Source: a virus. From it: a DNA stretch of 38,268 nt. Made by a program: the position numbers and the translations under genes. Shown in pieces: positions 1 through 38,268 of the stretch; within the stretch, counting starts at the first letter, position 1, and each line of letters begins with the position of its first letter. The DNA lies in the IMG/VR virus record IMGVR_UViG_3300025941_000058, positions 1 through 38,268 of that record; one strand, written 5' to 3'. The notes beneath the pieces were generated by a model that was given only the letters and a program-made list of their open reading frames with translations, was not told the DNA's origin and did not search any database.

Positions 1-737
1 ATGGCTGCTTCTCTGTGCGGCAAGCCCCACCCTTCGGATCGTGATGGCAACACCACACAATCCACTTGCTCGTACAGATCTGCCATCCTATCATAGTTGC
101 TGATGTTCCAGTCAATTCTAGGATCTAGATCACCAGCGTGCTTCACGATCATACGGGAAAGTGAGTTCCAACCAGGAAGACTCTTGATGATCAAACGTAC
201 ATCTCGTGTTCCTGTTGTCCTGCCGCCGAAAGCCCGATAGAAGGCATCGAATACTTCTATGAAACCCTTACGATGACCTCTATCTGCAATTGTTAAGAAG
301 GTAAAAGGTCTATCTGGTTTCTGCTCTATGAGTGGGAAGTCTTCTGGACTTACCCCTAGCGGAACAATAGAGATAGGGATTCTAAGACCGCTATTTTCAA
401 ATACATTCTTGCAGAACTGACACGGCACGACCAGTCTAGTCCTACCAGATTTGTGAATCCTATCTATTGTATATCTGGAAAGTGTTTCACCTTCACACAT
501 GGAGAAGAGCCAAGATTCACCCTTCACAGGTGTAATCCTACGAGGTTCATTGCAGACGATAGATAGATCATCCCAACTAACCCGCATCTGATCTAACATC
601 CATTGGGGCTTGTAGATGTCCTCTTCCGTAAGATGCAAGGTATCTACACCCCACGTCTGAAGAGCCTTCACCATGTTGCTGGAGAAGATTCCGTAACTAT
701 TATACTGAACATAATAAGCAATCCAATTTAGCTTCAT
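1..737 (-). CDS. Glycosyltransferase, GT4-like (3' end cut by window edge)
   Basis: This reading frame starts at the ATG at 737-735 and runs off the left edge of the window, giving 245 visible residues. It begins MKLNWIAYYVQYNSYGIFSS, typical of the N-terminal Rossmann domain of retaining group-1 glycosyltransferases. Near the cut edge it carries PSRSEGWGLPHREA, the E-x7-E signature (E235 and E243) that binds the nucleotide sugar in GT-B family 4 enzymes. It would transfer a sugar from an activated donor. The acceptor is unknown and could be a virion protein, phage DNA or a host surface glycan. Its ATG overlaps the TGA of the upstream gene (ATGA), so it is translationally coupled to the head/neck genes, which is an unusual place for such an enzyme. 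The family call is firm; the substrate is not visible. Confidence 0.82.
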   Translation of the reverse strand, partial: MKLNWIAYYVQYNSYGIFSSNMVKALQTWGVDTLHLTEEDIYKPQWMLDQMRVSWDDLSIVCNEPRRITPVKGESWLFSMCEGETLSRYTIDRIHKSGRTRLVVPCQFCKNVFENSGLRIPISIVPLGVSPEDFPLIEQKPDRPFTFLTIADRGHRKGFIEVFDAFYRAFGGRTTGTRDVRLIIKSLPGWNSLSRMIVKHAGDLDPRIDWNISNYDRMADLYEQVDCVVLPSRSEGWGLPHREAA

Positions 738-1210
738 ACAGGAACGACCACCGCTCTAGTCATATAATCTTTCATGATTACGGATGCACCATTCAGAGCA
801 CCATTATCTTGCTGCGGGCCAGTAGAGTAGTTCCAAGCAAAAGGTGTGAAGCCAGGGAATCTATGAAATTGTAGAAGTCTATAGACATTACGATCTATGA
901 TCTCTATCTTATCATAGCCTACCCACTGATACATCCAAACTTCGACGAACTGAAGTTGTGCCGTTCTTTTCTCAAGCTCATCACTCATTCCATTCGTAGG
1001 AACAGGAGCTCTGGCTTTGACGACAAGCAACGGCATGACATAACCATCCGTATCATAGGCTTCTGGCATCTCTTCCCTTGTGATACCGATTCTTCCTAGT
1101 GCAGTATACTCATAAATCCCACCAGGAGTAGCGGCAAGCAAAGAAGGATCACTCTTCAGATACGTCGTTATAGTCATCTCCATCGTCATCGGAGTAAGAA
1201 CTGTCGGCAT
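734..1210 (-). CDS. Tail terminator / neck protein candidate
   Basis: A 158-residue protein with no motif I recognise for certain. The call rests on position: it is the last small gene after the major capsid protein and connectors, where phages of this gene order carry tail-completion or tail-terminator proteins. Size (130-160 residues) and mixed alpha/beta character fit. The start at 1210 is supported by GAGGAAG just upstream, but it overlaps the preceding gene by 62 bases. Methionines 8, 10 and 12 would shorten the overlap, so the exact start is open. It ends in an ATGA overlap with the glycosyltransferase gene. Confidence 0.6.
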   Translation of the reverse strand: MPTVLTPMTMEMTITTYLKSDPSLLAATPGGIYEYTALGRIGITREEMPEAYDTDGYVMPLLVVKARAPVPTNGMSDELEKRTAQLQFVEVWMYQWVGYDKIEIIDRNVYRLLQFHRFPGFTPFAWNYSTGPQQDNGALNGASVIMKDYMTRAVVVPV

Positions 1211-1373
1211 CTTCCTCTTCCCCCGTATCCCCGTTCAGCACATCGTTAACGAATTGGATGAGATCAACAACATACGAATCTGGAGGTGTGAAGCCATACT
1301 TTGCTCTTATCTTAGCCTTCACAGTTTCTACATCACCACTTGCTACCAGATCAGCCATGTCTTCGTTTTCCAT
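1149..1373 (-). CDS. Small acidic protein of the neck region
   Basis: A 74-residue protein whose last third is almost entirely acidic and serine-rich (EEEDADSSYSDDDGDD). No family recognised. The ATG overlaps the previous stop codon (TAATG), so it belongs to the head-tail joining operon. The acidic tail suggests an electrostatic or chaperone-like role in assembly, but this is inference only. Confidence 0.6.
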   Translation of the reverse strand: MENEDMADLVASGDVETVKAKIRAKYGFTPPDSYVVDLIQFVNDVLNGDTGEEEDADSSYSDDDGDDYNDVSEE

Positions 1374-1756
1374 TATCCACTAGCCTCCCATACACCTTGA
1401 ATCTCGCCCATCGTAATAATAGTATCTATACAAATATACTCATCTTTATTATATACGAAGGTGTAGCCTTCCTTCATATCTGTATCTGGAAGACTAATAT
1501 GATTAACGATACCATAGATAATCAACTGCATGATTGGAGCTGCTCCTGCCGCACTTACAATCTTTGAAGATCTATTATCACTTTCTAATCTTACAATCTG
1601 TGGAGGTAGCTTCACACCTCCCGTTGTGCGGAATACGGCAGACACAGGCTTCTCAGAAATCCTACGCCATGCTTCTGAGGACTTAACTTCCTCTTCCAGC
1701 ACTAGGCTCTGAGCTGTCTTTGTGATCCCCGAAATCCAATTAGAAAGTGGTATCAT
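1373..1756 (-). CDS. Head closure / head-tail joining protein candidate
   Basis: A 127-residue protein starting MIPLSNWISG. I place the start at 1756 because this ATG overlaps the stop of the upstream gene (TAATG) and has GGAG six bases before it. An in-frame ATG 12 bases further upstream is possible. No named motif is visible. The second half looks beta-rich (VYNKDEYICIDTIITMGEI), as in small head-closure (stopper) proteins, and the gene lies directly after the connector gene. The call is mainly from gene order. Confidence 0.55.
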   Translation of the reverse strand: MIPLSNWISGITKTAQSLVLEEEVKSSEAWRRISEKPVSAVFRTTGGVKLPPQIVRLESDNRSSKIVSAAGAAPIMQLIIYGIVNHISLPDTDMKEGYTFVYNKDEYICIDTIITMGEIQGVWEASG

Positions 1757-2139
1757 TACCATCTCCATCCGTACGGATACTCACGGACTCTGGGTGGATT
1801 GGAGCTTGGTTTTCCGCTACGAGCCGCCCCGCTCTCTTCAGCTACAGCATCATTCAGGAAGCTAATCCACCTAGACAGTTCGCGATTAAGATGATCATAG
1901 CGTTGTGATGCCTTCTCAGATGTATTGTTCTGAGTGTAATCTACCTCATTCGCAGCTTGGATCAGCAAGCGACGTAAGGAAATTACCCTCGTAGCTACAG
2001 TTGCAGAAGCAGGATCTTCGTAGCGTTCACCTGCTTCTGCGAAGACATCATCAATAGTTACATCTGGAAGGCTAAGTATATCATCTTTAGCAAAGCCAAG
2101 ATCTAGTCTTAGCCTCTCACGTTCTGTCTGAGTAGGCAT
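1756..2139 (-). CDS. Head-tail connector (adaptor) candidate
   Basis: A 127-residue, largely helical protein. Its early segment (LSLPDVTIDDVFAEAGERYED) and following helices resemble the architecture of gp6/gp15-type adaptor proteins that dock on the portal. Position immediately after the major capsid gene agrees. There is no diagnostic motif, so the call is from gene order and predicted secondary structure. The C-terminus ends YPYGWRW, and the stop overlaps the start of the next gene. Confidence 0.55.
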   Translation of the reverse strand: MPTQTERERLRLDLGFAKDDILSLPDVTIDDVFAEAGERYEDPASATVATRVISLRRLLIQAANEVDYTQNNTSEKASQRYDHLNRELSRWISFLNDAVAEESGAARSGKPSSNPPRVREYPYGWRW

Positions 2140-2154
2140 GATACCCTAACCCTC

Positions 2155-3162
2155 TTACGGCCAAGTGATTTCTTCGACAGCTCGGATGACGTTGGCGTAG
2201 ATACCCAACCACACGTCCCATACAATCTGATCCATGATGAAGCGTGAGACATCAGCATTGCCTTGCGCTGATTCCAGTGGTTGCTTCACCAAGCTAAGGA
2301 AATCTTCAGATTTATAAGCTGTATTGATGAGATAGCCTTTTCCAAGCGTGACGCCAGGATAGGTCACTGTCTTCTTGCCTCGAACGCCTGTCCAACCCGT
2401 ATATCCAATCACAGCAGAAATAGATTGGAGAGCTGAAGAATCCAACGCAAATCCTTCTTGCGGAACACGTGAGAGCGCACGTTGAACCATGAACATCTGA
2501 GCAGGATGGCACAATAAGACGTAAGGGCCATTGCGAGGATTGGCTGTATCTGTCATTGCAGATACAATAGCAGACTCTAAAGTCAAGAACCAATCTTCTG
2601 TGGTGGTGACACCCGACGTGACGGCTGGAGTCTGATTGGCTGCCGTGTAGGTGAAGTTCAAGATTGGTGAAAGATGCAGGTGATTAAGAAGTGCATTATG
2701 ACCTTCACCAACTGCACGCTCAATACGGGCAATCTGCCAGAGCTGATTGAACATCATCAGCTTCTTGGTGTATTCAAGACCCACACCAAACTGACGCTGT
2801 GATACAGATGCCTGTGCCGAAACAACATGCCCGAACTTGACTTCACCACCTTCGAAGATTTCCTCGAAGACAAAGCCTCCTGGCCCCCAATTCTTAATAA
2901 CTTGGGTTTCCGGCAGGGAAGCATCTGTGATGATATCATAGATAGGTTCATAAAGAGTGGGAACACGGATACGGCCAGCATCAACCTCATAGCGAATCCG
3001 CTGATACCAATCAGAAGTGAAATCATCAGATCCAATAAACTCCAGAACTGTTTGATTTCCCATATGAACTTCCTTCAGATGCTCAGACATATTGAATCCT
3101 GGAGCAAACTGCATATAGGGAAGTTCTGGCTTAGTGCTAGCTCCCAAATACTTTACTGTCAT
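2155..3162 (-). CDS. Major capsid protein (HK97-fold candidate)
   Basis: A 335-residue protein that would form the icosahedral shell. Evidence is the size, the position after protease/scaffold and decoration genes, and the sequence: an N-terminal arm, a glycine/aromatic-rich E-loop-like region (NWGPGGFVFEEIFEGGEVKF), and a segment typical of the HK97 A-domain side (NGPYVLLCHPAQMFMVQRAL, then GYTGWTGV...). It ends in a long beta/alpha stretch (MDQIVWDVWLGIYANVIRAV). GAGGAG lies upstream of the ATG at 3162. As an abundant product it is preceded by a clear ribosome-binding site and flanked by short gaps rather than overlaps. No other protein in the window fits the role better. Confidence 0.8.
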   Translation of the reverse strand: MTVKYLGASTKPELPYMQFAPGFNMSEHLKEVHMGNQTVLEFIGSDDFTSDWYQRIRYEVDAGRIRVPTLYEPIYDIITDASLPETQVIKNWGPGGFVFEEIFEGGEVKFGHVVSAQASVSQRQFGVGLEYTKKLMMFNQLWQIARIERAVGEGHNALLNHLHLSPILNFTYTAANQTPAVTSGVTTTEDWFLTLESAIVSAMTDTANPRNGPYVLLCHPAQMFMVQRALSRVPQEGFALDSSALQSISAVIGYTGWTGVRGKKTVTYPGVTLGKGYLINTAYKSEDFLSLVKQPLESAQGNADVSRFIMDQIVWDVWLGIYANVIRAVEEITWP

Positions 3163-3206
3163 CTTCTTATCTCCTCTTATTCTTATTCTTGAATTATAGC
3201 TCTGAG

Positions 3207-3590
3207 TTAGGAAGCCAAAGCATTGGAAGCTAACATCTTCCCGACTACCACGTTATTCGCATCTTTCGCTTCCATTGCCTTGAAGAGTGCAATGATCCCA
3301 GCTCCAGGAGCCAGAACATATGCAGCATCATCAGGGTAATGTCCTGTGACCGTAGCTGTCGTCAGATACACGATAGCACCCTTCGCTACGGCAAGCCCCG
3401 CAGGAACAGTGAACTGATAGGCACGATCATCGCAGACCAGCGCAATCGTTTCACCGATTGCCCCATCAGATGACGCAATTCCCACCCATCCTTGCACGAC
3501 GCAGAGCTTATCTTTCGCAACGGCAGCGGTGAGCGTGACGTTTACTGATTTAGCATCATTGTCGAAATATGTCTTATCTCCAGAAGCCAT
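3207..3590 (-). CDS. Capsid decoration protein (DUF2190-like)
   Basis: A 127-residue protein that begins MASGDKTYFDNDAKSVNVTL and is rich in Ala, Val and Gly with short beta strands (VPAGLAVAKGAIVYLTTATV). This pattern matches the DUF2190 group of trimeric capsid-cement proteins, which sit on the outside of the HK97 lattice and stabilise it. It lies between protease/scaffold and capsid genes, the usual place. A good GAGGAG site precedes the ATG at 3590. Confidence 0.72.
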   Translation of the reverse strand: MASGDKTYFDNDAKSVNVTLTAAVAKDKLCVVQGWVGIASSDGAIGETIALVCDDRAYQFTVPAGLAVAKGAIVYLTTATVTGHYPDDAAYVLAPGAGIIALFKAMEAKDANNVVVGKMLASNALAS

Positions 3591-3637
3591 TATGGTTCTC
3601 CTCTTATTTTCTAGTGAACTAGACTACAGATTAAACT

Positions 3638-4132
3638 TTATTCCTTAACTTCTGTTACAACAAACCAATTTCCCTTCATGCTGGGAACTGCTCCTGGTTT
3701 AGTTGTAGTTTGCTTCTGGATTGGGGAAGTTTGATTTGGCCCCATCGTTTCTTGCACAGTCATCTGCAAGGCTTTCTTCACGGAATCTTTCTCAACTACT
3801 TCCCCGTAGATGGTATCTACTTCTGCCAAAGTTTTGGGATTGCGTGCCGTGACCAGTTCCACAACCATCTCACGCACAGCTTCTAGCTTCACAGCCTTGT
3901 CGCCAGTGGAAGCCAGTTCTGTAATGCGTGCTGTGATTGCAGCCTTCTCACGAGCCTCATCGCGATCTCGGATCTTACGCACAGCTTCTACGATGTCGCC
4001 ATCCAAACCAAGAACAGTCTTCATCTCAGTAGCATATTCTAGGATGATGGCGTCACGTACATCCTTCGGCAAAGCAGCAGCATCAGAGCTTCGCAATTCA
4101 CGGATTGCTTGAGCCTTCTCTTCTTCAGTCAT
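3638..4132 (-). CDS. Possible nested scaffold protein (internal start)
   Basis: Inside the protease gene an in-frame ATG at 4132-4130 begins MTEEEKAQAIRELRSSDAAA and would give a 164-residue helical protein identical to the protease C-terminus. It is preceded by GGGGAGAAGAAGAAA, a strong ribosome-binding site at suitable spacing. Lambda Nu3 is made by such an internal start inside its protease gene. Here the evidence is the site and the charged coiled-coil character only. Confidence 0.4.
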   Translation of the reverse strand: MTEEEKAQAIRELRSSDAAALPKDVRDAIILEYATEMKTVLGLDGDIVEAVRKIRDRDEAREKAAITARITELASTGDKAVKLEAVREMVVELVTARNPKTLAEVDTIYGEVVEKDSVKKALQMTVQETMGPNQTSPIQKQTTTKPGAVPSMKGNWFVVTEVKE

Positions 4133-4765
4133 TTTCTTCTTCTCCCCTACAACTGTATACACATTTGACGTGACCAGTAATGGATTTCCATCCATCTCAG
4201 CCGTGAGCAACGGCACAGCAGATAGATCAGGAATCCCAGCACGATCTGCCGGAGCTATATCTATCTGATTGAGCTTCAAAGTTTCAGCGATCATGCGATG
4301 AGCTTTACGGCTCTCATCCCATATACCTTCCCCAGATGCGTCGATGCTCGTAGCTATTTTCTTGTTGGTAGCCTTATAGCGTTGCATCCGAGTGCGAGCT
4401 TCACCTTCGGGTAGATACCCTTTCCCAAAGAGATACTCATTCACACGCATAGTACCGATCCAGTGGACAGCTTCAGTCGGGAAAGCAAATCCACGCTGAT
4501 CAGTGGGAAGATGCCCCATCAATCCAATCGGCTTATTGGCTGTGACTTGCCGTTCCAGCTCCCGAACGAACTCTTCATCATAATATCGCCTGTTCCCAGA
4601 GATAGCTCCGACCCGACCAATAGGCAATGTTATGAACACTGGGTTCTGCTCGCCGTTTGTCAGTTCCTTAATATCTATATCTTCATAGATAGGAACCTCC
4701 GGCAAAGCACCAGTAAGTTCTGCGAAGAGCATTACGTCTATGAACGCACCTCTAAAATCAGCCAT
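3638..4765 (-). CDS. Prohead protease with C-terminal scaffold domain
   Basis: A 375-residue protein starting MADFRGAFIDVML. A longer frame extends to 4831, but it overlaps the upstream gene and would add a His-rich segment that is probably not translated. The 4765 start sits 7 bases after the previous stop. Residues 1-210 look like a capsid maturation protease: RVGAISGNRRYYDEEFVREL, a conserved GLMGHLP segment, then TSIDASGEG and LNQIDIAPADRAG. The last 160 residues are charged and helical, as in a scaffold. So one gene may encode both the protease that cleaves the prohead and the internal scaffold, as in several siphophages. An internal start is described separately. Catalytic residues are not assigned with certainty; H in MGHLP and S in TSIDASG are candidates. 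Confidence 0.7.
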   Translation of the reverse strand: MADFRGAFIDVMLFAELTGALPEVPIYEDIDIKELTNGEQNPVFITLPIGRVGAISGNRRYYDEEFVRELERQVTANKPIGLMGHLPTDQRGFAFPTEAVHWIGTMRVNEYLFGKGYLPEGEARTRMQRYKATNKKIATSIDASGEGIWDESRKAHRMIAETLKLNQIDIAPADRAGIPDLSAVPLLTAEMDGNPLLVTSNVYTVVGEKKKMTEEEKAQAIRELRSSDAAALPKDVRDAIILEYATEMKTVLGLDGDIVEAVRKIRDRDEAREKAAITARITELASTGDKAVKLEAVREMVVELVTARNPKTLAEVDTIYGEVVEKDSVKKALQMTVQETMGPNQTSPIQKQTTTKPGAVPSMKGNWFVVTEVKE

Positions 4766-4772
4766 GAGCTGC

Positions 4773-5213
4773 CTACTTTCCAGCAGGTGATGGTGATGTG
4801 TTGGTCTGGGAAGTAACCTGTCCCAACTCACGCTGACGCTGTGCTTCCTTCTGCGCTTGCGCTCTTGCGCTTTCCTCGCTTTGCGTAGAAGCGGGAGTCA
4901 GAGGATTAGGAAGTGTAGCCTGATCTACCTTCTCCTGCACTTCTGCAACTGCTTGTGCCGTAGTTTGACCTTCCGGCAGGACAACAGGCGGAGTGATGGT
5001 ACTCTCAGGATTTGGCTGCGGCTTAATCGCATAGGGAGTGGAAGATGGTGTATTGAGCTTCCCCTCACGAGGCGGTAGCTTAATGTTCTTCACATCTTCT
5101 GGCTTCATGTTGTTCTTAACCAAAGCATCTAACTTTGCCTTGATCTCGGCAACATCATTTTGGATTTCCACTAATCTGCTTTCTAACTTGTAATTCTCTT
5201 TAGAAATCGTCAT
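4773..5213 (-). CDS. Small coiled-coil, Pro/Gln-rich protein between portal and protease
   Basis: A 146-residue protein. The start at 5213 (MTISKENYKLESRL) is chosen because AGGAG lies six bases upstream. An ATG six bases earlier would abut that site. Residues 5-40 form a likely coiled coil (YKLESRLVEIQNDVAEIKAK), followed by a Pro/Thr-rich middle and a Gln/Glu/Arg/Ala-rich helix. No acquired family. Its place between portal and protease suggests a head-assembly or scaffold-linked role, but this is inference. Confidence 0.6.
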   Translation of the reverse strand: MTISKENYKLESRLVEIQNDVAEIKAKLDALVKNNMKPEDVKNIKLPPREGKLNTPSSTPYAIKPQPNPESTITPPVVLPEGQTTAQAVAEVQEKVDQATLPNPLTPASTQSEESARAQAQKEAQRQRELGQVTSQTNTSPSPAGK

Positions 5214-5231
5214 GTTCATCTCCTAGTATTA

Positions 5232-6773
5232 CTATATCAGAGTCTCTAATTCTTCTTGTAGAGCTGGATCCATTTCATTCTGCCCTGCTCCGATCCCAGC
5301 ACCTACCTTCGTAGTAGCTTTTCCGCCAGCGTTATTATTAACGGGAGCAGGAGCGTTTTCATTTTGCGTCTTCAGCGTATTCGCCATGTTATCCAGTTGT
5401 TGTTGCTGCTTGATCTCAGCCTCTTTCTTGGCTTGCTTCAAAACGCCAACTGGATCTGCAATATCTAGCGGGATCATTGTCAGAGCTGTCTTCTCGTCTA
5501 GCAGGGATTCTGAATACGCCCACTTCACGGTATCCAAGACCATTCTGCCGTTCTGCGTTAGCTTCTTCCATTGCAGCAATGGCACATCAGTGACGCCACT
5601 TCCAGCTCCAGGATTTAGCACATTCTGATAGGCTTGAACAACGGCACACACCTGCAAGATCCAGGGTGTGCAAGCCTTCTGACGTGCGGTGATGAACACC
5701 TCAAAGACTGGCATCTGCGTTTCTGCGCTGGCTTTACTTCCCTCGATTGCGTTACCGAACACGAACTCTGGAACTTCCAGATGCTCAATGATCAGATAGA
5801 ACAGCAATCCTAGGATCTTCTCAGCGTCATCAGCGAAGCTACCTGGACTCTGATACGAGAAGGAAGCACCAGATAGCGTCAGCACATCTGACATATCTAT
5901 CGAAATGCTTTCACTTTCCCGCACGGAGCCATCTGGCAACGTAGATGCGTTCTTGTTGCCGTACCGACGCCAGAAGGCATTAAGATCTTGAACAGTTTGA
6001 AAAGATAGAACGGGTGTTGGACGGCCCTGTAAGATGTTCCCTTCCACTGAGGCTTCCAAGATCTGTCCATATCTGTGCAACAAATCTATGAGAGCCTCAG
6101 CTTCAGGGTGTCCAAACTGTTCGCCTTCCCCTGGATGATTAGCTACATGAATGATGGGGATGATACCGATAAGATTAGGGTACACACGCCGAACGACACG
6201 GCCTTCAGAAAACTCTTCTGTGTGAACTCTACGATCTTCATAGTATTCATCTGTGACAGTCATCTTGCGTGACCCATCATCTGGGTGCGGAAAGACTTGT
6301 CTCACCCGCCACCCAATCCGCAAGCCATAATTCTTCTCATCAACAATAGGATCTACCGTATCAGGAGGAAGCAGAGACACTGATAGATCACTATTGATGA
6401 CGATGAAGGAATCCCCGCACTTCAGACTCCCCTCAAAAGTGCGGAGAAGATCCTCATGATGCTCAGCAAACCAATCTTCTAACCTTGCTTGCCGTATCTT
6501 GCTCTTCATAATAAACTCCGGCAAAGAACCCAACACCCAAGCTGGGATCTTGTGTACGATGGGCCGGATGAAGAGACCAGATACTTCAAGTCCTACTACC
6601 TTGCAGTAGTAAGCTCTTGTCCAGAAGTTATAGTCTGAACGTCCCCAACTATAGGTTGGAGATTTCCAGACTGTCTTACTTCTTCTGGTAATTATAGAAA
6701 AGCTTCTACCAAGATCCCTAGATACATCATCAAAGATCTCAGTGAATCTATGCCAAAGATCCTGAACTCTCAT
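5232..6773 (-). CDS. Portal protein
   Basis: A 513-residue protein that would form the dodecameric ring through which DNA enters the head. It lies directly after the large terminase gene, overlapping it by 26 bases. Length is typical. Visible features are an N-terminal helical part, a central domain with repeated aromatic and charged strands (IGWRVRQVFPHPDDGSRKMT), the segment HPEAEALIDLLHRYGQILEA resembling portal stem/clip helices, and a Gln-rich C-terminal tail (EIKQQQQLDNMANTLKTQ) with a low-complexity Asn/Gly/Ala end. Such disordered C-termini are common in phage portals. No catalytic motif is expected. The call rests on order, length and architecture. Confidence 0.8.
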   Translation of the reverse strand: MRVQDLWHRFTEIFDDVSRDLGRSFSIITRRSKTVWKSPTYSWGRSDYNFWTRAYYCKVVGLEVSGLFIRPIVHKIPAWVLGSLPEFIMKSKIRQARLEDWFAEHHEDLLRTFEGSLKCGDSFIVINSDLSVSLLPPDTVDPIVDEKNYGLRIGWRVRQVFPHPDDGSRKMTVTDEYYEDRRVHTEEFSEGRVVRRVYPNLIGIIPIIHVANHPGEGEQFGHPEAEALIDLLHRYGQILEASVEGNILQGRPTPVLSFQTVQDLNAFWRRYGNKNASTLPDGSVRESESISIDMSDVLTLSGASFSYQSPGSFADDAEKILGLLFYLIIEHLEVPEFVFGNAIEGSKASAETQMPVFEVFITARQKACTPWILQVCAVVQAYQNVLNPGAGSGVTDVPLLQWKKLTQNGRMVLDTVKWAYSESLLDEKTALTMIPLDIADPVGVLKQAKKEAEIKQQQQLDNMANTLKTQNENAPAPVNNNAGGKATTKVGAGIGAGQNEMDPALQEELETLI

Positions 6774-8373
6774 TGACCGCTCTCGTAGATGTTCTCATGA
6801 CCTTCACGGTTTTAACGTAGGAAGTTCTACCCAACCTCTTGACGGTGATGCCTCCGGCAGAAGGTTCCAGTTGTCGTATTGAATTTGCTTCTGCCTCTCC
6901 GCGTCCTTGCACAGCGGCAGAGAACATCGCAACTTCACCACCCATCAGTATCAGACGAGCGCATTGTGCGAGTGCGAAGCTCGTAGCTCTATCATCATGT
7001 TCGTTTTCCGGAGCCTTGAGTGTGCTACCAACGATGGAAGCAAGTTGCTGATACGTGAGGAAGGAATGAATTGTGACGTCACCTTCCTCGATACACTTAG
7101 TACAGTGCGTGTACAAAAGAGCTTTACCCTTCGTCGTATTGTGCCAACCAGGACGGCCATCAAAACCGTTCAGCGTACCTTCAAAGCCATCTTCCGACAA
7201 CTTCAAAAGCACAGCATGTCCATGATTGTTACGTTCCACCAGCACCGACGCAGAGTTGTAGAAACCAGCGAGCTTCTGTAGGTAATCACCGAATGTACTA
7301 GGTTGTATCTTTCCGGCAAGCACAGCCACTTCTTCACCCGAATGAAGATCTAAGACAGTGGCAGAGCTTTCATCGGAATTGGGATTGCCTTCTGCCGGAT
7401 CACCACCTATCACGTACAGATGCCCATCTTCGGGCCTCGTAAATACCACAAGTCCTGGAAGGCCAACAGCATCATCGCCTTCCTCTTCCCTATAGACAGC
7501 TTCCAGCCACTCGTATGGGATGCGCTTATCCAGCGAGCGTGGCTTCAGAGCTTCCGAATCTGTAGCTGGATATTGCTCATAAAGATCATCCAACGAACCA
7601 GTTCTGCTCTCAATATCTACCTTCTCCCGCTCATACCATTCTGCTGTACGTCGAGGATGAACGTACCAGGGTAGGAAGATGTGCGCCCAAGAAGTCTTTC
7701 CAGCTTTAGCATCTATGTAGATTTTCTTGAAGTCGGAGACAGGTTTATCTTTATCTGCACGACTCAGCAAGATCATCTTCCCACCATTTGCGATGGTAGG
7801 TTTGACGGCACGAAGCAAGGAGTTGAGGTCGGGTGAAAGATCTGCTTCATCCACAATAGCAAGAGTAGCAGTATAACTGTCTCCAGCAGACGTAGGGAAA
7901 GATCTAGCGGTACTTTCGTTTTCCATGCTCCACTCATGAGCATTGTCCGTAAAAACAGAATGTCCTCCCCGCAACCACTCCGGCAACCTATCATACATAC
8001 CACGAAGTCGATCTTCAGACAACAAATAGATAGCATCTATATCTCTCTTACTAAAGATCAATATAGATGCTATAGGTCTGAAGATCATACACCATAAAGC
8101 GTATGCTAGGACTAGCCAAGTCAAACCGATTTGTCTAGCCTTGAGAACTATAGATAGTTGGTTGTTGTGAATGATGTCGAGGGCCGCACCCTGAGCGGGC
8201 CACAGTTGGAAGGGAACCCAACCACCCTCAACCGTATCGTAGATGAAGCAATAGTTCTGGATAAAGTATCTAGGACTGTTGAAGCATTTTCCCAGCTCTT
8301 CAGCTTCCAGTTCCGTCAGCGTGAAGTTCTGAGATGGGGAAAAAGTCCCCTTCTTCAGAGATACTCTCTTCAT
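6748..8373 (-). CDS. terL: Terminase large subunit
   Basis: A 541-residue packaging motor. The N-terminal ATPase has the phage-type Walker A KARQIGLT (residues 78-85) and Walker B plus catalytic Glu in AIVDEAD (173-179). The C-terminal RNase H-fold nuclease, which cuts concatemers, shows GGDPAEG with D325, VLVERNNHG with E380, and acidic D460/D461. It cleaves and pumps DNA through the portal encoded next. The ATG at 8373 overlaps the small terminase gene by 74 bases and has only a weak AAGAAG upstream. No other Met is near, so a shorter start at a GTG, TTG or CTG cannot be excluded. All key motifs appear intact. Confidence 0.93.
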   Translation of the reverse strand: MKRVSLKKGTFSPSQNFTLTELEAEELGKCFNSPRYFIQNYCFIYDTVEGGWVPFQLWPAQGAALDIIHNNQLSIVLKARQIGLTWLVLAYALWCMIFRPIASILIFSKRDIDAIYLLSEDRLRGMYDRLPEWLRGGHSVFTDNAHEWSMENESTARSFPTSAGDSYTATLAIVDEADLSPDLNSLLRAVKPTIANGGKMILLSRADKDKPVSDFKKIYIDAKAGKTSWAHIFLPWYVHPRRTAEWYEREKVDIESRTGSLDDLYEQYPATDSEALKPRSLDKRIPYEWLEAVYREEEGDDAVGLPGLVVFTRPEDGHLYVIGGDPAEGNPNSDESSATVLDLHSGEEVAVLAGKIQPSTFGDYLQKLAGFYNSASVLVERNNHGHAVLLKLSEDGFEGTLNGFDGRPGWHNTTKGKALLYTHCTKCIEEGDVTIHSFLTYQQLASIVGSTLKAPENEHDDRATSFALAQCARLILMGGEVAMFSAAVQGRGEAEANSIRQLEPSAGGITVKRLGRTSYVKTVKVMRTSTRAVNESSGSLA

Positions 8374-8755
8374 CTTCTTTGGCCTCTATAGCCTTGATTC
8401 CGGTTCGCATAGCAGCGATGAGAGAACGTGCATCTACGTTTACATTCACATTGTTGTTCAGGACGTTGCTGTGACTTGTATCATAGCCACGATCCTTTGC
8501 TTGCGTGCGGAGATAGAAGATCAGAAGGGAGTTATCAGTCTTCATCTTTTCAAATAGAAGGTCTTCTGCCGTATCCTTTATGGCTTCCCGAATCTGCTTA
8601 CGGGTTTCCATGACAGCTGGATGGCGCACCAGATACTCCATCAGCTCGCCACGTGACAGCCCCAACTCAGCGGCAGACAAGCCAATGTTTCCTAGCTGGT
8701 TCTGCAAAGATAAGATTACCAATCCCTCTTCGAGATATTCAGATTGAGGAACCAT
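8300..8755 (-). CDS. terS: Terminase small subunit
   Basis: A 151-residue protein, first gene of the leftward head operon, with GGAG five bases before the ATG at 8755. Residues 25-46 (LSAAELGLSRGELMEYLVRH) form a helix-turn-helix of the kind small terminases use to bind the packaging site. A helical middle (TRKQIREAIKDTAEDLLFEK) is the likely oligomerisation part. The C-terminus is acidic. It is placed directly before the large subunit, as usual. It recognises phage DNA and stimulates the motor; the recognised site is not known. Confidence 0.75.
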   Translation of the reverse strand: MVPQSEYLEEGLVILSLQNQLGNIGLSAAELGLSRGELMEYLVRHPAVMETRKQIREAIKDTAEDLLFEKMKTDNSLLIFYLRTQAKDRGYDTSHSNVLNNNVNVNVDARSLIAAMRTGIKAIEAKEDEESISEEGDFFPISELHADGTGS

Positions 8756-8798
8756 TAATCTCCAGCCCTTCTAAATTCTAAAAAGATTTGCTGTAAAT

Positions 8799-8827
8799 AG
8801 CGTACCACAAAATATGGGTATTGTAAA
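8799..8827 (-). promoter_or_regulatory. Candidate promoter for the head operon
   Basis: On the minus strand TTTACA (8827-8822), a 17-base spacer, and TACGCT (8804-8799) lie 44 bases before the small terminase ATG. The -10 box is a weak match. Because GA is excluded here, the consensus TTGACA cannot occur. The inverted repeat at 8818-8837 overlaps the -35 box and could be an operator. Confidence 0.35.
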
Positions 8828-8884
8828 GCAGCAATACACCGTATATAGCATTTTAGCGCACCTTATATATGCGTGTATGGCGGT

Positions 8885-8913
8885 TTGCGCTATTGCGTGG
8901 GCTATGGTACACT
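8885..8913 (+). promoter_or_regulatory. Candidate promoter for the replication operon
   Basis: TTGCGC (8885-8890), exactly 17 bases, then TACACT (8908-8913), 60 bases before the helicase ATG at 8973. The same -35 hexamer with the same spacing appears before the gene at 37101 (TTGCGC-17-TATAAT), which supports it as a real sigma-70-type site. Confidence 0.5.
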
Positions 8914-8972
8914 ACACAATACACCTTACAGCAAAGTAAGGCTATACAGCAGCCCAGAAAGGCTCCGAACAA

Positions 8973-10661
8973 ATGCTAGAAAAGCAGTCATCACCAGCTC
9001 CTGCCATATCGCAAGATATTGGCCGCATCATCTTCCTGCCTGAAACAGCGCAGGATTTTCTGTTTTTTATTCCTCGTATCAAAAATCCTACCCTAAAGCT
9101 CCTTGAGGGTAGCATGTGGTTCAAGATCATAAATGCAAAATACGGTGAGTGCTATCGTGCGGCAACCAGCCTAGAAGCTCTGTACTGGCTTCGAGAGAAC
9201 TTAGGTCAGCTATCCTTGGCTGGCGATGTGGCAAGATGGCGCAAGCAAGTTAGTGAAGTAGTTCCCATCAACAAGATAGATGTACTACCCCTCTTCGATT
9301 TCCAGCTTGATGCCGTAGGCTTCCTTCTCGCAAGAAAGCGTTCTATGCTCTCGCTGAGTCCAGGACTCGGCAAGACCCTGTGTAGCATCACAGCTTCCAG
9401 TCTAAGATATACAGAAATCAAACGTGTCTTGGTCGTAGCCCCGCTATCCTTGCTTTATATGTGGAAGTCAGAGCTGGAGAAGTGGGGATTTAGCTTCATA
9501 GACTACAACATAATTATCTATCACGGCAAGAAAGCTAGTCTGGATGAAGTGAAAGACAAGCCACGTCAAATGACTTGGGTAATCACCAATCCTGAGACAG
9601 CTACCAGAGCAATCCCAACGTTGATAGCTAAGAAGTTTGATCTGCTTATACTAGATGAGAGCATCCTGTACAAGAGCCGCAATTCACAGCGCACAAAGGG
9701 AATCAAGCGTCTTTCTAAAGATATCCCTAGAGTGTGGGAATTGACCGGAGCTCCGGCCAACAGAATGATAGATGATATTTGGAGCCAGTTCAACATCCTG
9801 AATCCAAAAGCCTATTCATCCTACTGGCGTTTTGCTCTTGAGTATTGCATGGTGAATCCTACCACTTGGGGCAATCAGGTTATCGCCAACAAGCTAGGCT
9901 CTGAGGAGAAGATCAAGCAACGCTTCCAAGATATATACTTTGCTCGTTCCCAAAGCGAAGTGCTTGATATCCCAGAGTGGCTCTTTACTGAAATCGATAT
10001 CCCCATGACAGCACGGCAAGAAAAAGCCTATCACGATATGGCTATGTTCCTACGCACTACGCTAGATCATGAGGATAGCGATGACAAGCAAATCATCACC
10101 GTCACCAATCATCTATCGAAGGTTGTGCGCCTAATCCAACTTGCCAGCAACCCAGTCTTACTAGATGGGGATCATGAAAGCGGTAAGTGGGATGCGCTCC
10201 CAGAGCTTATGGAAATCTATCCTGGCCCCTGGCTCGTATGGACTAGCTTTACCAGAACAGCCTACTATCTTGCCGAGATGCTTGGTAGGAAAGTAGATCA
10301 ACGTGTAGGGATGATCATCGGGGATACGCCAGCGGAAGATCGCAATACACACATCCAACGATTCCAGGCGGGGCAAGAGAAGATTCTCATCCTTAACATG
10401 CAGACTGGTAGCTTCGGTCACACTCTTACGGCAGCAAGGACAGCATTCTACCCAGAACGGAATTACGATTCCAACTACTCCCAATCCTTATATAGGTTTC
10501 GCCGTATCGGGACTACAGAAAGCCCGAACGTCGTACATATGCGCTCCGTCTACCGTGACGGCAGCCCAACGATAGATCATCTCGTTCACAGCCTGTTGGA
10601 CTACAGATTAGGTATGATCAACAATCTCACAACAGGGATGCTCAGGAGCATACTTAAATGA
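8973..10661 (+). CDS. SNF2-family DEAD-like helicase/ATPase
   Basis: A 562-residue protein, first gene of the rightward operon, with AGAAAGG ten bases before the ATG. It has superfamily 2 motifs in order: the Q-motif-like LFDFQLDAVGFLL, Walker A SPGLGKT (129-135), motif Ia VLVVAPLSLLYMW, the Walker B variant LILDESI (226-231), motif III ELTGAPA, and in the second lobe LVWTSFTRTAYYL, the RIQRFQ-like IQRFQAGQEKILIL, and SQSLYRFRRIGT carrying the arginine fingers (motif VI). The layout matches phage SNF2-like helicases, which remodel or unwind DNA during replication and recombination. The N-terminal 100 residues are not recognised. MWFKII at residue 48 is an alternative start but lacks a good ribosome-binding site. 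Confidence 0.88.
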   Translation: MLEKQSSPAPAISQDIGRIIFLPETAQDFLFFIPRIKNPTLKLLEGSMWFKIINAKYGECYRAATSLEALYWLRENLGQLSLAGDVARWRKQVSEVVPINKIDVLPLFDFQLDAVGFLLARKRSMLSLSPGLGKTLCSITASSLRYTEIKRVLVVAPLSLLYMWKSELEKWGFSFIDYNIIIYHGKKASLDEVKDKPRQMTWVITNPETATRAIPTLIAKKFDLLILDESILYKSRNSQRTKGIKRLSKDIPRVWELTGAPANRMIDDIWSQFNILNPKAYSSYWRFALEYCMVNPTTWGNQVIANKLGSEEKIKQRFQDIYFARSQSEVLDIPEWLFTEIDIPMTARQEKAYHDMAMFLRTTLDHEDSDDKQIITVTNHLSKVVRLIQLASNPVLLDGDHESGKWDALPELMEIYPGPWLVWTSFTRTAYYLAEMLGRKVDQRVGMIIGDTPAEDRNTHIQRFQAGQEKILILNMQTGSFGHTLTAARTAFYPERNYDSNYSQSLYRFRRIGTTESPNVVHMRSVYRDGSPTIDHLVHSLLDYRLGMINNLTTGMLRSILK

Positions 10662-11062
10662 AGATAGACCATCGCGAAGTAGCTAGCTCATCGCAGCTTA
10701 AATTTCCTAAATTCAGCAAAGCCTTCTGCGTGAAGCCTGGATTTAGATACTCTGCTCTGCAGAACTACTGCGATACAATTGAATACATCACAGATGGCTT
10801 CAGCACCAACGTGGAAGACTTGGCTTACCAGATCAGCGAATCCCTTAAAGATTACGATCCAGATAGGGATTGCATCGTACCTACGGGAACGGGCATAGTC
10901 AATATGCTGATTGGCTATTATCTTGCCAGCAAGCATCCTGATAGCTCTGTTGCCGTAGCTTTCTTCCAGCGTGAGGCTATGAAGCACAATCACACAGTTG
11001 TACCAGAAGACTATACCTTCTATCGTTTTTATCCCAACATTATATTAAATCAATGGAGCTAA
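10658..11062 (+). CDS. Unknown protein of the replication operon
   Basis: A 134-residue protein overlapping the helicase stop by four bases (ATGA). I recognise no family. The middle (YDPDRDCIVPTGTGIVNMLIGYYLASKHPDSSVAVAFFQREAMKH) suggests an alpha/beta fold. After the stop, an 84-base gap contains a possible 13-codon reading frame at 11065 with a GGAG site, not listed as a gene. Confidence 0.7.
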   Translation: MKIDHREVASSSQLKFPKFSKAFCVKPGFRYSALQNYCDTIEYITDGFSTNVEDLAYQISESLKDYDPDRDCIVPTGTGIVNMLIGYYLASKHPDSSVAVAFFQREAMKHNHTVVPEDYTFYRFYPNIILNQWS

Positions 11063-11146
11063 TCATGTTAACTGTGAGATCGCCGCCTACAATCTGGCTG
11101 TCGTAATCCAGTCCCGCAATCGTGTAATACCAAAGAGAGATAACAA

Positions 11147-11935
11147 ATGGCAAACGCAGATCCCACAGTGAGGATCGCTAATCCAACTTCAACACCAAAG
11201 GAACCCACATCACCTTTCGGTACGTGGGACGATTCAACGGCACAAGACAAAGGCTGGAAGATTCTAGTCTATGGGGATAGCGGTAGCGGCAAGACATACT
11301 TTGCTGGCACTTTCCCAGATCCTCTGTTCCTTGATCTTGAAGATGGTATGCGATCATTGCTACAGTTGAAACGCAACATCAAGCGATACCCAAAGAATCC
11401 GGCACAGAACATCACATCATTGGATGAGGTGAAAGCCTTCTACCAACTTGTGCGGAACATAAAGCCGGACGCAGCTCCCTTCAAAACTATCGTCATAGAT
11501 AGCTTGAACGAACTACAGATTCTAGTCTTGGAGAACTCTATCAAGACTACGAATACCCAACGCATCTACGATGACCAACCCACGCAAGGGGATTACGGCA
11601 AGCTCGCAAGAGATATGCAAACTCTGGTGCGGTTGTTCATCAAGCTCCCCTACAATATTGTATTCATAGCGGGTGCGAAGGAGCGGGAATTCGCTGAGGA
11701 CAAAATCTTGCCGATGTTCTTAGGCAAGAAGACTGGTCCCGATGTGCGTCGTATCATAGAGCAAGTTGGCTATTGCTATACACGTCAGGCTAATAAAGAA
11801 AAGCCAGCAGAACACGTGATAGCATTTGGTGATAATCCTGGCTTCATAGCTAAAGACAGGACTGGGAAGTTAGCACGTCCAATCAGTAACACCTACGAAG
11901 CAATGATGAACGCTCTCTCACAAGTAAAGGAATAG
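11147..11935 (+). CDS. Sak4-like RecA-fold ATPase
   Basis: A 262-residue P-loop ATPase. Walker A is GDSGSGKT (43-50), followed by FAGTFPDPLFLDLEDGMRSL, the typical second strand of phage nucleotide-binding proteins of the Sak4/AAA_24 type. Walker B is TIVIDSLNEL (114-123). Sak4 proteins are short RecA-like recombinases that anneal single strands with help from a cognate SSB. The next gene is an SSB-like candidate and a resolvase follows, so the three genes fit one recombination pathway. An AGAGAGA site precedes the ATG. Confidence 0.8.
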   Translation: MANADPTVRIANPTSTPKEPTSPFGTWDDSTAQDKGWKILVYGDSGSGKTYFAGTFPDPLFLDLEDGMRSLLQLKRNIKRYPKNPAQNITSLDEVKAFYQLVRNIKPDAAPFKTIVIDSLNELQILVLENSIKTTNTQRIYDDQPTQGDYGKLARDMQTLVRLFIKLPYNIVFIAGAKEREFAEDKILPMFLGKKTGPDVRRIIEQVGYCYTRQANKEKPAEHVIAFGDNPGFIAKDRTGKLARPISNTYEAMMNALSQVKE

Positions 11936-11944
11936 GAATCTACT

Positions 11945-12457
11945 ATGCAAATCTCATTAGATCGTGTTGGCCTTTTAGAGGATGGTATCTACAAAGTTCG
12001 TGTCACAGAAACCGAAGATCGCACAAGTGCGGCGGGTAATCCTTACGTCAATCTCACCTGCGATGTGTTGAATGATATGGACAAGTCTACTGGCACGACT
12101 GTCTGGCACACTTTGACCATGACGCCCAAGAGTAAGTTCATGGTTAGCAAGTTCATGGACGCCATTGGCGCACCTCCTACGGGTTCCATCAATTCACGCA
12201 GCTTGAAGGGCAAAACCTTCTGGGCGCAGATTGGTAAGGATACCTATCAGGGGAAGACCAAAAACGTCATCACCGAGTGCCTCACGCCAGAGCAGGCAAA
12301 ACGGGATGAGGACACCATCAATAATGTCTTCAATACCGCCAGCTTTGAGGATGACGGCCCCGCTGGTAGTCAAGAAGATGACATCTCCGCCTGGGAAACC
12401 GAGGAAGATGATTCCCTAGCCAGCCTCCCCGACGAGATGCAAGAAGAGAAGTTCTAA
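11945..12457 (+). CDS. Single-stranded DNA-binding protein candidate (DUF669-like)
   Basis: A 170-residue protein with a beta-rich N-terminal domain (YKVRVTETEDRTSAAGNPYV, then VWHTLTMTPKSKFMVSKFMD), as in DUF669-type phage ssDNA-binding proteins. The C-terminal 50 residues are strongly acidic and disordered, ending DDDSL...EMQEEKF-like, the classic SSB interaction tail. It lies directly after the Sak4-like gene, a known pairing. It would coat single strands at the fork and recruit partners through the tail. Confidence 0.72.
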   Translation: MQISLDRVGLLEDGIYKVRVTETEDRTSAAGNPYVNLTCDVLNDMDKSTGTTVWHTLTMTPKSKFMVSKFMDAIGAPPTGSINSRSLKGKTFWAQIGKDTYQGKTKNVITECLTPEQAKRDEDTINNVFNTASFEDDGPAGSQEDDISAWETEEDDSLASLPDEMQEEKF

Positions 12458-12474
12458 CCTAATACGGCACACCG

Positions 12475-12501
12475 AGGAGGGGGTAGAAAATACCCCCTCC
12501 T
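12475..12501 (+). terminator. Strong hairpin upstream of the resolvase gene
   Basis: AGGAGGGGGTA (12475-12485), loop GAAAA, TACCCCCTCCT (12491-12501): 11 perfect base pairs. No run of T follows, so it is more likely an attenuator, RNA-stability element or sequestering structure than a full intrinsic terminator. Confidence 0.5.
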
Positions 12502-12518
12502 ATCATATAGGAGATATC

Positions 12519-12920
12519 ATGGAGACCTTACAACCACTGGAATCCCGTATTTTATCATTTGATCCAGGTGAAACTACGGGAATTAGCTTCATACTTAACG
12601 GTGACTTTGTATGGGGGATGGTCAGCAAGCCTATGTTCTTCGGACGTAATTCCTTCTTGCAAGGCTTGATCGTCATGTCACAACCCAACTTGGTGATAGT
12701 AGAGAAGCCACCTCTAGTACCTAAGTTCCCCAACAAGGATCAGATGGCGGTCTACAATCGTCTTGAGAAATTCTTCAGCGTAGCTGGCTTCAAAGTTCTC
12801 ACGCCCAACCCTGGTCAGTGGAAGGGATTGGTAGAGCGCACAGATATAAGCTGCACGCATATCAAAGATGCCGCAGATATGGCAAAAGCAATCTACGCAC
12901 AGAAGGCGGCAACCGCATGA
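12519..12920 (+). CDS. RuvC-like Holliday junction resolvase
   Basis: A 133-residue RNase H-fold protein. Acidic catalytic positions are visible: D15 in ILSFDPGETTGIS, E62 in LVIVEKPP, and D117/D120 in HIKDAADMAKAI. This is the RuvC-type pattern of phage resolvases that cut branched DNA before packaging or during recombination. GGAG lies before the ATG. The stop overlaps the next ATG (ATGA). Confidence 0.78.
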   Translation: METLQPLESRILSFDPGETTGISFILNGDFVWGMVSKPMFFGRNSFLQGLIVMSQPNLVIVEKPPLVPKFPNKDQMAVYNRLEKFFSVAGFKVLTPNPGQWKGLVERTDISCTHIKDAADMAKAIYAQKAATA

Positions 12921-13738
12921 GCGAGCCAGTCATCACTATCATAGGTGGTGGTCTTAGTGCAATCTACTCCTATTTTGGTTGCATAGATGCAGGATATAAG
13001 CCACATGAGATAGAAGTTCTCTTCCCACAGATAGAATCTGTGGTAGGTGCTATCTTCATGTATGAATCTGCTATCCCCTGGCCTCCAACCACCGTTGTGA
13101 GCATTCTCTTCGGGACGTGCGATGGCTACTCTATCAATCAGTGGGGCTATTCACGGGAAACCAGCGTCAATAAACGTTTCGCTGAAGGTGGGTTCCCAGT
13201 AATAGCCGAGAAGCTCTATATGTACGAGGAGATGAAGACTACACTATGGGGGATGATTCCCAACAAGAAACAAGTTCCAGCTCTTCCCCCAGAAACAATA
13301 GACAGCATCAAGAAGACCCGCAAAGCTGTCATCTGTACCTTCTCCAGCAAGAAAACTAAGATTGACTACGAAGATAGCGGGTATCTTACTCGCATACCTA
13401 TCCACATCAATAGACAAACTACAGATAAGCATGTAGTGATCTATAATGGTTTGCCGGAAATCCCCTGGGTGCGGCAAACCACAATTCCAGGAAAGATCTT
13501 CACTGAGTATTCCCTAGACTCGTCACCCAATGCGATATTAGCTGCGGAGGAAGTAAGAGGTAATTTCGGGGGAGAGCTAAAGTGGTCACCAGATCTTGAT
13601 CCAGAGTGTCCACCCTTAACTTGGGACGAGCGCATCGAAGGCAATCTTATACGTGTTGGTAGATTTGCCAGCTTCACACCTGGATACCTCTCCCACATGG
13701 CACAACAAGACACCAGAAAGTTTCTGAGCCAGCTATGA
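12917..13738 (+). CDS. FAD/NAD(P)-binding oxidoreductase-like protein
   Basis: A 273-residue protein starting MSEPVITIIGGGLSAIYSYF, a glycine-rich dinucleotide-binding beta-alpha-beta motif (GGGLSA). A longer frame to 12818 exists, but the ATGA overlap with the resolvase stop fixes the start. The rest matches no enzyme I know. The segment WVRQTTIPGKIFTEYSLDSSP and the C-terminal GNLIRVGRFASFTPGYLSHM, which recall an NTPase-like FAD-dependent 'amine oxidase/NAD(P) reductase' end, suggest a full FAD fold. In this operon it could act on a nucleotide or DNA base, for example next to FAD-dependent ThyX, or reduce a partner. This is inference. Confidence 0.6.
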   Translation: MSEPVITIIGGGLSAIYSYFGCIDAGYKPHEIEVLFPQIESVVGAIFMYESAIPWPPTTVVSILFGTCDGYSINQWGYSRETSVNKRFAEGGFPVIAEKLYMYEEMKTTLWGMIPNKKQVPALPPETIDSIKKTRKAVICTFSSKKTKIDYEDSGYLTRIPIHINRQTTDKHVVIYNGLPEIPWVRQTTIPGKIFTEYSLDSSPNAILAAEEVRGNFGGELKWSPDLDPECPPLTWDERIEGNLIRVGRFASFTPGYLSHMAQQDTRKFLSQL

Positions 13739-14727
13739 CAGAACCCAAACCAACGCTAGAAAGTGTATGGCGAAAACAAGGTGAGTATAACGGCGACATG
13801 ATGGATCAGCGTCCAATGGATAGCGCATCATGGATGACCAACTACATCTTAGGTGCAATCAGCGAGCTAGGCGAGCTACTAGAGCAAACTCGCTGGAAGA
13901 AGCACCGTATACAATCTGTACAACAATACGGCCCCAACGTAGAAGAAGAACTTGCTGATATCACCAAGTACATCTTCAGCATGTGGCAGATAATGAACTT
14001 ATCACCGCAAGATATGTTAAATGCTGTAGATCAAAAAAGCGATATCCTACAGCAGCTTATGTTCCAGGAGACACGCTCACCTCTCATACATAAGCGCATT
14101 ATCATGCTTGATCTAGATGGTGTAGTTGCTGACTTCCGCTTCGGTTTTATGGAGTGGGTTGCCGGAACCAAGTGGAAAGATCTCCTTCATATCAAAGAGG
14201 AACAGATTGGCTTGCATCTAGACATCAACAACGGTTGGGATTACACAGATTACAATCAAGCCAAGCTAGAATTTGAACGGGATGGTGGATACGGCAAGCT
14301 CCCCGTAATCAATCTCATAAAAGATACCGTCAACACATTGCATGACGTGGGTTGGTACGTGATCGTACATACGGCCCGACCACAAGCAATGTTCAAGCGC
14401 ATCTGGGGAGATACGTGGAACTGGCTACAATTCTACAATGTAAAGGCAGATGAGCTATACTTTGGCTACGATGATCGCATCACAATGGCACAGCTCCTAT
14501 CCCAGAACAATAGGGTCATAGCCCTTGAAGATGATCCTACGCTCATCAAGCGTTATCTTGGTTGCAATATCCCTGTTTACATATATCCGCAACCATACAA
14601 CATCACTACCTTCAACGATTACACCCTAGCTCGTAAGATTGATATAGGGAGTGATCACTGGGAAGTATCTGAGAGCATCTACAGCACACTAGAGAGGCAT
14701 CATGTCAAGCAGGGACAAAGAACTTAA
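13735..14727 (+). CDS. MazG/dUTPase-like pyrophosphatase fused to HAD nucleotidase
   Basis: A 330-residue two-domain protein. Residues 1-100 form an all-alpha NTP pyrophosphatase with the metal-binding ExxE...ExxD signature (E44, E47; E71/E72, D75), seen in dimeric dUTPases and MazG. Residues 118-330 form a HAD-fold 5'(3')-deoxyribonucleotidase-like domain: MLDLDGVVADF gives the DxD nucleophile pair (D126, D128), HTARP the motif II Thr, and ALEDDP the motif III acidic residues. The fusion would hydrolyse a (d)NTP to (d)NMP and possibly on to the nucleoside, or police the pool around the ThyX made two genes later. The start overlaps the previous stop (ATGA). The substrate is not known. Confidence 0.8.
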   Translation: MTEPKPTLESVWRKQGEYNGDMMDQRPMDSASWMTNYILGAISELGELLEQTRWKKHRIQSVQQYGPNVEEELADITKYIFSMWQIMNLSPQDMLNAVDQKSDILQQLMFQETRSPLIHKRIIMLDLDGVVADFRFGFMEWVAGTKWKDLLHIKEEQIGLHLDINNGWDYTDYNQAKLEFERDGGYGKLPVINLIKDTVNTLHDVGWYVIVHTARPQAMFKRIWGDTWNWLQFYNVKADELYFGYDDRITMAQLLSQNNRVIALEDDPTLIKRYLGCNIPVYIYPQPYNITTFNDYTLARKIDIGSDHWEVSESIYSTLERHHVKQGQRT

Positions 14728-15052
14728 AGAAGAATATCAAGAGCTGGCGTCTATGGTAGCGGCTATCCCCGCTACCTACCGTCATCAGCAATATATCACC
14801 ATAGTAGAAGAAGCTAAGATCATCTTTGAAGATCGTAACAAGATGTACAAAGATGCGTTTGTAGCTCTAGGACTTATCGGTACAATATCTACACTTATCG
14901 GGGATTGCTTCCGCTTGAAGTTCATGGTGTATGATAGCCCTGATCACGGCAGACAATATAAAGCCCAGATACGAGATAAGCTCCTAGACATCATCAACCA
15001 AGCAATCATATCGATCTTCGTTCTCGATGACGACAACTACACAGGAAGGTAG
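14702..15052 (+). CDS. Small helical protein, possibly Nmad1/DUF1599-like
   Basis: A 116-residue helical protein starting MSSRDKELKEEYQE, with GAGAGG before the ATG, overlapping the preceding gene. The pattern of acidic helices (EEAKIIFEDRNKMYKDAFVALG, and a final DKLLDIINQAIISIFVLDDD) recalls small phage nucleotide-pool proteins of the MazG-like or DUF1599 type, but it is a weak resemblance and no full catalytic signature is seen. Position between the dUTPase fusion and ThyX supports a nucleotide role. Confidence 0.5.
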   Translation: MSSRDKELKEEYQELASMVAAIPATYRHQQYITIVEEAKIIFEDRNKMYKDAFVALGLIGTISTLIGDCFRLKFMVYDSPDHGRQYKAQIRDKLLDIINQAIISIFVLDDDNYTGR

Positions 15053-15056
15053 TATA

Positions 15057-15953
15057 ATGTCCAGCTCCAATATGTCCAAACGTGGTAGTAATGACTTCAA
15101 CGTAGCTCCTGGTCAAGAGGGGCGTACTGATATCGGGTACGAGAATCTAGAAGTAAATGTCATTCTATGGCCTGATGAAGATATCGTAACCAAAGTTCTC
15201 AGTAAAGCCAGCGTCGCTGTGCGAGGCAACATTGTAGGTGATGAGCAAATAGATGAGGCTATGGTTGCCGATATGTTCAAGGGCGGTCTTAATCAAGCTC
15301 TCGAATGGTTCACAGTTGCCTTCGAGGTTTCTGGCGTAAGTCGTGGCGTAACCCACCAACTCGTAAGAACTCGCAAGGCCAGCTTCGCACAGCAATCCCA
15401 GAGATACGCAGACATGGGAACGTTCAATGTTAGAATGCCTATTACGATGCACTCTAATCATCCCTTCTACAGTCTAGATCCAGATAAGTACCCTGGTCTC
15501 TATTCCATGTTTTTCGATCAGGGGAATATAGAAGCCTCGATAGAGGAAGTGTGGAGAGCTTCTATGCAGATAGCTAGAGAAGCCTATAACTTCCTTGCCG
15601 ATAGGGGGCTTCCCATGCAGGATGTTCGCACGGTCACGCCTACGGCGGTAGAAACCTATATCATCTGCGAATACCCTCTTAGCGAGTTCATCAATACATA
15701 CGCTTATCGTGCGTGCAGCATGTTCTATCCCGAGACCGTAGCCCTCTTCCGACTTATGCGTGAAAAGCTACTTGTGAAATGCCCCTGGCTAGAGCCTATC
15801 TTAAAGATCAGTTGTGAGAAGACTAGAGGCGGAATCAATGGCTTGCCGCATCGTTGCACTTATCAGGGATGGGAGAATGTGGAAGGTCAATGTGATTTCC
15901 CCTGGGCATTGGAGGAGAACCGCACTTTCAAAAGCAAGAAAGTAGAGGGCTAA
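15057..15953 (+). CDS. thyX: Flavin-dependent thymidylate synthase ThyX
   Basis: A 298-residue enzyme that makes dTMP from dUMP using FAD, NADPH and methylenetetrahydrofolate. The ThyX signature R-x-R-x7-S is present in RTRKASFAQQSQRY, preceded by VSGVSRGVTHQLV as in the family. Later segments (VRTVTPTAVETYIICEYPLSEFINTYAYRACS, then the C-terminal MREKLLVKCPWLEPIL) match the flavin and nucleotide sites. The start at 15057 is chosen for GGAAGG seven bases upstream. The frame extends 30 bases further up but overlaps the previous stop. Next to the dUTPase fusion it forms a self-contained dTTP supply line. Confidence 0.93.
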   Translation: MSSSNMSKRGSNDFNVAPGQEGRTDIGYENLEVNVILWPDEDIVTKVLSKASVAVRGNIVGDEQIDEAMVADMFKGGLNQALEWFTVAFEVSGVSRGVTHQLVRTRKASFAQQSQRYADMGTFNVRMPITMHSNHPFYSLDPDKYPGLYSMFFDQGNIEASIEEVWRASMQIAREAYNFLADRGLPMQDVRTVTPTAVETYIICEYPLSEFINTYAYRACSMFYPETVALFRLMREKLLVKCPWLEPILKISCEKTRGGINGLPHRCTYQGWENVEGQCDFPWALEENRTFKSKKVEG

Positions 15954-17984
15954 ATGGAATATCTAACAATAGACCAGATTAGATCCTGCAAAGGACATAC
16001 GCTGGTCATAGATACAGAAACCACTGGCCTCCAGTGGTGGAGCGATAGCATCATAGGGGTGGGCATCTATTGCCCATCCCTAGATATCGCAGGTTATCTT
16101 CCTACTTGTACCTACGAAAATGTAGCCTACGGCAACCCAGTCAAAAGGAAGATGTGGTTGGGTAAGCGTGACTACAGTCGTAGTAGCGTAGGAAGTAAGG
16201 TCTTTGAGTACGTAATCACCGAGAAAAAGAGGCTCACAGCCATCCCAGATGAAGATTTAGTTGCAGAAGCAAAAGCCGCTGTCCTCTACATGGCAGATGA
16301 TCCTGACACTACCCTCATAGGTCATAACCTCAAGTTTGATGCACATTTCCTAGATCTCCTACTGTGCGATCTTCCCTGCAAAATCCTAGACACAGCCGTT
16401 CTTGTGCATCTCTACGATTCCCGCCTCAAGAAGAGCTTAGAGAAGTCAGAAGAGCACTTCCTTCGCACCGATAGCAAGCGCACTCACGTAGAACTTGCAA
16501 AGGGCGAAAGTAAGCTCATGCCCTGGCATTGGGATCTTGAAAACTTAGCTCGTTACTGCGTGAATGATTGCATAGTCACAGAACAACTATCTCAAGTGTT
16601 ACTTCCCAAGCTAGATATGATGAAGCTCAACAACCTTCTATCCCTGCAGATGAAGTTCCTACGTGTATTGCAAAAGATGGAACGTCGGGGCTTGCTATTG
16701 GATAGAGTATTCATGAAGCAAGCAAAGGAAATTCTAAGCAGCAATCTAGCGCATCTAGAAAAGGATCTATATGAAGCATGTGGGAAGGAGTTTAACTGGC
16801 GAAGTGGTCCTCAGCTTTCCAAAGCAATCTATGACGATATGGGCATACCAAAACCCGAAAACCCCTTCGCTGACCCTGATGGCGTTGATCGCTCCCGAAT
16901 GGCTCACGTTAATAAGTATAACAAATACAGAACCAGTAGTTTTATTCTCATGGAGAAAGGTTCACATCCCCTAGGAGGGCTGATCCTTGAGATGCGTGAA
17001 TGTGCCAAGTTGATTGGCTTTCTGGATGAATACAAGGAGCTAGCTGATGACGACCACATCGTTCATGGAAGTTTTAATATCACTGGTACTAGAACCGGAA
17101 GACTTTCCTCCAGTCGTCCTAACTTGCAAAATATACCCTCTAGCCACAGAGCCCGTGAAGACACAGGTGTTTTTAGCGGTGGGGGAGTTAGGCAAGGAGA
17201 ATACAATCTTCGTCAAGCCATCATTTCCAAGCCAGGATTCAGCCTTGTTTCGATTGACCATAGACAACAAGAAATGCGAATGTTTGGTATCTTGGCTCAA
17301 GAACCCGTAATGATGGCTGCGCTTAAGAACCGTGAAGATATCCATCTACGGGTTGCGCTCAGTGTGTGGGGTGATTGCGGTGAGGAAGACAACGCCCTAC
17401 ATCGTGAATGGTCAAAGGCTATTGGCTTCGGACTTATCTATGGCATGACTACGGGTTCATTGCAATATAAGCTCAACAAAACACCCGAAGAAGCACAACG
17501 CATCGCACAGCAATACTGGAAGACCTTTCCCCGAATCCAGCCCTGGCTCAACGAGGTAATTAAGAAAGGAACGAAACAAGGCTACATCAGGTATTGGGAT
17601 GGTAGAATTTGGAAGGAAGATGATCCCTTGAAAATGTACAAGGGAGCTAACGCACAAATTCAGGGAGGAGCAGCAGGTATCATGTCCGTTGCTATTGTGA
17701 GAGCTGATAAGGTCGTTACAGCCCAAGATTGGGGCGGCGTTCTAAGCATTGTCCACGATGAAGCTATCTTTGAAATCAGGGACGAGTGCGTAGAAGAAGC
17801 TATCCCCGTTCTGCTACGTGTTATGGAAGTAGAAGATATATTTGGTCTTCCGTTCAATGCCGAAGCGAAGGTAGGCAGGAGTTACGGCACGATGGAGAAG
17901 GTCAAAGATAAGTTTGATGTAGCCAGTATAGATTGGAAGGTATACTTAGAGAAAGTCCACTCTCCAGTCCTAGAGGTGGCGTAA
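15954..17984 (+). CDS. DNA polymerase I, family A, with 3'-5' exonuclease
   Basis: A 676-residue replicative polymerase. The proofreading domain has ExoI VIDTETTG (D20, E22), ExoII GHNLKFDAHFLD (D129) and ExoIII YCVND (D205), so it should be active. The polymerase domain has the TGTRTGRLSSSRPNLQNIPS segment (378-397), motif A SIDHRQQEMRMF (D435), motif B R484-x3-K488-x3-F492-x3-Y496-G and motif C HDE (601-603). F492 occupies the O-helix Phe position, and the normally conserved Asn before the FG is Gly (KAIGFG). There is no 5' nuclease domain, as usual for phage enzymes. The gene abuts the ThyX gene and the next gene overlaps its stop. Confidence 0.95.
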   Translation: MEYLTIDQIRSCKGHTLVIDTETTGLQWWSDSIIGVGIYCPSLDIAGYLPTCTYENVAYGNPVKRKMWLGKRDYSRSSVGSKVFEYVITEKKRLTAIPDEDLVAEAKAAVLYMADDPDTTLIGHNLKFDAHFLDLLLCDLPCKILDTAVLVHLYDSRLKKSLEKSEEHFLRTDSKRTHVELAKGESKLMPWHWDLENLARYCVNDCIVTEQLSQVLLPKLDMMKLNNLLSLQMKFLRVLQKMERRGLLLDRVFMKQAKEILSSNLAHLEKDLYEACGKEFNWRSGPQLSKAIYDDMGIPKPENPFADPDGVDRSRMAHVNKYNKYRTSSFILMEKGSHPLGGLILEMRECAKLIGFLDEYKELADDDHIVHGSFNITGTRTGRLSSSRPNLQNIPSSHRAREDTGVFSGGGVRQGEYNLRQAIISKPGFSLVSIDHRQQEMRMFGILAQEPVMMAALKNREDIHLRVALSVWGDCGEEDNALHREWSKAIGFGLIYGMTTGSLQYKLNKTPEEAQRIAQQYWKTFPRIQPWLNEVIKKGTKQGYIRYWDGRIWKEDDPLKMYKGANAQIQGGAAGIMSVAIVRADKVVTAQDWGGVLSIVHDEAIFEIRDECVEEAIPVLLRVMEVEDIFGLPFNAEAKVGRSYGTMEKVKDKFDVASIDWKVYLEKVHSPVLEVA

Positions 17985-20605
17985 TGCCCTCACTGTCCAG
18001 CCTTATTCTCAAGAAACTGTTCACGGGAAATAACTACTATGCTATAGGCAGAAAGCGTCAGGACGACAACGGCAAGTTCCATACCATGTACAATCCTGTT
18101 ATGGAAGCTCCCAAAGAGACTACGGTAGAAGCTCATCTCTCAGGTGATTACGCGATTGGGGCATATACACTACGGCAAGACAACACCGTTCTCTGGATGT
18201 GCTTTGACGTAGATAGTATCGAGCTTTCCAAAGCTAGGGATTTTACACTGAAGCTATCCAATCTCTTGCAAGATATTCCCCACTCTATAGAGTTCTCTGG
18301 CGGCAAGGGCTATCATGTATGGATCTTCTTTAGCAAGCCAGCTCCAGCCGAGAACGTAAGAGCCTTAGCTGTGGAGATGCGGGAAGCTATAGGCGCAGAC
18401 ACATCAGGTGATACGCACGTAGAGATCTTTCCCAAGCAAGATAAGCTCACTGATAGCAATCCACTAGGTAATCTAGTCAAAGTACCTTTGGGACTTCACC
18501 CCGTAACAGGTGCGAAAAGCGTATTTGTACTTCCCGACGGTGGCTGGGAAGAGGGTATCATACAAGATCCCTTTCGTAGCTTAGAGAAGTTCACAACACT
18601 GGAAGACTTTGCTTCCTGCTTACAAGGCTATGAAAATCCGTTTGACGTCATCGTAGCATCTCTATCAGGTTTCTGGGTAGAAGGACAACGGCACGACCTA
18701 GCCCTCTTCCTGTCGGGTTGGCTGGCTACAGCAGGATGGGATGAGGAAGACGCTATAAAGGTCATAGAGCAGCTTAATTCTGTAGCTGGCGGTGATCTAT
18801 ACAACCAGAAGCAATGTGTTACGGATACCTACCAGAAGCATCGTGACGGTGGTCAGGTCTTGGGCTTGCAAGCTCTTACAGATAGACTACCTGGTACAAT
18901 CATCCGCAAGCTGGCTGATGCGATATCCAAGCAAAATGTGACACCCATCATGACCTTGTTGGACAGGATAAGGTTAGGAAAGGGCGTCACCTATCTCAAG
19001 AGTCGGAGTGCGGCAACAACAGTCCTATCTTACCTCAGAGAGAAAGGCAGGGTCGTCATAGATACAGCTACAGAAAAGCTCTTCTGGCTAGACAAGACCA
19101 GTCATCAGCTTCACAGCATGGAAGATAGCTATTGGGATTCTATCCTCTATAATACCTTTGGTCTTAATACTTCAGATAGCTTCGGGATCTCCACCGCAAA
19201 GGGCGTCTACCATAGCGCAAGGGAAAGCGCATCTAAGATCAAGGCTTACAACCGTAGCTATTGGGATGGCGAAAAGCTCTTCATCAACTTAGGTAGTTCC
19301 TACAACTATGTAATATCGGGTGAAGATAGCTATGCAGATGTCTGGGGCAACAAGCATCTTAACGGGGAAGAGGATATAGTCTTCCGCAATAGGGACAGCA
19401 GTTTACACCTAGATTTAGATGTAGCAAGGGATAAAGGGATTAAGGCATTGAATCCCTGGAACTTTTTAGTGAATGACCTCAGCTTTGGTATCGGTTCTAC
19501 GGGCGTGAGTCCTGGTCAACAGAAAGAGCTCATCAAGGCTTGGTTCCTAAGTACCTTCTTCCCCGACATCATGCCTACCCGTCCCTTGCTCACCATCATT
19601 GCTGATCCTGGTGCTGGCAAGACTACGGCAGCCCGTAGATTCCTATACATACTGGAAGGCCCACACAGTAACGTCAACGGTGTACTGGCAGATAAGCCAG
19701 ACAGCCTTCGGGCTACGATGGGCGCACACAAGTTCATAGTATTAGATAACCTAGAAAAGAACAAGAGCTATTGGCTCGTAGATATGCTGAACCGCATATC
19801 GACAGGAACCCACATTGAACTTCGTAAACTGCACACAACCAACGAAATCCAGAGAATACTTCCTGATTGCTTCGTTATCATCACAGCAACGAGCTTACCA
19901 TTCGCAGAGGAAAGTCTTTTCACACGGCTCTTACCGATTGAGCTTGCAGCAATCAAGAAGCCAACACCAGAGTATTCCATGCAGAACAAGATCCTCCACA
20001 ACATTGACGGCATCTGGATGGGAATTCTGGATATGCTCAACAAAACGGTGGCAGAACTTCGTAGGGTTAAGACAGCCCCCGCTCCTACAGAAAGCCGACT
20101 TGCTGACTTTACTGTTTTCTGTAGTCGTATTCGGGGGATGCACAATGGGGCGGATGGCGTCATAGATGGCGAGCTGCTGATCAGAGGCCTGGAAATGATG
20201 ACCAACCGCCAGAAGGTCTTGCTGCACGAATCCAGCCCAATGATAGCTATCCTAGATATATGGCTCAGGGAAGATCAAGTCAAGAGCGACAAACTATCAG
20301 AGTCTACGAAGTGGCATACGGCAGGAGAGCTGAACGGGATGTGGCAACAGATAGCGTCAAGGCTACACTACCAATGGATCTGGGAAAGCGGTCAATCCCT
20401 GGCTAAACACATCCAAGCTCTGGAACCCAATCTTATCCGTAACTACGGAATGGAAACCGTTCCGGCAACCAACAACGCTCCGAAGAAGTATAGGTTCATA
20501 CAGAACATGGTAGATTTCAGTGAGCAAGGGGAAGAAGACAAACGTATAGACGAGGCAGAAACTGAAGGCTACACAATAGATCTAGATAGATTCCAGGAGG
20601 AATAA
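17984..20605 (+). CDS. AEP-type primase fused to AAA+/SF3-like helicase
   Basis: An 873-residue protein. The start at 17984 is set by the TAATG overlap with the polymerase stop and the GAGGTGG upstream. The N-terminal domain is an archaeo-eukaryotic primase of the TOTE/prim-pol group: MCFDVDSIE (D75, D77) is the metal pair and SGGKGYHVWIFF (H111) the sHxW motif. The C-terminal half is an AAA+ ATPase: Walker A IADPGAGKTTAARRFL near residue 545, Walker B IVLDNLE near 590, and sensor-like IITATSLP near 635, as in SF3 replicative helicases. It would synthesise primers and unwind DNA at the fork for the polymerase beside it. Confidence 0.88.
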   Translation: MPSLSSLILKKLFTGNNYYAIGRKRQDDNGKFHTMYNPVMEAPKETTVEAHLSGDYAIGAYTLRQDNTVLWMCFDVDSIELSKARDFTLKLSNLLQDIPHSIEFSGGKGYHVWIFFSKPAPAENVRALAVEMREAIGADTSGDTHVEIFPKQDKLTDSNPLGNLVKVPLGLHPVTGAKSVFVLPDGGWEEGIIQDPFRSLEKFTTLEDFASCLQGYENPFDVIVASLSGFWVEGQRHDLALFLSGWLATAGWDEEDAIKVIEQLNSVAGGDLYNQKQCVTDTYQKHRDGGQVLGLQALTDRLPGTIIRKLADAISKQNVTPIMTLLDRIRLGKGVTYLKSRSAATTVLSYLREKGRVVIDTATEKLFWLDKTSHQLHSMEDSYWDSILYNTFGLNTSDSFGISTAKGVYHSARESASKIKAYNRSYWDGEKLFINLGSSYNYVISGEDSYADVWGNKHLNGEEDIVFRNRDSSLHLDLDVARDKGIKALNPWNFLVNDLSFGIGSTGVSPGQQKELIKAWFLSTFFPDIMPTRPLLTIIADPGAGKTTAARRFLYILEGPHSNVNGVLADKPDSLRATMGAHKFIVLDNLEKNKSYWLVDMLNRISTGTHIELRKLHTTNEIQRILPDCFVIITATSLPFAEESLFTRLLPIELAAIKKPTPEYSMQNKILHNIDGIWMGILDMLNKTVAELRRVKTAPAPTESRLADFTVFCSRIRGMHNGADGVIDGELLIRGLEMMTNRQKVLLHESSPMIAILDIWLREDQVKSDKLSESTKWHTAGELNGMWQQIASRLHYQWIWESGQSLAKHIQALEPNLIRNYGMETVPATNNAPKKYRFIQNMVDFSEQGEEDKRIDEAETEGYTIDLDRFQEE

Positions 20606-20805
20606 TGGTCAGCGAAGAAGTACGTGAAGCAATCCTTAAGATGAAAACAGGTGAGTTCAGCATCTTTTTCCGACTTCTCATGCAAGAACTGGAGGTGAGT
20701 CGTCATGCGTCGTGCGAGCTACAAACTCTGTTGATTCTGACGGCAGACCCCATCCTATTTGACGTAGTCCTATCCAAAATGCCGAAGGAGAAGGTACATG
20801 AGTAA
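20605..20805 (+). CDS. Small unknown protein
   Basis: A 66-residue, mostly helical protein (REAILKMKTGEFSIFFRLLM). The start overlaps the primase-helicase stop (TAATG) and has an excellent GGAGGAATA site, so it is surely translated. No family recognised. It is the last gene of the replication operon before the lysin. Confidence 0.7.
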   Translation: MVSEEVREAILKMKTGEFSIFFRLLMQELEVSRHASCELQTLLILTADPILFDVVLSKMPKEKVHE

Positions 20806-22708
20806 ATGGATTCACGGTGTACATGATACAGACGGTAGCAATCTAATGTCAGATGAGCCAGGATGGATCGTAGTCACGGAAGCTATCGGGTGCGATCCCA
20901 AAGATCATACAAGCCGTGACTACTCGCAATGGTCAGATAAGGGCTTCAGCATTTTGGTGCGTCTTAACAATGGCTATTCTCCTGCGGGTACGATACCAAG
21001 ACCAGAGCAATATGATGACTTCGCTACCAGATGCGCCAACTTCGTAGAGGCTAGTAAAGGTATCTACGCTGTGATCATAGGCAACGAGCCAAATCATGCA
21101 AATGAGCGTCCTCATGGCTTACCTATCATTCCCACGCAATATGCGAAGTGCTTTAATCTGTGTTACATGAAGATCAAAAATCTTCGCAAGAGCGTCTTAG
21201 TCCTCCCTGCTGCCGTCGCTCCGTGGGACGCTACCACAATCTACTCTGGGAATTCTCTAGGAGATTGGGTGATTTACTATATAGATATGTTAGATTCCAT
21301 CTACATCTGCGATGGCATCACAGTTCATACCTACACTCACGGAGCTGATCCAGCTCTCATCACTGACGCCAAGAAGATGAATCCACCCTTCCAAGATAAG
21401 TTCTACAACTTCAGAGCTTACACTGATTTCCTACGAGCTACTCCTACGAGCTTAAAGCATCTACCCGCTTTCATCACAGAAACAGATCAAGTAGAACCCT
21501 GGTTAGATGTTAATCGTGGATGGGTTCAGCGAGCGTATGAAGAGATCGCTTTCTGGAACAGCTCTAGGGATCTTCCCAAGATCTATGCTCTATGTCTGTA
21601 TAGATCCAATGCAGATGACCAGTGGAGCTTCAAAGATAAGAAAGGAGTTCAGAGAGATTTTATGGATGCCGTAGAAGTAGGACACCAGATCCCAGATGGT
21701 GGCTTCACACCTCCAATCCAACCACCAGTCCAACCACCCAATCCTGGCCCCACCCCTCCTCCATCTCAGGATAGATATATAGATCCTGATCTTATCCGGA
21801 GGGGAGTTACCTTCGCTTTCGCTACCCCTCCGAAGGGTGTAGCCTACTGGAAGATCGTAAGAGCTGAGTGGTATGACGAGGAAGAAGCGGATCAAGCAGG
21901 ACCAGATCACCATATCTTTGGCACAGTGAAGCAGAGCGGGAAGCAAGTAGCTGGCGTCGTATTTCAGGTGACGTGGCCCTCCGGCAGCACAGAGGTCATA
22001 TCAAAGAACGAACAACGTCTGGTGAATTATAACTATGACTATCCCATGAGCGCATCCCTGAATGAGTTCACCATCTGGATCAATGATCTAGTCCAGTCTG
22101 ACTCAGCAGCGGGGATTGGAATGGGGAAGGACGGCAATCCCAGAATTCACACTTCCACAAGGATAGATTGGGAATGGACTATCTCTTCGGGAAGTGAAGA
22201 ACCCATCACACCACCCATCGTAATCCCACCCACACCCGTTCCCAACGTGAAGTTAGTTCATCCGCTCTCTGGTGCGTGGATCACACAACACTTCTACCAG
22301 AATCCAGAAGACTACGCACGATTTGGGTTGATAGGACATAACGGTACGGATCTTGGCGGGAAAGAGCAGAACACACCAGTCTTATCAATTTGTGATGGTG
22401 TTGTAGCATTTTCCGGTACGGATGTAGATTACGGGAACTATGTTCGTGTGAAGCACAATCAGGAAGATATGATCTGCTATACGATGTACGCCCATCTTTC
22501 AGAGCCTGGCCTCGCTGAGGGTGTAGTCGTAAGAGCTGGAGCGGTGATTGGGAAGTTGGGGATGACAGGAAATGCGACCGGAGTACATCTACACCTAGAA
22601 GTTAGATTGATGCGGCGGGATGGTACATATCGTGATGACACCCCCATGTCGAAGGGACGTGTAGATCCTGAGAGCTTCTTCGCTGAGCGTGGGTTGAAGA
22701 TAGGATGA
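20798..22708 (+). CDS. Modular lysin: glycosidase-like domain plus M23 endopeptidase
   Basis: A 636-residue endolysin candidate. Residues 1-300 resemble a clan GH-A (beta/alpha)8 hydrolase: VIIGNEPNHAN near residue 93 gives the acid/base Glu after Asn, and FITETDQVE near 227 the nucleophile Glu. A Pro-rich linker near 310 (PPIQPPVQPPNPGPTPPPS) leads to a 140-residue middle domain of unknown fold (possibly wall binding), a second Pro linker, and a C-terminal LytM/M23 Zn-endopeptidase (from about 485): GHNGTDLGG near 513 (HxxxD) and HLHLEVR near 597 (HxH). It would cut both glycan and peptide bonds of the wall. No signal peptide is visible, so a holin or similar is needed; two small membrane proteins follow. 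Confidence 0.85.
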   Translation: MSKWIHGVHDTDGSNLMSDEPGWIVVTEAIGCDPKDHTSRDYSQWSDKGFSILVRLNNGYSPAGTIPRPEQYDDFATRCANFVEASKGIYAVIIGNEPNHANERPHGLPIIPTQYAKCFNLCYMKIKNLRKSVLVLPAAVAPWDATTIYSGNSLGDWVIYYIDMLDSIYICDGITVHTYTHGADPALITDAKKMNPPFQDKFYNFRAYTDFLRATPTSLKHLPAFITETDQVEPWLDVNRGWVQRAYEEIAFWNSSRDLPKIYALCLYRSNADDQWSFKDKKGVQRDFMDAVEVGHQIPDGGFTPPIQPPVQPPNPGPTPPPSQDRYIDPDLIRRGVTFAFATPPKGVAYWKIVRAEWYDEEEADQAGPDHHIFGTVKQSGKQVAGVVFQVTWPSGSTEVISKNEQRLVNYNYDYPMSASLNEFTIWINDLVQSDSAAGIGMGKDGNPRIHTSTRIDWEWTISSGSEEPITPPIVIPPTPVPNVKLVHPLSGAWITQHFYQNPEDYARFGLIGHNGTDLGGKEQNTPVLSICDGVVAFSGTDVDYGNYVRVKHNQEDMICYTMYAHLSEPGLAEGVVVRAGAVIGKLGMTGNATGVHLHLEVRLMRRDGTYRDDTPMSKGRVDPESFFAERGLKIG

Positions 22709-22712
22709 TGAT

Positions 22713-22964
22713 ATGATCACATATCTACCCTGGTACGTAGAACTGTGGATTGCCTTCACATTGGGGACGTTGATCTTAATGACAGGATTGTGGATCTCTG
22801 AGGTGAGGGCTGGAAGATATGATCCTACTATCTTCGATCTGGAAGGAGATGATGATACTAGACGGGATTTCATCTTCCAACCACCTGACGCTGATTACGG
22901 CAACCCAGTCATATCAAATAGGAAGCGCAGCGTATATGATCTTATAGACGCTGGGAAAGATTGA
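22713..22964 (+). CDS. Single-span membrane protein, lysis cassette
   Basis: An 83-residue protein with one N-terminal transmembrane helix (WYVELWIAFTLGTLILMTGLW) and a charged, acidic C-terminal tail. Located four bases after the lysin gene, so it is a candidate holin or spanin-like lysis accessory. An AGGATGATG site precedes the ATG. Topology and function are inferred from the position. Confidence 0.65.
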   Translation: MITYLPWYVELWIAFTLGTLILMTGLWISEVRAGRYDPTIFDLEGDDDTRRDFIFQPPDADYGNPVISNRKRSVYDLIDAGKD

Positions 22965-22968
22965 GGGG

Positions 22969-23151
22969 ATGATTAGGATTATGATTGCTGCGGAGATCAT
23001 GTCGTTGATGGGAGCTGCTGTATTGGGATCTATACTATTGGATTGGTGGGTTCGGGAGAGCAGGATCATATGGTGGAAATCTTGGCTACTCTTCATATTT
23101 ATGGACGCTTTGATCTTGTATATTCTATGGAGCATCTTGGAGGTAATATGA
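22969..23151 (+). CDS. Holin candidate
   Basis: A 60-residue protein with two hydrophobic segments (IAAEIMSLMGAAVLGSILLD and WWKSWLLFIFMDALILYILW) joined by a short charged loop. That is the size and shape of a class II holin. It follows the lysin and a single-span membrane protein. GAGGGG directly touches the first ATG, so the true start may be the ATG at 22981 (MIAAEIMSL). Its stop overlaps the next ATG (ATGA). Confidence 0.6.
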   Translation: MIRIMIAAEIMSLMGAAVLGSILLDWWVRESRIIWWKSWLLFIFMDALILYILWSILEVI

Positions 23152-23417
23152 TTGGACACGAAGATATGATTAAATTGATGGAACTAGCTTCTGCGTTTGT
23201 GATGATAGCTTCATGGAGGGCGGGAAAGCTACGGCCAGAAGACAAGGAAATCATAGACGCACACGATGCGATTGTATCTGGAGTTGGGGATGCTGATTTC
23301 GTGAACCGTGTAGAGATGGCAACGGGAAGGAACATCCGTGACCAGATATCTGTGGAAGGATTGGAAGAGCTAGGTCGTGAAGTTAAGTTACTGAAGATGG
23401 GGAATGCGAGGAACTGA
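23148..23417 (+). CDS. Unknown helical protein
   Basis: An 89-residue protein (MIGHEDMIKLMELASAFVMI) whose start overlaps the holin candidate stop (ATGA), with GGAGG four bases upstream. A longer frame to 23043 lies wholly in the holin gene and is rejected. The helical, charged sequence (DHAIVSGVGD-like middle, and QISVEGLEELGREVKLLK end) is not recognised. Confidence 0.68.
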   Translation: MIGHEDMIKLMELASAFVMIASWRAGKLRPEDKEIIDAHDAIVSGVGDADFVNRVEMATGRNIRDQISVEGLEELGREVKLLKMGNARN

Positions 23418-23806
23418 TGGCGAAGATAGAAGATATGACCTTAGATGAGCGTGAAACGCATCTTAATCTGGGAGCGGGGGATCGACAAGATGGTAAGGAT
23501 TGGGAGGTGGTAACGGATGATGTAGTTATGATTAGGAAGTTCCAGGGATTGGGGATAGATGGGAAGGAGCTGGAGGTGGGAGGGGCATGGAAGTTTATGA
23601 TTCCCCAGAACCAGATCACCTTCCGCAAGAAGAGGGTGCTCACGGAAGAGCAACGAGCTGAGCTTTCACGAAGAGCTCGTGAGAACTTCACACGGCAGGA
23701 CACGGCAAGACCGGAGCTATCTTCGTTCTCGGTGGGGGAGGAGGAGGATGAAGAGTACGTAGAAGAGCAGGAGGATGATGAGGTGATGACCTACGGCGCA
23801 CCGTAA
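23417..23806 (+). CDS. Unknown acidic protein, last gene before the island
   Basis: A 129-residue protein starting MAKIEDMTLDERETHLNL, with TGATG overlap to the gene before. A middle basic-aromatic strand (WKFMIPQNQITFRKKRVLTE) leads to a helix and a very acidic C-terminus (EEEDEEYVEEQEDDEV). No family recognised. Its DNA is rich in GA steps right up to the stop, in sharp contrast to the bases that follow. Confidence 0.66.
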   Translation: MAKIEDMTLDERETHLNLGAGDRQDGKDWEVVTDDVVMIRKFQGLGIDGKELEVGGAWKFMIPQNQITFRKKRVLTEEQRAELSRRARENFTRQDTARPELSSFSVGEEEDEEYVEEQEDDEVMTYGAP

Positions 23807-24153
23807 GATGGGGTGGTAGGTTATTGTGGGGGGTTGTAGCGTGGCGGTAAGCTGTGGCGGGGCCACAATTGCACCCAAACGCCGTGTAGCGTGGGCGTTT
23901 GGGTGCGTTGCGGGGCAAAGTAGTGTATACCTACGTGCGGCGCATGTAAACCGCTATAAACAGGGTAAAACTGATAAATTCTGCAAAATATCGAAAAATT
24001 TTATTAAAATACAGACTAAATTGGAATATATTATGGCGGGAACGTCGAAAAGTAAAACCAAAAGTTGCGGTTTGGGCAAAATAAGGGAATGAAAGGGATT
24101 AAGGTATTGTTTTGTCGAAAATTTTTTCGTAAATATCGGAGATGGGTCGGATC
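23807..24153. other. Intergenic region left of the island
   Basis: 347 bases without a convincing gene. Positions 23808-23973 are G-rich and contain no GA or TC. They carry a perfect 13-bp hairpin, GCACCCAAACGCC (23871-23883) against GGCGTTTGGGTGC (23894-23906). From 23974 to 24153 GA/TC returns at normal density and the sequence is AT-rich. A 19-codon frame at 24033 has no clear ribosome-binding site. TAAGGTATTGT at 24100-24110 recurs twice inside the island. Confidence 0.7.
23871..23906. repeat. Perfect 13-bp inverted repeat
   Basis: GCACCCAAACGCC, a 10-base loop, then its exact reverse complement. It lies 65 bases after the last gene of the lysis cluster and could end or stabilise that transcript, but there is no T run on either side. 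Confidence 0.6.
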
Positions 24154-24498
24154 GGCGTAGCGGTTATGTAAAGCTGCGCAAAAATGCCGCAAGTACCTAA
24201 GCAAATTGCACCCGCTGCGCAGCAAAAGCTGCACACGCCGCAAACGCACCCGCACGTTTTATACGCCGTGCAGCACCGCTATATGCACCCGCTGCGCACC
24301 GTGCGGCGTGTTTAATACACTTTGCACAAGCACGCCGCACGCCGCACCTGTACACAGGCACGCCGTACTGCACAGCGGCGTATACGCACGGCGTGCTGCG
24401 CACAAGCACTATGCGCAAAGTGCAGCACGGTATAGTAAGGCAATAAGGTATTGTATGTGCGCAACTTTTTTGCAACTTTTGCTGCAAAAAAAGCAAAT

Positions 24499-24612
24499 AA
24501 GGTATTGTAAGGCAAAGTATTACACTTTGTATTATTTGCAGTACCATATACACCTATAACCTACACCAAATAATTATAACCTTTGTATAACCTTATTACC
24601 TTACAATGCCTT
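24499..24612. repeat. AAGG(T/C)ATTGTAAGG inverted repeat pair
   Basis: AAGGTATTGTAAGG at 24499-24512 and, inverted with one mismatch, CCTTACAATGCCTT at 24599-24612. TAAGGTATTGT occurs also at 24444-24454 and, outside the island, at 24100-24110. Possible protein-binding sites. Confidence 0.5.
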
Positions 24613-26300
24613 ACTTACACCTAAAAAAGTTGCACAGCATATTACTACACGCAGTACAGCAATACCATACAATACGGTACTGCGCACAAGCTTTGCGCAA
24701 AGTGCGTACTATGTGCCTGTGTGCCGTACCTGTGCAGCACCCTATACCATACACACCATACATACACACCATACATACACAAACACACAGCGTATAGCAA
24801 ACGTATATTGTGCAAAATACTACAATTAACCTATTACCCTATAAAGCACCTAAAAAGCACCCAAAAACACCCTATATACACAGCACCTATACCCTATACC
24901 TACACAACACACAAAAGTATGTGTGTATTTATTATAGGTGCAGCACACCACACCACACCACACCAAAAATTGCCAAGTATTGTTGGCAATATGCATACTA
25001 TACAACACCTATATGCTTTGCCTGTGTATTAAAAGTTGCACCCGCACGCCACACCTATACACCTATAAATACACCCGCAACTTTTGCTGCACCCTAAAAA
25101 GCAACTTTTTACAAAAAAGCTGCAACAATAATTGTGCAACTTGGCAATTTTTGGCGCAAAGCTTATACAAAAGCTTGTACAAAGCTTGTAAAAAAGTGCT
25201 TTACATAACGCTTTACAGGTGTATTTGCAACTTGGTTTGCCGTAAAGCTAAAATAGCTTAAAACTTTTGCGCAATTGTAAGCTTTTGTTAACATATGCAC
25301 TTATATACTATGTATAGGTGTGCTTAGTTGTACCGCACTTTAAGTAACACACCGCACCACCACACACCGCACAGTACCGTACAGCACCCGCTGTATGGCG
25401 CACTGTACCGCTACGCCGCACAGCGTACCGTACAGCGTAGTGTGTAGTGCATAAATAGTACACGTTACAAAAATGGCGTGTAGTTGCGGGTGTATTGCAC
25501 CTTAACAAATAAATAGCTTTGCAAACTATGTGCGTTAAAGCACACAGTGCCTTGTTAAACTAAGTACAAGCTGTTATGTACGCCGCTGCAATACCAAGCT
25601 GCACGGCGTAAGCTATTACCAAGCACAGCACGCAGCACACACCGTAACGGGTGCGTGCAATTGCGTGTAACGTAGCGGTGTAAGTGCGGCGTACAGTAAA
25701 ACTGTACAGCACCCGCACCCGCAAACAAAGTGCCTTAAAATACAGCGTTATAAAACCTAATGCGTAAAGTGCAGCGGTGCGTGCCTGTTTGGTACACAGG
25801 CACACCACACCGCACCCGCACGCACGCACACCACACCAAACACGTACCAAGTAAGCCATACGGTATAAACGCAATTGCAGCAAAGTTGCAGCGGCGTGCA
25901 GGTGTAGTGCAGCGGCGTGCGGTGTATGGTATGCACACCAAGCTTAAAACACAGTGCAGGTGTAGTAATACACCTTAAAATAGTTGCAACTAAGTAAGCA
26001 CCACACAGCTATATAAATACACGCTGTGCGGTGCTGCACAAGTTGCGCACCATTGCGTGCTTTACAGCGTGCCTGTATAGTGCCTGTGCATAACCTGCAC
26101 CGCACTATACCGCACGCTGTAATAGCAAAGGTGCGCACGGTAATTGCAGCGGTATGCTATACGCAAAATTACAGCGGTGTTACACGCTGTACGTGCGGCG
26201 TAAATTATGTGTACAGCTAAGTGCAAAACACGCAGGTACAGGTATACGTTACGTTACAACACACATTAATTTTTAGTGCGCAAAGCTATTTTAGGTTTTA

Positions 26301-26318
26301 ACCTGCACCCGTGCAGGT
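26301..26318. repeat. Short perfect hairpin
   Basis: ACCTGCAC, loop CC, GTGCAGGT: eight perfect base pairs inside the island. Confidence 0.55.
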
Positions 26319-26401
26319 ACGCATACAATAAGGTTATGCGTATAAAGCACGGTGCATAGTTTGCACACCGCACCATACCGTGCGGCGTAGGCAAACACAG
26401 T

Positions 26402-26439
26402 ACCTTATACGGTGTGCCTTACAGTACACCGTATAAGGT
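26402..26439. repeat. Perfect 14-bp hairpin 1
   Basis: ACCTTATACGGTGT (26402-26415), 10-base loop, ACACCGTATAAGGT (26426-26439). It lies two bases before a second hairpin of the same arm length. Together with the terminator at 26531 they form a structured leader ahead of the island genes. Confidence 0.65.
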
Positions 26440-26441
26440 GC

Positions 26442-26481
26442 GCAGCACGGCGTGCTTATATATAAACGCACGCCGTGCTGC
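26442..26481. repeat. Perfect 14-bp hairpin 2
   Basis: GCAGCACGGCGTGC (26442-26455), an AT-only loop core TTATATATAA, and GCACGCCGTGCTGC (26468-26481). A very stable GC stem with an easily melted loop is also what some replication or recombination sites look like. Confidence 0.65.
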
Positions 26482-26530
26482 AAAGCACCATACACAGCAC
26501 AGCACAGCACCCGTTATAGCTATTGTAAAG

Positions 26531-26552
26531 CACCGCACTGTGCGGTGTTTTT
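26531..26552 (+). terminator. Intrinsic terminator or attenuator before the island genes
   Basis: CACCGCA, loop CTG, TGCGGTG, then TTTTT (26548-26552). It stops transcripts coming from the left, 40 bases before the first island frame, or acts as an attenuator in its leader. Confidence 0.6.
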
Positions 26553-26591
26553 AGTACCTATAACACCATAGCAAAGGCAAAGCAAAACAGT

Positions 26592-27020
26592 ATGCAAAAC
26601 ACACGCCGCACCACACAGTACACACGCACCCGCACGGTACGCCGCACCACACAGTACACGCAGTACAGCACCATAAATAAAACTACGCTGCACACGCAGC
26701 ACAGCGTGCTGCACCTGCACACGCCGCTGTATGGCAAAGTACAGGCACACCAAACACGGCGTGCCTTGCACGGTGCTGTACGCACACCACGCACACCTGT
26801 ATGCACCCGCTGCGCAGCACACGCACGCTTTTGTGCGTGCTTTGCGTGCAGTACTTGCGCACGCTGCACCCGCACCATTGCACCGCTGCAAATAGTTGTA
26901 AACAGCTATAGTTGGTTTGTGCCTGTGCAGCGGCGTACCGTAAAGCACAGCACGCCGCTGCAATACGTGCAGCACCCGCTGCAAAGCACCACACAACACC
27001 CGCTGCACAAGTATTTATAG
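26592..27020 (+). CDS. Possible island gene A (142 residues, no acidic residues)
   Basis: Frame starting MQNTRRTTQYTRTRTVRRTT. It is included because it has the same leader as the two better island genes (ACCATAGCAAAGG, 14 bases before the ATG) and lies directly after a terminator. It has no Asp or Glu, as the DNA rule demands, is rich in Thr, Arg and His and has a cysteine-rich stretch near residue 85-110 (CTRCAAHARFCACFACSTCA). Long frames arise easily in this DNA, so it may be spurious. Its opening resembles that of island gene C. Confidence 0.35.
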   Translation: MQNTRRTTQYTRTRTVRRTTQYTQYSTINKTTLHTQHSVLHLHTPLYGKVQAHQTRRALHGAVRTPRTPVCTRCAAHARFCACFACSTCARCTRTIAPLQIVVNSYSWFVPVQRRTVKHSTPLQYVQHPLQSTTQHPLHKYL

Positions 27021-27033
27021 CGGGTGCTGCGCA

Positions 27034-27564
27034 ATGGCAAAGCAAAACGCAAACCAAGCACGCACGCTGCGCAAACAGCGTGCAGCACGCCGTGCTGCAC
27101 CCGCACCCGCACAAGCACCTATACCACACCGTGCAGCGGGTGCAGCAAAGGCACGCAGCAAAGCAAAGCAAGCACAGGCACGCTTTTTAGCAAAGCAAGC
27201 ACGGTACGCCGCAAGTAAAAAAGCGTACCTACGTGCGCAGGCACTTACTATGCACGCACCCGCTACACCGCACAGTAAAAAGGCACGCAGCACCGCACCA
27301 CGCATTAAAACAGGCAAACTAAACTTAGCTTTGCTGCAATACACGCACCTGCAATGGGCAATAGGTGCTGCACGGTACACACACACACCGCACACCATTG
27401 CAGCATACCAAGTTGCTTATAACAGCACCACACAAACAGCTTGGTTTTACGCACCCGCACGCAGCGGTAAACAGGCACACCATTTTAACGTGTACTTAGG
27501 TGCAAATAGCTTTACGCCGCACCTGCACAATTACACGTTTGTAAAGTGGTTAAAACTTTTTTAA
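27034..27564 (+). CDS. Island gene B: basic protein without Asp or Glu
   Basis: A 176-residue frame starting MAKQNANQARTLRKQRAARR. Residues 1-85 are Ala/Lys/Arg/Gln-rich with AP repeats, like a DNA-binding or virion-internal basic tail. Residues 90-176 look like a folded domain with alternating strands and aromatic residues (LNLALLQYTHLQWAIGAARY, then AWFYAPARSGKQAHHFNVYL). It has no acidic residue, and Ser uses only AGC/AGT. Stop is TAA. The ribosome-binding site is weak (GGGTG), so it may be coupled to gene A. A varied, protein-like C-terminal half is the main reason to trust it. Family unknown; a search with the last 90 residues would test it. Confidence 0.62.
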   Translation: MAKQNANQARTLRKQRAARRAAPAPAQAPIPHRAAGAAKARSKAKQAQARFLAKQARYAASKKAYLRAQALTMHAPATPHSKKARSTAPRIKTGKLNLALLQYTHLQWAIGAARYTHTPHTIAAYQVAYNSTTQTAWFYAPARSGKQAHHFNVYLGANSFTPHLHNYTFVKWLKLF

Positions 27565-27603
27565 CAGCACCACACCACACCATACAGCAAAGGCAAACAC
27601 ACT

Positions 27604-27780
27604 ATGTTTAGGTACAGTACACGCCGTAACACGTACACCACACCGCAAACACGCCGCACTACACGCACAGCGGCGTACACAGCACGCCGCACCACACAGC
27701 ACGCCGTGCCTTTAATATGTAAGGCACACCATGTACACGTACCGTACACGTACCGCTACACGCTTACAGGCACGCACTAA
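27604..27780 (+). CDS. Island gene C: 58-residue Thr/Arg-rich protein
   Basis: A short frame starting MFRYSTRRNTYTTPQTRRTT with ACCATACAGCAAAGG ten bases before the ATG, nearly identical to the leader of gene D. It ends TLTGTH before TAA. No acidic residues. The leader and position between genes B and D support it. The composition follows the island vocabulary, so the protein itself is not convincing alone. Confidence 0.42.
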   Translation: MFRYSTRRNTYTTPQTRRTTRTAAYTARRTTQHAVPLICKAHHVHVPYTYRYTLTGTH

Positions 27781-27859
27781 GCACCCGCTGCACGTAGTTG
27801 TATATAAGCATACCAAGCACGCCGCACGCACCCGTGCGGTACTGTTTGGTGTGCCTGTT

Positions 27860-27879
27860 ATGCAATAAACGTATTGCAT
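27860..27879. repeat. Perfect 8-bp hairpin between island genes C and D
   Basis: ATGCAATA, loop AACG, TATTGCAT, followed by TAAAA. It could be an operator for gene D or a weak terminator of gene C. Confidence 0.5.
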
Positions 27880-27932
27880 TAAAACGCTGCACCACGCAGC
27901 ACAAAACACCATACAGCAAAGGTTAAAATACA

Positions 27933-28442
27933 ATGCCTACCCAAAACAACACCCGCACCGCAAACAGCACCCGCACAGGCACGCAGCACGCCGCACCCGC
28001 ACCCGCACAGGCAAAGGCACAAGCTGCACCCGCTGCGCAGGTACAGGTACAAGCTGCACCCGCACCCGCTGCGCAAAACACAGCACCTATTGCAGCTTTG
28101 CAAAATAACGCATTAGGGCAATACGCACTGTACGCACAGGCACAAGCACAAAAGCAAGCACAGCACGCCGCACAAGTTGCAAACGCAACTTACACGCTTG
28201 TAAAACCAAGTAAAGCAACTTTGCAGCGTACACCCGCAAAAGGCAATACACAGGCACAAACTAATGCGCAGTACGCCGCTGCAATTATGCTGCAACTTGT
28301 ACCATTAGTTGCGGGTGCAGGTTTAACACCTGCGCAGCACGCACAGGTGCAGCACGCTTTGCTGCAAAGCATACACACGCTGCAAACTAGTGCAGGTATT
28401 GCACCCGCAAAACAAGCTGTGTTACAGGTGCTTGGTAAGTAA
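27933..28442 (+). CDS. Island gene D: Ala/Gln/Pro-rich protein without Asp or Glu
   Basis: A 169-residue frame starting MPTQNNTRTANSTRTGTQHA with ACCATACAGCAAAGG 13 bases before the ATG. Residues 1-100 are a low-complexity AP/AQ-rich segment. Residues 100-169 form regular amphipathic helices (NAQYAAAIMLQLVPLVAGAG, then TPAQHAQVQHALLQSIHTLQ). A strong intrinsic terminator begins 30 bases after the stop, which makes this the best-supported gene in the island. It has no acidic residue. The family is unknown. The elongated N-terminus recalls scaffold or virion proteins, but this is only a visual impression. Confidence 0.72.
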   Translation: MPTQNNTRTANSTRTGTQHAAPAPAQAKAQAAPAAQVQVQAAPAPAAQNTAPIAALQNNALGQYALYAQAQAQKQAQHAAQVANATYTLVKPSKATLQRTPAKGNTQAQTNAQYAAAIMLQLVPLVAGAGLTPAQHAQVQHALLQSIHTLQTSAGIAPAKQAVLQVLGK

Positions 28443-28471
28443 CGCACCACGCAGCACCACGCAGCACAAAC

Positions 28472-28504
28472 AGGCACGCCGCACACAGCGGCGTGCCTTT
28501 TTTT
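28472..28504 (+). terminator. Intrinsic terminator after island gene D
   Basis: AGGCACGCCGC (28472-28482), loop ACACA, GCGGCGTGCCT (28488-28498), then a run of T to 28504. An 11-bp GC-rich stem and a T tract, made wholly of permitted dinucleotides, so the island genes have a regular transcription end. Confidence 0.9.
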
Positions 28505-28713
28505 GTGCCTACGCTGCACAGTATACGCATATGCGCATATACAGCACCACACAGCACCCGCACGGCGTGGTGCGCAGCACAGGCACACACAGCACACCGC
28601 TGCACCCGCACAGGCACGCCGTAACGCACCGTGCGCAGCACAACACCCGCTACACCGCACCCGCTACACGCTGCGCAGCGGTACACCACACCACGCAGCA
28701 CAGCACCCGCACC

Positions 28714-28804
28714 GTATATGCGCATATACCTACTATACACACCTGCGCACCTGCGCATATACCTACTATACGCATATACCTACTATACGCATATAGCTAT
28801 TATG
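28714..28804. repeat. Palindrome and 17-bp tandem repeats (iteron-like)
   Basis: The 16-base palindrome GTATATGCGCATATAC (28714-28729) overlaps a first copy of CGCATATACCTACTATA (28721-28737). Two exact copies follow in tandem (28754-28770, 28771-28787), then a degenerate copy, CGCATATAGCTATTATG (28788-28804). Such arrays bind initiator or partition proteins. The array ends 68 bases before the island's right edge. Confidence 0.8.
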
Positions 28805-28881
28805 CGCACCTGCACCGCTGCACCCGCACGCACCCGCACCCGCTGCGTGCGCAGCACACCACGCCAAAGCAATCCGATGGA

Positions 28882-28978
28882 CAGATCAGAGCTTTGTGGC
28901 TGCCGTAGCTTGCCGCCAGATCAGACCAAAACCTACGCCAGATGGGAAGTAAAAACCCCGCCAGATCAGAGCTTTGCC
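28882..28978. repeat. Direct repeats at the island's right edge
   Basis: CAGATCAGAGCTTTG occurs at 28882-28896 and 28964-28978; CCAGATCAGA also near 28918. These contain GATC and GA and begin ten bases after the last island base. The stretch 28979-29077 has AT-rich inverted pieces (ACAATTTT and AAAATTGT) and leads to the next gene. Confidence 0.6.
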
Positions 28979-29077
28979 CCACAATTTTGCTACAAAATCC
29001 CAAACAATTTTGTGGTAAAATTGTAGTGCAAATCAATCGGACAGACCAAGCTAAACCAAAATCAGAAAGGCACTAAA

Positions 29078-29362
29078 ATGCAACAAGAAGCGCAACCCAC
29101 GCCAGAGCGGAACTACAACACACTTTCAGATGGTACAAAAGGTGTGTTAGAGGAATTCCGAGACGAGGTATATGAAACTCATGGCATGGTAAATCGCAAG
29201 TACAATATCATGGTAAACTTGTTTTACCATATGATGTACGAACTTACACTTGCGATTGATCCGACAGATGCGGGTTGGGAAGAGGAAGACGAGTTCATAG
29301 CAATACACAATAAGATTGCAGAACTTCTTAACTACCAACGCCCCTACCCATCTGAAGACTAA
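29078..29362 (+). CDS. Unknown acidic protein
   Basis: A 94-residue protein (MQQEAQPTPERNYNTLSDGT) with AGAAAGG eight bases before the ATG. Helical middle (MVNLFYHMMYELTLAI) and acidic C-terminus. First gene right of the island, with ordinary GA-rich codons again. Family not recognised. Confidence 0.72.
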   Translation: MQQEAQPTPERNYNTLSDGTKGVLEEFRDEVYETHGMVNRKYNIMVNLFYHMMYELTLAIDPTDAGWEEEDEFIAIHNKIAELLNYQRPYPSED

Positions 29363-29380
29363 GCGTTAATAATCACAAGC

Positions 29381-29418
29381 TACGGCACAGCACACTATGA
29401 TCAGAGTGGTGTGCCGTA
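29381..29418 (+). terminator. Intergenic hairpin of the TACGGCA type
   Basis: TACGGCACAGCACACT, six-base loop, AGAGTGGTGTGCCGTA: 16-bp stem with two mismatches. No T run. One of a set of similar intergenic hairpins (29992-30038, 30858-30895, 33027-33063). Confidence 0.5.
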
Positions 29419-29480
29419 TGTTGTGCGGATTAACAGCACACCAACAATCATACCTACCAAAGTTCAGAAAGGCTACTACA

Positions 29481-29972
29481 ATGTACCAAGATTTATGGGT
29501 TGCAACAGATGGGATCACCACTGTGCGCTTTTCAGACCGCCAAAGTGCAATAATCTACTGCGCTGAAACGGGATGGGATGAGCAAGCCCTTTACATCATC
29601 CGAACGCAAGTTACGGTAGATGCAGATGGCGCAATCATACCAGATGTATGGCGCAGTAGGATGGACCCAGATGTGGATTGCGAGAACGCTGGCACATGGA
29701 CAGATGACCATCTTGTGTTCATACCGCCAGCGCACAGCATGACCGACCCGCAAGACCAATCGATAGATGATGAGCCAGTAACAATTAATCCTAGTTACTT
29801 GCACAAGATTGGCACAGCATCAGAACGGTTAGGTTGGAATTTCAGAGACCTGGCGGCACGCACAACTGAAATTCAGATGCAGGTTTTTACCTACCTACAA
29901 GATTGTGATGCAAAGAATAAGAAACCCGTACTACAAGAAATTGAGAAAATCGTAGGGGTGTACGCCAACTAA
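29481..29972 (+). CDS. Unknown protein
   Basis: A 163-residue protein. The start at 29481 (MYQDLWVATDGITTVRFSDR) is set by AGAAAGG nine bases upstream; a longer frame to 29397 runs through the hairpin and is rejected. The first 100 residues look beta-rich and acidic, the last 50 helical and basic. Family not recognised. Confidence 0.68.
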   Translation: MYQDLWVATDGITTVRFSDRQSAIIYCAETGWDEQALYIIRTQVTVDADGAIIPDVWRSRMDPDVDCENAGTWTDDHLVFIPPAHSMTDPQDQSIDDEPVTINPSYLHKIGTASERLGWNFRDLAARTTEIQMQVFTYLQDCDAKNKKPVLQEIEKIVGVYAN

Positions 29973-29991
29973 TCTGAAGCACTAGCACATA

Positions 29992-30038
29992 GTACGGCAC
30001 ACCCATCCCATGCAAGATATAGGATGGGTGGGCCGTAC
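29992..30038 (+). terminator. Intergenic hairpin of the TACGGCA type
   Basis: GTACGGCACACCCATCC (29992-30008), loop, GGATGGGTGGGCCGTAC (30022-30038): 17 pairs with one mismatch. Ends are the same as in the other hairpins of this region, while the inner part differs. Confidence 0.55.
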
Positions 30039-30091
30039 CAATGTACAGATTAGTACAGCAACCACAATCATAAGTAAGAAAGGCGAAAAAA

Positions 30092-30580
30092 ATGCCAACT
30101 CCGAGCAAGCGTAAACAGATTGCTGAAATTCTGAAACAGCATTACGGCAATCAAGTAGATACGCCCAATCCGAAGCAACAGGCAAACTACGAAGCGCACA
30201 AAGCTGCATCAGAATTCTCTCACGGCTTTTACCAAGATTGGGATTATCTGGTCGGAATGTACGCTGGCTACTACGTGATACGTGTAGCAAGAGATGTTCG
30301 GACAGATCAAGATGCACGAGAAAATGAATTCGTAGCATTCAGATTGTATTACGGCATCTTTTCCTTCACAAATGAAAATGGGACTTTCAAAATCCCAACT
30401 CATTCTAGCGGCGTAGGCGGTAAAACGCTAGAAGATTGCTTAAATGCAATCTGCTACCAGATTGGCTATAACGCAGCCTATCGTAGTGGTAACTTAGGAT
30501 TGTGGCAGCGCAGATTGCCCGCCCACCTCCGACAGGAACCGCAACAACAACATCCCTACTCAATTTCAGAAAGGTTTTAA
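30092..30580 (+). CDS. Unknown protein
   Basis: A 162-residue protein (MPTPSKRKQIAEILKQHYGN) with GAAAGG seven bases before the ATG. The N-terminus is basic and helical, the middle aromatic-rich (YVIRVARDVRTDQDAR), the C-terminus Gln/Pro-rich. No family recognised. Four bases later the next gene starts. Confidence 0.68.
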   Translation: MPTPSKRKQIAEILKQHYGNQVDTPNPKQQANYEAHKAASEFSHGFYQDWDYLVGMYAGYYVIRVARDVRTDQDARENEFVAFRLYYGIFSFTNENGTFKIPTHSSGVGGKTLEDCLNAICYQIGYNAAYRSGNLGLWQRRLPAHLRQEPQQQHPYSISERF

Positions 30581-30584
30581 TCTT

Positions 30585-30836
30585 ATGAATTACGTATTGC
30601 AATGGTCAGCAACGGGAGAAGGATTCCCAGAAGTGGAAACCTTCACAAAGTTGTTGCCAGCTCTCATAAGATTGCAGCAACTTGCAAATGAGTCAGATGG
30701 TGTAACTTTCGTAGCCGATATATACTTAGATACGCAAGACCATGATGGGCAGATACACGAGATCGTATTTTTCAATCTCAGTCAGGGCTTCCAATTCGAA
30801 GAGCAGATAGCAGACTTCATACAGTATGTAGGCTAG
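30585..30836 (+). CDS. Unknown small protein
   Basis: An 83-residue protein (MNYVLQWSATGEGFPEVETF) with AGAAAGG 11 bases before the ATG. Alternating strands and one helix. The predicted pattern is a small alpha/beta fold. Family not recognised. Confidence 0.66.
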   Translation: MNYVLQWSATGEGFPEVETFTKLLPALIRLQQLANESDGVTFVADIYLDTQDHDGQIHEIVFFNLSQGFQFEEQIADFIQYVG

Positions 30837-30857
30837 ATTAAGATACTTGTGCGGGGT

Positions 30858-30895
30858 ACGGCAAGAAAAGACTATCATGACTATCCTTGCTTGCC
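30858..30895 (+). terminator. Intergenic hairpin of the TACGGCA type
   Basis: TACGGCAAG (about 30858-30866) pairs with CTTGCCGTA about 20 bases on, around a direct repeat of GACTATC. It follows the stop of the previous gene. Confidence 0.45.
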
Positions 30896-30967
30896 GTATC
30901 CACTAGCGTAAAGTCGCTGGATCCTACGGGATGGCACTATCTTAACAGTTCTCAGAAAGGAACTACA

Positions 30968-31195
30968 ATGGCAGAAAAGTATATCCTGCTCTCCACAACC
31001 AACGGCAAAGAGCCTAAGATGTGGGAACATGGCGCACAAGCCCGTCTGAAGACATATATGGATGGGATGGTGCGTGGGCTTCTGATGGCTGGCTACAAAG
31101 AACATATTGGCTTCAGAGGCGCAAGGGTTATGAAAAAGGATGACATTACCATTGAAATCTCTATGATGACCTTAACAGAATGGAAGGAACTTTAA
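30968..31195 (+). CDS. Unknown small protein
   Basis: A 75-residue protein. The start at 30968 (MAEKYILLSTTNGKEPKMWE) follows AGAAAGGAA at good spacing; an upstream ATG in the same frame lies within the hairpin. Basic, with RGLLMAGYKEHIGFRGARVM in the middle. Family not recognised. Confidence 0.66.
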   Translation: MAEKYILLSTTNGKEPKMWEHGAQARLKTYMDGMVRGLLMAGYKEHIGFRGARVMKKDDITIEISMMTLTEWKEL

Positions 31196-31197
31196 TC

Positions 31198-31266
31198 ATG
31201 GAATTCGTACTTCTAGCAATCGTGTTCGTACTTTGCCTGTATCTTGCAGGTAAAATCAACAACTAA
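31198..31266 (+). CDS. 22-residue membrane peptide
   Basis: A very short frame, MEFVLLAIVFVLCLYLAGKI plus two Asn, starting two bases after the previous stop, with GGAAGGAA ten bases upstream. It is one hydrophobic span with an acidic head and basic tail, so it would sit in the membrane. Such micropeptides are common in phages and often modulate host or lysis proteins. The clear ribosome-binding site supports it. Confidence 0.58.
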   Translation: MEFVLLAIVFVLCLYLAGKINN

Positions 31267-31287
31267 CCAAGCTCAGAAAAGCCAATC

Positions 31288-31590
31288 ATGAAAATCACAA
31301 ATGTAGATGACCTGTATCAAGGTCAGACGTTGTACAGCACGCAAACGATGGGAAGCGACCGCCGCCCTCATCGTGCCAAGATTACAAGTATGCGCTACGT
31401 GAGATCACAAGGACAGATCGTGATCACACTAAAACATGGTCTGTACACTTGGATCAGGGTTCCTGAAAGCGATCTAGCGGAATGGGATACGAGTGAGAAT
31501 GATGCTCTTGCTGCCGTAGCTTTGCTACAGAGCAAGAAACTAGAGCGCAAAGCTAGATTGCTGATGCAGAGCGCACTACAAAACAGATAA
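31288..31590 (+). CDS. Unknown protein
   Basis: A 100-residue protein (MKITNVDDLYQGQTLYSTQT) with AGAAAAG before the ATG. Beta-rich first half (AKITSMRYVRSQGQIVITLK), Leu/Lys-rich helical C-terminus. Family not recognised. An ATCCTAAAA / TTTTAGGAT hairpin (31610-31639) follows. Confidence 0.68.
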   Translation: MKITNVDDLYQGQTLYSTQTMGSDRRPHRAKITSMRYVRSQGQIVITLKHGLYTWIRVPESDLAEWDTSENDALAAVALLQSKKLERKARLLMQSALQNR

Positions 31591-31609
31591 GACGCAAGTT
31601 GCAATCGAG

Positions 31610-31639
31610 ATCCTAAAATCACAATGTTGCTTTTAGGAT
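31610..31639 (+). terminator. Intergenic hairpin
   Basis: ATCCTAAAA (31610-31618), 12-base loop, TTTTAGGAT (31631-31639). An A-T-rich stem, with T in the right arm only, so a weak terminator at most. Confidence 0.4.
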
Positions 31640-31695
31640 TTCGGGTGCAGATTGCTGCGCTAAAAATCACTACCAGATCAAGAAAGGTCTAAATC

Positions 31696-32229
31696 ATGTC
31701 TATCTCCAAGAGCGGTATCATCGCAACGTCCATCAAGAACGAACAAACCTATCAAGAGGAGAAGCGTCAAGATTGGATGTTCACCAAGAAGGTGCTGCGT
31801 ACTTTCCTGGAGGATCTGTTCCCCGAAGGCACGACAATCTACTGCGGAAGCGGTAGCATCACAATTCGTGTTCCCTGGGGCATCAGCAATCTTCAGCAAG
31901 CACGCAAGGCGATGGGATCGGGTTGGAAGTTCTCATCTAACTACACAAGTGCAGATGGGACGCTAACCAAGAGCTATCACAAGTACGATGATGGGACGGA
32001 CACGTTGGAATACGATATGAATAGCTACGTGCGACGTTCATACGTTGGCTTGTCGCTCATCATGGATGCAGGTAAGTTGGATCCTGATACCTGCAAGCGC
32101 ATCGAGGTTGGTGAAAAGACCTATACGCAGAAGATTTACCAAATTATCTGCGAGGATGGTGTCAAGGAGATGCTCGGCAAGGCAGAAATCATGGATGATC
32201 CTTCCGGCGCAGTAGAATTAGCATCCTAA
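31696..32229 (+). CDS. Unknown protein
   Basis: A 177-residue protein (MSISKSGIIATSIKNEQTYQ) with AGAAAGG ten bases before the ATG. Two predicted alpha/beta parts; YCGSGSITIRVPWGISNLQQ is the most distinctive piece. Family not recognised. After it comes CATCAGCA-7-TGCTGATG (32247-32269), a perfect 8-bp hairpin. Confidence 0.68.
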   Translation: MSISKSGIIATSIKNEQTYQEEKRQDWMFTKKVLRTFLEDLFPEGTTIYCGSGSITIRVPWGISNLQQARKAMGSGWKFSSNYTSADGTLTKSYHKYDDGTDTLEYDMNSYVRRSYVGLSLIMDAGKLDPDTCKRIEVGEKTYTQKIYQIICEDGVKEMLGKAEIMDDPSGAVELAS

Positions 32230-32246
32230 GATAGCATAGCAGAGAG

Positions 32247-32269
32247 CATCAGCAATCCCCCTGCTGATG
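32247..32269 (+). terminator. Intergenic hairpin
   Basis: CATCAGCA, seven-base loop of mostly C, TGCTGATG. No T run behind it. Confidence 0.4.
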
Positions 32270-32343
32270 TAATGCGCCCATCACCTGATGGCTGGCCTCA
32301 AGTCCAGATTGCATTAAAATCTAATCCCAGAAAGGGTTAAATC

Positions 32344-32448
32344 ATGGAATCGCCAAAAGTTAGCGTTAAGATCGGGGGATGCTTCATCTTCTTTCTGATC
32401 GCAAGTGTCTTCCTCATGTTAGTATTTCTCACAATTTTGTGGAGCTAA
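32344..32448 (+). CDS. 34-residue membrane protein
   Basis: MESPKVSVKIGGCFIFFLIA followed by SVFLMLVFLTILWS: a short charged head and one transmembrane helix. AGAAAGGG lies eight bases before the ATG. It is too short for a family call. Like the peptide at 31198 it is a lone membrane span in the right arm. Confidence 0.6.
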   Translation: MESPKVSVKIGGCFIFFLIASVFLMLVFLTILWS

Positions 32449-32450
32449 TC

Positions 32451-32744
32451 ATGAAAAAGACCTTCAAAGCCAACAAAGGGCCAGGAAAGCGAGCTACGCT
32501 TTGCATTGAAGAGCGGTCTTACAAGACCAAAGCAGATCGCAGACGTGCTATGACCATCTTGGATCGCTACTGGCGCAAGCGTGGATTGGCTACCATCACA
32601 ATCTTTACGCTAGGCAACGATGATGACGGCAACCCACGCCTCTATATGGCGAGATGCTGGACACGGGAAGAGCTGGCTTCTGCCGGACTCACACCTGAGG
32701 ATGTTAACTATTCTAATATCATGTACAATTGGAGATCACAGTGA
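32451..32744 (+). CDS. Unknown basic protein
   Basis: A 97-residue protein. The start at 32451 (MKKTFKANKGPGKRATLCIE) has GGAG seven bases upstream, two bases after the previous stop. The N-terminal half is strongly basic, the second half has YMARCWTREELASAGL. A longer frame to 32379 overlaps the previous gene and is rejected. Its stop overlaps the next GTG start (GTGA). Confidence 0.66.
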   Translation: MKKTFKANKGPGKRATLCIEERSYKTKADRRRAMTILDRYWRKRGLATITIFTLGNDDDGNPRLYMARCWTREELASAGLTPEDVNYSNIMYNWRSQ

Positions 32745-33019
32745 AGAATTTCGAAGATTGGGGTTCAGAACCCTCACCAGAAGCAGTACAAGAGCAAGAC
32801 TTTGCGATGCTACGCCATCTTCGCGAGGAGGTAGCAGAAGCATACGCCTTCATCTTCTTGCCAGAATGGGAATCCCATAAGCATATAGATTGGCGCATCG
32901 AGCGTCTTCTTAACCTGCTATGCTATGGGATCAGCCTTCAGCTCCAAGATTTTGAGGGTTGGGAAGAAACGCAGCAGACCATCCAAGAGTTCAACGATCT
33001 GTTCCCATCACAATCTTAG
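32741..33019 (+). CDS. Unknown acidic protein (GTG start)
   Basis: A 92-residue protein beginning with GTG (KNFEDWGSEPSPEAVQEQDF follows), with GGAG seven bases before it. Overlap GTGA with the previous stop supports this start over a TTG 12 bases earlier. Helical, with acidic N-terminus and aromatic positions. Family not recognised. Confidence 0.62.
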   Translation: MKNFEDWGSEPSPEAVQEQDFAMLRHLREEVAEAYAFIFLPEWESHKHIDWRIERLLNLLCYGISLQLQDFEGWEETQQTIQEFNDLFPSQS

Positions 33020-33026
33020 CAGAGTC

Positions 33027-33063
33027 CGGCAAGCCCCTCCAATCCTATTGGACGGGTTTGCCG
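33027..33063 (+). terminator. Hairpin with -35 box in its right arm
   Basis: CGGCAAGCCC ... GGGTTTGCCG with inner CCAAT/ATTGG. The right arm ends TTGCCG, which is also the -35 box of the promoter at 33058-33086, so the hairpin and promoter overlap. Confidence 0.5.
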
Positions 33064-33086
33064 TAATGCCCTCTCTGTGGTACAAT
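33058..33086 (+). promoter_or_regulatory. Candidate sigma-70-type promoter
   Basis: TTGCCG (33058-33063), exactly 17 bases, TACAAT (33081-33086), about 67 bases before the gene at 33153. A close match to the consensus in spacing and -10 box. Confidence 0.6.
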
Positions 33087-33152
33087 GGGTATCACAGAGA
33101 CTCGTGACAAGGCGAGCAAAGCACAGTCATACCGTTTCCAGAAAGGAACAAT

Positions 33153-33842
33153 ATGTCAGACCCGAAGGTAGTGAAGGTGCATGATGCCTTCAAGAAGATG
33201 AGCGATGAAGAGCTGAAGGAATACTTCAAGCAGAAGCTCAGCATGGATCCAAAGTGGGCTAGACGTGCCTTGCAAGCTCTTTATGATGAGCAGACGCAAG
33301 CAGAACGTGATGACCCACTTAACATCCATGAAAGCAATGGTCGTGGCTTCAGTCCAGCAGATCAAGAATTCCTCACATCTCTGGCACGGCAAGCACAGAC
33401 AGGATCATTGAGCATGAAGCAATTGGGTTGGCTCTATCAGTTGCTTCCTAAGTACGCTGGTCAGCTTGTGAAGTTCACCCGTGAAAATGAAAAGCTAGAA
33501 CCTAGCTTCACTTTCATCACTTACTTCGCAAGGGTGAGCTTGAGCAACGCACGTAAGGAACTCACAGCCCTGACGGGTGAACTAGATCTTGATCCTCGCT
33601 TCATGCCTCGCAGCATCGTAGTACGTAGTCCAGAGGGTGATGAAGAGAGCAAGATGTACTTCACGATGCACGAGACTGTGACGTTCGAGGGGTTGCCGTC
33701 AGCTTTCATCTACAATTCCAGTCAAGAGAAGAACAAGCTCTGGAAGTTGATCATCACAGTGGGTGAGCCAGATGCTCTCCCAGAATGGGCGGAAGATCTA
33801 AATAAGATGCTAACTCAGAAAGGCAGGAAGAAAAGTGGATGA
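33153..33842 (+). CDS. Unknown protein
   Basis: A 229-residue protein (MSDPKVVKVHDAFKKMSDEE) with AGAAAGGAA seven bases before the ATG and its own promoter upstream. Residues 1-90 are helical and charged, residues 90-150 carry SLSMKQLGWLYQLLPKYAGQ, and the C-terminal half looks beta-rich (SKMYFTMHETVTFEGLPSAF). The ending is basic. Family not recognised. The next gene overlaps it by eight bases. Confidence 0.7.
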   Translation: MSDPKVVKVHDAFKKMSDEELKEYFKQKLSMDPKWARRALQALYDEQTQAERDDPLNIHESNGRGFSPADQEFLTSLARQAQTGSLSMKQLGWLYQLLPKYAGQLVKFTRENEKLEPSFTFITYFARVSLSNARKELTALTGELDLDPRFMPRSIVVRSPEGDEESKMYFTMHETVTFEGLPSAFIYNSSQEKNKLWKLIITVGEPDALPEWAEDLNKMLTQKGRKKSG

Positions 33843-34110
33843 AGAGTACGAAGTTACAATCCTCTCAGAAAGAGATGATAGCCATGAGGCTATCTTCTCT
33901 GGGAACTACCGTGAATGTCACATCTTCATGGATGGTTACTTCCTATCTATGCTCACGCATACGCATTACACGATTAACGAGCGTGATCTTAAAGCAGATT
34001 ACCTAAAGCTCCGCTCACCACTAATCAGCGAACCACCTATCGTTCTGGAGATCATTAAGAAGCCACCTCCAGATGTACAGTTTCGCTTCAACGATGGTCT
34101 AGCGTTCTAG
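33835..34110 (+). CDS. Unknown protein (GTG start)
   Basis: A 91-residue protein beginning with GTG (DEEYEVTILSERDDSHEAIF follows), with AGGAAG five bases before it. Overlaps the previous gene. Acidic N-terminus, mixed fold. Family not recognised. CATGGAG/CTCCATG and TATCAG/CTGATA small hairpins follow in the 106-base gap. Confidence 0.62.
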   Translation: MDEEYEVTILSERDDSHEAIFSGNYRECHIFMDGYFLSMLTHTHYTINERDLKADYLKLRSPLISEPPIVLEIIKKPPPDVQFRFNDGLAF

Positions 34111-34216
34111 TGTAGTTCCATGTAGATCTTATCAGAACATCCCCGATGCTGATAGGATTTATCATGGAGATATGCTCCATGAACAACCCGTATTGATTTC
34201 AGAAAGGAATCACAAA

Positions 34217-35248
34217 ATGGCTCACAACATCTTCAACGATCGCTTCTACTCTCTGCGAGCTCCTGCTTGGCATGGTCTAGGACAGATCGGGGAAAACGAG
34301 CAGACGGCAACAGAGATCTTCAACACGATGACACCGTACATCGTAACTCTGGAGCCAGTGTTCACTAAGATCGGGAACCTGAAGTTGGAACTCCCGAACA
34401 AGGTCATCACTCGTCACCCGATCCCCGATGACAATGCCTATCGTAGCTTTGGGATTGTGGGGCCGGACTACACAATTGTAGATCCGCTCCGCACTTGCGA
34501 AATCTATGATGAAGCAACGCAACGTCCAGTAGAAACGCTCGGTGTTCTGGGGCAAGGTGAATCTTTGTTTATCACCACGAAGCTACCATCCTTCGCTGTA
34601 ACATCTACGCGAAGAGGCTTCCAAGTAGATGACGTAGATAGCTACCTTCTTCTGCACAGCCCTTACGGTGATGGTGCGATCCAAGTTCGGGTCACGCCCA
34701 TCCGTGTGGTCTGCCAGAATACGCTCATCGCTGCGAAAGCGGCAAGCACCGAGAGCTTCCGTATCATTCACGATCAGCATGTGGAAGAGCGGATGGCTGG
34801 CTGGATGACAGGGATCGTAGAGCGTGCGATACGGAAGAGTGAGGGTCTTGCCGCAGCTTTCAACCTGATGGCAGATGTAGATATCGATGATGAGCAAGCA
34901 GAAAATGCGCTCAAGACTATCTACGTTGATCCCCGCAAGCCTTCCTACGTGCCAGAGCAGAGCGTGATGGAGCGACGTGAAAAGGCTTATGAAGCCACCG
35001 TAGCTCAGAACGTTAAGTTCCGAGAGAATGTCTTGGAACTCTGGAACGGCAGAGGGACTGGCATGGATCAGGAAATCTGCAAGGGTACTGTCTGGGGATT
35101 GTACAATGCGACGGTAGAATGGGAAGATTATCGCCCAACGTCACAGGATGACAGTCGTCAGTACAATGTACTCTTCGGTGATCGGGCCAATCGTAAGGAA
35201 GCGGCTTACGCTCAGCTCATCCAGTTTGCAGAAGAAGCTCAGCGATAA
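34217..35248 (+). CDS. DUF932-family phage/plasmid protein
   Basis: A 343-residue protein. The start at 34217 (MAHNIFNDRFYSLRAPAWHG) is chosen for AGAAAGGAA nine bases upstream. The opening 'F...R.PAWHGLGQ', the PDYTIVDP segment, LGVLGQGESLFITTKLP, and a second half with VTPIRVVCQNTL are characteristic of DUF932 (phage/plasmid-like TIGR03299) proteins. Their molecular role is not established; they are widespread on phages and plasmids and some sit near recombination genes. It is the largest recognised gene of the right arm. Confidence 0.8.
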   Translation: MAHNIFNDRFYSLRAPAWHGLGQIGENEQTATEIFNTMTPYIVTLEPVFTKIGNLKLELPNKVITRHPIPDDNAYRSFGIVGPDYTIVDPLRTCEIYDEATQRPVETLGVLGQGESLFITTKLPSFAVTSTRRGFQVDDVDSYLLLHSPYGDGAIQVRVTPIRVVCQNTLIAAKAASTESFRIIHDQHVEERMAGWMTGIVERAIRKSEGLAAAFNLMADVDIDDEQAENALKTIYVDPRKPSYVPEQSVMERREKAYEATVAQNVKFRENVLELWNGRGTGMDQEICKGTVWGLYNATVEWEDYRPTSQDDSRQYNVLFGDRANRKEAAYAQLIQFAEEAQR

Positions 35249-35442
35249 TGACAACCAGATATATGTTGGTTGCCGTATTCGAGAGCGAGAAGTTCCCCAT
35301 AGATGTCTATGATACTAAGAAAGAAGCTGAACAAGAAATGCACATGGAGCAGCTTCGCATAGACAACGATGAGTACGGGGAGGATGGACACGGCACGACC
35401 CTCATCATCGATGAGATTGACGTTCCGGAGATTACGCTCTAA
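35248..35442 (+). CDS. Small protein, first of a duplicated pair
   Basis: A 64-residue protein (MTTRYMLVAVFESEKFPIDV) starting in a TAATG overlap with the DUF932 gene. It is a clear paralogue of the next gene: both read YML(V/I)AV, then a short charged loop, then (D/F)xTKK(E/A)AE(Q/E)EM. The pattern is a beta-alpha-beta unit with an acidic C-terminus. Function unknown. Confidence 0.72.
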   Translation: MTTRYMLVAVFESEKFPIDVYDTKKEAEQEMHMEQLRIDNDEYGEDGHGTTLIIDEIDVPEITL

Positions 35443-35672
35443 TGCCCATCCACTACATGTTGATTGCCGTGAACGATGGTGATCGCTTCATCATTGACTT
35501 CTTCACGACGAAGAAAGCGGCAGAAGAGGAAATGTGGAATGTACATCGTGAGATCGATTCTGGTGTACATGGTGAAGTAGCAGATAAATCTACTATCATT
35601 ATCGAGGAGTTGGAAATTGAAGACTTGGAGGACAACAGTGGAACGCAAGAAAGTGAAGCCAGTGAAGCATAA
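35442..35672 (+). CDS. Small protein, second of a duplicated pair
   Basis: A 76-residue protein (MPIHYMLIAVNDGDRFIIDF), TAATG overlap with the previous gene, 12 residues longer at the acidic end. The similarity to its neighbour over the first 40 residues shows a tandem duplication. Function unknown. Confidence 0.72.
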   Translation: MPIHYMLIAVNDGDRFIIDFFTTKKAAEEEMWNVHREIDSGVHGEVADKSTIIIEELEIEDLEDNSGTQESEASEA

Positions 35673-35868
35673 GTTCATAGTAGCTTGGGGGAAGTACGTA
35701 GATTCCAAGAGCTACTACATCCAGGATCAGCTAGAATTGGCTGAGAAGGATAATGCGCCAGAAACAGCACTATCACGTCGCCCCGATGGGACGTGGCGCA
35801 CTATCAACGATATCGAGGACGAAGGTCTTCGCCAGACTTTAATTGAAGTCTCTAGGTACGTGAAGTAA
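35638..35868 (+). CDS. Unknown small protein (GTG start)
   Basis: A 76-residue protein that starts with GTG (ERKKVKPVKHKFIVAWGKYV follows) with GGAGG seven bases upstream. It overlaps the previous gene by 35 bases. Basic first part, WGKYVDSKSYYIQDQLELAE, acidic helical end. Upstream TTG at 35617 is less likely. Function unknown. Confidence 0.62.
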   Translation: MERKKVKPVKHKFIVAWGKYVDSKSYYIQDQLELAEKDNAPETALSRRPDGTWRTINDIEDEGLRQTLIEVSRYVK

Positions 35869-35875
35869 GATTCAA

Positions 35876-35918
35876 TTGGCTATTGTAGGTAGGCTATACG
35901 CTTACCTACAATAGCCAA
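35876..35918. repeat. 19-bp inverted repeat
   Basis: TTGGCTATTGTAGGTAGGC (35876-35894), five-base loop, GCTTACCTACAATAGCCAA (35900-35918), with one G-T pair. Lacking a T run, it could be an operator, an RNA structure or a replication-type site. First of two large inverted repeats in this 215-base gap. Confidence 0.75.
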
Positions 35919-35942
35919 AATCGACCCTATACCCAACGTATT

Positions 35943-36018
35943 ACCCTACGTTTAGCCAAGCAAAAGTCATTTATGTACTTACCTACGCAAAAGATTTTTG
36001 CTTGCTTAAACATAGGGT
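35943..36018. repeat. 26-bp imperfect inverted repeat
   Basis: ACCCTACGTTTAGCCAAGC plus AAAAGTC (35943-35968) pairs with GATTTTTGCTTGCTTAAACA plus TAGGGT (35993-36018), with about four mismatches and a 24-base loop that contains TTACCTAC, also found in the previous repeat. The right arm holds the -35 box of the promoter at 36002. Confidence 0.7.
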
Positions 36019-36031
36019 AAAACCCTATAAA
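36002..36031 (+). promoter_or_regulatory. Candidate promoter for the 36084 gene
   Basis: TTGCTT (36002-36007), 18 bases, TATAAA (36026-36031), 53 bases before the ATG. Lies inside the arm of an inverted repeat, so binding of a protein there would block it. Confidence 0.45.
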
Positions 36032-36083
36032 CAATCTTGTACAACCTTTGTATATGGTTCACATTTCCCAGAAAGGAAAGCCA

Positions 36084-36986
36084 ATGAAGCTACTGAAAGA
36101 CACGTGGGTTCCCATGTTCCAGCACGTAAGAGAGCTGGAGAAGAGCTTGGGAAAACGATTTGATATGAATCTATCACGGCAAGAAGCAGCTATGGAAGCA
36201 GATTACCGAGCTGCTGAGGTCTTGATGACCATCTCAGAAACAATCGTAATCCCAAGTGGCGTTATCATGGATCTAATCCACAACCTAAAGAGTATAGATA
36301 CAAAGGGATGGATTAGCTTGCCGTATCCTTACGTGACCATCCAGTTCACACAACCAATCTTAGAAACAGATTTTATGCCACATGAGGAAGTAAATGATCT
36401 CATGCGAGATAAGATCATAGAGCGAGATCGGGTAGTAGGTGTGATCTTGGGGAACGCAAGACAGGATACAAAATACTTCCCACCGATGCACGTCTTCAAC
36501 ATGATGAACTGCTGTGTCCTCTTTGAGAGCACATCTGTAAATCGTGTAGCGTGGGAGGGAACGGCAGAAGCAGCTAAGATCTCATGGGATAGGGCTTCCT
36601 TCTCGCAGAAGGAGATCCCACCTGGCGCATTTGAAAACAAGATGCGTATGATCCACATCTGCTATGCTATCAATCTGTTTCTTAATGCACCCAACGTGAC
36701 GGTAGTGAAGCAACGGCAAGACCCTAAAGTCCAGCGCAAGCGGGAAGCGAAGGGGAAGGCCAAGCTCCCAGAGTATCATACAGTCGTCATCGAGAAGGTG
36801 CAAGTGAAGTACACTTCCCAGATCAAGGGGAGCGGCACACCACATGGACGTCTATATCCTGTGCGTGGTCACTTCCGTAAGTACAAACATCTGGAGAAGC
36901 CAGTCTGGGTTCCAAACCACTTCCGAGGTTTAGCTCACGCACAAGATGGATTTACGCCATCTGTGTATAAGATCAAGGAAGACTAG
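36084..36986 (+). CDS. Unknown protein
   Basis: A 300-residue protein (MKLLKDTWVPMFQHVRELEK) with AGAAAGGAA six bases before the ATG and its own promoter. Residues 10-60 helical, then IPSGVIMDLIHNLKSIDTKG, a strand-rich middle, and from about 220 a basic region leading to GRLYPVRGHFRKYKH and PVWVPNHFRGLAH. Endings like VRGHFRKY...VWV...RG occur in many phage proteins of unknown function. I do not recognise an enzyme motif. Confidence 0.7.
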   Translation: MKLLKDTWVPMFQHVRELEKSLGKRFDMNLSRQEAAMEADYRAAEVLMTISETIVIPSGVIMDLIHNLKSIDTKGWISLPYPYVTIQFTQPILETDFMPHEEVNDLMRDKIIERDRVVGVILGNARQDTKYFPPMHVFNMMNCCVLFESTSVNRVAWEGTAEAAKISWDRASFSQKEIPPGAFENKMRMIHICYAINLFLNAPNVTVVKQRQDPKVQRKREAKGKAKLPEYHTVVIEKVQVKYTSQIKGSGTPHGRLYPVRGHFRKYKHLEKPVWVPNHFRGLAHAQDGFTPSVYKIKED

Positions 36987-37007
36987 TCTAGATAACGTCG
37001 ATTCATC

Positions 37008-37053
37008 ACAAGCGTATATGGTATTTGCGCTTGTACCGGATCGATGCTATAAT
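37008..37053 (+). promoter_or_regulatory. Promoter with overlapping inverted repeat
   Basis: TTGCGC (37025-37030), 17 bases, TATAAT (37048-37053, a perfect -10 box), 48 bases before the ATG at 37101. The inverted repeat ACAAGCG (37008-37014) / CGCTTGT (37028-37034) overlaps the -35 box, as a repressor operator would. Confidence 0.7.
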
Positions 37054-37100
37054 AATCGTGCAGGAATTTACCACACCCAGTTCCAAGAAAGGAACACAAA

Positions 37101-38159
37101 ATGTCAGACCCAATGGAAGCAACAGTAGAACAAACTTTGGCAGATCAAATCTCCGCACTCGTTGAGGAGAAAGATTTGGAAGGGGAGTACGTCACCGTTC
37201 GCTTTGCCTCGAAAGCCTTGAAGGTAAAGCTCACGGAGATCAAAGACAATCTTCCTGCCGGAGCTAAGTTGCTACCGTCCAAGAGTGGCAATTTGCAAGA
37301 CAGCCAGATTCAGCTTCATGCGATTGATGAGGATGAACAGGCTGAGCAAGATGCTGAAGACGTAGAAGTCATTCAGAAAATGCTACCTAAGCGTGAAAGG
37401 AAGAAGAAAGTGGAAAAGGAAGCTGTAGTGAAAGAGCCAGTGTATCAGCTGGACGAAGAGGGGAATCAAGTTCTGGACGAGGCAGGGAATCCCATCCCCG
37501 TTCCGGAAGAGGAATCCGGCCCCACAGTCATCTGTGCAATCTGCGGGAATCCAGTCCGGCGCAACACAATCGTACGGAAGGGTATCTGCCCTCTGTGCTT
37601 CCGTCAGCTCGCCAAGAACACAGGGATTACGGCAGCCAAGCTAGAAGCCATGAGCGATGAGGACTTTGAAGCTACGCTCGGTGAAGAGCTTGGGCGTCGT
37701 CGCTCGCTGGAAGAGTACAAGGTGAGCCGCACCCTCAGCGCAGAGCAATACAAGGAAATGGCAGATAACTTGCTTCCTGTTAAGGATGTGTTTGCCGCAG
37801 CGAAGGAAGCAGGGTATGGGCCAGGACGAGTTGCTCAAGCGATGGGTGGTGATCGCTTCCGGCACGAACCTCTGGGTGGATTTGGTAGCGTGTGGACGCC
37901 CTACTTCGCAGGAGCACGTAAGGGATGGTACTTCGATAAGGACATCCTGAACCACTTCGATGATCTGGCAAAGCCAGTCAAGGAGAAGCCAGCTAAGAAG
38001 GCTTCTTCCGGCAAGACAGCAGGGGTGGGCCGGAAGGGTGCAAGGGGAGCCGCTATGACGCCAGTAGTTGAGGGTGATACGGAACCCACGCAGGAAATGG
38101 AATCCACAGAAGCATCTAGCTTCTACGGTGAAGAGGACCCAGCTGAGGAAACCATCTAG
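37101..38159 (+). CDS. Zinc-ribbon protein with acidic and Lys/Ala-rich regions
   Basis: A 352-residue protein (MSDPMEATVEQTLADQISAL) with AGAAAGGAA eight bases before the ATG, driven by the best promoter of the window. A CxxC-14-CxxC zinc ribbon (C145, C148, C163, C166; CAICG and CPLC) follows an acidic region with a duplicated EEGNQVLDEAGN element. The segment from 225 to 290 (KDVFAAAKEAGYGPGRVAQAMGG) is helix-turn-helix-like and aromatic. The C-terminus is Lys/Ala/Gly-rich, then acidic. It could bind DNA or RNA polymerase as a regulator. No family recognised. Confidence 0.74.
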   Translation: MSDPMEATVEQTLADQISALVEEKDLEGEYVTVRFASKALKVKLTEIKDNLPAGAKLLPSKSGNLQDSQIQLHAIDEDEQAEQDAEDVEVIQKMLPKRERKKKVEKEAVVKEPVYQLDEEGNQVLDEAGNPIPVPEEESGPTVICAICGNPVRRNTIVRKGICPLCFRQLAKNTGITAAKLEAMSDEDFEATLGEELGRRRSLEEYKVSRTLSAEQYKEMADNLLPVKDVFAAAKEAGYGPGRVAQAMGGDRFRHEPLGGFGSVWTPYFAGARKGWYFDKDILNHFDDLAKPVKEKPAKKASSGKTAGVGRKGARGAAMTPVVEGDTEPTQEMESTEASSFYGEEDPAEETI

Positions 38160-38178
38160 GATTCACGCCTAAGAGAGT

Positions 38179-38211
38179 AGTCCCTAGATGAAAATCTAGG
38201 GACTTTCTTTT
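38179..38211 (+). terminator. Intrinsic terminator
   Basis: AGTCCCTAGAT (38179-38189), GNRA tetraloop GAAA, ATCTAGGGACT (38194-38204), then TTTCTTTT. A textbook rho-independent terminator that ends the transcript of the zinc-ribbon gene. Confidence 0.92.
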
Positions 38212-38229
38212 ATACCTAGAGAGCATCTT

Positions 38230-38268
38230 ATGCGACGTCGAACGAGAGTGACGATAGTCAGCACCAGG
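38230..38268 (+). CDS. Possible start of a further gene (cut by window edge)
   Basis: ATG at 38230 opens MRRRTRVTIVSTR and runs off the window. Only 13 codons are visible and the upstream AGAG is a weak ribosome-binding site, so this is tentative. Confidence 0.25.
   Translation, partial: MRRRTRVTIVSTR

Follow-up and report, generated by a model that had tools for sequence, protein, structure and literature searches.

Among the described systems closest to the locus reported here are phages of the Iggyvirus/Queuovirinae group (Iggy and Knedl), for which a dinucleotide GA motif is likewise reported: Olsen 2023, as cited in PMC11008142 and PMC11945000, states in its title that dPreQ0 in this lineage comes with "a single GA motif." Knedl, a Pseudomonas phage of this lineage, has dpdA together with queuosine-pathway genes, and GA/TC is its outlying dinucleotide, at 0.79 genome-wide. 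The Knedl minimum lies at the divergent early promoter region (0.2 to 0.29 in 1-kb windows), and GA/TC is depleted relative to AG/CT in its intergenic DNA (P = 0.011). In seven of 15 DpdA phages, GA/TC drops below 0.62 of expectation in some 1-kb window, and in none of them does AG/CT fall that low; this is supportive rather than proof, as some of the free runs are low-complexity coding DNA and minima depend on genome length. A clear depleted locus was seen only in Knedl and Shewanella phage S0112. In the latter, a sparsely annotated region (19440-23254) has GA/TC down to 0.35 of expectation, with GT/AC also low, and is possibly a parallel case.

In the thymidine-hypermodified phages (M6, ViI, and phi W-14), the hypermodified T prefers TG/TC (PMC6449724). 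M6 has no GA/TC-free runs (longest, 51 bp). Short words are also purged through selection in phages that avoid restriction sites, and the T5 first-step-transfer and conjugative leading regions are special segments that enter the cell first. We know of no described element that excludes a dinucleotide strand-symmetrically over kilobases while its sequence is replaced, and our text searches, with partial coverage of the literature, found no kilobase-scale exclusion of this type.

The stretch analyzed here ("the window") is an IMG/VR virus record of 38,268 bp. Its clade, which carries the rule described below, consists of uncultivated bacterial viruses from soil. The features that define the island and its left edge are as follows.

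24154 to 28872, no strand: GA/TC-free island of 4,719 bp with 0 GA and 0 TC, at the same place in relatives.
24135 to 24154, plus strand: conserved left-edge motif ATCGGAGATGGGTCGGATCG, with the last GA/TC before the island, from an alignment of five relatives.
24184 to 24200, plus strand: conserved sequence ATGCCGCAAGTACCTAA just inside the left edge, at the start of a short MPQVP... frame.

An earlier note had claimed that this interval contains neither GA nor TC where several hundred would be expected, and our recount gives zero of both against approximately 565 sites predicted from base composition. The island is bounded by a TC at 24152-24153 on the left and the next site at 28873 on the right, and the number of runs of this kind expected by the same count has a −log10 of approximately 272. 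AG, CT, CA, TG, and GC are all common within the island, as the note had it. The next-longest GA/TC-free runs in the whole window are only 172 bp (8785-8957) and 166 bp (23807-23973), and both proved relevant. The note's description of flanks that are normal to the last base holds on the left, where GA/TC is normal or high up to approximately 23800 and is followed by the 166-bp free stretch, approximately 180 bp with sites, and then the island; it fails on the right, where GA/TC is reduced and recovers over 3 to 4 kb. Rfam and tRNA searches of the island gave no credible match, and a nucleotide search of a phage collection gave none.

A DNA polymerase search recovered five relatives (79 to 87% identity), and a terminase search recovered further contigs. 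With contigs oriented alike, the island lies directly after the same operon in each polymerase-found relative. It is fully clean in G004 (4,782 bp), has three sites over 4.6 kb in G003, and is strongly depleted of GA/TC in G002. The G008 contig starts within the island, of which it has 2.2 kb with one site, G001 covers 787 bp up to the contig end (one site), the G005 contig is cut off at the island start, and the G006 contig ends within it. Between members, the islands have almost no alignable DNA, whereas the genes flanking them align well and most proteins are 45 to 98% identical; the GA/TC rule is thus kept while the sequence turns over. An assembly artifact was considered and is ruled out by the GA/TC-poor island at the same place in separately assembled relatives. 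The proposal that the island is a mobile element from a genome with such a rule is not supported, as we found no presence/absence variation at the site, the island being in place in every member that covers it; shared genes and the conserved left edge also speak against it.

The rule has a definite taxonomic reach. TerL relatives at approximately 50% identity (G011 and G012), which are too distant for gene-content comparison, have no GA/TC-free runs, and the rule therefore belongs to a clade with at least approximately 78% TerL identity. No comparable GA/TC outlier was found at 72 control loci of at least 10 kb from more distant primase relatives, and a scan for the left-edge motif matched clade members and loci without GA/TC-free runs. 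A scan of a genome collection recovered neither a host nor a prophage. Contigs also tend to end in the island or within approximately 40 bp of it (G001, G002, G004, G005, G006, and G008), with 7 of 16 ends by tally (binomial P of approximately 3 × 10−4), a clustering that may reflect strain variability or real DNA ends.

Outside the island, the rule recurs at noncoding sites and fades across a coding region.

8786 to 8957, no strand: GA/TC-free divergent promoter region between the structural and replication operons.
23808 to 23973, no strand: GA/TC-free stretch past the replication-operon stop, seen in all relatives covering it, with one site in G002.
35869 to 36047, no strand: right-arm intergenic promoter region, with 7 sites in the window against 20.6 expected.
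28873 to 32500, plus strand: right-hand shoulder, depleted of GA/TC at synonymous positions too and recovering with distance.

The divergent promoter (142 to 172 bp) is GA/TC-free in nearly all members (approximately 18 contigs), the exceptions being G002 and contig L242, with two free runs of 54 to 57 bp each. The sigma70 consensus −35 box, TTGACA, contains GA; the boxes found here across the clade (TTGCGC...TATACT-like and TTTACA) are sigma70-like and without GA. In the window, they read TTGCGC ... TACACT rightward (8885-8913) and TTTACA leftward (8827-8822). The stretch beginning at 23808 includes a minus-strand promoter-like site (23950-23922), and the right-arm intergenic region is fully free (178 to 179 bp) in G001, G006, and G008.

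The shoulder is one-sided, with GA and TC both depleted to the right of the island in the window, G001, G003, G006, and G008 and no depletion to its left. At the second-third codon position, GA/TC is at 0.48 in the first 1.5 kb and 0.62 in the next. We looked for the same exclusion across ordinary sequence of the relatives and did not find it. In the ordinary genes of the left arm, the dinucleotide is not avoided, codon junctions included (GA, 1.03 to 1.07; TC, 1.07 to 1.08), a result more in keeping with a local effect than with cleavage.

Within the island, coding and noncoding DNA obey the rule alike, as had been claimed: genes A and B together (1,041 bp) have 0 sites against approximately 121 expected. 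The genes that bear on this point are listed here.

27034 to 27564, plus strand: island gene A, 176 aa without Asp or Glu, with relatives in G003 (309 aa) and G004 (243 aa).
27933 to 28442, plus strand: island gene B, 169 aa without Asp or Glu, 64% and 46% identical to its relatives in G003 and G004, respectively, and also present in G008.
28472 to 28498, plus strand: terminator-like hairpin with a T run, after gene B.
30092 to 30580, plus strand: ordinary gene C, 162 aa with 7 Asp and 9 Glu, outside the window island, with a relative inside the G004 island.

Proteins A and B lack acidic residues because GAN codons are unavailable under the rule. Gene C provides a direct comparison, as its island-resident relative in G004 (33% identity) has no Asp or Glu against the 16 acidic residues in the window's copy, those positions being taken by Ala, Gln, Asn, Thr, and Leu. 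The rule is thus set by where the DNA lies, against the needs of the protein. Upstream of gene B, the window has a GA-free Shine-Dalgarno (SD)-like AAAGG, while the SD-like site of B is the sole GA across 2.1 kb in G008 and one of the island's three GA/TC sites in G003. Protein A had no match among viral contigs, a profile search with gene B returned two already known contigs, and AlphaFold models were too poor for use (pLDDT of 46 for the protein encoded at 12911-13738 and 50 for the gene B product).

The G002 island departs from the rule in one context. Among its 68 GA sites on both strands, 55 are GCNGA; of 91 occurrences of GCNG, 55 have A as the next base, compared with 0 to 5% in other contexts (P = 3 × 10−58 by Fisher's test). 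The divergent promoter of G002 shows the same tendency, with two of three sites being GCNGA (P = 0.018). GCNGC is missing from the G002 island (0 versus 26 expected) and occurs 105 times in the window island and 113 times in that of G003. The exemption looks like the recognition context of an enzyme, differing between lineages.

Taken together, GA/TC-free DNA probably marks what must escape an enzyme acting at GA/TC. The earlier note was right that the DNA rather than a single RNA is kept clean, since depletion affects GA and TC equally and extends to promoter DNA that is not transcribed. Our leading reading, held tentatively at slightly less than an even chance, is that a base modification targets GA/TC and that regulatory and early DNA must stay unmodified. 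A sequence-specific activity, presumably phage encoded, would mark the phage DNA at every or nearly every GA/TC; the modified bases would be tolerated in ordinary coding DNA and damaging in regulatory DNA, and selection would hold promoters and, above all, the 4.7-kb island free of the dinucleotide. In this reading, the island would serve the genome as a hub for early and regulatory functions. A related picture, which we regard as possible and slightly less secure, is that one dinucleotide splits the genome in two: coding DNA that bears GA/TC and is marked, and approximately 5 kb of regulatory and early DNA that is not. An undescribed activity that modifies or silences at a two-base site would enforce the split, its context differing by lineage (all GA in most, all but GCNGA in one).

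Bacterial RNA polymerase is reported to be blocked when promoters contain bulky modified bases, and T7 RNA polymerase to be little affected by phage-type modifications that lie outside the promoter (PMC11550810). Small 7-deazapurines are reportedly no obstacle to the bacterial enzyme, and promoters might therefore still work with dPreQ0 itself. Modification alone explains neither why genes A and B are clean nor why the shoulder extends over coding genes, and a further assumption is needed, possibly that the whole early domain is read first by unaltered host machinery. If GA/TC is the modification site, the islands map where phage DNA must stay unmodified, and how hypermodified phages keep their promoters working becomes directly testable. 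As Knedl suggests, GA/TC-free runs may also offer a sequence-only route to phages with motif-specific DNA modification.

The earlier note's suggestion of a DNA-modifying enzyme that must not act here is also our leading reading, although our searches found no such enzyme. The TGT-family/DpdA search had no match in six members, using a TGT model that also misses known DpdA phages; Knedl DpdA as a query matched Iggy and RHEph04 and nothing in G000 (the window) to G005, which are incomplete records. GA-poor regulatory and early DNA is a trait that the clade shares with Knedl, rather than an established criterion of DpdA phages. The clade differs from the Iggy group in that no multikilobase clean island occurs there and the Knedl depletion is mild genome-wide. 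With the thymidine-hypermodified phages, the clade may be compared through a divergent ThyX-like gene adjoining a dUTPase_2/NT5C-like (nucleotidase-like) gene, with a Rossmann-like protein also present, but no 5hmdU DNA kinase was recognized in the clade. No DNA methyltransferase common to the clade was found. In G001 only, the small-terminase region has a Mom-like gene next to a ParB-like one (the pair at L013:14026-14886 and L013:14846-15409, both on the minus strand); the Mom-like protein matches 8bv8, the methylcarbamoylase Mom, by phmmer (E = 4.7 × 10−4). All six members have a GT4-like glycosyltransferase gene near the tail genes (window, 3-737, minus strand; G001, 24831-25973, minus strand).

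An explanation based on order of entry, which the earlier note had also raised, is that the DNA goes in left edge first and is hit on entry by a nuclease or defense of the host that acts at GA/TC, until early phage proteins stop it, so that selection fades with distance from that edge. A first-entering segment of the T5 or conjugative type could yield a one-sided gradient, and the sharp left edge, the conserved motif there, the shoulder, and the clustered contig ends all agree with it. We nonetheless consider it unlikely: GA/TC-free promoters lie far away, one of them midmap; the GCNGA exemption of the G002 island also applies in its promoter; and the contig ends may merely reflect local strain variability. 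Moreover, the G001 and G008 contigs combine into a circular map and the closest terminases are those of T4-like phages (26 to 28% identity), which points to packaging by the headful, with no set end to enter first. The clade also differs from the T5 and conjugative regions in that a dinucleotide rather than words of 4 to 6 bp is involved.

Avoidance of a host nuclease with a GA/TC core, irrespective of entry order, appears improbable. The clade does purge restriction-like words genome-wide, and islands lack word sets of their own (CGCG, 0/42 in the window island). Such avoidance, however, hits coding and noncoding DNA alike, and a nuclease would not spare coding DNA: CCSGG is purged everywhere, whereas GA/TC reaches or exceeds its expected level throughout the ordinary genes, at synonymous positions too. 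The primase and nuclease readings of the earlier note likewise leave the untouched coding DNA elsewhere without explanation.

Mutational erosion seems less probable again. TC-preferring deaminases exist, and one acting on exposed DNA (promoters and the island) could convert TC/GA to TT/AA faster than the sites re-form, with a strand-symmetric and local effect. The island, however, has no clear surplus of the products (AA, 0.93; TT, 1.31), the acidic residues of gene C were not replaced mainly by Asn or Lys, and GA survives as GCNGA in G002 and, in both G003 and G008, at the SD-like site of B, a pattern that argues for selection. Cutting of early transcripts at GA/UC by an RNase would fit a right shoulder that follows gene direction, but it is very improbable given that untranscribed promoter DNA obeys, that the leftward leader adjoining 8786 contains GA and TC, and that the two dinucleotides are equally depleted. 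A compositional accident of a repetitive region with a limited vocabulary has next to no likelihood and is refuted by the independent islands, since these are all repetitive and lack further words, yet their vocabularies differ, they barely align, and only the GA/TC rule is common to them and to unrelated promoters.

The set of missing words differs between members, the islands of the window, G002, G003, and G004 each lacking extra words of their own, e.g., CGCG, GGCC, CCWGG, and CAG/CTG. Genome-wide, CCSGG is absent or strongly depleted in all six members (0/22, 1/43, 1/30, 6/34, 3/23, and 1/26), and TCGA is low across the clade (about 0.35 to 0.45); the scarcity of these two words is ordinary avoidance of type II restriction sites.
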